Positions 1 to 42,376 of a DNA stretch of 42,376 nt are shown piece after piece; the first letter of the stretch is position 1; the number at the start of each line of letters is the position of its first letter. The notes under the pieces are model-generated. The model had not been told where the DNA came from. It worked only from the letters and a program-made list of their open reading frames with translations, and searched no databases. Origin of the DNA: a virus; the IMG/VR virus record IMGVR_UViG_3300042518_000803, positions 1-42,376 of that record; one strand, given 5' to 3'. The translations under genes and the position numbers were made by a program.

Positions 1-178
1 TCTCAAGCAAGGATACGGCCTGATCCTTTACTAGCTTGACCGAGTAGTCAAAGTTCTTGTCGAACCACCACGGGAAGAACAGCGCCTTCCAATCGCTCTC
101 GTTGCGGTATGCCCGCATCCAGAACTCATACCACCAGTTCATTCCGGAGCCAGTACCCTCGTACGAGATGACCGTATT
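1..178. repeat. Terminal direct repeat, left copy (circular closure)
   Basis: Bases 1-178 match 42199-42376 with two differences: A at 128 versus G at 42326, and A at 152 versus C at 42350. Both lie at third codon positions of the terminase gene and are synonymous (Tyr and Thr). The overlap shows that the contig represents a circular or circularly permuted molecule. The synonymous differences point to population variation or reads from two close relatives rather than random error. A true short terminal repeat in the packaged DNA is less likely, because it lies in the middle of a gene and its two copies differ. Confidence 0.93.
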
Positions 179-811
179 GGGCTCGTCTGGTACAGCGTTC
201 TCGATCGCGATCGCACGTCTTTCTGGGTCGGGCCAGATCTGCGGCTCTGTGCAGTGAGCGAAGCGGTACATACCTCCACGGCAAGGGTCTGGGTTCTTAG
301 CCGTGTCGATGTCCAGCAGGCTGTAGATCGGGTCGTCGAAGTACAAGACGGACCGGTTCTCGTACTTCACCGGCAGCTTGAACGGCAGCTTGGTCTTCAT
401 GATCTTGCCGATCTCGAGCAGCGCGTTTGCGCCGTCTGTGTCGTCGGCAACGATGACGCCACGAGCGTTCGGAGTTCGAGTTACGTACTCGACTCCGTAC
501 CCAAGCCACAGCGTTGAGAAGCCCCACTTTCTAGCCTTGAGTGTGCAGTATCGCTCCGGCTTGCCTGCACGCTGAGTCCGAAGCCGGATCGCCTCAACCG
601 CACGCTGTACTCCGTTGAACTTCCAGCGACCCCACGATCCCGTCTTCTTGTCCTGAAGCTGCAGCACTCTTTCCATGTACTGCCTACGGTGCATCACTTC
701 CGCACCCAGCAGCGCCTTGTGCAGGGCGTACTCTCGCATCGGCCCAGCCTTGACCGCTGCACAGATTTGCTTGACGATCAGCTCCTCTTCTTCTCTTGAC
801 AGGGTGCGCAT
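1..811 (-). CDS. terL: Terminase large subunit, N-terminal part (continues at the right end)
   Basis: The packaging motor ATPase gene is cut by the window edge. It begins at ATG 811-809 and reads leftwards off the start of the window; joined across the 178-bp overlap to 42198-41186 it encodes 607 residues. This part holds the ATPase domain. A Walker A-like LKARKWGFST lies near residues 91-100, in the KAR..G.ST form seen in phage terminases. A Walker B/catalytic Glu segment HCTEPQIW lies near 186-193, and coupling motif III EGTGSG near 218-223. The start MRTLSREEEE is the only ATG near the upstream end of the open frame. The divergent gene at 832 starts 20 bp away. The ribosome binding site is weak (CAGAGAA). 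The assignment rests on motif order, length and the portal gene downstream. Confidence 0.93.
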   Translation of the reverse strand, partial: MRTLSREEEELIVKQICAAVKAGPMREYALHKALLGAEVMHRRQYMERVLQLQDKKTGSWGRWKFNGVQRAVEAIRLRTQRAGKPERYCTLKARKWGFSTLWLGYGVEYVTRTPNARGVIVADDTDGANALLEIGKIMKTKLPFKLPVKYENRSVLYFDDPIYSLLDIDTAKNPDPCRGGMYRFAHCTEPQIWPDPERRAIAIENAVPDEPNTVISYEGTGSGMNWWYEFWMRAYRNESDWKALFFPWWFDKNFDYSVKLVKDQAVSLLE

Positions 812-824
812 TTCTCTGTACAGA
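796..824 (+). promoter_or_regulatory. Possible sigma-70-type promoter for the lone plus-strand gene at 832
   Basis: A perfect TTGACA (796-801) is followed after 17 bp by TACAGA (819-824), a poor -10 match. Transcription would start about 7-8 bases downstream, almost on the ATG at 832, giving a leaderless or nearly leaderless message. No Shine-Dalgarno sequence precedes that ATG. The element overlaps the first codons of the terminase gene on the other strand. This is a pattern match only. Confidence 0.35.
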
Positions 825-831
825 CTACCGC

Positions 832-1158
832 ATGAAGCGTGCGTTCACCATTCTGGACCAGTACGAAAAGCGCATCGATCTTGAGATGGGCCGTGCTCGG
901 TTCATCAGCTGGATCGAGAGGCTCGAGCAGCAGTACAGCCCTGAGCAGGTCGACGCCATCGTGTCGGCCCTGCAGCGCGAGGCGCTATCGGCAGAGAAGC
1001 CGGCCGCGTTCACCATGTGGGCCGTCAAAGGCCCGATCGGTGCTTGGCTTACCGACTACGCCTACGACAAGATCAAGCGCATCGGCAAGCGGCAGAAGGG
1101 CTCAGGTACGGAGACGATTCAGAGCGTCTTGCGCAGAAGCCGCAGCGGCGCTCTTTGA
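832..1158 (+). CDS. Hypothetical protein, 108 aa, lone plus-strand gene inside the late block
   Basis: I do not recognise this protein. It starts MKRAFTILDQYEKRID, is charged and predicted mostly helical, contains a Trp-bearing middle (FTMWAVKGPIGAWL) and ends in a basic tail. It fills the gap of about 290 bases between two leftward genes, terminase (start 811) and the 91-residue gene ending at 1102, and this argues that it is real. Its last 57 bases run antisense to the end of the latter gene. No Shine-Dalgarno precedes ATG 832; a TTG at 796 in the same frame is a less likely start. It could be a packaging accessory or a regulator transcribed against the late operon, but nothing in the sequence shows which. 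Confidence 0.6.
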   Translation: MKRAFTILDQYEKRIDLEMGRARFISWIERLEQQYSPEQVDAIVSALQREALSAEKPAAFTMWAVKGPIGAWLTDYAYDKIKRIGKRQKGSGTETIQSVLRRSRSGAL

Positions 1159-1377
1159 CTTCGACTGCTGCAGCATGCCCTTGATCTCAGCGAGCGTGCG
1201 CAGAAGCTGATGCGCGACCTGCGGTCGCTTGCAGGTCTTCAGCGTGTCCAGCATCATGCGGACTACGAAGTCCTCGCTGATGTCATCGAACGTGAGCGCC
1301 TTGCCGGAGCCAAGAAGACGCTCGATTTCCTTGTAGCTCTCGTCCGAAAGAGACGATGCCGTAGCTGCGAAACGCAT
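1102..1377 (-). CDS. Small helical protein, 91 aa; possible small terminase or head accessory
   Basis: Starts MRFAATASSLSDESYKEIER and looks all-helical and charged, ending in an Ala/Ser/Lys-rich tail (KSKSAAAASAQ). Its ATG overlaps the stop of the preceding gene as ATGA at 1377, a translational-coupling arrangement, so it belongs to the same leftward operon. Small terminase subunits are often short helical proteins encoded just upstream of the large subunit, and this is the last leftward gene before terL. However, no helix-turn-helix can be identified with confidence. A head or assembly accessory is equally possible. The 3-prime end overlaps the convergent gene at 832-1158 by 57 bases. Confidence 0.65.
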   Translation of the reverse strand: MRFAATASSLSDESYKEIERLLGSGKALTFDDISEDFVVRMMLDTLKTCKRPQVAHQLLRTLAEIKGMLQQSKSKSAAAASAQDALNRLRT

Positions 1378-1745
1378 CAGATCTCCGCGATGTCGTAGTC
1401 GATGTATACGAGGCCCGCGCCTGCCGTGAACCGAATCGACACAGGCTGATCGATTTCGATCGGAGATGCGAGGTTGCTTCGGTTCGAGGCTATGTTGCCA
1501 CCGAACGAACCTTGCAGAATGACCGTGGCGTCGTCGATCGACTTGATCTGATACGTGAACGTCGTAGCGCCCGGAGCAACGAACGACATGATCTGGTTGA
1601 TCACAACCTTGCCAGAAGACTTGGTCACGTTCTGACCGTTGGCAAGGTACGCAGTGTGATCTTGCATCGCACCCGTGTGGATATTGATCGGGTGGAACGT
1701 CGTGTTCAGCGCATGCACGCCACCGACATCAATGAGCATGAACAT
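1377..1745 (-). CDS. Beta-rich hypothetical protein, 122 aa, probable virion component
   Basis: Starts MFMLIDVGGVHALN. The sequence is rich in Thr, Val, Ile and Gly with alternating hydrophobic residues, as in beta-sandwich decoration or head-fibre proteins; no family is recognised. I chose the ATG at 1745 because it lies one base past the stop of the preceding gene (1747) and the open frame further upstream is only the shadow of that gene. A second in-frame ATG lies at 1739. The stop overlaps the next start as ATGA. Position beside the structural genes suggests a capsid decoration or stabilising role, which is inference. Confidence 0.72.
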   Translation of the reverse strand: MFMLIDVGGVHALNTTFHPINIHTGAMQDHTAYLANGQNVTKSSGKVVINQIMSFVAPGATTFTYQIKSIDDATVILQGSFGGNIASNRSNLASPIEIDQPVSIRFTAGAGLVYIDYDIAEI

Positions 1746-1746
1746 G

Positions 1747-2118
1747 TCAGTTTGCGTGGATGTAAGAGACCAGAATGCGCATGGTGGCATCGGTCGCTCC
1801 GGCGCTGACGCCGAACCCATGCTTAAGTTCGAGCCACATCGGAGGCGTCGCCCTGTCTGCGGCAACGTTCACAGAGACTCCGTACGTGAACAGCGCAGAG
1901 CCCGACATGTTCGTGAACGTCAGCGTTGAAGCAGCAGTAGGTGTCGCGAGAAGCGTGATCCCCGTGATGATCACCTTCTGAGCTCCGAACAGCGCGGACA
2001 GCGTGTTCGTAGCGGTGGTGCCGCCCTGACCGTTGGTGGGGTACTGGACAGCAGCAGAAGCAGAGAAGTCCAGAACCATCCACCTCGAGGGCGGATACGG
2101 AGTGAGCGGCACCGGCAT
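1747..2118 (-). CDS. Beta-rich hypothetical protein, 123 aa, probable virion component
   Basis: Starts MPVPLTPYPPSRW. An N-terminal proline-rich stretch is followed by Thr/Ser/Ala-rich strands with short hydrophobic runs (VIITGITLLATPTAAS), the composition of small phage decoration or fibre proteins. It lies two bases after the stop of the 49-residue gene and one base before the next start, so it is part of a tight leftward operon. It may be a partner of the 122-residue protein that follows, with which it shares size and style but no clear sequence similarity. No known domain is recognised. Confidence 0.72.
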   Translation of the reverse strand: MPVPLTPYPPSRWMVLDFSASAAVQYPTNGQGGTTATNTLSALFGAQKVIITGITLLATPTAASTLTFTNMSGSALFTYGVSVNVAADRATPPMWLELKHGFGVSAGATDATMRILVSYIHAN

Positions 2119-2120
2119 GG

Positions 2121-2270
2121 CTACTGACCCTTGAACGGACGAGGGGCCTTCGTCGCGGCAGAGCCACGAGCACCCGTCTTGAGCGTGCCCGTGCTCTTGG
2201 CCTGATTAGGCTTGCCCTTGCTCATCGAGCCGGAGTTGCCAGAGCCAACGGGGTATTGCGAGCACTTCAT
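2121..2270 (-). CDS. Tiny basic Ser/Gly/Lys-rich protein, 49 aa
   Basis: Starts MKCSQYPVGSGNSGSMSKGK and ends RPFKGQ. It is low-complexity and rich in Lys, Gly, Ser and Ala, with almost no hydrophobic residues, so it should be disordered and positively charged. The ATG at 2270 follows the stop of the 27-residue gene (2272) with a one-base gap, and its own stop is two bases before the next ATG. The compact spacing on both sides supports translation. A role in binding nucleic acid, for example as a minor packaged protein, is plausible from charge alone. Confidence 0.65.
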   Translation of the reverse strand: MKCSQYPVGSGNSGSMSKGKPNQAKSTGTLKTGARGSAATKAPRPFKGQ

Positions 2271-2271
2271 C

Positions 2272-2355
2272 TCAGCACCCCTTCTCGGACTTCTCCGAGT
2301 GATAGCTCTTGCCCTTACCCTTGCCCTTACCCTTCGACATACCGACCTTCTTCAT
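2272..2355 (-). CDS. Tiny (KG)n peptide, 27 aa
   Basis: A 27-residue open frame, MKKVGMSKGKGKGKGK then SYHSEKSEKGC, preceded by a good ribosome binding site (AGGAGAT, 7 bases before ATG 2355). The alternating Lys-Gly run is encoded by mixed AAG and GGT/GGC codons, so this is not a simple DNA microsatellite artefact. It is strongly basic and ends in Cys. It is the first of a chain of closely packed leftward genes. I infer a nucleic-acid-binding or scaffold-like peptide; no family is known to me. Confidence 0.6.
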   Translation of the reverse strand: MKKVGMSKGKGKGKGKSYHSEKSEKGC

Positions 2356-2376
2356 TTTGATCTCCTGTTAGCGGCC

Positions 2377-2396
2377 GCTCCGGCCGTAGCCGGAGC
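2377..2396 (-). other. Hairpin with UACG tetraloop upstream of the KG peptide
   Basis: An 8-bp perfect inverted repeat, GCTCCGGC and GCCGGAGC, encloses a four-base loop that reads TACG on the minus strand and is closed by a C-G pair. C(UNCG)G loops are exceptionally stable in RNA. The hairpin lies between the RHH gene stop (2419) and the ribosome binding site at about 2362-2368. There is no T-tract, so it is not a classical terminator. It may protect or punctuate the late message. Confidence 0.55.
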
Positions 2397-2418
2397 ATAG
2401 CCTCAGGGATGGGCCTGT

Positions 2419-2628
2419 CTAGCCCTCCCGATTTTTCTCGATCTTGGCCAGCTTCGCCTCAACGAGCTGACGCACGAAAGCGGACACGGTAAGTCCGGAA
2501 TCCCACGCAGCCTTCTGAACCCTAGCGCCATCACGACGCTTGTTCATACGGAAGTAGATCATGCAGCCTCCGTCGAGGTAGGTACGGGGGCGTCCGGGCT
2601 TTCTGCTTTTCTTGTTGATAGTTGTCAT
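2419..2628 (-). CDS. AT-hook plus ribbon-helix-helix-type DNA-binding protein, 69 aa
   Basis: The N-terminus holds an AT-hook-like KPGRPRTY (residues 10-17), which in known proteins binds the minor groove of AT-rich DNA. Residues 24-60 fit a ribbon-helix-helix fold: a short strand (IYFRMNKRR), a first helix (ARVQKAAWDSG) and a second helix starting LTVSAFVRQLVEAKL. RHH proteins bind DNA as dimers and often regulate their own promoter. It is transcribed away from the RuvC-like gene with only 15 bp between the start codons, and is therefore placed to control both directions. The ribosome binding site is weak (GAAG). A second in-frame ATG could give a version lacking the AT-hook. Confidence 0.78.
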   Translation of the reverse strand: MTTINKKSRKPGRPRTYLDGGCMIYFRMNKRRDGARVQKAAWDSGLTVSAFVRQLVEAKLAKIEKNREG

Positions 2629-2643
2629 GCATAATTTCTTCGC
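2626..2643 (+). promoter_or_regulatory. Divergent start region with CATAAT -10-like box
   Basis: Only 15 bp separate the two start codons. A -10-like CATAAT (2630-2635, five of six consensus bases) would start transcription at about 2642, within two bases of the RuvC-like ATG, so that message would be essentially leaderless. No good -35 is obvious; TTGATA lies too close. The palindrome ATGCAT (2627-2632) overlaps both the RHH start codon and the -10 box and resembles the core of the GCATGC array at 4100-4156, which could make it an operator. Confidence 0.35.
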
Positions 2644-3165
2644 ATGTCAGCCAACCCCAGTCAAGTAATTATCGGCATCGACACCGGCCAGAAGGGTGCG
2701 GCCTGCGTCCTCATCGACGGGAAAGTGGCTCGAATTGTCGAGCTAACCGAGGAGTTCCCGCTTCAGCAGCTGGTTGCCTGCCTATGGGGGTACTCGACTC
2801 CGGTTGACTTCATCGACATCGTCTACGAGAAGCCGAGCGGCTTCATGTCGAAGAAGGCCAGCTGGTGGGCGGGGTACTACGAAGCGGTCTGCTTGGCGTT
2901 TGGAGAGTGGGCCATCCAGCACCACGCCTTCGACGCATCGGCTAGGATTCGGATCCGGTCCGTGCGCCCTCAGGACTGGCAGAAGCGACTGTTCACGACG
3001 ACCCCTCGCACCATGAAGACCAAGAAGCGTGCGGCCGTAGAGCTCCGACGCCTGATGCCTGAGGTCAACACCACCCACGACGGGTGCGTGGATGCCTGCC
3101 TGATCGCCCTCTACGGTCGGCTGACATCGGGCGGCGAGCCTTCCGTGACGCTCAACCTAGACTGA
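2644..3165 (+). CDS. RuvC-like Holliday junction resolvase, 173 aa
   Basis: A nuclease of the RNase H fold expected to cut four-way or branched DNA during recombination, repair or before packaging. The four acidic residues of the RuvC active site can be placed: Asp13 in IIGIDTGQKG (RuvC has GIDPG), Glu62 in DIVYEKP, and Asp146 and Asp150 in HDGCVDACLIALYGR. The length matches bacterial RuvC. ATG 2644 has no Shine-Dalgarno and would be almost leaderless. It is the first of three rightward genes. With the Cas4-like nuclease and Rad52-like protein at 10.3-12.5 kb it forms a plausible recombination set. The exact substrate cannot be read from the sequence. Confidence 0.88.
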   Translation: MSANPSQVIIGIDTGQKGAACVLIDGKVARIVELTEEFPLQQLVACLWGYSTPVDFIDIVYEKPSGFMSKKASWWAGYYEAVCLAFGEWAIQHHAFDASARIRIRSVRPQDWQKRLFTTTPRTMKTKKRAAVELRRLMPEVNTTHDGCVDACLIALYGRLTSGGEPSVTLNLD

Positions 3166-3166
3166 C

Positions 3167-3424
3167 ATGCCCAAGTACATGCTCTGTGGGTACTGCCCCT
3201 CCAAGGTCCGGATGGACCCCGAAGGCCCAGTTCTCCCTTCGACGAGGGGCGACATCCCCTACAGCCAGCATGCGCTACAGCATGAAGCCTTTGGGCCTAC
3301 CATCGATGACGGCTTTGTCACCCTGCCCAAGGGGGAGTACCGCCCGCCACGCCCCTTGCCGGGCTACTCCAAGCTGAACCGCGAGAGCGATGCCATGTTC
3401 CAAGAGGACCGTGGCTGGGACTGA
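3167..3424 (+). CDS. Hypothetical protein, 85 aa, with CxxC
   Basis: Starts MPKYMLCGYCPSK, one base after the stop of the RuvC-like gene, so it is probably translated by re-initiation; no independent ribosome binding site is visible. A single CGYC pair near residues 7-10 could be half of a metal site. The rest is rich in Pro, Gly and acidic residues, with no hydrophobic core evident, and it ends EDRGWD. No family is recognised. The gene before it and the DUF6321-type gene after it suggest a small phage accessory protein. Confidence 0.68.
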   Translation: MPKYMLCGYCPSKVRMDPEGPVLPSTRGDIPYSQHALQHEAFGPTIDDGFVTLPKGEYRPPRPLPGYSKLNRESDAMFQEDRGWD

Positions 3425-3452
3425 CTTACATTTCCGTTACCGAGCTCTAACA

Positions 3453-3689
3453 ATGGCGAAACGCAAGAAGGACGTGAATCTGTCGGTTGGCCGAGGCGAG
3501 AAGCTGTCGGTCAAGGAAGGCGCTGGCCTGACCGAAAAGGGCCGCCGGAAGTACAACGCGGCCACCGGGTCGAATCTGCAGGCTCCGACGAAGGACAAGG
3601 ATGACCCTCGTCACAAGAGCTTCTGCGCCCGCAGCCGTGGCTGGACCGGCGCTCGAGGCAAGGCTGCTCGCGCCCGCTGGGGCTGCTAG
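3453..3689 (+). CDS. DUF6321-type small basic phage protein, 78 aa
   Basis: The motif series LSVGRGEKLSVKEGAGLTEKG, then RRKYNAATGSNLQAP, then KSFCARSRGW and a basic Ala/Arg tail ending RWGC matches the DUF6321 family of phages as I recall it. Its function is unknown; the protein is basic and may bind nucleic acid or be packaged. I chose ATG 3453 (MAKRKKDVNLSV) because family members start here; the open frame extends upstream only through the end of the previous gene. The Shine-Dalgarno is poor. Its end overlaps the convergent membrane-protein gene by four bases. Confidence 0.82.
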   Translation: MAKRKKDVNLSVGRGEKLSVKEGAGLTEKGRRKYNAATGSNLQAPTKDKDDPRHKSFCARSRGWTGARGKAARARWGC

Positions 3690-4060
3690 GGCGTTTCCTT
3701 GAGCCGGTCGATCTTACGCAGATCGGCCTCGATGATGGCTAGGATGCGCTCCTGAGCCCACGTGATGCGTTGCTGCGAATGAGTGATTTCGCTCAGCTTG
3801 GCGACCACGATCTCTCCGTCGCCGGATGCCACCTGCACCGCGTTGCGGAGCGCGTGCATGGTCTCCTTGAGGATCTTGCGGTCTTCTGTCGCGTCAGCTC
3901 TGTCAGCGTCCATGCGGCGCAGGAGCTCGTCTCGGTCCTTGTCTGAGCGGCTTGCCATCCACTTGGCCATCCACACGCCGGCCGCCACGATAGGCCCGAC
4001 GATCGCCACCACGGTCTCCCACGAGATCGTCAGATACTGACCCTCAGACGCTCCAAGCAT
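3686..4060 (-). CDS. Membrane protein with coiled coil, 124 aa; holin or spanin candidate
   Basis: One clear transmembrane segment near residues 13-35 (WETVVAIVGPIVAAGVWMAKW) follows a short N-terminus, then comes a long charged helical or coiled-coil tail that is Asp/Arg/Glu-rich. This plan fits a class III-type holin, an inner-membrane spanin or another membrane effector; no enzymatic motif is present. It stands alone on the minus strand between the DUF6321-type gene and the large regulatory region, with GGGAGAG upstream of ATG 4060. It is the best lysis candidate because no conventional lysis cassette was found. The functional assignment is inference. Confidence 0.72.
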   Translation of the reverse strand: MLGASEGQYLTISWETVVAIVGPIVAAGVWMAKWMASRSDKDRDELLRRMDADRADATEDRKILKETMHALRNAVQVASGDGEIVVAKLSEITHSQQRITWAQERILAIIEADLRKIDRLKETP

Positions 4061-4091
4061 GTGTTCTCTCCCGCCATCTTAGCTCGCAAGT

Positions 4092-4169
4092 AGGCGGGAG
4101 CATGCCATACGCATGCATACGTATGCAAGAGCATGCACATGCATGCAAACGCATCTGTGTACAGGCGGG
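4092..4169. repeat. Flanking AGGCGGG direct repeats around the phased array
   Basis: The heptamer AGGCGGG occurs at 4092-4098 and again at 4163-4169, in the same orientation, just outside the GCATGC array. The second copy lies in the spacer of the CTGTGTA palindrome. Two 7-mers could recur by chance. Their bracketing position makes them worth recording as part of a composite regulatory or origin element. Confidence 0.4.
4100..4156. repeat. Helically phased GCATGC iteron array
   Basis: GCATGC or a one-to-two-base variant starts at 4100, 4111, 4121 (GTATGC), 4131, 4141 and 4151 (GCATCT). The last five are spaced exactly 10 bp apart and share the form GCATGCANAN, with the first 11 bp away. GCATGC is a palindrome, so every site lies on the same face of the helix. 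Such arrays are typical of cooperative protein-binding regions: iterons of replication origins, or operators for oligomerising regulators. It sits between the divergent membrane-protein gene (start 4060) and the rightward leader RNA. The host DnaA box is not obvious here. Confidence 0.8.
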
Positions 4170-4178
4170 CTTACACAG
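4155..4178. promoter_or_regulatory. Operator-like palindrome CTGTGTA-N10-TACACAG
   Basis: A perfect 7-bp inverted repeat with a 10-bp spacer starts in the last GCATGC-like unit. The overlapping 5-bp repeat TTACA (4171-4175) and TGTAA (4191-4195) adds a second dyad. Half-sites about 17 bp centre to centre are typical of dimeric regulators. It lies just upstream of the presumed start of rightward transcription; I could not identify a convincing promoter (TTGACT at 4197-4202 lacks a well-spaced -10). Confidence 0.5.
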
Positions 4179-4230
4179 CTCTTACCGTACTGTAACTTGA
4201 CTCGGCCTGCTCAGAAGGCACCCTAACTAA

Positions 4231-5204
4231 GGGAACCGGAGCGCGGAAGCGCGGAGGGTTGCTCGAGGCTCAAGCTGAAGACGTGAGCCGAGAGCTCAGA
4301 GCGTAGGGTTCCTTCTACAAGCACCAATCCGGAACCCGTAAGGCTTACCCAACGGTCCACAGCGCGGCTACGCGCAACGCGGCACACGCCGCACAAAGCC
4401 TTTTCACCACGGCAAACCTCCAAAACTTCCGTGTGTGGGTGCATGGGTAGCTCCTTCCAACCGGTACTGGCTCCAAAACCCCCCCTGTACCCCCGGCAGG
4501 GGAGGGTGCGCGGCGGGCTTGCCCCCGTGGGGCGGATGTTACAGGAGCCTGCTGCAAGCTGCAAGGTGCGTAAAAGCCGGGCCATAGCGCCATCGGCACG
4601 GTGTCGGCAGCCCGATTGCAGCCGACGGCGAGAACGACTCGCCTCCCTCGGTCTCCCTCGAAAGGTGGTATCTCTCAGACACGTAGACCCTCATCTCCCT
4701 TGCGGACCCCGTACTCGGTTTCGGTTCCGCATCGGCGACAGTAGGACGCTCTTTGACAATCTGGAACCTAGATAGTGCGCAAGCCACTGTCCTAATCCGA
4801 CGGAAGCTACCCTAGGAGAGAGAGTATCTCTCCGAGATGCAGGTCACGCTGCGGGGCTCGAATCGAGGATGCAGTCGACGCCGATAGGCGGTAGACGCTC
4901 GAATAGACGGAACGGTCAAGCTTGGTACGACAAGGAACGTAGCACGAAGTCCTTCTAGGTCGCACCCCGATACATCGGAGCGGCGACTGTGACGCCGTCC
5001 CGATAGAGGGCGGGAACCCTATCCCCTCGAAACGTATCTAGGTGTGCTGCAGTGAGCGAACGACGCCTACGTCGTAGGGTCTGTCAAGGTCGCAAGCGAA
5101 CTGCAGATGCCACACACACTAGAGCGCGCTGCAAGGCGAAACCCTGAGAATCCCGAAGAGATTCTCTCGGTCGACAGATGGAATCTGTCCTGACGAGCCG
5201 TCAG
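4231..5204 (+). ncRNA. Large structured RNA candidate (about 1 kb), upstream of the early operon
   Basis: No credible gene lies here, but a dense series of perfect hairpins does. Examples: GCGC-GGAA-GCGC (4241-4252); a stem with tandem GA/GA inside (4261-4295); 7-bp GGGTTCC/GGAACCC (4306-4337); GCGGC-ACAC-GCCGC (4379-4392); GGCGAG/CTCGCC (4627-4643); GGAGAGA/TCTCTCC (4815-4833); ACGACG-CCTA-CGTCGT (5060-5075), enclosed by GTGTGCTGCAG pairing with 5101-5115; GAGAATC/GATTCTC (5146-5166); GACAGAT/ATCTGTC (5173-5189); and, with no gap, CTGACG/CGTCAG (5190-5204). Orientation follows the boxA at 4748 and the operon starting at 5237. No T-tract follows, so it may be a leader, a processed RNA, or both. 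It recalls the size of ornate phage RNAs such as GOLLD or ROOL, but I cannot assign it to either. Ends are approximate. Confidence 0.68.
4748..4766 (+). promoter_or_regulatory. boxA-like rRNA antitermination element
   Basis: GCTCTTTGACAATCTGGAA closely resembles the boxA element of proteobacterial rRNA leaders and spacers (core GCTCTTTAACAA, often followed by T-rich/TGGAA sequence), with G for A in the core. In rRNA operons this RNA element recruits NusB-NusE and other Nus factors so that polymerase passes terminators. Here it lies in the structured noncoding region 470 bases before the first early gene. TTGACA within it could instead be a -35 box, but no -10 occurs at the right spacing. Confidence 0.6.
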
Positions 5205-5236
5205 CACTACCAACAAACCACAGAGGAACTCTATCC

Positions 5237-5446
5237 ATGAAGTACCGTAACACTCAGCAGAAGCAACTCGTCGAACTCTACACGCTGCTCGAAGAGCAGC
5301 AATCCGGACACGCCGATCTCGCGAAGATCGCGAAGCTCGCGGGCAAGCTCGGCTTCGAGTACCTCGATCTGAGCTCGAAGAGCTCGGTCAACTCAACCAT
5401 GGACGAGATCGCGGGCACGTTTGCCTGCATCGACCTCGGAGTCTGA
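5237..5446 (+). CDS. Hypothetical early protein, 69 aa
   Basis: First gene of the rightward early operon. Starts MKYRNTQQKQLVELYTLLEEQQ, probably two or three helices, mildly charged, with no recognised family. A purine-rich site (CAGAGGAACT) lies 9-16 bases before ATG 5237, and the leader reads CAACAAACCA, the A/C-rich style of this operon. The stop at 5446 is followed by another A/C-rich leader to the next gene. As the first gene downstream of the structured RNA it should be among the earliest proteins made, which is a common position for host-takeover or anti-defence factors; that role is inference. Confidence 0.78.
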   Translation: MKYRNTQQKQLVELYTLLEEQQSGHADLAKIAKLAGKLGFEYLDLSSKSSVNSTMDEIAGTFACIDLGV

Positions 5447-5477
5447 TAACCAAACCAACAAACCAAGGAGACCTACC

Positions 5478-5777
5478 ATGAAGATCATCTACAGCATCGA
5501 AACCACGAACCAGTGGATCCACGTGGAATCCAAGGACGGGTACGTGGTTGTGCTTGACCTACTGGCAAGCCCTGAAAACCGAATCATCTGCTTCTTCGAG
5601 TCCGAAGAAGACGCCGACAAGGCGATCGCCCTTGCCAAGGCGTACCACGCTGAGAAGGAGGAGGAGATCTCCTACTACAGCGACGACTTCAAGGATGTGC
5701 ACGGATTCCGTCCGAGCCTCGCCGCTGTGGTCCTGATGGCCCCCGAAGAGATCCGCGCCCGCCGACTGGCCCTCTAA
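5478..5777 (+). CDS. Hypothetical early protein, 99 aa, founder of a small paralogue family
   Basis: Starts MKIIYSIETTNQWIHVESKDGYVVVL after AAGGAGACCTACC; the earlier in-frame ATG inside the previous gene lacks a site. The N-terminal half is a beta-rich module ending in FFESEEDADKAIALAKAYH, and the C-terminal half carries EEEISYYSDDFKDVHGF-PSL. The N-terminal half is repeated in the 57-residue protein at 6067, and the overall plan recurs in the 115-residue protein at 7987, so these three are likely paralogues. It is acidic. No known domain is recognised. Confidence 0.82.
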   Translation: MKIIYSIETTNQWIHVESKDGYVVVLDLLASPENRIICFFESEEDADKAIALAKAYHAEKEEEISYYSDDFKDVHGFRPSLAAVVLMAPEEIRARRLAL

Positions 5778-5798
5778 CCAACCAAGGAGACAAGTACC

Positions 5799-6050
5799 AT
5801 GTTCAGCATCGACAACTGCACTCGCTTCGAGCTCTACAGCTCCGAAACCAACGAAACAACGATCGAGTGGCGAGACGCTGAGGATCGCGTCGTCCGCGTC
5901 GTCTACGACGACGGCTTCGAGTACCAGTCAATCGAGGAATGGGAATACCAGCCTCTTCACGTCTGGCACAGGATCACGGAAACGTACATCGACGGTTCGA
6001 CCGTGACACTGAAGTGCAACGGTAAGACCGTCGACTACACGGAACAGTAA
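5799..6050 (+). CDS. Hypothetical acidic early protein, 83 aa
   Basis: Starts MFSIDNCTRFELYSSETNE after an ideal AAGGAGA site. It looks like a small beta-sheet protein with many Glu, Asp, Thr and Tyr residues and repeated strand-like stretches (VVRVVYDDGFEYQS, STVTLKCNGKTVDY). No family is recognised. It lies between two paralogues of the WIHVESKDGY family and is set in the same A/C-rich leader. It is strongly acidic, as are several neighbours. A DNA mimic or inhibitor would fit such a profile but nothing proves it. Confidence 0.8.
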   Translation: MFSIDNCTRFELYSSETNETTIEWRDAEDRVVRVVYDDGFEYQSIEEWEYQPLHVWHRITETYIDGSTVTLKCNGKTVDYTEQ

Positions 6051-6066
6051 CCCAAGGAGACCAACC

Positions 6067-6240
6067 ATGAGCACCGTGATCTACGAACGAGAGACCCATC
6101 GGGTCTGGATCCAAGTCGAACTCAAAGACGGGTACGTGCACGTGCTCGAACTCTGGCCGCGCAGTCGCAAGCTGAGAGTGTACGAAGACTACAGCGACGC
6201 CGACGAGGCGGTGCTGTTCGCCAAGAACCTGTTCAACTAA
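6067..6240 (+). CDS. Hypothetical early protein, 57 aa, short paralogue of the 5478 protein
   Basis: ATG 6067 follows CCAAGGAGACCAACC. The protein, starting MSTVIYERETHRVWIQVE and ending AVLFAKNLFN, aligns along its full length with the first 57 residues of the 99-residue protein: both have (I/V)IYxxET...W(I)xVExKDGYVxVL and end in a (D)ADxA(I/V)xxAK helix. This shared order supports gene duplication followed by loss or gain of the C-terminal half. Its function is unknown. It is a small stand-alone module between 5799-6050 and the DUF7227-type gene. Confidence 0.82.
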   Translation: MSTVIYERETHRVWIQVELKDGYVHVLELWPRSRKLRVYEDYSDADEAVLFAKNLFN

Positions 6241-6272
6241 CACCAAACCAACAAACCAAGGAGACAAGTACC

Positions 6273-7007
6273 ATGTTCATCAGCTCGAACGAGAAGACAG
6301 ACAAGCCCGTCAAGGGATACACGCTGCACATCATGCAGCTCGCCCCCGCAACGGTAGCCAACATCAAGTTGGCCGACGGCACGAAGCTCGACACCTGCAA
6401 GGACGCACGCGGCGACTGCGCTCAGACCTGCATCTTCTTCTCAGGTCGCGGCGAGATGCCCGCCGTGTGGCAGGCCCGCGTGCAGCGCACGCACGATCTG
6501 TTCCTGCCCGACGGCACCGCCAACCCCGTCGCTGTTGCCAAGCTGCATCTTGAGATCTCCAAGCTGCACGCCAGCGCCAAGCGCAAGCGCAAGCGCCTCG
6601 CCCTGCGCCTCAATGGCTTCTCTGACCTCGACTTCGTCGAGCTTCTCGGCAGCGACTTCTTCAGCACGTGGAAGGACGTTCAATTCTACGACTACACGAA
6701 GCACCACGGTCGCTGGATGCGATACCTTCGCGGCGAACTGCCCGCCAACTACGACCTGACCTTTAGCATAAGCGAGAAGCACACGCTCGAGGAGATCCTC
6801 CCGATCGTGCAGCAGAAGCACGCTCGCCCCGCTCGCTGCGCCACGGTCAGCCGCACGCCGGAGACCATGATCGACGGCATCACCTACGTGGACGGCGACA
6901 AGCACGACGCCACGTTCACGCACCCGACTGGCACCGTCCTCGTGCTCTCTGCCAAGGGCAAGGGCGGCAGCCGCAACCCGAAGGCTAGCTCCTTCATCCC
7001 CGCCTGA
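6273..7007 (+). CDS. DUF7227-type phage protein, 244 aa
   Basis: Matches the phage family I know as DUF7227 (found, as I recall, in mycobacteriophages and others). Visible landmarks: Cys42, Cys49 and Cys53 in TCKDARGDCAQTC, followed by GRGEMPAVWQARVQRT; LRLNGFSDLDF near 111-121; VQFYDYTKHH near 136-145; LPANYDLTFSISE near 156-168; and a late YVDGDKHDATF before a Gly/Lys-rich end. The clustered cysteines suggest a metal or iron-sulphur site. The biochemical role is unknown to me. ATG 6273 follows CCAAGGAGACAAGTACC. It is one of the larger early genes, which argues for an important early or middle function. Confidence 0.85.
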   Translation: MFISSNEKTDKPVKGYTLHIMQLAPATVANIKLADGTKLDTCKDARGDCAQTCIFFSGRGEMPAVWQARVQRTHDLFLPDGTANPVAVAKLHLEISKLHASAKRKRKRLALRLNGFSDLDFVELLGSDFFSTWKDVQFYDYTKHHGRWMRYLRGELPANYDLTFSISEKHTLEEILPIVQQKHARPARCATVSRTPETMIDGITYVDGDKHDATFTHPTGTVLVLSAKGKGGSRNPKASSFIPA

Positions 7008-7009
7008 TC

Positions 7010-7019
7010 TGACACGTCA
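7010..7019. repeat. TGACACGTCA intergenic element, copy 1
   Basis: An interrupted palindrome, TGAC-AC-GTCA, lies just after the DUF7227-type gene and at the start of the A/C-rich leader of the zinc-ribbon gene. Identical copies occur at 7240-7249 and 8332-8341, each directly after a coding region and followed by AACC or AAACC. Confidence 0.6.
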
Positions 7020-7040
7020 ACCAACACAGGAGAACTGACC

Positions 7041-7238
7041 ATGAAGATCCACGAATCCATCACCCTTCAGCGAATCATCGACAGCGTCGAGGCCGACGAC
7101 CAACTCGGCATCTGTCTGGCCTGTGGCGAGGACCACGACGGCTACGTCGAGCCCGACGCCCGCAAGTACACGTGCTCGTGCTGCGGCAAGAAGCAGGTCT
7201 ACGGCACGCAAGAGATCATGTTCATGATCCACGCCTAA
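7041..7238 (+). CDS. Zinc-ribbon-like protein, 65 aa
   Basis: Starts MKIHESITLQRIIDSVEADDQ. Two cysteine pairs, CLACGE near 25-30 and CSCCGKK near 45-51, sit about 18 residues apart, as in zinc ribbons that bind nucleic acid or proteins. The N-terminal stretch is helical. Its ribosome site is CAGGAGAACTGACC. Acidic residues dominate outside the ribbon. Small zinc ribbons of this kind recur in phages, often without a known function. It could bind host polymerase or nucleic acid. Confidence 0.83.
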   Translation: MKIHESITLQRIIDSVEADDQLGICLACGEDHDGYVEPDARKYTCSCCGKKQVYGTQEIMFMIHA

Positions 7239-7239
7239 C

Positions 7240-7249
7240 TGACACGTCA
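7240..7249. repeat. TGACACGTCA intergenic element, copy 2
   Basis: Exact copy of the element at 7010-7019, two bases after the stop of the zinc-ribbon gene and directly before a run of four CCAA-type units leading into the next ribosome binding site. Confidence 0.6.
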
Positions 7250-7278
7250 AACCAACCAACCAACAGGAGACACGTACC

Positions 7279-7935
7279 ATGACCGACACGTCCGACCGCC
7301 GCAACAACACCTTCTACTTCGAGTTCAAGACCACCAAGACCGAGGCGCTCACGCAGCTGCTCATCGACAGGATGCTCGAGAACGACATCGACGACGACAT
7401 CAGACTGGCCGCCATCGACAAGCTGATCGAGTCCGACGACACCCTGCGCGAGAGCGCAGTCTATAGCCTCATCGAGAACAGCGACGAAGAGTGTATCGAT
7501 CATGCGGCAGAGATGCTGATCGACAATCGTGACGGCGACGTGATCGAGCGCGCCGCAGAGATGCTGGTAGACAATGGTGACGGCGACGTGCTCAAGCGCG
7601 CAGTCGAGAGCGCCGCAGAGATGCTCTCCGAGCAGCGCGACAGCGAGTGCATCAGCATGGCTGTCGACAAGCTGATGGACAACGACATCGAGCACTTGTC
7701 CCGCATCGCCGTCGACAGGCTTCTCCACAAGGCGGAGACTGACAGCGAGTTCGCCAAGCGCCTCAACCTCCCCAACCATGAGCAGTCCAAGGCTCTCAGC
7801 GAGGCGGCTGAGACGATCGCCAAGCTTCAGTCTGACATCCAGACCATGAGGAACATCATCAACAACATGGGCGACGCCGCCCGCCTGATGATGGACCGCT
7901 GCGATCAGTGCTTGGCAGCGTCCTACAAGGTGTGA
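7279..7935 (+). CDS. Acidic helical-repeat protein with 16-residue repeats, 218 aa
   Basis: Residues 35-155 consist of about eight tandem units near 16 residues of the form AAEMLIDNxDGDVIER, seen best in two adjacent near-identical copies encoded by 48-bp repeats at 7504-7551 and 7552-7599, with a four-residue insertion before the third. Each unit would form one helix and a turn, as in an alpha-solenoid binding surface. The C-terminal third (EAAETIAKLQSDIQTMRNIINN) is coiled coil and ends with CDQC. It is strongly acidic overall. The ribosome site is CAGGAGACACGTACC. I know no family; protein binding, possibly of a host factor, is inferred. Confidence 0.82.
   Translation: MTDTSDRRNNTFYFEFKTTKTEALTQLLIDRMLENDIDDDIRLAAIDKLIESDDTLRESAVYSLIENSDEECIDHAAEMLIDNRDGDVIERAAEMLVDNGDGDVLKRAVESAAEMLSEQRDSECISMAVDKLMDNDIEHLSRIAVDRLLHKAETDSEFAKRLNLPNHEQSKALSEAAETIAKLQSDIQTMRNIINNMGDAARLMMDRCDQCLAASYKV
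7504..7651 (+). repeat. 48-bp tandem repeats within the helical-repeat gene
   Basis: Two adjacent 48-bp units (7504-7551 and 7552-7599) start GC(G/C)GCAGAGATGCTG and stay closely similar throughout. A third, more diverged unit starts at 7612 after a 12-bp insertion. They encode the AAEML repeats and look like recent internal duplication. Confidence 0.75.
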
Positions 7936-7951
7936 TTCTCATGTGAGAATC
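7934..7951. promoter_or_regulatory. Palindrome GATTCTCA-TG-TGAGAATC
   Basis: A perfect 8-bp inverted repeat with a 2-base centre overlaps the stop codon of the helical-repeat gene and precedes the A/C-rich leader of the next. No T-tract follows, so a terminator is unlikely. It occupies the same relative place as the TGACACGTCA elements and may be an operator or an RNA processing hairpin. Confidence 0.5.
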
Positions 7952-7986
7952 GCTAGCATCAACCAACAACACCAACCAAGGAGACA

Positions 7987-8334
7987 ATGACCATGAAGAT
8001 CATCCACCGCACCATCTCTAAGAGTGTCGCGCTCCACGTGATCGAAGACGAAGAGACCATCTGGGTCCGTGACTCCGGCCCCTACAAGTCAGTGCTCGGA
8101 CTGTACGGACACGATGAGAAGGAGCAGGCGATTGCCGATGCGGCTCGCTACGCGGCCTTCAAGGAACGGGTAATCGAGGAACACATCGATCTGTTCGGGA
8201 AGCTGTTCGGTTGGGAGCCGAGCCTTGACAGGCTGCGCAGCATGACGCTCAGCGAGATCCGCACTGAGATCGAAGAGATCCAGAAGTACGTCGATGTGGA
8301 AAAGACCATGCGCTTCATCTCTGAAGGCAACTGA
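7987..8334 (+). CDS. Hypothetical early protein, 115 aa, third member of the paralogue family
   Basis: Two in-frame ATGs (7987, 7993) follow CCAAGGAGACA; either may be used. The protein starts MKIIHRTISKSVALHVIEDEE, and its plan parallels the 99-residue protein at 5478: MKII plus beta strands, an AxADAARYAAFKE helix, then a segment ending in GWEPSLDRLRSMTLSEIR that parallels GFRPSLAAVVLMAPEEIR. A longer C-terminal helix is added. It is acidic and of unknown function. Its TGA stop forms the first three bases of the third TGACACGTCA element. Confidence 0.82.
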   Translation: MTMKIIHRTISKSVALHVIEDEETIWVRDSGPYKSVLGLYGHDEKEQAIADAARYAAFKERVIEEHIDLFGKLFGWEPSLDRLRSMTLSEIRTEIEEIQKYVDVEKTMRFISEGN

Positions 8335-8341
8335 CACGTCA
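8332..8341. repeat. TGACACGTCA intergenic element, copy 3
   Basis: Third exact copy; here the TGA is the stop codon of the 115-residue gene. The bases that follow (AACCAACAACACCAACCAAGG) also repeat the leader found after 7951. Confidence 0.6.
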
Positions 8342-8366
8342 ACCAACAACACCAACCAAGGAGACA

Positions 8367-8858
8367 ATGACCATGGATAAGTTCCCCAAGCTCGGAAGTT
8401 TCAAGCACCAACCTCACACACCACTGCACGTCAACCCCATCAACCGACGCAGCTTCACGGCGATGCCGCTGTCGTGGTCTGAGTGCACCGAGTACGACGA
8501 TGAGACCCACGACCGTCACTACAAGGTGCTCTACGGCACCCGCATCTGGGGCGGCACCACTCCGGTGGCGTGGCGCGTGATGCGCGAGCTGTCCAACAAT
8601 GAGATGGCAGACGCAGGACTGACCAATTCCACGACGGACTACGAAGACACGCTGTTCGTCTGCCTCGAAGCTGCGAACAGCAGCGACGGGTCCAAGTGGA
8701 TCCGCATCACTGGCGACTTCGTTACCGAGAGTGAGGCCATCGACCTCGTCGAAGAGTACGTCGACATCGCTGAGCGCATGGATGCGCAGCACTACAACAT
8801 GACCCAGTCAATCAAGAGTCACTACTACCGCACGGTGCAGCGCACCGACCTTCAGTAA
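8367..8858 (+). CDS. Hypothetical early protein, 163 aa
   Basis: Starts MTMDKFPKLGSFKHQPHTPL after AAGGAGACA. An in-frame ATG precedes the likely functional one by two codons, as in the gene before it. The protein is mixed alpha/beta with aromatic-rich strands (RHYKVLYGTRIWGGTTPVAWRV) and an acidic helix near the C-terminus (ESEAIDLVEEYVDIAERMDA). No known domain or catalytic motif is evident. It shares its leader sequence with the preceding gene almost base for base, which suggests the same expression level. Confidence 0.82.
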   Translation: MTMDKFPKLGSFKHQPHTPLHVNPINRRSFTAMPLSWSECTEYDDETHDRHYKVLYGTRIWGGTTPVAWRVMRELSNNEMADAGLTNSTTDYEDTLFVCLEAANSSDGSKWIRITGDFVTESEAIDLVEEYVDIAERMDAQHYNMTQSIKSHYYRTVQRTDLQ

Positions 8859-8877
8859 CCCTAACCAACAGGAGACC

Positions 8878-9435
8878 ATGACCATGACCACGACCGACCA
8901 ACAAACCATCTGGCTCTGCGACGAAGACCTCGACCGGATGAACATCCGGCTGCGAGAGCGAGCCCTCAAGCTGGTGCCGATTCAGCGGCACAAGTACGCA
9001 GGAGCCACCAACCACGTGGTGAAGTGCCACGTGCACCCACTGTACAAGGACCAGACAACTGCATCGTCCGAGGTCGACGAGTGCGCCATCTCGATGCGCA
9101 TCCCGTACATCTCGTACTCGATCATCGCCTCGCTGCCGAAGCTCGAGGCGCACTGCGAGTACGACACGTTCGAGTCCATCACCAACAAGAAGGTTCTGTC
9201 CTCGAGGATCACGTCGTTCGACATTCTCACTGCGGATCAGTACGGCAGGCGCAGCAGCGAGAACCGTCCGATTGTCGCCATGACTTTCGAGTGCGAGGTC
9301 GTGCGCACGCTCTGGTCCTACGGAGACTTCTCCAACAACGAGTACGAGTTCCTTGCGGACGACGTGCTCTCCCTTGTCGACACCACCCTGAACGAGATCG
9401 GCTCCGAGCGCGAGCCCAAGCAAACCATCCAATGA
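8878..9435 (+). CDS. Hypothetical early protein, 185 aa
   Basis: Starts MTMTTTDQQTIWLCDEDLDR after CAGGAGACCATGACC. The protein looks mostly beta, with a long strand-rich core (CAISMRIPYISYSIIAS, PIVAMTFECEVVRTLW), and ends in an acidic helix LADDVLSLVDTTLNEIG. No family is recognised. Its stop overlaps the next start as ATGA at 9432-9435, so the two are translationally coupled. An enzymatic role is not visible from motifs. Confidence 0.82.
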   Translation: MTMTTTDQQTIWLCDEDLDRMNIRLRERALKLVPIQRHKYAGATNHVVKCHVHPLYKDQTTASSEVDECAISMRIPYISYSIIASLPKLEAHCEYDTFESITNKKVLSSRITSFDILTADQYGRRSSENRPIVAMTFECEVVRTLWSYGDFSNNEYEFLADDVLSLVDTTLNEIGSEREPKQTIQ

Positions 9436-9671
9436 CGACGACTATCATCCACATCGAGCTGACTGTCGAGGTCAGCGCCGACTGCATCCGAACCAAGGCC
9501 ACGCGGGACGAGCCCGGATACGTGGAGTTCCAAGACCACCGCATCTTCATCTCCGATGAAGTGTCCGGTCTTCAGATCGAGCTCACTGACCAGCAGGTCA
9601 AGAAGCTCATGGACCACTACAGCGACGAGGTGGAAGATTGCCTCCTCGACGCAGAAGCTGACAACTACTAA
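9432..9671 (+). CDS. Hypothetical acidic protein, 79 aa
   Basis: Starts MTTTIIHIELTVEVSADCIR at an ATG overlapping the previous stop, so it needs no leader of its own; this is one of the few genes in the cluster without AAGGAGA. Beta strands in the first half are followed by a strongly acidic helix (QQVKKLMDHYSDEVEDCLLD). It may act together with the 185-residue protein to which it is coupled. No family is recognised. Confidence 0.78.
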   Translation: MTTTIIHIELTVEVSADCIRTKATRDEPGYVEFQDHRIFISDEVSGLQIELTDQQVKKLMDHYSDEVEDCLLDAEADNY

Positions 9672-9687
9672 CCAACAAGGAGACATC

Positions 9688-9993
9688 ATGTTCACCACCA
9701 ATTCTTCTCACTTCGATAACTACGTCCGCTTCCACGAGATGGCGTTCATCACCAAGGACGGATTCCTCGGCGCCTCGTTCTTTGCCAGCAACGACTGCAA
9801 GAGTTGCGGCGAGCGCGGGCCGTCCGCTGACTACCGTATCACCATGCCGGCCGAGTCCCACGAAGACTTCGTCGATGCCCTTCGCCGCCTTGCCGACCGT
9901 GTCGAGCAGGTCGTGAGCGAGCGCAACAAGAAGAACTCCGAGGCCATCCTCAAGGCGTTCGATTCGGACGCCGACGTGGAGGAGAAGCCGTGA
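9688..9993 (+). CDS. Hypothetical protein, 101 aa, with CxxC
   Basis: Starts MFTTNSSHFDNYVRFHEMAF after ACAAGGAGACATC. A CKSCGE motif near residues 37-42 is followed by a strand and a long amphipathic helix (DFVDALRRLADRVEQVVSE), with an acidic tail. The single CxxC could be redox active or half of a dimeric metal site. Its stop overlaps the GTG start of the next small membrane peptide. No family is recognised. Confidence 0.78.
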   Translation: MFTTNSSHFDNYVRFHEMAFITKDGFLGASFFASNDCKSCGERGPSADYRITMPAESHEDFVDALRRLADRVEQVVSERNKKNSEAILKAFDSDADVEEKP

Positions 9994-10085
9994 GCTACAT
10001 CGGATACTGCGTCCTCGCTGTCATCATCGCTGCCTGCTGGATCATCGACGAGTTCATCAACGGCCCCGACGTGGGCAAGGACTAG
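9990..10085 (+). CDS. Single-span membrane peptide, 31 aa, GTG start
   Basis: The frame opens with GTG at 9990, which overlaps the TGA of the preceding gene (GTGA), and an AGGAGAAG site lies just upstream. The peptide is (M)SYIGYCVLAVIIAACWIID then EFINGPDVGKD. Residues 3-19 form a clear transmembrane helix with a short acidic tail. Such tiny early membrane peptides can depolarise the membrane or modulate host functions, but the role is unknown. The tight spacing to both neighbours and the membrane-like composition support translation. Confidence 0.62.
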   Translation: MSYIGYCVLAVIIAACWIIDEFINGPDVGKD

Positions 10086-10087
10086 AC

Positions 10088-10276
10088 ATGGCACACCTCA
10101 AGCACAAGCAGATCGATCAGATCTACAACACCATCACTCCCGATCAGGAGGAGGCAAGCTGCCGACTCGCAGAGAAGCGACGGCGCAGCTGCCGCATCGT
10201 CGACATCGTGACCATCACCGTCATCATCGGCGGATGGGTCGCGCTCTTCTTCTACGCAGCACACATCACCAACTAA
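10088..10276 (+). CDS. Small membrane protein, 62 aa
   Basis: Starts MAHLKHKQIDQIYNTITPDQ two bases after the preceding stop. A charged, basic N-terminal half (RLAEKRRRSCR) leads into a C-terminal transmembrane helix near residues 38-58 (IVDIVTITVIIGGWVALFFY). The Arg-rich stretch before the helix predicts a cytoplasmic N-terminus. With the 31-residue peptide it forms a pair of adjacent membrane proteins, conceivably a holin/antiholin-like or superinfection-exclusion pair. It has no recognised family. Confidence 0.75.
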   Translation: MAHLKHKQIDQIYNTITPDQEEASCRLAEKRRRSCRIVDIVTITVIIGGWVALFFYAAHITN

Positions 10277-10285
10277 GGAGAACGC

Positions 10286-11230
10286 ATGAAGTACTGGTTT
10301 ATGAACAAGGGATCTTTGATTGATCACATCAACGCTTACTACGAGGAGATGAACGGGTCGAAGTCTCTATGCCCGATACGTATCTCTTCTTTCGGTGACT
10401 GCCCAGCTAAGCTTTTCCAACTGTGCAGTGGAGCTGACAAGGAGCAGCTAACAGCTAGAACACACCGCATCTTCGAGATGGGTACGCAGCGAGGCTCTGC
10501 GCTGTGCATGGCCATCGGAGGAATGATCGCTGGATACTTGCCGGAGTATGAACTCTGGATACCAATCAATCTGCCTGCGTCTGTCGCAGACAAAGTCGTA
10601 AGCCTTATGTCCGAACGGTTCGGAGCCGTAGACCTTCCAGTCAAGACAGACCCTGACTTCCCCAATGCACTGATGGTTCGAGGCCGAGCCGACGCAGTCC
10701 GACTAGTGAACGACGGAACGGCAAGCATTGTCGAGTTCAAGACGAAGAACAGCTTCGGTTTCGACAAGCTTCCAGAAGAAGGTCCGGGTCTGCAGTACAC
10801 GCTACAGGTCATGGGCTACATCAAGGCGCTTGAGTCAGAAGGCTACAAGGTCACCGACGCTACCTTCATCTTCGAGAACAAGGATAACTGTGATCTGTAC
10901 GAGCATCGCCTCAACATCGAGGCGGCTCAGCGCATGTACGATGAGTGGCTGCCCAAGTTCCAGCGCATGCTGATCGAGCTAGCTTCCGGCAGCGATGCGG
11001 CTTCACCGATCCCGACTTCGGTCGAGCCGAGCTACGTCGCTGAGACCGTGTCGAAGATGCTGCGCGATCAAGCACGGACGGCGAAGCTTCCGTGGAACTG
11101 CAACTACTGCTCGACTGGTCCGGCCAAGTGTGCACAATGGTGCGCGGCACAGAGCATCGACATCGAGATCGTCGACAAGCGTCGCAGTGGATCCGACAAG
11201 CCTGCATACACGGTGATCTCAACCCTATGA
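10286..11230 (+). CDS. Cas4/RecB-like PD-(D/E)XK nuclease with Fe-S cluster, 314 aa
   Basis: An exonuclease expected to resect DNA ends for recombination. The nuclease core is visible: Asp136 in VRGRADAV, then Glu150-x-Lys152 in SIVEFKTKN, and a downstream GLQYTLQVMGY that supplies the usual Gln/Tyr helix. Four cysteines near the C-terminus (272, 275, 282, 286; CNYCSTGPAKCAQWC) with Cys39 in SFGDCPAK near the N-terminus are arranged like the 4Fe-4S site of Cas4 and AddB. ATG 10286 follows AAGGAGAACGC. It is directly upstream of the annealing-protein gene, and the pair resembles exonuclease/annealing-protein recombination modules of phages. Its stop overlaps the next start. Confidence 0.86.
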   Translation: MKYWFMNKGSLIDHINAYYEEMNGSKSLCPIRISSFGDCPAKLFQLCSGADKEQLTARTHRIFEMGTQRGSALCMAIGGMIAGYLPEYELWIPINLPASVADKVVSLMSERFGAVDLPVKTDPDFPNALMVRGRADAVRLVNDGTASIVEFKTKNSFGFDKLPEEGPGLQYTLQVMGYIKALESEGYKVTDATFIFENKDNCDLYEHRLNIEAAQRMYDEWLPKFQRMLIELASGSDAASPIPTSVEPSYVAETVSKMLRDQARTAKLPWNCNYCSTGPAKCAQWCAAQSIDIEIVDKRRSGSDKPAYTVISTL

Positions 11231-11529
11231 AATCAAACATGAACGACCCCCTCGACATCTCGCCCAACGAGATCAACGCGATGCGCAGCTCATACGACGA
11301 AATGGCGCTGCGTCTTCTTTCTCAGTTCGACCCTGATCCGAAGGTCGCAATCGAAAAGCTGGCGAAGCAAACCCTTCACATCACGCAGACTCTCATGCTG
11401 ACCAAGGATCAGCTCACACAAGAACAGGCTTCGTTCGTCGCTGGGATAATCAACATGTCGATCACGCCCGTGATCATTGCCCAGTGGCGCAAGATGAAGC
11501 GTGACACCAACCGTAAGGAGAACCAATGA
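11227..11529 (+). CDS. Hypothetical helical protein, 100 aa, between nuclease and annealing protein
   Basis: Starts MKSNMNDPLDISPNEINAMR at an ATG overlapping the nuclease stop (ATGA); a second ATG at 11239 is possible. It appears all-helical, amphipathic and basic at the C-terminus (IIAQWRKMKRDTNRKENQ). Its stop overlaps the ATG of the Rad52-like gene by four bases, so the three genes are coupled. That position suggests an accessory to the recombination pair, such as an adaptor or loader, but nothing in the sequence proves it. Confidence 0.78.
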   Translation: MKSNMNDPLDISPNEINAMRSSYDEMALRLLSQFDPDPKVAIEKLAKQTLHITQTLMLTKDQLTQEQASFVAGIINMSITPVIIAQWRKMKRDTNRKENQ

Positions 11530-12536
11530 CCGACATCGAACAACAGATCCGCATGCTCCACGCCCCGTTCGACCCGTGCGAACTGGAGTGGCGCTTTCAG
11601 AAGACTGGCAAGCAAGGCAACGGCGGCGTCATGCTGCCCTACGTTTCGGCCCGTGCGATCATGGATCGCCTCGATCAGGTGATCGGGGCCGGCAACTGGA
11701 ACGACAGCCTGCGGGTACACGGTGAAGGCGAGCGCCGCACGTGGGTCTGCACCCTGTCGGTCGAGCTTGCCGATGGCAAGGCTGTGGTGCACGAGGACGT
11801 GGCCGACGAGACTCACGTCGAGCCCGCCAAGGGCGGTGCCTCGGACGCGCTCAAGCGGTGCGCCGTCAAGCTGGGCATCGGCCGCTACCTGTACTACCTG
11901 CCCAAGTTCTACGTCGAGGACCAGCCCCGCCCGTCCCACAAGTGGACCGAGCACATCGCCCAGCACCTGCCTCGCAAGTGCCCGTGGGCTGTGCCGGGTG
12001 GAACCGGACGCCCGCCGGAGGGCAAGGGCTCGAGCGGCTGGAACTTCGATACCAGCTTCTCTACCGGAGCGGGCGACGCCCCCAGCGACGAGCCCACCAT
12101 GGCCGCTCCCAAGCCCGCCCCTGCGGCTCAGCCTGCGCCCAAGCCTCAGCCGCCCAAGAGCGTGCCGGAACGCAAGCCAGCGCCTCCTGCGCAGTCCAGC
12201 GGCCCAGCCGACGCTGACGACCCCGACGTTCCGCTGCCGACCCACTCGGCCGCGCCCTTCGACCTCGGCGCCAAGATCCGCTTCGGCAAGTACAAGGACC
12301 AGACATGGGGCTGGGTTGCCATGGGCTCACCCAACGGTCGCCGCCGTGGCTGGCTGCGCTGGTCTGCCGAGAACCGCGCCACGTTCGACCGCGACTCCAT
12401 GAAGGAGCAGGCGTACATGGCCGAGCAGATCCTGCAGTGGCTCGAGGGCAAGGCCACTCCGGTCGAAGATCCGTGGTCCGACGACAAGGTCCAGCGCGAG
12501 GACGAGGGGGCCGAAGGCTTCCCTTGGGAGGGCTGA
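11526..12536 (+). CDS. Rad52/22-type single-strand annealing protein with C-terminal ExoX-like module, 336 aa
   Basis: The N-terminal 130 residues carry the Rad52/22 signature: LPYVSARAIMDRLDQVIGAGNW near 37-58, and the hallmark GGASDALKRCAVKLGIGRYLY at 103-123. Such proteins anneal complementary single strands in double-strand-break repair and phage recombination. A disordered Pro/Ala/Lys-rich linker (about 165-240) leads to a small C-terminal module, KIRFGKYKDQTWGWVAM then RGWLRWSAEN, like the domain at the end of exonuclease X-type proteins. The two parts may couple annealing to a partner or to DNA. AAGGAGAACCA precedes ATG 11526. High confidence in the Rad52-like part. Confidence 0.88.
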   Translation: MTDIEQQIRMLHAPFDPCELEWRFQKTGKQGNGGVMLPYVSARAIMDRLDQVIGAGNWNDSLRVHGEGERRTWVCTLSVELADGKAVVHEDVADETHVEPAKGGASDALKRCAVKLGIGRYLYYLPKFYVEDQPRPSHKWTEHIAQHLPRKCPWAVPGGTGRPPEGKGSSGWNFDTSFSTGAGDAPSDEPTMAAPKPAPAAQPAPKPQPPKSVPERKPAPPAQSSGPADADDPDVPLPTHSAAPFDLGAKIRFGKYKDQTWGWVAMGSPNGRRRGWLRWSAENRATFDRDSMKEQAYMAEQILQWLEGKATPVEDPWSDDKVQREDEGAEGFPWEG

Positions 12537-12537
12537 G

Positions 12538-12828
12538 ATGGACGCTCCCTACCAGCGTCACTCAGACACCAGCAAGGCAGCGGCCGACCTGATCAGGGCT
12601 CACCTGCCTAGGCACCAGCACCTCGTGCTGTGCATCTTCCGAGCGCATCCCGACACGGCGTTCACGGACAACGACCTGATCGAGTTCGTCATCGCGAACG
12701 AGATCCCCATCAGCATGAACGGTGTCCGAGCTCGGCGCATCGAGCTGCTTCGCAAGAACCTGATCACCGAGTGCGGCATCAGGGCTGGCGATTCCGGACG
12801 ACTGGCAAAGCAGTACCGACTCGCTTAG
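12538..12828 (+). CDS. Winged-helix-like protein, 96 aa
   Basis: Starts MDAPYQRHSDTSKAAADLIR, a phrase typical of small phage winged-helix proteins (RHSDTSKAAA), and continues with helices LPRHQHLVLCIFRAHP and GVRARRIELLRKNLITECG, the latter a good recognition helix, then the short wing RAGDSGRLAKQYRL. Its ATG lies one base after the Rad52-like stop. It is the last gene of the rightward operon, just before the terminators. It may regulate phage transcription or act with the recombination genes. Confidence 0.8.
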   Translation: MDAPYQRHSDTSKAAADLIRAHLPRHQHLVLCIFRAHPDTAFTDNDLIEFVIANEIPISMNGVRARRIELLRKNLITECGIRAGDSGRLAKQYRLA

Positions 12829-12842
12829 CATCTAGAACGGTT

Positions 12843-12862
12843 GCAGGACGTGGTACTCCTGC
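12843..12862 (+). terminator. Rho-independent terminator of the rightward operon
   Basis: A 6-bp stem GCAGGA/TCCTGC with an 8-base loop is followed by CTCC and TTTTGTT. It starts 14 bases past the winged-helix gene stop (12828), the expected place for the end of the early operon. It is a modest stem, backed by a second hairpin 15 bp downstream. Confidence 0.6.
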
Positions 12863-12877
12863 CTCCTTTTGTTGGTG

Positions 12878-12911
12878 CCGGAGGGTTGAAGCGCAAGCTT
12901 CTTCCCTCCGG
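12878..12911. terminator. Long hairpin between the convergent operons
   Basis: CCGGAGGG (12878-12885) pairs perfectly with CCCTCCGG (12904-12911). Inside, GAAGC/GCTTC forms five more pairs closed by a GCAA (GNRA) loop, separated from the outer stem by a TT/TT internal loop. Only TTT follows on the plus strand, so it may stop both operons or act as an mRNA end stabiliser. The remaining 85 bases to 12996 show no gene. Confidence 0.65.
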
Positions 12912-12996
12912 TTTCACTTACGCGCACGAAGCAACGGAAGCAGCCTCGGCACAGCACGTAGCGCCGTGATCCATCCGGTCAACAGCGCGACGCCTA

Positions 12997-13128
12997 TCAG
13001 CGGCGGGACTTGATCTCGCGGCATACTTCGATCAGCAGCTTCACGATCATCGCCAAGGTGGCGAAGTCGATGGCCTTGGGCTCAGCGAGCAGGCGCTCGC
13101 ACTCGTCCAGCTTCTCGTCGATGTTCAT
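12997..13128 (-). CDS. Small helical protein, 43 aa, last gene of the late operon
   Basis: Starts MNIDEKLDECERLLAEPKAI and ends EVCREIKSRR. Two amphipathic helices with heptad-like leucines suggest a small coiled-coil or helical hairpin. Its ATG overlaps the stop of the lipoprotein gene (ATGA at 13125-13128), and the preceding sequence reads AAGGAGCAAGCGCA, a good ribosome site. It ends just before the intergenic terminators. No family is recognised. It could be a lysis regulator or an accessory of the neighbouring lipoprotein. Confidence 0.68.
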   Translation of the reverse strand: MNIDEKLDECERLLAEPKAIDFATLAMIVKLLIEVCREIKSRR

Positions 13129-13535
13129 TGCGCTTGCTCCTTCAGGATCTGAACCTTCTGCCCGCCTTGCAGCACGGCAACCCAACACCCCGACTCGGCG
13201 TTGAACACAGCCTCGGGGAACAGGATGCGGCACCAGCTGGGGATAGGCTGGTCGAGCTCGAACTCCTCGTCGAAGTCCAGCCCACGGTTGATGACTCGAC
13301 GCTTGCCATCGGTCAGGTTCACGGCCGCCCACGGCGTACCGTTGAAGTGGTCTCGACCGCCGACGAACGCGGTCCCCTTCACATGCCCGACGAACAGACG
13401 CTCGAATGGATCCCATCGGGCATCGCCATTGCCGGAGAACGAGATCTCGGCGTGGAACGGGGAAGGCCCAGCCATGTCCGTGCTCGAGCACGACATAGCC
13501 ATGGCACACACGATCAATGCGGTCAGGTACTTCAT
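13125..13535 (-). CDS. Putative lipoprotein, 136 aa
   Basis: A signal peptide MKYLTALIVCAMAMS ends in a lipobox-like AMSC with Cys16 as the probable lipidated residue. The mature part is beta-rich (FVGHVKGTAFVGGRDHF, CWVAVLQGGQKVQIL) with two further cysteines. It lies after the giant virion gene, overlapping its stop by four bases. Phage lipoproteins at late-operon ends can be outer-membrane spanins, receptor blockers or exclusion factors. The size here is larger than usual for an o-spanin, so a superinfection-blocking lipoprotein is an equal option. Confidence 0.75.
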   Translation of the reverse strand: MKYLTALIVCAMAMSCSSTDMAGPSPFHAEISFSGNGDARWDPFERLFVGHVKGTAFVGGRDHFNGTPWAAVNLTDGKRRVINRGLDFDEEFELDQPIPSWCRILFPEAVFNAESGCWVAVLQGGQKVQILKEQAQ

Positions 13536-16500
13536 CGGATGAACTTCATGAACCTTGCAGCCTGCGCAGCAGCGCCCTTCATGGGCAAGGACTGAACCGC
13601 AGTACTGGGAGCCATATCATACATAGCCGGACCGAACACCTTGGTCTGGTCTTCGAACGATACGTCGAGATCGACAGACGCACCGTTGGTCCGTTCAGCA
13701 ACCCAAGCATTGCCAAGCCGTAGCGCCTCTAGGTCCGCGCCCTTAGCCGACTTCATGTTCGGGATTCCCGACGAGATCCAGATACGAGCAAGGATGCCCT
13801 CGTTGCCGGAGGTGTTCTTCATCTGCTCGTACAGGAAACGCATCAGCTGAACGTTGTCACCAGCCCCACGCCACGCAGCGCGAACGATGCGGTCGTGCAA
13901 TGCAGGGTCAACGTCCTTGCGATAGATAAGACCTGTCTCGCTGGACAAGAGTGTGTCGAGCACCTCCCTGCGTGACTGCAGAGCATTGACGGTCTCAGCC
14001 ACCCATAGCTTCCGCATCTCAGGGGTATCACCCTTGGAGGCGAGCCACTTGCCCAGTTCCGTTGACGGGTTCTGCCGAATGTCGAGATGACCGTTCGCAT
14101 CCTCGATCACGTCTCGAGACAGGTTCAAGTACGCATCGAGCCGGCTAGCGTATGGAAGCGTAGCCATGTCAAGCGACTCCTTGTACGTCCTCGAGAGGAG
14201 GTTCAGGATCGTCTGCTCGATCTGCCTGTTGCGAATATCTGCACGAGCTTCTTCACCAGATTCGGAAGCAGGGTAGATAGGGTTCCCAAGAAGCGGCACG
14301 CGGCCAACTCCGTCCGTCTTCGGTGCGCGGGATGCGGAGCTCACCCTCGATGTAGGCAGCAGCGTTCGAGACGTGATGGCCGAAGCCATCTCTGCGAAGG
14401 TAGGCTTCATCCGGCTAGACGGAAGTCCGGCCAGCATCTCCGAGAACGTTCGGCTTCCGAAGGCAGACTCCTCCAGCGCGACCTTCATCTCTCGACTGAA
14501 GCCGGGGCCGAAGACCGATGTGCCACCAAGGGGAGCGGACATCTCGGCCGCTACACCCTGAGCTACCTCGGCAATGACCTGTGCCTTTGACTTGCCCTTC
14601 TCGCCCTGAAGCAGCTTCATCGCGTCCAAGAACGTGGCCGTCGCCGCCATGCTGAACATACCGAATCCGTTACGCGGATCAGGTTCTGCCACCATGAAGT
14701 CGTTGGTCTCGTCGAGAGACGCCGATACCTCGTTGACGAAGTCAACTCCCGGAACGTAGTCCTTCCAGTCAATGATCGTGGACTGACCGCCGACCGTTGG
14801 GCCACGGCTCATTGAGAGCATCTCTCCGGCTTGGCTGTGAGTTCCGATAGATCCGAGGCTTGCAGCGTGAACGAAGTTCTTTCCGAAGCCCTGCAGGTAT
14901 TCGACCCAGTCACGTACTGCCAAGGTCGCCTTGCCGGAGCTGCTTCCTCCAAAGCTAGGAAGCGGAGCGTCACCATGCCGACGACGGAGGATGTCGAGCG
15001 TGACCGGATCAAGTTCGGTGCCCTTGAGGACATCGCTACCAGCTGCAGCTTCGCGCAGGTCTTCGTCGTCACCACCAAAGGCTTGGCTCACAAGGCGAAT
15101 CATTGCCAGCGCAAGCGCCGTGTGCGCGATGCCACGCCACGACATCGTGTGACGAGCCATCGTCGGATACATGGCAGCGCGGTACATCCAGAAGGGAGAT
15201 GCGGCACCCATCTGGACCATCTGCCGTCCGATCAACCTCCAGTTCTGATCGAGACCCTTGCCCTTTCCTGCTCGGGCATAGCCCAGCTTGGCATACCCCT
15301 CCTCTCGAAGACGAGTAGCTCCGGTCTGGAACTGGGTCGTCATGCGGAGCAGGGTCGTGTTGCGGTCGCTGAAGTCACCCGTTCCCTCGCTCGCCCAACG
15401 CACGGCATCCTCATGCTTCATGCCAATGCGCTTTGCTTCGATGATGGCCGCGTGCTTCCACCACACCTCGTGGAGGTTGTACACACCGAGCAGGGCTCGG
15501 ACCGCCTCCGCTCTAACAGCGGGGTTCGGGTCAGAGGACAGCTTGCTGACACGGCTCGAGAAGCTTCCCCAGCCACGGCCGGCACGATACGCGGCCTGAG
15601 CCACAAGGTTGAGATCCGACTCGGCAGAAGATTGACCGGATCCCCTGAACATAGGGTTCCCATCTGCCCCATAGAACATGCTGGCTAGCACGTCCGCACC
15701 GTTGACCGGATCGTTGATCATGTGGGCCAGCGTCGCACCACCAATCGACAGGACCGTCGAATCGAAGTTGAGCGCCCCTTCGCTCCATTGAGACTTGGGA
15801 AGGTTCGCCTTCTTCGCGGCATACCATTCAGCTGCTTCCCAAGCAGCGTCAGCGTATACGCCTTCTCCGGTCAGGATCGACTCGAACATGTCCGACATCG
15901 GAACCTTTCCGGTCATGCTGTTAGTCGAAAGGTTCGTGGTGAACTGAAGCACCCAGTGCTTCGGGTTCTGCACTGTACGCAGCTGACGCCACATCAAAGT
16001 GACCTGCTGCAAAGCGTCGGTCATCGACTCAAGCGCACCACCAGAACGGTACGCCGTGATGTCGTTGCGCTCGAGCAGGAACGCAATCTCTCGGCTAGCG
16101 TGCCACGTGATGTGGCCATTCTGAAGCGTGTTAAGAAGCTTCTTCATGGCCGGTGTCATAGTGGCTTTGCCACCACTGCGAAGCTCGATCTCGTCATCGA
16201 TGAACGTCTGAATGACAGCCGCTTCGAGCTTAGTGTTCTTTCGCTCCTCAAGGATTTTGTCGGCGTCAGCTCTGCTGAGCTTGCCCTCGTTGAGCATCGC
16301 CTCCTCTTCCTTGGTCAGCTTCGGAACTAGGACGCCTTCTCCAGTACGCACCAAGCCACGATCGGCAACTCGCGTGTACTGCTGACGCTCGACAACGCCC
16401 ATGCGCTCGTAGTCTTCCGGAGAAACAACATGTCCCTCGGCCACGAGACGGTTGAGAATGCGGAACGTTTCCAAACGCTTGGCGACTCGGACCGCGCTCA

Positions 16501-19500
16501 ACGGCATCACGTATCGAATGTCGAAGATGCGGCGCATCGCATCGCCGGATGCACCGATGTCCCTAGGAAGCTCTGCAGATGAAGCCGTGCCACCCTCGGC
16601 TCGAGAGTCTCGCAGCACCCAGTCCTTGCCGCCGAGAGTCTCAGCGACTTCTGCGAAGCGTGCCGGGAGATAGTGGTTGCGCATCATCTCGAACTGCTCC
16701 GAGCTGATGAGGCCCAGCGAAACCATCTCCTTGCCCATCTCGACCATCAGCTGGTTCCACTCAACCAGATGGTCGTAGTACTTCGCCGTGTCGGGGCGGC
16801 CGAGAGCCTTCTCGAATTCGTTGCGGTCTCGGAAGCGAACGACGGCACCAGCTTCCAGCATCGAGCCGAGCAGCGCGGCATCCTGCGGGGATACATTCCA
16901 GTCATGAAGCTGCTTCAGCATCGTCTGGATACGGTTGAGCAACAGCTGCGTAGAGGCAGCAGACTCGAGCTGTGCGCTCATCATCTTTTGGTTGCTCTTC
17001 AGAACCTCTTTAGTGCCGAGGCCACGCGATCCACGAGCGAAGATGTTCCATCGCTGCCACAGGTTGACGATGCTGGAAGCAGCCTTTTCAGTAAGCGTGT
17101 CCTGAGGGGTCTTCTTAGGATCGGTCTTGAAGTAATGGCGGTATTCCACCGGAAGCCGGCTCTTGAGCTCCTCGGCAATGGCATTGCGAGTAGCTTGAGC
17201 TCGGGCAGATTTCACATTGGCACCCGGCCTACTCCAGCGCCATGCCGCATTCCGAAGTTCGCCATCGCTCATCTTGCGAGCGGCAGATCTTTCAGAACTT
17301 TGGAGATTGATCCGATCAACCCACCACCGAGGGCTGAGATACGGGAGCGGAGCATCGATGGAATCGGTAGCGACGGGAATGATCTTGGTCCACTTGAGAC
17401 GGCCGCTTAGGACGCGGTGGTGATACCCGCTGGCAAACTCAAACATTGCAGCGGCAACCTGAACAGACCACCGGCCAATAGTCTTGGCATCTCGTGATGT
17501 GATCGGAATGCCAGAGAACATGTAGATGTACTTGGAGTCGGGGATCACTCCAGTCTTCGGCTTACCCGTGACCTTGCTGATGATGACCTTCCCTCGTCCG
17601 GGCTTGACACCAGAAGACTCAGACTCTACGTCAACTCCTCCAATTGTGTCGTATACAAACGACTCATCAGCATCGGCCTCTCCGCTTGGACCTACATATG
17701 CAAACTTGCCTTTTGATCCGATCGCACCGAACGCATCGTTTTCCGTTTTGGCATAAACAAGTGACCCTTGTACGTTGGCTTCTCCGATTGCCCTGCACAG
17801 GTTTACGTACATCGTTCGCTGAAATGCATTAGCGTATCCGCTATCAATCTGCATTCCGTACGGCGATTCAGAAATCTTGAAAAACTGCTCGATTCCGAGC
17901 TCTTTTGCACGACTCATTACTGAATCGACTGAGCTCTCTGCTTGAACGTCTGAGGATTGCAATTCAAGCGCATCAAAGACCAGATCCGTAGTCCGTTGAG
18001 CTCTGAAGGCAACCTCAGGTGTATGCCCAAGGGACATAGACATAAGGGCCGTGGTAACGGAAGCTAGCTCCTGCGACTTCGCATGAAGCTCGACCGACCG
18101 TGACCACGCATGGGCGATCTTTGCCTCGAGCTCTTCATCGGTTGCAGTATCCGGCTCGTATGTCTCGCGAAGCTTCTGGTCTAGTTCTAGATCATTCACT
18201 GTCCTCGATCCGTCAGCGTTCTGCGTGTACATCTTTCGAAGACGACGCAGGTATCGTGTGACCTCGATAGGCTCGGACGAGCTGATGTTCAGGCCGGCGA
18301 CCGCGAGGAGGACGTTCAGAGAGTTATGAAGCTCAGAGATGTCGCTCCATAGGACTTCAGCCTTCTCCTTGAGGGCCTGTTCCATCTCATCTTTGGATGT
18401 GCTCTTGGCTTCTTCCTCTGTCTTCGGAATCTTGGGAGCGTCATCCGACGCATCGGAGATAGCAGCTTCGGCTTCATTCGTTGCCGCCGCGATCTGAGCT
18501 GCCTTGAGCTCTTCGTCCGTAATGGGCCGCCGCCCTTCTTCCTTGGTGCCCTTGCCACCGTCACCGACGGAGAAAACGGAAGCGGATTCAGGCAGAACCT
18601 GAACATCCATCGGCTCGCCTTGCAGGTTGAGCGCCATTCCAGTCGCAAGCTCAAGAAGAGTCTGGCCGTTGACATTAGTTGTCAGTGAAGCGGTAGAGCC
18701 TCCTTCAAGCTTTAGATTGTTGGCAATCATTCCAGCAAGCGAAGCGATCGGTGACTTCACCTGCGTTCCGGCATCGCTGGCGACAGCCCGCATGCCCTTC
18801 ATGTGGCTTTCCCACACCGCGTCTACCATCACGCCAATGTTGTCAACCTGATGCGACTGGCCTGCCTTCGTTAGAGCATTCGAGTACCAAGCGACAGCTT
18901 CTTTTCGTCCAGTAGTGCTCCACCACTCGCCGTAGCGAGCCAGCTCCGATGTCTTCAGGAAACCGCTTCCGCCTCCACGCCCAGACCTAACGTTCCCTTC
19001 AACGGAGACCCCAAGCGGAAGAGATGCGATCATGCGAAGCAGCGGAAGATTCGCACTGATTTGGCTGTCGCTGATCAACCGGCGTCCACGATTGTCACGA
19101 ATCTGCGAAGCGACAGAGTTGATGCGAGCGTCATACGCAGCACCGTATTGCTCTACGCCTGCGGCGATAGTCATCACACGCTCTACCGGAACACCGAGAA
19201 TAGCGGCAATGAGATTCGGGCTTTTGCTCTTGCTTGACCTGCGAACTCCAGCCGCATACACAGCGCCTTGGATCATGGCATCCATGCGCTTGTTGTAGTC
19301 GCTGTCTTTTCCTCCAGACGCGGCGATCTCAAGCCGAATCCGCATGACATCTTGGATAAGGTCGAGAACCTTTCCAGTCGTCTCATCTGTCCCTACGTTG
19401 CCAGCGCCCTTGGCCGAGGAGCTGAACAAGTCCAAGGCTCCGATGAATGCCCGTCGAATTGCCGCATCCGGATTACTCGCAAGCGTTTCAAAGCTTGGAG

Positions 19501-22500
19501 ATCCAGAGATGATCTCAGCCTTTTCAAGAGTGGCCGCAGCATCCGCTACTCCTTGAGCTGCCTCTGGAACGCCAGCCTCTGCTGCAGCAGCGATGAGCGT
19601 CTCAGCCATTTTCTTGACTTTGTCACGCTTTGCAGCAGCGTTGCGCTTGCTGCTGATCGAGGACTCCGTGTTGCGGGCAGGCTTGTTCTCAATGTTGAGC
19701 CGAGCCTTAGACTCGTCCCGCATGTAGCGGCTGACCTGCACAACTGCGTCGAGGATGGACTGATCGTATTGAGCAACAGAAGGAAGGAAGTGGTACAGGC
19801 GCTGAGTCGCGTCCATTGCAGCGAAACCGCTAACAAGAGACAGGTTCTCAACGATCTCGTTCTGCGCTTCCTGCAGGCGCTGAGGGGCAACGCGAGTAAC
19901 GACTCCAGACTTGCGCACAGCCTCGACGCACTTGTTCGCCATCACGTTGATAGCGGAGATCTTGCGACGCAGACGGGTAATGCGCTGCTCGGCACCACGG
20001 CGAGCGCGTTCAAGCTCGGACTTCGTGAGCTTGTCTTTGGCCGAACGCAGATACTCGACGGCCGCAGCCTCCGCTTCGGTCTGCAGCTGAACGAACAGCT
20101 TTTCGCGGATGTCCTTGATATCCGCCTCGAGCTTCTGGACAAGAGCCTGAAGCTTCTCATCAAGCTGCTTGCGAGTCGGCTCAGGCTTGGGCTTATCTAC
20201 TTGCGTGTCCGGCTTTTCCCCGCCTTGCGCAGGGCGATCGCCACTGCCTGCTTCTGTGGGCGGCCGGTCTTCAAGTACTTTGTTCCTGACATCTTGAGTG
20301 AGGGCCGCATACTCATCGGCCTTCTTCTTGAACGCAGCCCGATCGGCGTCGCTAGCTGCGGTCTTTGCGGCAAGCTCGTATCGCCCAGCCAAGGCTTCAC
20401 CTTCACGGATGATGGCACCAGCATCGCCGGAGCCCTTCTCCATGAAGTCGTACCAAGCGTTCTCGAACTTCCCGATCTTCTTTCCTTCGGGGCCGGTGAT
20501 CTGGCGCTCGAACAAAGAGCTCTCGAACGAGACCTGACGGATGGAGTCACCCCGGGCCACGCTTCCGCCGACCTTGCGGGCGATACGATTGGCCGCCTCC
20601 ATGACCTGAGCTTGGTTGCTCGGACCGGTGACCATCTCGGCAACGACCACGTTGTTCGCATTCACAACCTGCGTAACGTGCGTTGCATCGACCGGCTTGC
20701 CACCGGCTAGGCCATACAGGTACTCACCGATACGCTCCTCGGTCATGCGGCCAGCGCCGATGTCTCGACGCATGGCTTGAGACTTATTCGGATCGTTGGT
20801 GATGAACGTACCGATACCCTTGGCGTACACCTTGTACACGCCCTTGGGCAGCTTCTCATCGACCTGCATTCCATCCGGAATGAAGACGACGTTCTTGGGG
20901 CTGACGCCCTCGAACATCATTTCCAGCTGAGCCTGAATCGATTGCATCGTCTCAGGCACGGGAGCTGTCGGCGGACTTTCAACCGATTCAGAAACGGCCG
21001 GAGGATTTTCCGCAGACGTGGTATCGACCGGTGCGCTAGTCTTTGCAGCAGCAGCAGCGGTATCAGCAGGGTTATACAGCTGCTCTCCAAGCGCCTTCTG
21101 CGCAGCAGCCAGCTTGCGATCCTCGCGAACAAGCTGGGTAATAAGTTTGCCGATTTCGCTCTGCGCCGCTTCCATTTGACGGCCACGAGCAAGCCGCTGT
21201 TGGCGCTTGAATCCGAGCTCTGCCTCTGCCTGCACACGAGACATAGCAGCCTTCTCAAGCTCAGCGAGCTTGGCATCGGACCGAATCGCCTCGATGAGCT
21301 TCATCACCTCACCCGGAGCGACGATCTGCTTTCCATCTCGCATCTCTCCGCGACGGTCTAGCAGTTCAAGTCGACGCGCATTGCGAAGAGTTTGTCGATT
21401 TCGGTTGTTGATGAATGCTGCAACCTTGCGACCGACGTACGAGCTAGGAACAAGTCCAGCCTTGATCCGCTCGATGTCGCTATTCGGCTCTAGCCCAGCA
21501 GCGATACGAAGAGGGTCGCCACCATCCACAACCTTGGCCGCAATAAGCGCGACCTGCTTAGCCTCGCGCAGGCCATCTTCAGTGAACGCGAAGCGAGCCT
21601 CGAGCGGCTCATTGTTCACGTCGATACGATACTCGTCAGCGCCCGTAGCAGACTTCTGCTGGACAATATTGATCGTGCGACGGGCACCCTCCGGAAGCTT
21701 AACGGCGAAGATCTTGATGCTCGACGCCTCGCCGCCTTCACGCGGAAGGATGCGCCCGATCTTCGGGACGAACATCGAGTCGATCTCTGTCGCCGTGAAG
21801 CCATCGATAGGTAGCAGGCCCAAGTCTTCGGTCTCGCCTGCTGCCGGGTCGATGTCGACCTCTTCGACCACGGGGGGCTCCACACCTCGTTCGCGCATGT
21901 TCATGCGCTCGCGACGCTCGTCCTGAATCAGGGATCGAATCTCTCCATAGGAAGCCTTCTCGGCGGCGTCGCTCGTCCCCATCTGGAGCGTGCGAATCCT
22001 TTGCTCTTGCCGATCAAGCTCAGCGTCAGCCAGTCCCTTGTAAGCCTCAGACAGTAGCTCTACGCCATCGTCACGCTTGATGAGGTCGAGCAGCTGGCGC
22101 TCCGATACGGTCGATGGGTCCGCCCCAAGATCGCCTGCGCGAATCTCTCCAGCCATACTCGGCTCTTCAGACTTAAGTTCCTGACGGGCAGCGGACGCGA
22201 TCTTTTCGAGTGCGGCAGCACGCTCCTCGAGCGTTGCGTTCATGTCGAACGCGATGCCCATCATTTCGACGACCTTGGCGTCGGCCTTGCCTCCCATGGC
22301 CTGCATCATGTGCAGCTGAAACTCAGCCATCTGGTTGAGTTGATGGCGCTCCTCTTCATTCATGGAGCGTTCGCCAAGCTTGGCTGAGTTGAAGAACGGA
22401 CCGACGCCGCCCATCTGGAATGCGGAGAACGTGCCCTGACCTCCGAGCATACCGATCATCGAGCCCATCGCGTGCGGGTCAAACGCATCGACCCCCGCGA

Positions 22501-24310
22501 AGTACGCGACCTTATCGGAGATGTCCATCCTGTCCCACGACTCGCCGTCTTTGGCTGCATTGATCGCGGCCGCCGAGTACCTTCCGAACATGTACCCGAC
22601 AAACGCAGTGTCAGCGAACTGAGCGACCATCTCGGTGCGCAGCTTCCGGCCGACCTCACCGTACATGCCAGCTTTTACGGCGTTGAGCTGCTTCTCGGCA
22701 GCTTCGCTGCGAAGGGCGTTGAACGCCTTCCACCCGCTGTCAAACATTCCTGTGTCGGCTGCTCCCTTGGCGGCAAGCTGAATACCGATACGCTCGGACA
22801 TCTCGCGCCCGAACTTGTTGTTGAGGGCGAGGCCGGCGATACGCCGAGTCATGCGCGACGTGCCGCCAAGAACGTGCTCAACAGCCCATTCAGACGCACC
22901 GTCGCTCAAGGCACCGGCAAGGTTGATGTCACCGCCAGCGGTAGCCTGCAAGGCTACGTTGTAGTACACCTCCCCTGCTAGGTCCGCCATGTTGAAACGC
23001 AGACCCGGAGCCGCGATAGCCTTGGCAGCAGGAGCTGCCGCACGAGCCAACGCCTTTCCAGAGATGGCCGCGAACTGGCCCATCTTGCTCGCTCCAAGAG
23101 CTGAAGATGCGGCCCGTGCGATGGCTCCCTTGCCTACAGCACCAAGGCCCTTGGCAACCTTCCCGCCTAGTCCTCGTGTGCCGAGCTCGAGGCCGACGTA
23201 CTCGAGAACGCCGACCATAGTCTTACCAGCCTCCCACGCAAACCCACGTTCCACGTCGAGCTCTTCGAGTGCACGCTGAATCTCGGGGCGTCCATAGAGT
23301 TCGTAGTCGATCGCTGCATTGCCAGTCAGGTAAGGAACGTTGCGTTCGCCATACGGCGTCCACATCTTGGCGTCGTATGTGCCATCCTTACCTGCAAACC
23401 TGTGGTACGTGTTTCCGATGAGGGTGTTGTCCCAGAACCCAGAGCCCTTCGACTCGATCATCGAGTCCATCATCTTCGGGCTTGCTGTGATGGTGGTCTC
23501 GGTTCCATCCGCAAGGCGCACAGAGAACGTTCGGTTCTCTTTGAAGTTCGGGATTTCAACCGGATCAACGCCGCCGTACTCATTCGGGACATCTACGTAG
23601 CGACGGCCGGTATTCGGGTCGACACGCATCTTGTCCCCATACACGACGGATCGCTTGTTGAGCGAAACATCGGATGTGAACGACGGAGTCTCTAGAAACG
23701 TAGAAGACAGCCCTAGACGCTTAGCCTTGATGGACGCGAGATCTTCGCCAACCCCGGCGACGCTAGGGTCGACCAAATCATCAAAGGCTCCACGAGCGAA
23801 TGCAGACTCGGGCTCATTGGCCGTTATGTAGTCGTAAAAGTCAGCTTCGTTGCGTTCCGGAGGAGCAAAGTATCCTCCGATCATGCGCTCATTTTTAGTG
23901 CTGGGATCCCTAGCCGGATATCCCCAATCAAGAATCTGATCCCTCGGAGGAAGAATGTCTTCGCGGTAATCTTTCAGAAACTCAGGATATCGAGACTTGG
24001 CAGCCTTCGACCATTCACGCGGTGCAACCGCGCCATCGCGCTGCCTAGGGTTAGCCCTGTTGCGATGAAGCTCGACCGTTCTAGCCAAGCGAGTGAACGC
24101 CTTCGAACGCTCCTCGTCAGGAGATGAAGCCCATGCCGACATGTTCTCAAGAATCGAGTCGACGGCTTGAAACGCCCGAAGCCTACGCGGGTCATCTTCA
24201 GGAAGGCTTGTGCCCGTCTCCACGTCAAGCAGATTGAGGACGTGGTCGACGAGCTCCCCGCTCTTGTATCCAGAGATGTCGAGGTACTGATTCTTTTCCT
24301 GAAGAGCCAT
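13532..24310 (-). CDS. Giant virion-associated protein, 3592 aa, probable ejected internal protein
   Basis: One uninterrupted frame of 10.8 kb, a quarter of the genome. It resembles giant 'large polyvalent' phage proteins that are packaged and ejected with the DNA. Landmarks: a charged N-terminus; an Ala/Gly-rich, membrane-like stretch near 370-440 (GLGGKVAKGLGAVGKGAIAR); long coiled coils in the middle; and near the C-terminal third RNHYLPARFAEV, NPKHWVLQFTTNLS and WWKHAAIIEAKRIG, which recall the LPD38-type region. A hydrophobic stretch IAHTALALAMIRLV follows. The size equals that of the virion RNA polymerase of N4-like phages, but I could not find T7-type polymerase motifs; no lysozyme active site is evident either. 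Start 24310 lies seven bases after the previous gene. Confidence 0.87.
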   Translation of the reverse strand: MALQEKNQYLDISGYKSGELVDHVLNLLDVETGTSLPEDDPRRLRAFQAVDSILENMSAWASSPDEERSKAFTRLARTVELHRNRANPRQRDGAVAPREWSKAAKSRYPEFLKDYREDILPPRDQILDWGYPARDPSTKNERMIGGYFAPPERNEADFYDYITANEPESAFARGAFDDLVDPSVAGVGEDLASIKAKRLGLSSTFLETPSFTSDVSLNKRSVVYGDKMRVDPNTGRRYVDVPNEYGGVDPVEIPNFKENRTFSVRLADGTETTITASPKMMDSMIESKGSGFWDNTLIGNTYHRFAGKDGTYDAKMWTPYGERNVPYLTGNAAIDYELYGRPEIQRALEELDVERGFAWEAGKTMVGVLEYVGLELGTRGLGGKVAKGLGAVGKGAIARAASSALGASKMGQFAAISGKALARAAAPAAKAIAAPGLRFNMADLAGEVYYNVALQATAGGDINLAGALSDGASEWAVEHVLGGTSRMTRRIAGLALNNKFGREMSERIGIQLAAKGAADTGMFDSGWKAFNALRSEAAEKQLNAVKAGMYGEVGRKLRTEMVAQFADTAFVGYMFGRYSAAAINAAKDGESWDRMDISDKVAYFAGVDAFDPHAMGSMIGMLGGQGTFSAFQMGGVGPFFNSAKLGERSMNEEERHQLNQMAEFQLHMMQAMGGKADAKVVEMMGIAFDMNATLEERAAALEKIASAARQELKSEEPSMAGEIRAGDLGADPSTVSERQLLDLIKRDDGVELLSEAYKGLADAELDRQEQRIRTLQMGTSDAAEKASYGEIRSLIQDERRERMNMRERGVEPPVVEEVDIDPAAGETEDLGLLPIDGFTATEIDSMFVPKIGRILPREGGEASSIKIFAVKLPEGARRTINIVQQKSATGADEYRIDVNNEPLEARFAFTEDGLREAKQVALIAAKVVDGGDPLRIAAGLEPNSDIERIKAGLVPSSYVGRKVAAFINNRNRQTLRNARRLELLDRRGEMRDGKQIVAPGEVMKLIEAIRSDAKLAELEKAAMSRVQAEAELGFKRQQRLARGRQMEAAQSEIGKLITQLVREDRKLAAAQKALGEQLYNPADTAAAAAKTSAPVDTTSAENPPAVSESVESPPTAPVPETMQSIQAQLEMMFEGVSPKNVVFIPDGMQVDEKLPKGVYKVYAKGIGTFITNDPNKSQAMRRDIGAGRMTEERIGEYLYGLAGGKPVDATHVTQVVNANNVVVAEMVTGPSNQAQVMEAANRIARKVGGSVARGDSIRQVSFESSLFERQITGPEGKKIGKFENAWYDFMEKGSGDAGAIIREGEALAGRYELAAKTAASDADRAAFKKKADEYAALTQDVRNKVLEDRPPTEAGSGDRPAQGGEKPDTQVDKPKPEPTRKQLDEKLQALVQKLEADIKDIREKLFVQLQTEAEAAAVEYLRSAKDKLTKSELERARRGAEQRITRLRRKISAINVMANKCVEAVRKSGVVTRVAPQRLQEAQNEIVENLSLVSGFAAMDATQRLYHFLPSVAQYDQSILDAVVQVSRYMRDESKARLNIENKPARNTESSISSKRNAAAKRDKVKKMAETLIAAAAEAGVPEAAQGVADAAATLEKAEIISGSPSFETLASNPDAAIRRAFIGALDLFSSSAKGAGNVGTDETTGKVLDLIQDVMRIRLEIAASGGKDSDYNKRMDAMIQGAVYAAGVRRSSKSKSPNLIAAILGVPVERVMTIAAGVEQYGAAYDARINSVASQIRDNRGRRLISDSQISANLPLLRMIASLPLGVSVEGNVRSGRGGGSGFLKTSELARYGEWWSTTGRKEAVAWYSNALTKAGQSHQVDNIGVMVDAVWESHMKGMRAVASDAGTQVKSPIASLAGMIANNLKLEGGSTASLTTNVNGQTLLELATGMALNLQGEPMDVQVLPESASVFSVGDGGKGTKEEGRRPITDEELKAAQIAAATNEAEAAISDASDDAPKIPKTEEEAKSTSKDEMEQALKEKAEVLWSDISELHNSLNVLLAVAGLNISSSEPIEVTRYLRRLRKMYTQNADGSRTVNDLELDQKLRETYEPDTATDEELEAKIAHAWSRSVELHAKSQELASVTTALMSMSLGHTPEVAFRAQRTTDLVFDALELQSSDVQAESSVDSVMSRAKELGIEQFFKISESPYGMQIDSGYANAFQRTMYVNLCRAIGEANVQGSLVYAKTENDAFGAIGSKGKFAYVGPSGEADADESFVYDTIGGVDVESESSGVKPGRGKVIISKVTGKPKTGVIPDSKYIYMFSGIPITSRDAKTIGRWSVQVAAAMFEFASGYHHRVLSGRLKWTKIIPVATDSIDAPLPYLSPRWWVDRINLQSSERSAARKMSDGELRNAAWRWSRPGANVKSARAQATRNAIAEELKSRLPVEYRHYFKTDPKKTPQDTLTEKAASSIVNLWQRWNIFARGSRGLGTKEVLKSNQKMMSAQLESAASTQLLLNRIQTMLKQLHDWNVSPQDAALLGSMLEAGAVVRFRDRNEFEKALGRPDTAKYYDHLVEWNQLMVEMGKEMVSLGLISSEQFEMMRNHYLPARFAEVAETLGGKDWVLRDSRAEGGTASSAELPRDIGASGDAMRRIFDIRYVMPLSAVRVAKRLETFRILNRLVAEGHVVSPEDYERMGVVERQQYTRVADRGLVRTGEGVLVPKLTKEEEAMLNEGKLSRADADKILEERKNTKLEAAVIQTFIDDEIELRSGGKATMTPAMKKLLNTLQNGHITWHASREIAFLLERNDITAYRSGGALESMTDALQQVTLMWRQLRTVQNPKHWVLQFTTNLSTNSMTGKVPMSDMFESILTGEGVYADAAWEAAEWYAAKKANLPKSQWSEGALNFDSTVLSIGGATLAHMINDPVNGADVLASMFYGADGNPMFRGSGQSSAESDLNLVAQAAYRAGRGWGSFSSRVSKLSSDPNPAVRAEAVRALLGVYNLHEVWWKHAAIIEAKRIGMKHEDAVRWASEGTGDFSDRNTTLLRMTTQFQTGATRLREEGYAKLGYARAGKGKGLDQNWRLIGRQMVQMGAASPFWMYRAAMYPTMARHTMSWRGIAHTALALAMIRLVSQAFGGDDEDLREAAAGSDVLKGTELDPVTLDILRRRHGDAPLPSFGGSSSGKATLAVRDWVEYLQGFGKNFVHAASLGSIGTHSQAGEMLSMSRGPTVGGQSTIIDWKDYVPGVDFVNEVSASLDETNDFMVAEPDPRNGFGMFSMAATATFLDAMKLLQGEKGKSKAQVIAEVAQGVAAEMSAPLGGTSVFGPGFSREMKVALEESAFGSRTFSEMLAGLPSSRMKPTFAEMASAITSRTLLPTSRVSSASRAPKTDGVGRVPLLGNPIYPASESGEEARADIRNRQIEQTILNLLSRTYKESLDMATLPYASRLDAYLNLSRDVIEDANGHLDIRQNPSTELGKWLASKGDTPEMRKLWVAETVNALQSRREVLDTLLSSETGLIYRKDVDPALHDRIVRAAWRGAGDNVQLMRFLYEQMKNTSGNEGILARIWISSGIPNMKSAKGADLEALRLGNAWVAERTNGASVDLDVSFEDQTKVFGPAMYDMAPSTAVQSLPMKGAAAQAARFMKFIR

Positions 24311-24316
24311 GTACTA

Positions 24317-26038
24317 CTACTGGTTCGGGTTTGTTGTGAGCAGATCAGAGCCGGGAAGTGCAGGACGACCGGGGACAACAGGAAGCGGAGGACGACCGGG
24401 AACAATAGGAAGCGCAGGACGACCGGGAACAATAGGAAGCGGAGGTAGCGTCTGCGGCGGACCTGCAGGAAGCGGAGGTAGCGTCTGCGGCGCTTGATTG
24501 GCAGGGGGAGGAGGCGGCGTCTGAGGAGCACCAGATTTACGCGCAGCAAGCGATCTCTGAATCGCGAGGTTCGTGTAGTTAACAGCCTCGGAGCTTTGAC
24601 CGGATCGAGCAAGATCTGCGATCGTTCGGATAGCAGAGCTAGATCCCGTCCCTCCACCGCTGACCTGAGAGAAAGCCACGATCGCAGCAGCGTTAGGTCC
24701 GAGCCGCTGCTTGGTCAGCTTCGTCAAGGCTTCCTCGAGCGCAGCATCCTTGCGGTTCGGAACGACGACCTTGATATCCGGAATGCCGTTGTTGTCAAAG
24801 ACATACACACGAGCATTCTCTGCGGACTTGGTCTTATCCTGCTCCGTAAGGGCAGGAACGTTGATCTCACCCTTCAGGGCAGACAGAGACTCTGCAGGAG
24901 TATCTCCCCACAGTGTCAGCAGCTGAGCATCCTTGGACACATCTTCACCAGAAGCCAAGCTGTTGGACAAGTCACGCAGTGCTCGCTGTTCGGTCTTGCC
25001 CCATCCCTCTCCAGATGCGCTAGCCGCCGAACTGGCATCGCTTGATAGCTTGGCCTCCGTCTCTAGGAGAGCTTTCTTGAGGTCGTATTCTTCCTTAGTC
25101 GCAGCCCTTTGAAGCTCATCGCGCCTCTGAAGAAGCTGCTTCTCAAGTTCAAAGTTTTGATTGGCCTTGGCTGCGTCTAGTTCCGCCTCGACTTTCGACA
25201 ACTCTTCCTTGTTCTTGAACTCAGTGCTGAGTATGTCCTTGGTGTTGCTGAGCTGAACTCCAAGGGTCTTGCGCTCCTCTGCGCCGCGAGCCTCGATCGC
25301 CCCGATCTCCTGCTTGCCTTGGGCCTCGATCGCCTTGAGCCGAGCTTCGAAGTCACGGTTCTGGGATTCCTGTTCGGCCCGCAACTTTAGTCCGGGGCTG
25401 GCCTCCATCGGCGTCATGAGGCTGAAGGTTTGAGACCTCGCGCTCTGCATGAACTCTTCAGTATTTGTGAACAGGCCCTTGTCTGCCGTTAGCGCGGCAA
25501 GGTCGTCAGTACTCACAAAACCTCTCGCCACCAGCGTAAGAGCTTCAGCCTTGAGAGCAGCATTTGCTTCAGGCTTAAGAATTCGGCCAGTAATTGGCTT
25601 CTTCATGAACTCATACAAAGAGCTCGCTTGGCTCGGCTGATAGCCCTCAACGTTCACCAGCTGGTCGACGACCTCATTCCTGCGGTACGTCTCAAGGTCA
25701 GAGCTGAAGGAAACACCTTTAAGCTTAGCTTCGGAAGAATCCGCAGCAAACTTGGAGGCAGCGCGATCAAGCGCCGGCTTGAACGTCGCCTCCAGCGCGT
25801 CGTACTGAGCCGTGTCGGTGTTGTTGGGGTCCGTCAGCTTTTGTGCAAACGCCTGAACATCCTTCTCGCCTTGAAGCTTTTCTCGGCGCTGAAGTCCAGC
25901 GGTAACTCCTTGAGCAAGCGATTGACCAATCGATGCGTAGGCATTCCCCATTGCCCTTGCACCCTCAGTGATAGGACTAAGGTCCATCTGAGGAACCGGA
26001 GGGGCAAAGAAGCTGAATCGTCCAGAGTTATCTGCCAT
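24317..26038 (-). CDS. Coiled-coil internal virion protein with proline-rich tail, 573 aa
   Basis: Starts MADNSGRFSFFAPPVPQMDL. Residues 200-345 are a long coiled coil (EAELDAAKANQNFELEKQLL). The last 70 residues are a proline-rich tail with three PLPIVPGRP-type repeats preceded by PQTLPPLP repeats, encoded by tandem DNA repeats at 24362-24475. The middle is Ser/Thr/Ala-rich. Located between the 207-residue protein and the giant protein in the late operon, it is probably part of the DNA-ejection apparatus, perhaps as a spacer or scaffold for the giant protein. No enzymatic motif is visible. Confidence 0.8.
   Translation of the reverse strand: MADNSGRFSFFAPPVPQMDLSPITEGARAMGNAYASIGQSLAQGVTAGLQRREKLQGEKDVQAFAQKLTDPNNTDTAQYDALEATFKPALDRAASKFAADSSEAKLKGVSFSSDLETYRRNEVVDQLVNVEGYQPSQASSLYEFMKKPITGRILKPEANAALKAEALTLVARGFVSTDDLAALTADKGLFTNTEEFMQSARSQTFSLMTPMEASPGLKLRAEQESQNRDFEARLKAIEAQGKQEIGAIEARGAEERKTLGVQLSNTKDILSTEFKNKEELSKVEAELDAAKANQNFELEKQLLQRRDELQRAATKEEYDLKKALLETEAKLSSDASSAASASGEGWGKTEQRALRDLSNSLASGEDVSKDAQLLTLWGDTPAESLSALKGEINVPALTEQDKTKSAENARVYVFDNNGIPDIKVVVPNRKDAALEEALTKLTKQRLGPNAAAIVAFSQVSGGGTGSSSAIRTIADLARSGQSSEAVNYTNLAIQRSLAARKSGAPQTPPPPPANQAPQTLPPLPAGPPQTLPPLPIVPGRPALPIVPGRPPLPVVPGRPALPGSDLLTTNPNQ
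24362..24475 (-). repeat. Tandem repeats encoding PLPIVPGRP
   Basis: Three 27-bp units (24362-24388, 24389-24415, 24416-24442) differ by only a few bases, followed by a 33-bp unit (24443-24475) whose first half recurs at 24476. They encode the proline-rich C-terminus of the 573-residue protein. The unit count could vary among relatives. Confidence 0.82.
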
Positions 26039-26049
26039 GTGCTACTCCA

Positions 26050-26673
26050 CTAGATAAGAGCTGCAGTAGCAAGTCCAGCGATGGAGCCAACAGCCTGAAA
26101 TATTCCAGCTTTTTCTGTGGCCTTCGCACCTTGTCTAGCCGCCTCGAGATTGATCTGCTGGCCCTTTGTTGCAGCAACGGTCTGCATGACCGTGTCGACA
26201 AACCCCTTCATGGCGTCGAAGCGCATGGCATCTTGCTCTGCTCGACGCTGAGTCAAGTAGCTACGTGCTCGATCTGCCATGATGGATCGATTCGCTCCTC
26301 GCATAGCAGCCATCGCCGGTGCCGCGACTCCTGACGCAGCATATGAACGCATTGCGGCGTTCACATCAGCCTCGCCACCTCCAATGATCTGACCCATCCC
26401 CAAGGCGGTAGATCGCATCTGAGACGCAGCGCCAAGGAAACCTCCCGGCCCCATCTCGCCCTTAAGCCACTGAGCCAAGAACGCGGGGCTGTAGTTCTGA
26501 GTCCTCTTTCCACCGAACGGGTTAGACGCAAGCTGTTCCTGCGTTAGCCCATATGGAGCGCCCCAGTTGAGGCTACCCAGTAGGCCGGCACCGGTTCCGG
26601 ACGGATTAGTGAGCGGGATACGATTCCCGGCCTCGTCCCTTTGGTTCGTGTAGTACGTCTCTCTCCAGCCCAT
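26050..26673 (-). CDS. Internal virion protein-like, 207 aa
   Basis: Starts MGWRETYYTNQRDEAGN. The first 75 residues are Gly/Pro-rich, then long Ala-rich helices follow (MRSYAASGVAAPAMAAMRGA, MADRARSYLTQRRAEQDAM), and the C-terminus is hydrophobic (AGIFQAVGSIAGLATAALI), able to insert into a membrane. Short Ala-rich proteins with such tails just before the giant ejected protein are common in podoviruses (the gp14-like position in T7). The role as an ejection or membrane-channel protein is inferred from this context. Confidence 0.75.
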   Translation of the reverse strand: MGWRETYYTNQRDEAGNRIPLTNPSGTGAGLLGSLNWGAPYGLTQEQLASNPFGGKRTQNYSPAFLAQWLKGEMGPGGFLGAASQMRSTALGMGQIIGGGEADVNAAMRSYAASGVAAPAMAAMRGANRSIMADRARSYLTQRRAEQDAMRFDAMKGFVDTVMQTVAATKGQQINLEAARQGAKATEKAGIFQAVGSIAGLATAALI

Positions 26674-26680
26674 ATGTCAC

Positions 26681-29600
26681 CTACTTGCTGTCGACGATCT
26701 GATGCCTGAGGGTAAGGTCCAGAAGCTCCCAGATCGTACCAGAATGGTTCGACGGAAGACGGAACATCAAACGGATCGAACGTGCCTCTTGGATGTGCAA
26801 GGCCAGTTCTTCGGAGCTGAACGGCTGAGACAGATCGATACTGAACGATCCGATTGGAGCAGCCGCTCGGTTGCGGTAGACCTCGACGGTCATGGTGCCG
26901 GTAAGCCCTTCGGGGCGTGAGGCATCTAGGTAGTGGACAAGCTTGTCGATCTCGTTGAGCTCGAGGTCCATGTCCTTCGTCGACCAGCGCGACTGCAGAG
27001 CGCCAGATCCGATCGACCCTAGGTTGTTCTCCAGCTTGGTTCCGCGCATCGACAGCTGCGTGTACGGGCTGTCCATCCAGACCGCAAACCCTTCCTCCGT
27101 ACCGGCGACCAGCTGGAACTGGCTGTCACCAGAGCGGTACAGCGTCGCGAAGCTCGAGGCTGCCGGCTCTTCGTAGTACGAGTACCGATGGCCGGCAATG
27201 AGCTCAGCTCGGATCGTATCTTCTCCCTTCATCGGATGCTGGAACTCCAGCCCGATGCGGGCGCTCATCCGATCATCGCCAATCTTCCTCGCCGTCATAA
27301 CGATCTGACCGCGCTGCCGATTGATGCCGGCGGCACACATCTCCAGTGAGGCGTGGTCGAACGTCTTCATCAGGTTCTGGATGCGCCAGCCCACGAAGAA
27401 CGGCGTGTAGTCGGACAGCAGGACCATCGGTCCGCGATCGCTCATGTAGTAGACGCGATCCTCCAGCGATGCGATCGATGCGTTGGATGTGCAGCCGTCT
27501 CCAACCACGACACGCTGCATCAGGACAATTTCATCAGAGAACGAGTAGGCAACGATGGCCCCACGCTTCATGACGACGAAGGCATCTCGCATCGACACCA
27601 AGCCGGTGATGTCGCTCTCTCCAGCCGCAACGGGAAGAACGTTGGCTACAGGGAAGGAGGAGTACACACCCGCCTTGGAATAGGCAACGCTGTTAGGCGA
27701 CGAGCGGAGCTTGCCAGCCACGAGTCGACCTGCCGAGAACGTGATGTAGGAAGCTCGAGGAGGAGCTCCGTAGGTTGACAGAAGCGTCGCCGCCGTAATG
27801 GGGTCCGACAGCGCCTGCATCGATACGTCATCAATGGGGACGCTTGCCGAGTACGAGCTCGAGTCTTCGATGTCCTTGGCGATGTAGTAGGTGCTCGATC
27901 CATCCAGAGACATGCGCACGCGACGCCACACCGTGCGGTCCTGCTCGGTAGATACAGGCAGGTTCTCGAGCACGAGATCGACGCGGCCCGAAGGGTTGTT
28001 GTTGTCTTCGATCTGGATCTTGAACGAGACCTCGTCTCCCGGTTCGCCTTCTTCGTCGCTATCAGGATCGTAGAAGGAAAGCCTCATCCGACGAGTACCG
28101 GGCGCAACCTCCCTCGTGTATCCGATCACAAGAGGTGCAGTGCTGGTCGACGCGGCATCCAGAGCGATCGTGTTTGTCGCGTTAGGCTGCGTCGAAGACG
28201 GGGCCGTGCTGAAAGTCGCGGTCGATGTCCAAGGGAAGGCCGTAGCCACGCTCACGGTATCAACCGCTACGCGAGCGTAGCCTCCTGTCTCAGCATGCAG
28301 CTCACCTGCCGGAACGCCCTGCAACGGAAGCGATCCATCCTCTGGGTTGGTTGATCCCTGCAGGCCAAACACGTCAGTGCCAGCTTCACACCCGCATGTG
28401 GCTCGCTGTCTAGCAGCGAGAGACTGGCTGAAGTCCTCGAAGACATGCAGCTTGCCGACCTTGTAACTGCCGGAATCCGTCAACGCTGTCGAGAACATGC
28501 CCCATGCAAACGACCATGCACGTCCGTTGAACTGCGAGATGCCCGACAGCGGATCGCCTGCGAGGCTTGAGCCAAAAACCTCGATCGCGTAGTCGGCCTT
28601 ATCAGGAGTTACTGATGCGTCGTAGTCAGGACTCTTGACGAGGGATACGTCTGGAAAAATAGAGACATACTGATTGCCGGTAGTAAAGCTGAACGAAGGG
28701 CTCGTGCTGTCTTCTTTGATAACACGGACCTGAGTCGCGCTAATGAACTCAACGATCCTGAAAACTTCAGACCCGAACGGAGCGGGAGAGTTGCTGTCTT
28801 CAATCTGAAGAAGCATGCCAACGTGGTCTAGGACAAACCTAGGCGTTGTACTTGACGCGATGGCTACGATGTTGGATGTAGTATTTACCTTATCCAGCGT
28901 TAGCTTGTACAGGACGCATCCGGAGGGAGTCGTTCTAGACTCCGCAGGCCCACCGTACAAAGGCGTACCTGCCGTATAGGACGAGTCTGCAGCAACAAAG
29001 CTAACGCATGCTCTGTTGCTGGATTTGTTTGCGTAGAAGTTGTAGTACGCCTTGGTTGGATTCCCAACCTTTTGATGCGACTTGGCGTCGTACCCACACC
29101 ATGTGTAGAAATCGCCAGTGCTATTGCTGACCCGTGGGAACCGCCTAACGACAAGCGAGTCGTATGTGGCATTCTGATCAGCAGCAACACCGGAGTTCCC
29201 GTAGTGAACACTGTTGAGCCAGTTGCCGCCTCCGTAATACAAAGGGCCACCGGTGGTGTACGTATGGCCACCACGCGGATACCACTTGCAGTAGTACAGG
29301 TAGTAGACAAACCCCGGTTCGATCACCGGCTTGCTGGTTGATACGTAGACCTCTTTCTTGAGCTTTGTGTCGTACCAGCCGCAGACAACGTGACCGTCTC
29401 GCACTTCGATGAACGGTCCTCCGCTATCGATCGAGTCTCGGCGCGAGAAGATCGGGATGCGCCCCGTGACGCTGTCGAGCTCGAGGTAGCACTTGAAGGC
29501 AAAGCACTTGTCGATGCCCCACGCCATCGCTGAATCGGATGGCTGAGACATGTAAGCCGTACCCGGTAGGCGATAGTGGAAGACGCTTTCCGTTACCGCA

Positions 29601-29788
29601 GGAGTCTTGAGCGTTACCGCACTTACAGCAGGATACGGAGGGTTTCCGGATACAGAATAGATGGGGTCGTTGTCGGGGGATACAACCCCACCGACAAACC
29701 TGTTGGGCTCCCACAGAGGTGTCTTGATGACGCGGACCCTAGGCTTACTGTTGGGCTTGCGCAGGCCGGCGAAACGGAAGCTAGACAT
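26681..29788 (-). CDS. Tail nozzle/hub-like protein, 1035 aa, with inserted jelly-roll regions
   Basis: The C-terminal half carries the beta-propeller-like pattern of podovirus nozzle proteins: GLVSMRDAFVVMKRGAIVAY, VGDGCTSNASIASLEDRVYYMSDRG, then LMKTFDHASLEMCAAGINRQ. The N-terminus starts MSSFRFAGLRKPNSKPRVRV and lacks the usual opening of a nozzle protein. That opening is instead found in the 1513-residue protein upstream. The ATG at 29788 overlaps the previous stop by eight bases (ATGTCTAG) with no slippery heptamer, so the two are translated as separate polypeptides. The first half (FKCYLELDSVTGRIPIF and following) resembles a lectin-like LamG insertion. Confidence 0.75.
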   Translation of the reverse strand: MSSFRFAGLRKPNSKPRVRVIKTPLWEPNRFVGGVVSPDNDPIYSVSGNPPYPAVSAVTLKTPAVTESVFHYRLPGTAYMSQPSDSAMAWGIDKCFAFKCYLELDSVTGRIPIFSRRDSIDSGGPFIEVRDGHVVCGWYDTKLKKEVYVSTSKPVIEPGFVYYLYYCKWYPRGGHTYTTGGPLYYGGGNWLNSVHYGNSGVAADQNATYDSLVVRRFPRVSNSTGDFYTWCGYDAKSHQKVGNPTKAYYNFYANKSSNRACVSFVAADSSYTAGTPLYGGPAESRTTPSGCVLYKLTLDKVNTTSNIVAIASSTTPRFVLDHVGMLLQIEDSNSPAPFGSEVFRIVEFISATQVRVIKEDSTSPSFSFTTGNQYVSIFPDVSLVKSPDYDASVTPDKADYAIEVFGSSLAGDPLSGISQFNGRAWSFAWGMFSTALTDSGSYKVGKLHVFEDFSQSLAARQRATCGCEAGTDVFGLQGSTNPEDGSLPLQGVPAGELHAETGGYARVAVDTVSVATAFPWTSTATFSTAPSSTQPNATNTIALDAASTSTAPLVIGYTREVAPGTRRMRLSFYDPDSDEEGEPGDEVSFKIQIEDNNNPSGRVDLVLENLPVSTEQDRTVWRRVRMSLDGSSTYYIAKDIEDSSSYSASVPIDDVSMQALSDPITAATLLSTYGAPPRASYITFSAGRLVAGKLRSSPNSVAYSKAGVYSSFPVANVLPVAAGESDITGLVSMRDAFVVMKRGAIVAYSFSDEIVLMQRVVVGDGCTSNASIASLEDRVYYMSDRGPMVLLSDYTPFFVGWRIQNLMKTFDHASLEMCAAGINRQRGQIVMTARKIGDDRMSARIGLEFQHPMKGEDTIRAELIAGHRYSYYEEPAASSFATLYRSGDSQFQLVAGTEEGFAVWMDSPYTQLSMRGTKLENNLGSIGSGALQSRWSTKDMDLELNEIDKLVHYLDASRPEGLTGTMTVEVYRNRAAAPIGSFSIDLSQPFSSEELALHIQEARSIRLMFRLPSNHSGTIWELLDLTLRHQIVDSK

Positions 29789-32700
29789 CGATCACACCGA
29801 TCCTTCCACCATTGGCTACGTACAGCCTACGCTCTGCTGCGGCGAAGCTGAACGGCTCGTCATCGCTTCCAAGCTCGTGGCTCAAGCTGATGAACGGGTG
29901 GCTGTAGATCGTCGCCTCGACGTTGCCGCTCGCCTGCGACTCCCACATCATCACTTCACCGATCGGCGTCTGGCTGTATAGGGCAATGACTTCAGCCTGT
30001 CCCGGCATCGGAGGGCTGCTTGGGTCAAAGGGGACTCCGTCGTCATACAACTTGTCTCCAGAGACCGCTGTGAAACATGCAACCTTCGATAGCTTTCCGC
30101 CTAGGCCATGCACCCACCCGCTGATGAGGTTGAGCTGCATAGGGTTGTTGACTCGGTTTGCTGTACCAGAGAACGTTGGCTGTGTACCAGCTGCCTCAGA
30201 AGCTCGCTGAGATCCAAGGGCAATAACTTCTGCGTTGGCAACGAACTCAGCCCCAGATCCAGAAACCCAAGGCGCTGTTCCGGACAGACCATCAGCGACA
30301 GCATCGACACCTACCGTCGTAGGAATACCATCGATCCAGCACGAAGGGACTTGCAGCTCACCGTTGGCATTGCCTCGAACCACCCATCTGATGTGTACCC
30401 ACTTCCCAGTGGTAATGGTTCCGGACGAGTCTGCGTTGAACCTGCGGTAAGGACGCAATACTCCGGAAACTGTGTCAGATGAATGGATCGAGAACCTAGG
30501 CCGTCCATTCACGATCGAAGCGCACCACCGAGATCCTTCGACGGATCCGGATACGGTGTCGACCATAGAGTCGTTGCCAACCCACGCAACGGTTCGAGTC
30601 CCAAGAATCGAATCAAGCCAGACATAGGCATCGAAGCACCAGACGCGGATGTAGGCCGGGTCAGACCCATGCGAAGGTTGAGGGATATCTCCGATGTTGG
30701 AGTAAGGGCATACGACACGATCGCTCTGCTCTCGGAACTCCAGTGCTACCTTGCCGTCATCCTTGCGCCATCTGTCATCGACCTCAAAGATCGATCCACG
30801 AGATCCTGCGAACAGCTTCCCGTCAAAGCCATACAGCCCGCGCACTGCGTTGCCACGACCGAGCGATGCTCCACGCACAGATCTGGGCTTCCATAGATAG
30901 GAGCTACCGGTCCCGATGTTGCTGTAGATGCGCACACGCCATCCAAGCCCCAGATCGACGAGCGAACCGAACATGGGATCCGTCATCTGAGCCGTAGAGA
31001 CGCTTGCTGTCTGCAGTACGGAGCTGATGTTGTACCCACCTCCGCTGGATACGGAGAACTCTTGGTCCGTCATGTCATCATCGAATGTCGACGACGCAAT
31101 AGCCTTGTGCGCCACAATCTTGACGCCACCTTGGCTCGGACCGTAATAGGGGCGATTGAGAGACAGCGATCCAGATGCGTACGCGCCAGAGTAGTACGTA
31201 GCCGGCACAAGCTTCGGAAGATCATCTTCGTCCGGAAGCTCTACCTTGTCCTCACCGATGCGGATGATGGATCGCTCGGCGCTGTCAGCGAACGCTGTGA
31301 ATGACGCGCCACCCGGAAGGATCGACCAAGATCCATTGGTCACGCGAACCGTTCCGCCGGAAGGAGAGCTCTGTATCTTGCTCAGTTCGGGGTCGCCGTT
31401 GATCGCATCCGGGTGCGTAGTCTTTCCACCATTGGTTGCCGCCGCAGATCCTGACGTTGCAGGAAGCGCGCCCGGAGGGCGAGAGGTGTAGACAGTGACC
31501 GAGTCTACGATCATGCGGCAGCATGCTTCCCAGATCGATCGACCCTGCGCTTGCCACACAGGTGTCGAAGCTGAGTAGTACTTCTCGCGAAGGCGCGGAG
31601 ACCATGATCCACCGATCGTAATTACGCTGCGCTCGATCTCACGTGGATCGATGGACTGCTCGGACCAGTAGCACTTTTCAGATCCATCATTGACAGCGAT
31701 GTAGATCCTGTATGTTCCGCTGGTCGCAGTAGGCTCAAAGCCAATCTGGATCGTGATAGGCCGCCCAACCCAGCTTGCGCTATCGTCCCACCTGTTAGTC
31801 CAAGGCCCAACAGCGCCACCTCCGGTATTCCACCACGTGTGAACACCTGTAGCCCCAGTGCCCGGAACCTTAGCCAGATAGTCAATCTCGTCATAGCTAG
31901 AGACTGTCTTCAGGCTGAACCCCATGGGCATCGAAGCCGCAGTAATGGCTCCGGTTAGCATGGATGACTCAAGCTCGGAAGCGTGCGATAGCTCCAGCAA
32001 CGGCTGCGGAGGAGAGAACGTTCCGGATGCTGTCTGAGGAACGGATGACGCTACGGAAGAGATATCACGATCAGGCTTCGCCGCAGACCATGCGGCAATA
32101 ACCGGAGGCATTCTGTGCTGATATGAGAATGCGGTGGCTACGTTGTATAGGCGCGTCCATAGCTCGCGCTTCTGTTGCATCCCGTAGTAGGCTTCTCCGA
32201 GCCGCACGCGCATGTTGATGGCAAAGCCGTTGAACCCATCATTGATCGCTGCATGCACCTGCTTCAGCAGATCAGGGTTGTCGCGCATGTCGAGTGTTAG
32301 AGCCTCGCCCTCACCGGACAGCCACACGCCTCCGGTTCTGGTCTTTGCCATGCCAAGCGGCATCATGTACCCGTCGTTCTGAAGGATCGATTCGCGCACG
32401 ACATCGTCGCCGCCATCATCGCACCTCCACAACCCTACGATCAGGCCGCTCGGATCTGACTCGAAGTCATGCTGAAGATCGTATGCATCGGGCTCTTGCG
32501 CTCCAGAGTAGATGCGAAGATCGCTAACGATTAGCGGTCTCTGCACCCAACGGAACGCACGAAGTGTTACGGATGCATCCGACGAAGCAATTGCGAAAGT
32601 CGGAGCTCCAGAAAATCCCTTGAACTCAGACGTGATGTACTGCTGTTGAGAGCCACCGTACGGAGGCGCTCCAAGGGTGTAGGTGCCGATAGAGATCAGC

Positions 32701-34322
32701 TGGCCCGCCGCATCGTTTGAGCTAAAGCTTGGCGAGGCAGTCGAGCATCCAAGTACTAGGCGGTAGCTTCGCAGTGCTTCTGAGTTGAACCCAGAAGGGG
32801 CAGCCGTCGTTCCTCCAAGACCGGCCCAAGGATATCCATACGGTCCCCAAGGGCTTCGTCCCTGCACTCCAATGCCAGTCCAAACTCCGTTCTCGTCGCC
32901 CCACGTTACTCCTGCGTGAGCAGTGGACTGAACAAGGCCGCGCTGATTGACCTCGAAGATGGTTCCGGTCGCATCAAGGGCATTACGCTCGATCTCAAGC
33001 TGATAGCCAGCTCCGGCGGCTACCGTGTTGACTCCGGACGGGGCGGCCTCTGGGCTCGTTATTTCGCCATACAATGTTGACGTTTGCCCGTGAGCGGACA
33101 TGTCCATCATGTCGAACCCGCCAAGCTCTGCAGGCACAGCGTCGATGCCAAACGGGATGAACCCAGCGTTTGTCCAAGGTGCAAAGCGTTGGTTCAGACC
33201 AACGAACATCGCATCCTTGCCCCACCATCGAATGCCATACTTGGCGAAGTACTCGAGGCCATCGCTCGGCCCCTTGTACCGGATCAACGTAGATTGACCG
33301 GGCTTCGTCTGGTCGTACTCGAAGGTCTGAATGCTCTCGTAGTCATCGCAGCAGCGCACACGGATAAGCCCATCACCGTTCCATGACGGAGTAGGCTGAA
33401 CGCCAGTGCCTGACGTGCCGCTATCCAGAGTCAGGGAGATCGATACGTGATGGTTCTTTCCGGGCTCTGCAAACCAAGGGGCGATGAACGCTCGGTATGC
33501 GAACGTCGGATATCGGCCGAAGCTAGAAGCTACTTGGGCAGCTTCATTGTTGTAGACCTGAGTGTTGCTCAGCGAATAGCGAGCCCGCACGGGTCGGTCG
33601 ACACCGAACTGTGGGGCGTCCAGCCACATGAAGCACAGGGCGTAGTTGCTGCGACGATTCTTGTACAGCTGGTTGGATAGGCCAAGACCGTTGATCCCGC
33701 CACCGACATCCATGTCCAGCAGGTTTCCAACGTTGACGAGGCCCAGCGCCCACGACATCGGCGTTAGGCGGTCTCCTCCCTTCTGAACAATTGCGATGAA
33801 CTCGTCGACCTCTTCTCCCTGAAGCAGAGTCGTCCACGTGGCATTGGGCGTCGTCCGACTACCAAGCGTCACTGCGCTCATAAGCTTGGTATCTTCCGGA
33901 AGACGGAACGAAACCTTGAGCTCGAAGTTACGGCCGCGCTGTGTAGCCCAGTTCTTGTCGGCAGGAGCAGCGGATCCGGTTGGAAGCGAAGCCAGCACAC
34001 CACCGATGTCCTGAAGCTCGTTGTACGGGATGTACACAGAGCTCATCAGCGGAACGCTCTTCGAAGGGAGAACAGGCAAAAGGCTGCCCGGAACCTTTCG
34101 ACCAACAAGCAGGCCCGGACGGACGGCAGTCTGGTTGTTGAACTTCTTGTTTCCGCGACTCGACTTGGCGCTGATCCCATCAAAGTCAACGTTTAGGCAG
34201 TCGGGCGTCTCCGTCTCAAGAAGAAGCGACGGGTGCTGCCCTTGGTTCAATCCGCCGGCGAGGTTAGGAAGCCGATGCCGGAACCATAGGCCCGCAGTGC
34301 GTTGATTGATCGGTCCGCTCAT
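29781..34322 (-). CDS. Large tail/nozzle N-terminal protein with lectin-like insertions, 1513 aa
   Basis: The start holds NLAGGLNQGQHPSLLLETETPDCLNVDFDG and SSRGNKKF, a typical opening of tail nozzle proteins (Gly-Gly-Leu-Asn, then Asn-Val-Asp, then Arg-Gly). The body has several jelly-roll-like, Gly/Trp/Tyr-rich sections reminiscent of LamG/concanavalin-type domains, such as AMFVGLNQRFAPWTNAGFIP, GFAINMRVRLGEAYYG and IRWVVRGNANGELQVPSCWID. The end, AVRGLYGFDGKLFAGSRGSIFEV and ERRLYVANGGRIGVIDV, is propeller-like and seems to continue in the next protein. It may bind host glycans. Its ATG overlaps the previous stop (ATGA). Confidence 0.75.
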   Translation of the reverse strand: MSGPINQRTAGLWFRHRLPNLAGGLNQGQHPSLLLETETPDCLNVDFDGISAKSSRGNKKFNNQTAVRPGLLVGRKVPGSLLPVLPSKSVPLMSSVYIPYNELQDIGGVLASLPTGSAAPADKNWATQRGRNFELKVSFRLPEDTKLMSAVTLGSRTTPNATWTTLLQGEEVDEFIAIVQKGGDRLTPMSWALGLVNVGNLLDMDVGGGINGLGLSNQLYKNRRSNYALCFMWLDAPQFGVDRPVRARYSLSNTQVYNNEAAQVASSFGRYPTFAYRAFIAPWFAEPGKNHHVSISLTLDSGTSGTGVQPTPSWNGDGLIRVRCCDDYESIQTFEYDQTKPGQSTLIRYKGPSDGLEYFAKYGIRWWGKDAMFVGLNQRFAPWTNAGFIPFGIDAVPAELGGFDMMDMSAHGQTSTLYGEITSPEAAPSGVNTVAAGAGYQLEIERNALDATGTIFEVNQRGLVQSTAHAGVTWGDENGVWTGIGVQGRSPWGPYGYPWAGLGGTTAAPSGFNSEALRSYRLVLGCSTASPSFSSNDAAGQLISIGTYTLGAPPYGGSQQQYITSEFKGFSGAPTFAIASSDASVTLRAFRWVQRPLIVSDLRIYSGAQEPDAYDLQHDFESDPSGLIVGLWRCDDGGDDVVRESILQNDGYMMPLGMAKTRTGGVWLSGEGEALTLDMRDNPDLLKQVHAAINDGFNGFAINMRVRLGEAYYGMQQKRELWTRLYNVATAFSYQHRMPPVIAAWSAAKPDRDISSVASSVPQTASGTFSPPQPLLELSHASELESSMLTGAITAASMPMGFSLKTVSSYDEIDYLAKVPGTGATGVHTWWNTGGGAVGPWTNRWDDSASWVGRPITIQIGFEPTATSGTYRIYIAVNDGSEKCYWSEQSIDPREIERSVITIGGSWSPRLREKYYSASTPVWQAQGRSIWEACCRMIVDSVTVYTSRPPGALPATSGSAAATNGGKTTHPDAINGDPELSKIQSSPSGGTVRVTNGSWSILPGGASFTAFADSAERSIIRIGEDKVELPDEDDLPKLVPATYYSGAYASGSLSLNRPYYGPSQGGVKIVAHKAIASSTFDDDMTDQEFSVSSGGGYNISSVLQTASVSTAQMTDPMFGSLVDLGLGWRVRIYSNIGTGSSYLWKPRSVRGASLGRGNAVRGLYGFDGKLFAGSRGSIFEVDDRWRKDDGKVALEFREQSDRVVCPYSNIGDIPQPSHGSDPAYIRVWCFDAYVWLDSILGTRTVAWVGNDSMVDTVSGSVEGSRWCASIVNGRPRFSIHSSDTVSGVLRPYRRFNADSSGTITTGKWVHIRWVVRGNANGELQVPSCWIDGIPTTVGVDAVADGLSGTAPWVSGSGAEFVANAEVIALGSQRASEAAGTQPTFSGTANRVNNPMQLNLISGWVHGLGGKLSKVACFTAVSGDKLYDDGVPFDPSSPPMPGQAEVIALYSQTPIGEVMMWESQASGNVEATIYSHPFISLSHELGSDDEPFSFAAAERRLYVANGGRIGVIDV

Positions 34323-35233
34323 CGCCAGCCATACCAGTAGGGGTCCACGTTCGGATCGTCATCGACGAGGAACTCCTCGCCTTGGTTGATCGTCGTCAGC
34401 ATCCCATCCGTACGAGGCTGCAACCCGATGGTGAACTGACGCTCGAGCTTCTCAAGCTGCGGCCGGCACAGCTGCATCGCAGACGTGTTCTGCGTGCGCT
34501 GGAACAGATCGTGCGCAACCAGCTCGATGAGATAGGTCAGGTGGATGTCCTCGATCTCGCAGTGCATCTCCATCGTGTCTGCGGCCACGGGCAGCGCCGG
34601 GAACGACGGCTTGACGGTCAGCACCCACGTCGGGATCGTAGCGATCACCTGAAGGGATTGACCCGTAACGACAGACGGTCCGCCTCGAGGATCTCGGCCG
34701 GATACAACGGTCGTGACCTCGAACTGCGCTCCGAGCATGCATCCCTCTTCGGTCTCGAACGTGTAGCCCGCACCACCGTCCACAGCTATCCGAAGCTCAG
34801 AAGTACTGGCGCTGTTGGAGGAGACGACAACCGGTCGCAGCAGCGCCGGAACCTTCGCGGCCATAATCCGGATGTCCAGAGCCGTCTTGGTTCGGACATC
34901 GATCGAGCGAGATCCAGAAAACCCCCACTCGGTGCGCTGAAGATCTCGATAGATCTCGCTGCTATTGAGCTGAGAGATTCGGCGGATGCGGTAGACCCAG
35001 CTGGGAAGGTAATAGCGATACGTCTCGCTATCGATCTGCTCCACCATGCGCGTGTTGGACGCGAGCAGATCAAGCTTCTGATTGCTGTAGCTTGTGTCAG
35101 CCTCGACGCGCTTGCGCGTGATCGCACGAGCGTGCCGGTTGATCCAGAAGACGATGTCCTTGTCGGTGTGGTACTTGCTACCGGGATCGTTCACTCGGTG
35201 GCGGACGGCAGTGATGAGCTCGGAGAGTCGCAT
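34319..35233 (-). CDS. Head-tail adaptor-like protein, 304 aa
   Basis: Starts MRLSELITAVRHRVNDPGSKYHTDKDIVFWINRHARAI, the helical opening seen in phage adaptor/tail-tubular proteins, and later has IEDIHLTYLIELVAHDLFQRTQ and QLEKLERQF helices around a beta segment. Such proteins sit between portal and nozzle; gene order here (capsid, head proteins, adaptor, nozzle) fits. It overlaps the end of the 156-residue gene by 43 bases, which is unusually long. The MRLSELI start aligns well with family style, so I keep it. The assignment is by pattern. Confidence 0.72.
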   Translation of the reverse strand: MRLSELITAVRHRVNDPGSKYHTDKDIVFWINRHARAITRKRVEADTSYSNQKLDLLASNTRMVEQIDSETYRYYLPSWVYRIRRISQLNSSEIYRDLQRTEWGFSGSRSIDVRTKTALDIRIMAAKVPALLRPVVVSSNSASTSELRIAVDGGAGYTFETEEGCMLGAQFEVTTVVSGRDPRGGPSVVTGQSLQVIATIPTWVLTVKPSFPALPVAADTMEMHCEIEDIHLTYLIELVAHDLFQRTQNTSAMQLCRPQLEKLERQFTIGLQPRTDGMLTTINQGEEFLVDDDPNVDPYWYGWR

Positions 35234-35661
35234 GGTTCAGGCAGCTTACTGTTGTTGAGCGCCCACTTCTTGGTCTTGCCGAAGATGCTTCGAACCCGAC
35301 CCGGAACATCGATCCGCTCGCTCCAAGTATCCTTGAACAGCTTGTCGCGATCGCGCTCGTTCTGCTCGTCAGCGTGCTCGAACTGACGGACTTGGTCATC
35401 GACCCAGCCCTGACGGCCACCGTGCTGCACCTGCATACGAGCTAGGCGCTCGTAGATGCGGTCGTCGAGCTCAACGGGATACCCGTTCTTCTCAGCGACC
35501 AAGACGCAATACGGACGGCGCGACACGCGCTCCAGATCCCAAATCTGGTAGGAGTCGGGGTGGAACCCGTGTCGCACCGCATAGTGGGGATCCCTCTTCA
35601 CAAAGAGATCCCCACCTAGCGGAAGGTGTCGCAGACGCTTCTGGAAACCTTCCGGACTCAT
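35191..35661 (-). CDS. Hypothetical head protein, 156 aa
   Basis: Starts MSPEGFQKRLRHLPLGGDLF directly after the stop of the preceding gene (35662). It is charged, with aromatic residues (HPDSYQIWDLERVSRRPYCVL), a helical stretch rich in Asp/Glu/Arg, and a disordered Ser/Pro end. No known family. It lies between a beta-rich virion protein and the adaptor, where head-completion proteins usually occur. The last 43 bases are shared with the next gene in another frame. Confidence 0.72.
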   Translation of the reverse strand: MSPEGFQKRLRHLPLGGDLFVKRDPHYAVRHGFHPDSYQIWDLERVSRRPYCVLVAEKNGYPVELDDRIYERLARMQVQHGGRQGWVDDQVRQFEHADEQNERDRDKLFKDTWSERIDVPGRVRSIFGKTKKWALNNSKLPEPCDSPSSSLPSATE

Positions 35662-36288
35662 CTAGACGTACCGCTCGTACTTGGGGTCAAGAATCAGATA
35701 CACCATTCCGTTCTGAGCGCCCGCGCCTGCATCGCGGATGTTGTTGTACGTCTTGTCAAACGTGAACGTGTTCGCGACACCGCCGGCACCGCCTGCGTAC
35801 ACCAAAGCCTTGATGGCTGCAAGCGGAAGTGTTCGGCTCCAGATCGGATAGCGAGTGCCAGTGAGGTTCGTGAAGCCAACGCTCAGAGCAGCGCCAGTCG
35901 ACAGCGGAGTACCGCCAGCAGTGATCGCCTCGATGGTGATCGAAGTGATACGCCGATAGCAGTTCTGCGTGAACGCATTGTTCGTCGAGCTGACAGCGCC
36001 AATAATGGTCACAAGCTCAGTGACGGTGTCACCGAAGTGATTCTCGCCGTTGACTCGGAACTGCACGGTGTGAGCCGTCGCCCCGCAGGCAAGGGTGAGA
36101 TAGAGGTTCAGCGGCTGGCGCGTGTACTGAGACGTGACCCCAGTATCACTCCCGGCCGCTTTGCCGACCTGAGAGACCGCGTTGGCATACGCCGCGATGG
36201 TCGCTGTCGGCAGCGTGCAGAGCTCCATGACGTACTCATGGCGCTTGAGGTGAGAGCCAGCCTCGAACTGGCCAAGATGGATTGCCAT
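35662..36288 (-). CDS. Probable virion structural protein, 208 aa
   Basis: Starts MAIHLGQFEAGSHLKRHEYV after GGAGCCACCAC. The remainder is beta-rich, with Thr/Ala/Gly repeats (LNLYLTLACGATAHTVQFRV, ITSITIEAITAGGTPLSTGA), typical of capsid decoration or head-fibre proteins; no catalytic motif. It directly follows the major capsid gene, where decoration proteins are often encoded. I cannot name a family with confidence. Confidence 0.75.
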   Translation of the reverse strand: MAIHLGQFEAGSHLKRHEYVMELCTLPTATIAAYANAVSQVGKAAGSDTGVTSQYTRQPLNLYLTLACGATAHTVQFRVNGENHFGDTVTELVTIIGAVSSTNNAFTQNCYRRITSITIEAITAGGTPLSTGAALSVGFTNLTGTRYPIWSRTLPLAAIKALVYAGGAGGVANTFTFDKTYNNIRDAGAGAQNGMVYLILDPKYERYV

Positions 36289-36303
36289 GTGTGGTGGCTC
36301 CTT

Positions 36304-37617
36304 CTAGGCCAGATCCGTGATGAGGAGGTGCTTGTCGCGCGTGTCGCAACCCATCGTCTCGCGGCAGTAGAACGTAGCCTGATACTCGTCCTTGTCGAGA
36401 ATACGCTGGTAGATCGCACCATCCTTGTCCATCCACGTCATGTCCTTCATGACGTAGAGCTTCAGGTCGGTCTCGTCGATGAACTCGAGCGAGTTGCTGT
36501 AGCAATCGCGATCCGCGAACATCGGGATGCCGTGGATCGTGAGATCGCTGTAGCCCAGATCGAAGTCGATCGTACCGCCGGTCGTGTTGAAGCGACGCTC
36601 GGGGAGCACCAAGGCAGCGATCTTGCGGATCTGCTTGAAGTCACCGAAGATCGCAGTCGGAACAGTATCCGCCTTCTCGACCACCGTCATGACCGCCTCA
36701 TCGAGGAGATCGATGGTGACCGGACGCGCAACGGCGCTGTTCGAGAGGACCGTAGCACGGTGCCAGTCGTTGGCAGCAAGGCTGGCGTCGACGCCTTGGA
36801 AGTGGGTGTCGTGAAGAGGGTTCGACACGCCGAGGATGCCACGGATGCCCATCGGCTCGTTCTTGAAGCCGATATCTGCCGCAGTGTAGTCACCGACGAG
36901 GGTGCCCACGACGTTGCCGGTAGCGATAACGTCGTTGTTGTTCGACGTACCAGCGAGAACCGTGACAACGATCTGGTTCGATCCACTACGGCTAGTCACA
37001 CGCAGAGCAGAGGTCACGGCAAACGAACTAGGGTTGAGCGTGACAATGATCTGGTTCGGCTTCAGCCAGCGGTTCGGAGCCATGTCGGTCATGGTCACGT
37101 AGCCCTCGATAGTCGTGGGGACACCGAGGGTCAGCGTCGTACCACCACCGCCCGCAGTAATACGAGCAAGAATACCCGAACCATCGCCGCTGTACATGCG
37201 CTGGCGCTGACGGGCGAGAAGCTTGGCCTTGGCCTGCATCTCGTTCATCACGATGTCCAGCCACGACGCGATCGCACTGTCGTTGGCATCAGACGTGATG
37301 CCGTCGAACTTCATGCGGCCGTAGATGTGGCGAACACCAAAGCTGTACTGGCTGAACTTCTCGGTATCGGGCTCAGGGAGCGTGCCGCCGGCACCGATCG
37401 AGACGACGCCGCTGGCATCATCCGTGTGGACCGGGAAAACGACGTTCTTGCCCTGAACTCGGGTCGAGTTGCGCGGCAGTCGCTTCAGGCGCGTGTTGGG
37501 GTAGATGACCGTGTCAGCGACCACGGGCAGGAACAAGTCCTGCAGAATTCGGGTGTAGTAATCACCGGTGCCGTAAACGACACCACCAGCCGACGCATCA
37601 ATAAGAGTCTTTGCCAT
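36304..37617 (-). CDS. Major capsid protein, 437 aa
   Basis: The main shell protein, expected to have the HK97 fold. Features: an N-terminal MAKTLIDASAGGVVYGTGDYY, then a long helix region (WLDIVMNEMQAKAKLLARQRQRMYSG), central Gly/Thr-rich beta sections, and a C-terminal core with TAIFGDFKQIRKIAALVLPERRF and IHGIPMFADRDCYSNSLEFID, a pattern often seen near the end of podovirus capsid proteins. Gene order, directly downstream of the scaffold gene and upstream of head-completion genes, and the usual length support the call. It starts 21 bases after the scaffold stop in transcription order. Confidence 0.88.
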   Translation of the reverse strand: MAKTLIDASAGGVVYGTGDYYTRILQDLFLPVVADTVIYPNTRLKRLPRNSTRVQGKNVVFPVHTDDASGVVSIGAGGTLPEPDTEKFSQYSFGVRHIYGRMKFDGITSDANDSAIASWLDIVMNEMQAKAKLLARQRQRMYSGDGSGILARITAGGGGTTLTLGVPTTIEGYVTMTDMAPNRWLKPNQIIVTLNPSSFAVTSALRVTSRSGSNQIVVTVLAGTSNNNDVIATGNVVGTLVGDYTAADIGFKNEPMGIRGILGVSNPLHDTHFQGVDASLAANDWHRATVLSNSAVARPVTIDLLDEAVMTVVEKADTVPTAIFGDFKQIRKIAALVLPERRFNTTGGTIDFDLGYSDLTIHGIPMFADRDCYSNSLEFIDETDLKLYVMKDMTWMDKDGAIYQRILDKDEYQATFYCRETMGCDTRDKHLLITDLA

Positions 37618-37637
37618 GTCAGTTCAATCCTTGGCCG

Positions 37638-38474
37638 TTAGAGGAGGCCAGCCTTTCGCGCATATTCCAGCGCGGCATTGCGAAGATCGCCGTTGTCAAA
37701 GCTCTTCTTGTCGAGCTTCACAGACGGCGTAGCCGAAGTGATACCGCCACGCATAGGGGAGTGACGGGCCATGTCGGCAAGATCTCCGCGACGAAGACCC
37801 TGCTTTTGGACCTCCTCCAGAATCTCGCGCTGTTCATTTGCGGCAACGGCCGCAGCAGCGGAGATGGGTTCGTTGGAGTGGGCCATCGTCAGGATCGCTG
37901 CTTTGTAGGCAGCCTGACCCGCCTTGTTAAGCGAGCCATCACCGTTCACAAGCCACGGGTATTGGGCGATTTCAGAGCGCACATCGCCCTCGATGCGCGA
38001 CTTCGCCTCAGCCACCTCGCGGTTCTCGACCTTTACCTTTAGGGCGGCGAGCTCAGCAAGCAGGTTGGGGTCAGCTGCCGGAGTTGCCGGCTTGGCTTCG
38101 AACTCACCGCCTTCGTCCCCACGCTGCATGTCATGACCACGCTGAGTCGCGCTCAGCACTGCGTCAGGATTTTGCATGGCAGCAAGGAACGCCTGCTTCA
38201 GCTTCGAATTCTGCTCCAAAGAAGAACGCAGCTGCTGATACTCTTGGTACGCAGCGGCATCATCCTTGAGGGCAGACTCTCGCTTGGCGAGCTCCGCAGT
38301 TCTCACCTCATAGTCAAGCCCCTTCTGGGCAAGCTCGACCGCCTTTTCCGTGGGCACCCTGATTTCTCGACCGTGGCGTTTCAGAGTCAGCTCAACAGCA
38401 GGCGTGACATTTTCCGGATTGCCTTGATGCGCACCCGTGGTGTGGGCGTTGGCGTTGGGGTTCTGGGTTGTCAT
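37638..38474 (-). CDS. Capsid scaffolding protein, 278 aa
   Basis: Starts MTTQNPNANAHTTGAHQGNP, a disordered, Asn/Gly-rich beginning, followed by highly charged helices (KRESALKDDAAAYQEYQQLR) and a basic C-terminus (LRNAALEYARKAGLL). It lies between portal and major capsid genes, where scaffold genes are usual in phages. Scaffolds direct procapsid assembly and leave or are degraded before packaging. The length and composition fit. A protease domain is not seen. Confidence 0.83.
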   Translation of the reverse strand: MTTQNPNANAHTTGAHQGNPENVTPAVELTLKRHGREIRVPTEKAVELAQKGLDYEVRTAELAKRESALKDDAAAYQEYQQLRSSLEQNSKLKQAFLAAMQNPDAVLSATQRGHDMQRGDEGGEFEAKPATPAADPNLLAELAALKVKVENREVAEAKSRIEGDVRSEIAQYPWLVNGDGSLNKAGQAAYKAAILTMAHSNEPISAAAAVAANEQREILEEVQKQGLRRGDLADMARHSPMRGGITSATPSVKLDKKSFDNGDLRNAALEYARKAGLL

Positions 38475-38488
38475 GTCGTTTTTTCCAG

Positions 38489-38974
38489 TTAGGAACCAGA
38501 GGTGAGTTGTTCGAATTCTTCGCGAGAGATCTCGCGGTAGTAGTTCATGACAAGGACGATACCCTTTTGGGCACCACCATCATGAAGCACGCGGGCCGGG
38601 ATATTCATCCCCTCTCCGGCGCAGCATTGGCAATGAGGGATAAGGCCACCCCATTGTGAACCCTTGGGCTTATATGCAGTCTCCCAGTTCGTGTGAGGGA
38701 TGAGCCCATCCGTCTCTCCATGGATCCAGATCGCAGGTCCAAGACAGTGGTAGCACTCGACGTAACCAAGGTTCGGAGTCTTGGCCGACTCATTGAGCTC
38801 TTCCAGCTTCGCACGACGCATATCGCGAAGCTTCATCGCGACAGCGAACGCTTGCTCGCGCTGCTGCTCGTCAATCTTGGGAAGGGCGGGCGGCTTGGCC
38901 CGCTTGAAGCGAGCATCCGTAGTGGACTTCTGCTCGGCAATTTCGAGTGCCTTTTCTGCGCTATTGTTGGTCAT
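38489..38974 (-). CDS. Hypothetical Cys-rich protein, 161 aa
   Basis: Starts MTNNSAEKALEIAEQKSTTD. A helical, charged N-terminal half is followed by two cysteine clusters: VECYHCLGPAIWIHGE near 73-88 and HCQCCAGEGMN near 113-123, which with nearby histidines could bind zinc. It sits between portal and scaffold, two base pairs from the portal stop. Phage genes at this position often encode small head-assembly accessories; the zinc-binding suggestion comes from the Cys/His spacing alone. Confidence 0.75.
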   Translation of the reverse strand: MTNNSAEKALEIAEQKSTTDARFKRAKPPALPKIDEQQREQAFAVAMKLRDMRRAKLEELNESAKTPNLGYVECYHCLGPAIWIHGETDGLIPHTNWETAYKPKGSQWGGLIPHCQCCAGEGMNIPARVLHDGGAQKGIVLVMNYYREISREEFEQLTSGS

Positions 38975-38976
38975 TT

Positions 38977-40935
38977 TTACCTACGAGGTTGAGATGCTTG
39001 CCCAGTCTCACCGGGCATTCCCTTGGAAGCTTGCATCATAGCCATCTGCTGCTGAGCTCGCTCAGCGAGCGTCTGGCTAAACTGCTGCCAACGGTTTACA
39101 AGTTTGAGCTGTACAGGCTGAGCCAGTGCCTCAAATTCCAAGCTGTTGAGGAACCTCTCTAGCACACGGCTTCGGACCTGAGGATCATTCCACGGCAAGA
39201 CCGAAGCCTCGTATGTGGGATCGTCGATGATCCGATCGATCTCTCGCTGCTCGGCCAATTCTTGCTGCATGCGATGATCGGCCCACTCAGATCGAGTGTG
39301 GAACGACAGGCCACGAATCAGGATCGACTTGTCATCCGGATCGGCTGGGTTCAGGATGCCAAGCTGTGCAGCTTCAAACATCCGCGCCTGACGGGCAACG
39401 GTAGAGTCCATCATGTCGGGTTGAGCCACAACATGGATGCGGTAATGCCCTCGGAGCTCTGCTCCTGTGAACCGCCGAACGTCAAGCTCTCCAGACGGAC
39501 CCTGCACCTGCATGATGCGAGGGGCGTCGTAGAACCGGCCCATGAGCTCGAGCATGGTCGTCCCAAGATCTGCCGTGCTCTCGAGCATCGCCTCGCTCGT
39601 CGGAGTGAGAATCGCGTTGTTGTCTGCCTGAACCGCAGAAACAGCGACTCCAGATCGAAGCTGCCCCGGAAGGCTGTTGTTCGTCGGGTCAGCCTGAGCC
39701 GAGATCTTGTCCATCTCCGCTTCCGATTCCGCAGCGTTCTGCAGAACATGCATGGGCTGCTGCGGGGGCGGACTGAACGAAGGCGTTCCGTTGGTGGGAT
39801 CGTACTCGACAACAAGTCCGGGCACGTTGGCAACCTGCATAGGCTTGATGCCATTACCCTTTGGGATCAGCGTCATGCCATAGCCGGCATTGCGCATGAA
39901 CCTCATCATGTAGGTGCGCGACTCGTTACGTGCACGCTGCGGACCGCGCAGCTGCTCAACGAGCGACAGGCCCATGAAGCGGCCCTCGACTGGGAACCAA
40001 TCGAACTTGGTGTACGGCAGCTTTTCGTAGCTGTTCGGCTCGTCCTTGACGATCTGATCTCCGACCATGACGACGTGTCGGCCACGCCAGTTGTTGGTCG
40101 CTAGCGGGATCTCGTAGATCTCGATCTCAGTGGCAAGGTCCGTACGGGGTCGACGAGTCGTAAGAGCAACGCCATGGTCTCCCGACAGGAACGCCAACAC
40201 GTCGCGGTACTGCTCGACTCCGGCAAACTTAGAGCTCGGCTCGGGCGCGACATCGATGCCCCACTGAGACTTGATCACGTCGATAGGCTTGGCAACCTGC
40301 GTCCCAGCCCAACGGCAGTCGCTAACGCCACCGCCTCGAGCGTTGGGATCCCAGTGCATCTGGAACGGCTCAATCACATCGAGGCACAGCTCGCCCGGAC
40401 GCACGTCGCGATAGCGGCGCTTTTGCTCCAGATACAAGCGCAGCTCGTCGTTGAAGAGCGCCTCAATGTTGGGCTCGTTGTCGTTCTCGTTGAGATAGAT
40501 CCGTCTGGGGTGACCGATGTCAGGATCCCAACCGGGACGCAGGAAGCCAGAGCCGCAGACAGCGGCCCACATCATGGCCCGCCGCTGCTTCACTCGAAAC
40601 TTGGTAATACGCTGTGCGTGCTCAAACGCAGACCGAGCGAGCTTGGCAGCCTGCACGTCACGTCGATCATCCGACATGGGAAGAGGCATCAGCGTCGCGT
40701 TGAGGCCCTGCAGCTTGGCGAGCGACCGAAGAACCTTCGGGAGGATCAGGTTGGCCTGATACTTCTGCCGACTATAGCGCGGGTCTTTCGGAGGCCGAAT
40801 GCTCCCAGACTCAGGCACGAAGAATGGCTTGCCATAGAAGTACGCCATGTTGGAGAACCACTGCTCCTCCATGGCTCGGCGCTCGACCGCTAGGTCTGGC
40901 GCGATCTTCGTTTTGACAAAGTCTTCTGCCTTCAA
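38977..40935 (-). CDS. Portal protein, 652 aa
   Basis: The dodecameric ring at the packaging vertex. N-terminal motifs MEEQWFSNMAYFYGKPFFVP and YQANLILPKVLRSLAKLQGLNATL, the segment RAMMWAAVCGSGFLRPGWDP, and the later LRGPQRARNESRTYMMRFMR helix are characteristic of portal proteins of podoviruses with long (about 650-residue) portals. Its location between terminase and scaffold confirms the role. ATG 40935 overlaps the stop of the small membrane protein gene (four bases). The C-terminal end is Gln/Met-rich and probably disordered. Confidence 0.9.
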   Translation of the reverse strand: MKAEDFVKTKIAPDLAVERRAMEEQWFSNMAYFYGKPFFVPESGSIRPPKDPRYSRQKYQANLILPKVLRSLAKLQGLNATLMPLPMSDDRRDVQAAKLARSAFEHAQRITKFRVKQRRAMMWAAVCGSGFLRPGWDPDIGHPRRIYLNENDNEPNIEALFNDELRLYLEQKRRYRDVRPGELCLDVIEPFQMHWDPNARGGGVSDCRWAGTQVAKPIDVIKSQWGIDVAPEPSSKFAGVEQYRDVLAFLSGDHGVALTTRRPRTDLATEIEIYEIPLATNNWRGRHVVMVGDQIVKDEPNSYEKLPYTKFDWFPVEGRFMGLSLVEQLRGPQRARNESRTYMMRFMRNAGYGMTLIPKGNGIKPMQVANVPGLVVEYDPTNGTPSFSPPPQQPMHVLQNAAESEAEMDKISAQADPTNNSLPGQLRSGVAVSAVQADNNAILTPTSEAMLESTADLGTTMLELMGRFYDAPRIMQVQGPSGELDVRRFTGAELRGHYRIHVVAQPDMMDSTVARQARMFEAAQLGILNPADPDDKSILIRGLSFHTRSEWADHRMQQELAEQREIDRIIDDPTYEASVLPWNDPQVRSRVLERFLNSLEFEALAQPVQLKLVNRWQQFSQTLAERAQQQMAMMQASKGMPGETGQASQPRR

Positions 40936-41195
40936 CCGTAGAGCTCCTCATCGGGGTCTTCGGCCGGCATAGAACGCTGCATGAACTCCGCAACGCTTGC
41001 AGCCGTGCGAGCCTGATCAGCTTGGATCACCAACTGTGCAGCCTGAGGAGACTTCATGCCAACGATCTCAAGGCGAGCCACATCGAGCGACTTGCGGTCA
41101 GCCTCGATGACCTTGAGAAGGCAGTGCTGCGTCCATGCGCTCCACGCGAGGTGAGCGGCCAGCACAACCATCGACACGATTACGATCAGCTCCAT
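40932..41195 (-). CDS. Small membrane-anchored protein, 87 aa
   Basis: An N-terminal hydrophobic helix (MELIVIVSMVVLAAHLAWSAW, residues 2-21) is followed by helical charged sequence ending in DPDEELYG. It resembles an inner-membrane spanin or another single-span protein; no transmembrane hairpin or enzyme motif is seen. Its start overlaps the terminase stop by ten bases and its stop overlaps the portal start by four, so it is embedded in the packaging cluster. It could be a late lysis helper or a membrane-linked packaging accessory. Confidence 0.75.
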   Translation of the reverse strand: MELIVIVSMVVLAAHLAWSAWTQHCLLKVIEADRKSLDVARLEIVGMKSPQAAQLVIQADQARTAASVAEFMQRSMPAEDPDEELYG

Positions 41196-42376
41196 TCATC
41201 GCTCCAGTCAGAGTCTTCGCCCGAAATCGTACCCACATCTGCGTCTTCGTTGCAATCCTGCTCGAACTGTTTCCAGTGCACCTCGTCAGGGCTTAGCGTC
41301 TTTTGCTCCTCCTTGGACTTCACGAAGCCGGAGGCCAAAGCATACCGGCGACCCATAAGCGCGATACCCCAAGCCATGACGTAGTCGTCGTGCTCGCCAG
41401 ACGGGGCGTCCTCGCGCATATTGGCGTCGAGATACATCTTGAGCATCTGCTCGGCCAGACGATGGTCATGGAACCTAGCCCCATCGCCCTCGAGCGCCAG
41501 ATGCTCTCGGATTTCGTTGAACAGCGTAGGGCGGCTCATGCTGTTCGTAGACCAGCCGAGCTTCTGGGTTGTCCGCTGCCCGATCTTGTCGTAGGTCTCG
41601 CGTCGACCGAGCATGGGGTAGGACATGTCGCGCAGGGCGTCCAGAGCGGACACACCCGGTCCCTCGATCTCCGGCATGAGGTACGCGCTACCGTAGTGGA
41701 GCCCAAGCATCCCTGCCATGCGGCCAAACTCCTTGGGGCGGATACAGGATCTCGCCGGAGGGCGTGGGCAGTACAGGAGCGTCGCCACCTGCTCGCAAGT
41801 GCGGGCATTTATCACGACCGCGACCGAGTCGTCTCCACCCATTACCCCGTGGCCGACATCGACCCCGATGGCGTAGGGCGTTCCCGGTTCTGGGTTGGCC
41901 CATATCCACAACGGTCCAGTAGGGTCAGCCACTAGACGATAGGACTTCCGGTCGTCGTCGATTAGGATCGACCCCTTCCAGATCGGATCCTTGGCCTGAG
42001 ACTTTACGGCGAGAACCTGCGAGGAAGGGAACGCCGGCCTGCCGCTGGCGAGGAATGCCTCCCGTGGAGTCGCTGGGAACTCCTGATGGAACAGGTCTAG
42101 GTTCCCACGGAACGTGTTCTCAATTTTGGAACGACGCCACGCAAGCTGTCCGGGATCTAAGCCCATGCGCAGCAGCTCGCGCTCCTCGTCGTCGAGCGTC
42201 TCAAGCAAGGATACGGCCTGATCCTTTACTAGCTTGACCGAGTAGTCAAAGTTCTTGTCGAACCACCACGGGAAGAACAGCGCCTTCCAATCGCTCTCGT
42301 TGCGGTATGCCCGCATCCAGAACTCGTACCACCAGTTCATTCCGGAGCCCGTACCCTCGTACGAGATGACCGTATT
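41186..42376 (-). CDS. terL: Terminase large subunit, C-terminal part (joins 1-811)
   Basis: This segment holds the nuclease domain of terminase. In full-length numbering, Asp384 lies in YAIGVDVGHG, Glu447/449 in MPEIEGPG and Asp541/542 in EHDDYVMAWGIAL; together they form the RNase H-like active site that cuts concatemers. A MNWWYEFW stretch follows motif III, and bases 42199-42376 duplicate 1-178. The protein ends at 41186, overlapping the membrane-protein start by ten bases. The gene is truncated at the window edge only because the circle was opened here. Confidence 0.93.
   Translation of the reverse strand, partial: NTVISYEGTGSGMNWWYEFWMRAYRNESDWKALFFPWWFDKNFDYSVKLVKDQAVSLLETLDDEERELLRMGLDPGQLAWRRSKIENTFRGNLDLFHQEFPATPREAFLASGRPAFPSSQVLAVKSQAKDPIWKGSILIDDDRKSYRLVADPTGPLWIWANPEPGTPYAIGVDVGHGVMGGDDSVAVVINARTCEQVATLLYCPRPPARSCIRPKEFGRMAGMLGLHYGSAYLMPEIEGPGVSALDALRDMSYPMLGRRETYDKIGQRTTQKLGWSTNSMSRPTLFNEIREHLALEGDGARFHDHRLAEQMLKMYLDANMREDAPSGEHDDYVMAWGIALMGRRYALASGFVKSKEEQKTLSPDEVHWKQFEQDCNEDADVGTISGEDSDWSDEWS
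42199..42376. repeat. Terminal direct repeat, right copy
   Basis: Partner of bases 1-178, 176 of 178 identical. Its G at 42326 and C at 42350 keep the same Tyr and Thr codons as the left copy, so both versions encode an identical terminase segment. Confidence 0.93.

Follow-up and report, generated by a model that had tools for sequence, protein, structure and literature searches.

A conserved, helically phased array of GCATGC half-sites at the divergent junction of a phage genome, with an RHH protein as its candidate ligand

The 42,376-nt stretch of DNA analyzed here in full (the window), an IMG/VR-type phage record, carries beside the junction between its leftward and rightward genes an array of six GCAT/ATGC half-sites spaced at about one per helical turn. 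This array is real and conserved, and we infer its ligand and function: in the best reading, to which we give a probability of about 0.4, an RHH protein binds the array cooperatively as a switch between divergent early and late transcription. We rank RHH control of the divergent region first and a replication origin second because no initiator was found, whereas a conserved predicted RHH protein is present. The initial annotation had offered both a switch and an origin, and the switch appears the better supported, by analogy only. Many phages in environmental data have no recognizable initiator or switch protein, and an array that is both phased and conserved shows exactly where a phage regulator should be sought.

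With ends that overlap by 178 bp with a few mismatches, the window is a nearly complete genome assembled as a circle. Structural genes encoding the terminase, portal, capsid, and a 3592-aa protein run leftward, and the early genes run rightward (Table 1). Between the leftward gene at 3686-4060 and position 5237 lies a gap of ~1.2 kb without conserved coding capacity, and the array occupies its left end, an intergenic, non-coding location 40 bp upstream of the leftward gene.

Table 1. Features of the control region, the RHH gene, and the early genes (window coordinates)
Feature	Position	Strand	Remarks
69-aa predicted RHH protein	2419..2628	-	Basic GRPR-containing N-terminus; AlphaFold2 model pLDDT 78
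CATGC...GCATG inverted pair	about 2622-2650	.	Formed by GC before the start codons (2628..2646) of the divergent RHH/RuvC-like genes; also in L006
124-aa protein	3686..4060	-	One likely membrane segment; leftward gene adjoining the array
Array of six GCAT/ATGC half-sites, four of them full GCATGC	4100..4154	.	Steps of 11, 10, 10, 10, and 10 bp
TTAC-N6-GTAA palindrome	4182..4195	.	Conserved right of the array; single copy in the window and each relative locus
TGTAACTTGAC	4191..4201	+	Conserved; single copy in the window and each relative locus
Hairpin-rich non-coding block	4225..4297	+	Between array and early genes; strongly conserved
Non-coding structured RNA candidate, early-operon leader, ~550 nt	4690..5236	+	L006 3240-3808; L007 3031-3599
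Rightward early genes	5237..12828	+	GP88, HEAT-like, Cas4-like nuclease, Erf/Rad52 annealing protein, small protein phrog_1123; boundaries of several genes uncertain

Full GCATGC words stand at 4100, 4111, 4131, and 4141, while the site at 4121 reads GTATGC and that at 4151 retains only the half-site GCAT (GCATCT). The six GCATGC-type sites first described therefore hold in type and in their 10/11-bp steps, with two of the six degenerate, and the units placed exactly 10 bp apart from 4111 to 4151 are confirmed when read as GCAT/ATGC half-sites. Across the whole window, the longest half-site run of any tetramer at steps of 7 to 25 was this run of six at 10/11 bp, compared with at most four in order-3 Markov shuffles (n = 300), and no second comparable phased run was present elsewhere in the 42,376 nt, leaving a single cluster per genome. 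Additionally, ATGC/GCAT at the array reached the highest tetramer density within 56 bp anywhere in the window (12, with a runner-up of 8, a C run aside). The total number of GCATGC words was not raised (17, against 18.2 expected), and a genome-wide excess was rejected; the signal lies in clustering and phasing, not in number. Other properties of the region were set aside. Copies of AGGCGGG, described as brackets in the initial annotation, do occur at 4092 and 4163, but none lies near the array in either relative, and they were rejected as a component of the element; likewise, the palindrome said to end the array exists (TGTACA, 4158-4163) but is not a conserved part of it. The array contains alternating purine-pyrimidine stretches of 22 and 17 nt, longer than any others in the genome, but the L007 relative has no such run of 14 nt or more, and Z-DNA or simple bendability was rejected as the conserved property. 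MicroRNA-type Rfam matches over the array scored far under gathering and were also discarded.

The corresponding locus was recovered from two relatives, contigs 3300020161_001106 and 3300017754_002694 (loci L006 and L007), which share ~70% DNA identity with the window in the early region and a portal protein that is 93% identical. Both carry nine half-sites at steps of 10/11 bp, with a best-fit period of 10.55 bp. Aligned with the window, the arrays match poorly: many linkers have changed, and the word and period are retained. L006 and L007 are nearly identical to each other and therefore provide a single independent comparison for the array. Because the period is kept while the linkers are replaced, there is strong evidence that the array acts in cis as a multi-site binding platform, and its pattern is the one expected where many weak sites along a single helical face are under selection. 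Relatives that kept the genes and lost the periodic sites had been named as the outcome that would speak against the array; both relatives retain it, and the idea of a helically phased multi-site platform beside a divergent junction stands. Further searches with the neighboring protein, the RHH protein, the portal, and the RNA motif returned the same two contigs every time, and the named phage relatives (Arthrobacter and Manatee Spring records), with only ~21-27% identity in portal and capsid, were of no use for the array.

Immediately to the right of the array, the TTAC-N6-GTAA palindrome is fused to TTGAC, an arrangement conserved in the relatives. The palindrome itself is a candidate operator for a second regulator, and the combined element (4182-4202) is a candidate operator/promoter in which TTGACT (4197-4202) may be the -35 element of a rightward promoter. 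It has no good -10 partner that could be recognized, and a consensus scan recognized no standard promoter. Over 4172-4297, identity between the window and its relatives is 79%, and folds of the hairpin-rich block within this interval gave z-scores that were not significant. The 30 bp at 4171-4200 are 60% AT, placing them at the 99th percentile (57-60% in the relatives), and overlap the promoter-like element.

Farther right, there is good evidence that the leader of the early genes (4690-5236) forms a large structured RNA. The L006 copy folded far more stably than its shuffles (z = -7.07; window copy, z = -1.58), and when the structure obtained from L006 only was applied to the window, 101 of 152 pairs were kept (66%), against 33-42% when it was slid. 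Among pairs changed on both sides between the window and L006, 23 of 40 still pair (shuffle p 0.0002), in an alignment for covariation built from sequence only and comprising two lineages. The interval matches no Rfam family and contains no conserved ORF, and it may represent a new large phage RNA class. Within it, GCTCTTTGACAATCTGGAAC at 4751-4770 is similar to the boxA region of rRNA leaders.

The presence of a predicted RHH protein in the phage genome is supported by the AlphaFold2 fold, by a Foldseek search of the PDB that returned NikA, Arc, KacA, AtaR, and CopG with weak E-values, and by conservation in the relatives; the protein falls under the Pfam cut-off for RHH_1. It is 48% identical in the relatives, with the strand residues M23, Y25, F26, and R27 invariant, and is one of the few candidate DNA-binding proteins common to all three genomes. 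No homologues were found in named phages. The protein encoded at 12538-12828 was considered as another DNA binder and rejected: it is 65% conserved, but its AlphaFold2 model is poor (pLDDT 55). Two features expected of an RHH multi-site operator are present, namely, an RHH protein encoded in the same genome and conserved alongside the array, and at least two half-sites phased with the helix; in parallel, the predicted DNA-contact strand is invariant, as is the half-site. The RHH gene and the array are 1.5 kb apart and not adjacent. At the starts of the divergent RHH and RuvC-like genes, GC directly before the start codon, which is absent in most other window genes, creates the inverted pair listed in Table 1 (centre spacing, 16-17 bp), which at most suggests possible autoregulatory half-sites. 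Neither gene has the strong AGGAG-type ribosome site that precedes most early genes.

To place the array among similar elements, viral contigs (at spacings of 8-12 bp) and 84,980 species genomes (at 10-11 bp) were scanned for GCATGC triplets, yielding a sample of at least 160 loci at 10-11 bp. Among the matches listed (160 loci), eight bacterial loci from several phyla (L127, L157, L187, L192, L215, L216, L217, and L232) carry three GCATGC words at exactly 11 bp, with 0-14 bp between the end of the array and the start codon of a small FitA-like RHH antitoxin gene. In Pfam, each of the eight proteins matches FitA-like RHH (three score above the curated cut-off, five below), and the triple GCATGC before such genes appears to be a recurrent operator design. 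In phages, arrays lie upstream of RHH-like genes at L005, whose protein has a weak RHH_5 match, and at L004, whose protein is RHH-like by eye and reaches no Pfam RHH family. Among the loci listed, RHH genes were enriched at arrays relative to control positions in the same loci (7/160 versus 7/1101; Fisher p 7e-4), as judged with a weak profile from which the survey members were excluded. The window resembles the FitA-like operators in having helically spaced GCATGC near an RHH gene, but it and its relatives have six to nine sites instead of three, at 10/11 bp instead of exactly 11 bp, in a remote divergent region instead of immediately before the start codon of the RHH gene itself, and no toxin gene; the strand residues also differ (M/Y/R in the window protein versus Q or H, then K or R).

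Many other phage arrays lie within replication-initiator genes, just after the N-terminal domain, and 11 of the 16 collected match phrog_9474 'replication initiation protein'; these in-gene arrays are likely origin iterons. Among the matches listed, phage arrays were commoner in initiator genes than beside RHH genes. Because the survey shows both associations, RHH proteins and replication initiators are both plausible users of GCATGC arrays. A 10-bp spacing was not over-represented in viruses, as tandem and coding repeats made 8, 9, 11, and 12 bp equally frequent among the matches listed. A recurring rule is suggested by the survey, once-per-turn GCATGC for RHH regulators of the FitA-like antitoxin kind and also in phage initiator genes, and it would allow the operator in many FitA-like systems, like the iterons in many O-like initiators, to be predicted from sequence. 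We found no literature joining GCATGC with RHH. Phased GCATGC/GCAT arrays in phage or prophage initiator genes were seen at L033, L048, L063, L064, L070, L075, L089, L092, L095, L110, L117, L062, L081, L141, L212, L261, and L265, and IMG/VR contig 3300042305_000935 (L081, L002, L255) has an array in an initiator-like gene, an intergenic array 8 kb off, and a GP88 gene as in the window.

In the mechanism that we favor, one GCAT half-site per helical turn would be displayed on one face of the DNA, and several copies of a dimeric phage protein, most likely the phage's own small RHH protein, would bind side by side and cooperatively. Bound between the leftward 124-aa protein gene and the TTGAC element, the protein would repress or re-direct transcription, which from the TTGAC element would lead into the structured leader RNA and then the early genes; control of transcription would be the outcome of binding. 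A precedent is ParR, likewise an RHH protein, which wraps the DNA when it binds arrays of 10-bp repeats (PMC5016525). Against this mechanism stand the distance of 1.5 kb between RHH gene and array, the strand residues that differ from those of the FitA-like proteins, the sub-threshold RHH_1 score of the window protein, the L004 protein that reaches no Pfam RHH family, the commoner placement of phage arrays in initiator genes, and the lack of a recognized standard promoter. The Arc/Mnt RHH switch of P22 and the A2/A3 region of phi29 likewise have a phage regulator between divergent transcription units; the window has many more sites than these systems, and its regulator and promoters are putative. 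An extended version, in which RHH protein polymerizing on the array governs both early transcription and the ~550-nt RNA, which itself primes or regulates an initiator-less replication, seems improbable to us.

The most probable of the rival explanations, which we nevertheless regard as doubtful, is that the array consists of iterons for an unrecognized phage initiator, or assists priming together with the adjacent non-coding RNA, with the DNA opening at the AT-rich patch. The in-gene arrays of the survey favor such an origin, as do phage G003, with one such coding array and a second, intergenic one, and the AT content of the patch itself. Analogy comes from lambda, whose iterons sit within gene O (PMC7466680), and from some cluster A mycobacteriophages, whose origin includes a non-coding RNA of ~600 bp close to arrays of repeats (PMC7157519). 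The window shares helically related repeats with lambda O-type origins, and GCATGC arrays occur in such genes of other phages, but its array lies outside any coding gene, with no initiator detected; searches for the initiators of known GCATGC-array families gave none in the window or its relatives, in keeping with the original remark that no initiator is visible. Moreover, with 60% AT the patch is weak as an unwinding element and is also where the promoter-like element lies, DnaA boxes form no cluster (the only match in the genome is at 8295), and the GC-skew check proposed in the initial annotation revealed no clear turn at the array. An origin at the array is rated possible. An RNA-based origin using 4690-5236 is possible because some mycobacteriophages replicate via a non-coding RNA of similar size: the window offers, as read from sequence, a non-coding structured region of ~550 nt and, like the cluster A phages, combines a long non-coding RNA region near repeats with no initiator protein. 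The window, however, lacks parABS, and a replication role for its RNA is putative.

The remaining explanations would leave the array to other kinds of protein. Binding of a host DNA-binding protein or nucleoid factor to the phased sites is improbable; as gene scans found no polymerase gene in the phage, it must, as far as its genes show, rely on host RNA polymerase, but the GCATGC motif is used by RHH antitoxins in very different bacteria, and we know of no host protein with a phased GCATGC operator. Ring terminases wrap DNA with a helical period, and a pac site at which a small-terminase ring touches one half-site per turn would agree with the single array per genome and with the mismatched contig-end overlap, as expected of a permuted, headful-packaged genome. 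No small terminase was identified in the phage, however, the array is ~3 kb from the large terminase gene, and the survey loci showed no link between GCATGC arrays and small terminases; we consider packaging slightly less probable still. We consider least probable of all a centromere-like partition array of the ParR/parC or parS kind in an extrachromosomal prophage. Repeats of 10 bp are bound by RHH centromere-binding proteins (PMC5016525), and the parS loci of RedRock comprise eight direct 8-bp repeats near an RNA-based origin (PMC7157519). Like ParR/parC of plasmids R1 and pSK41, the window pairs a small RHH protein with about one site per turn; unlike them, it has no motor ATPase that we could find, its array is remote from the RHH gene instead of adjacent to it, and its half-site belongs to the palindromic GCATGC. 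A ParA-type ATPase was absent from the three genomes in searches whose controls worked (a ParM search matched nowhere and is uninformative on presence), and no integrase or repressor was seen, giving no sign of a prophage state.

Elsewhere in the window, the giant ORF for the 3592-aa protein (13532-24310, minus strand) is 44% identical across ~3000 aa in L007. Tandem repeats in coding sequence occur at 7507-7601 (48 bp x 2, in the HEAT-like protein) and at 24354-24445 (27 bp x 3.4).
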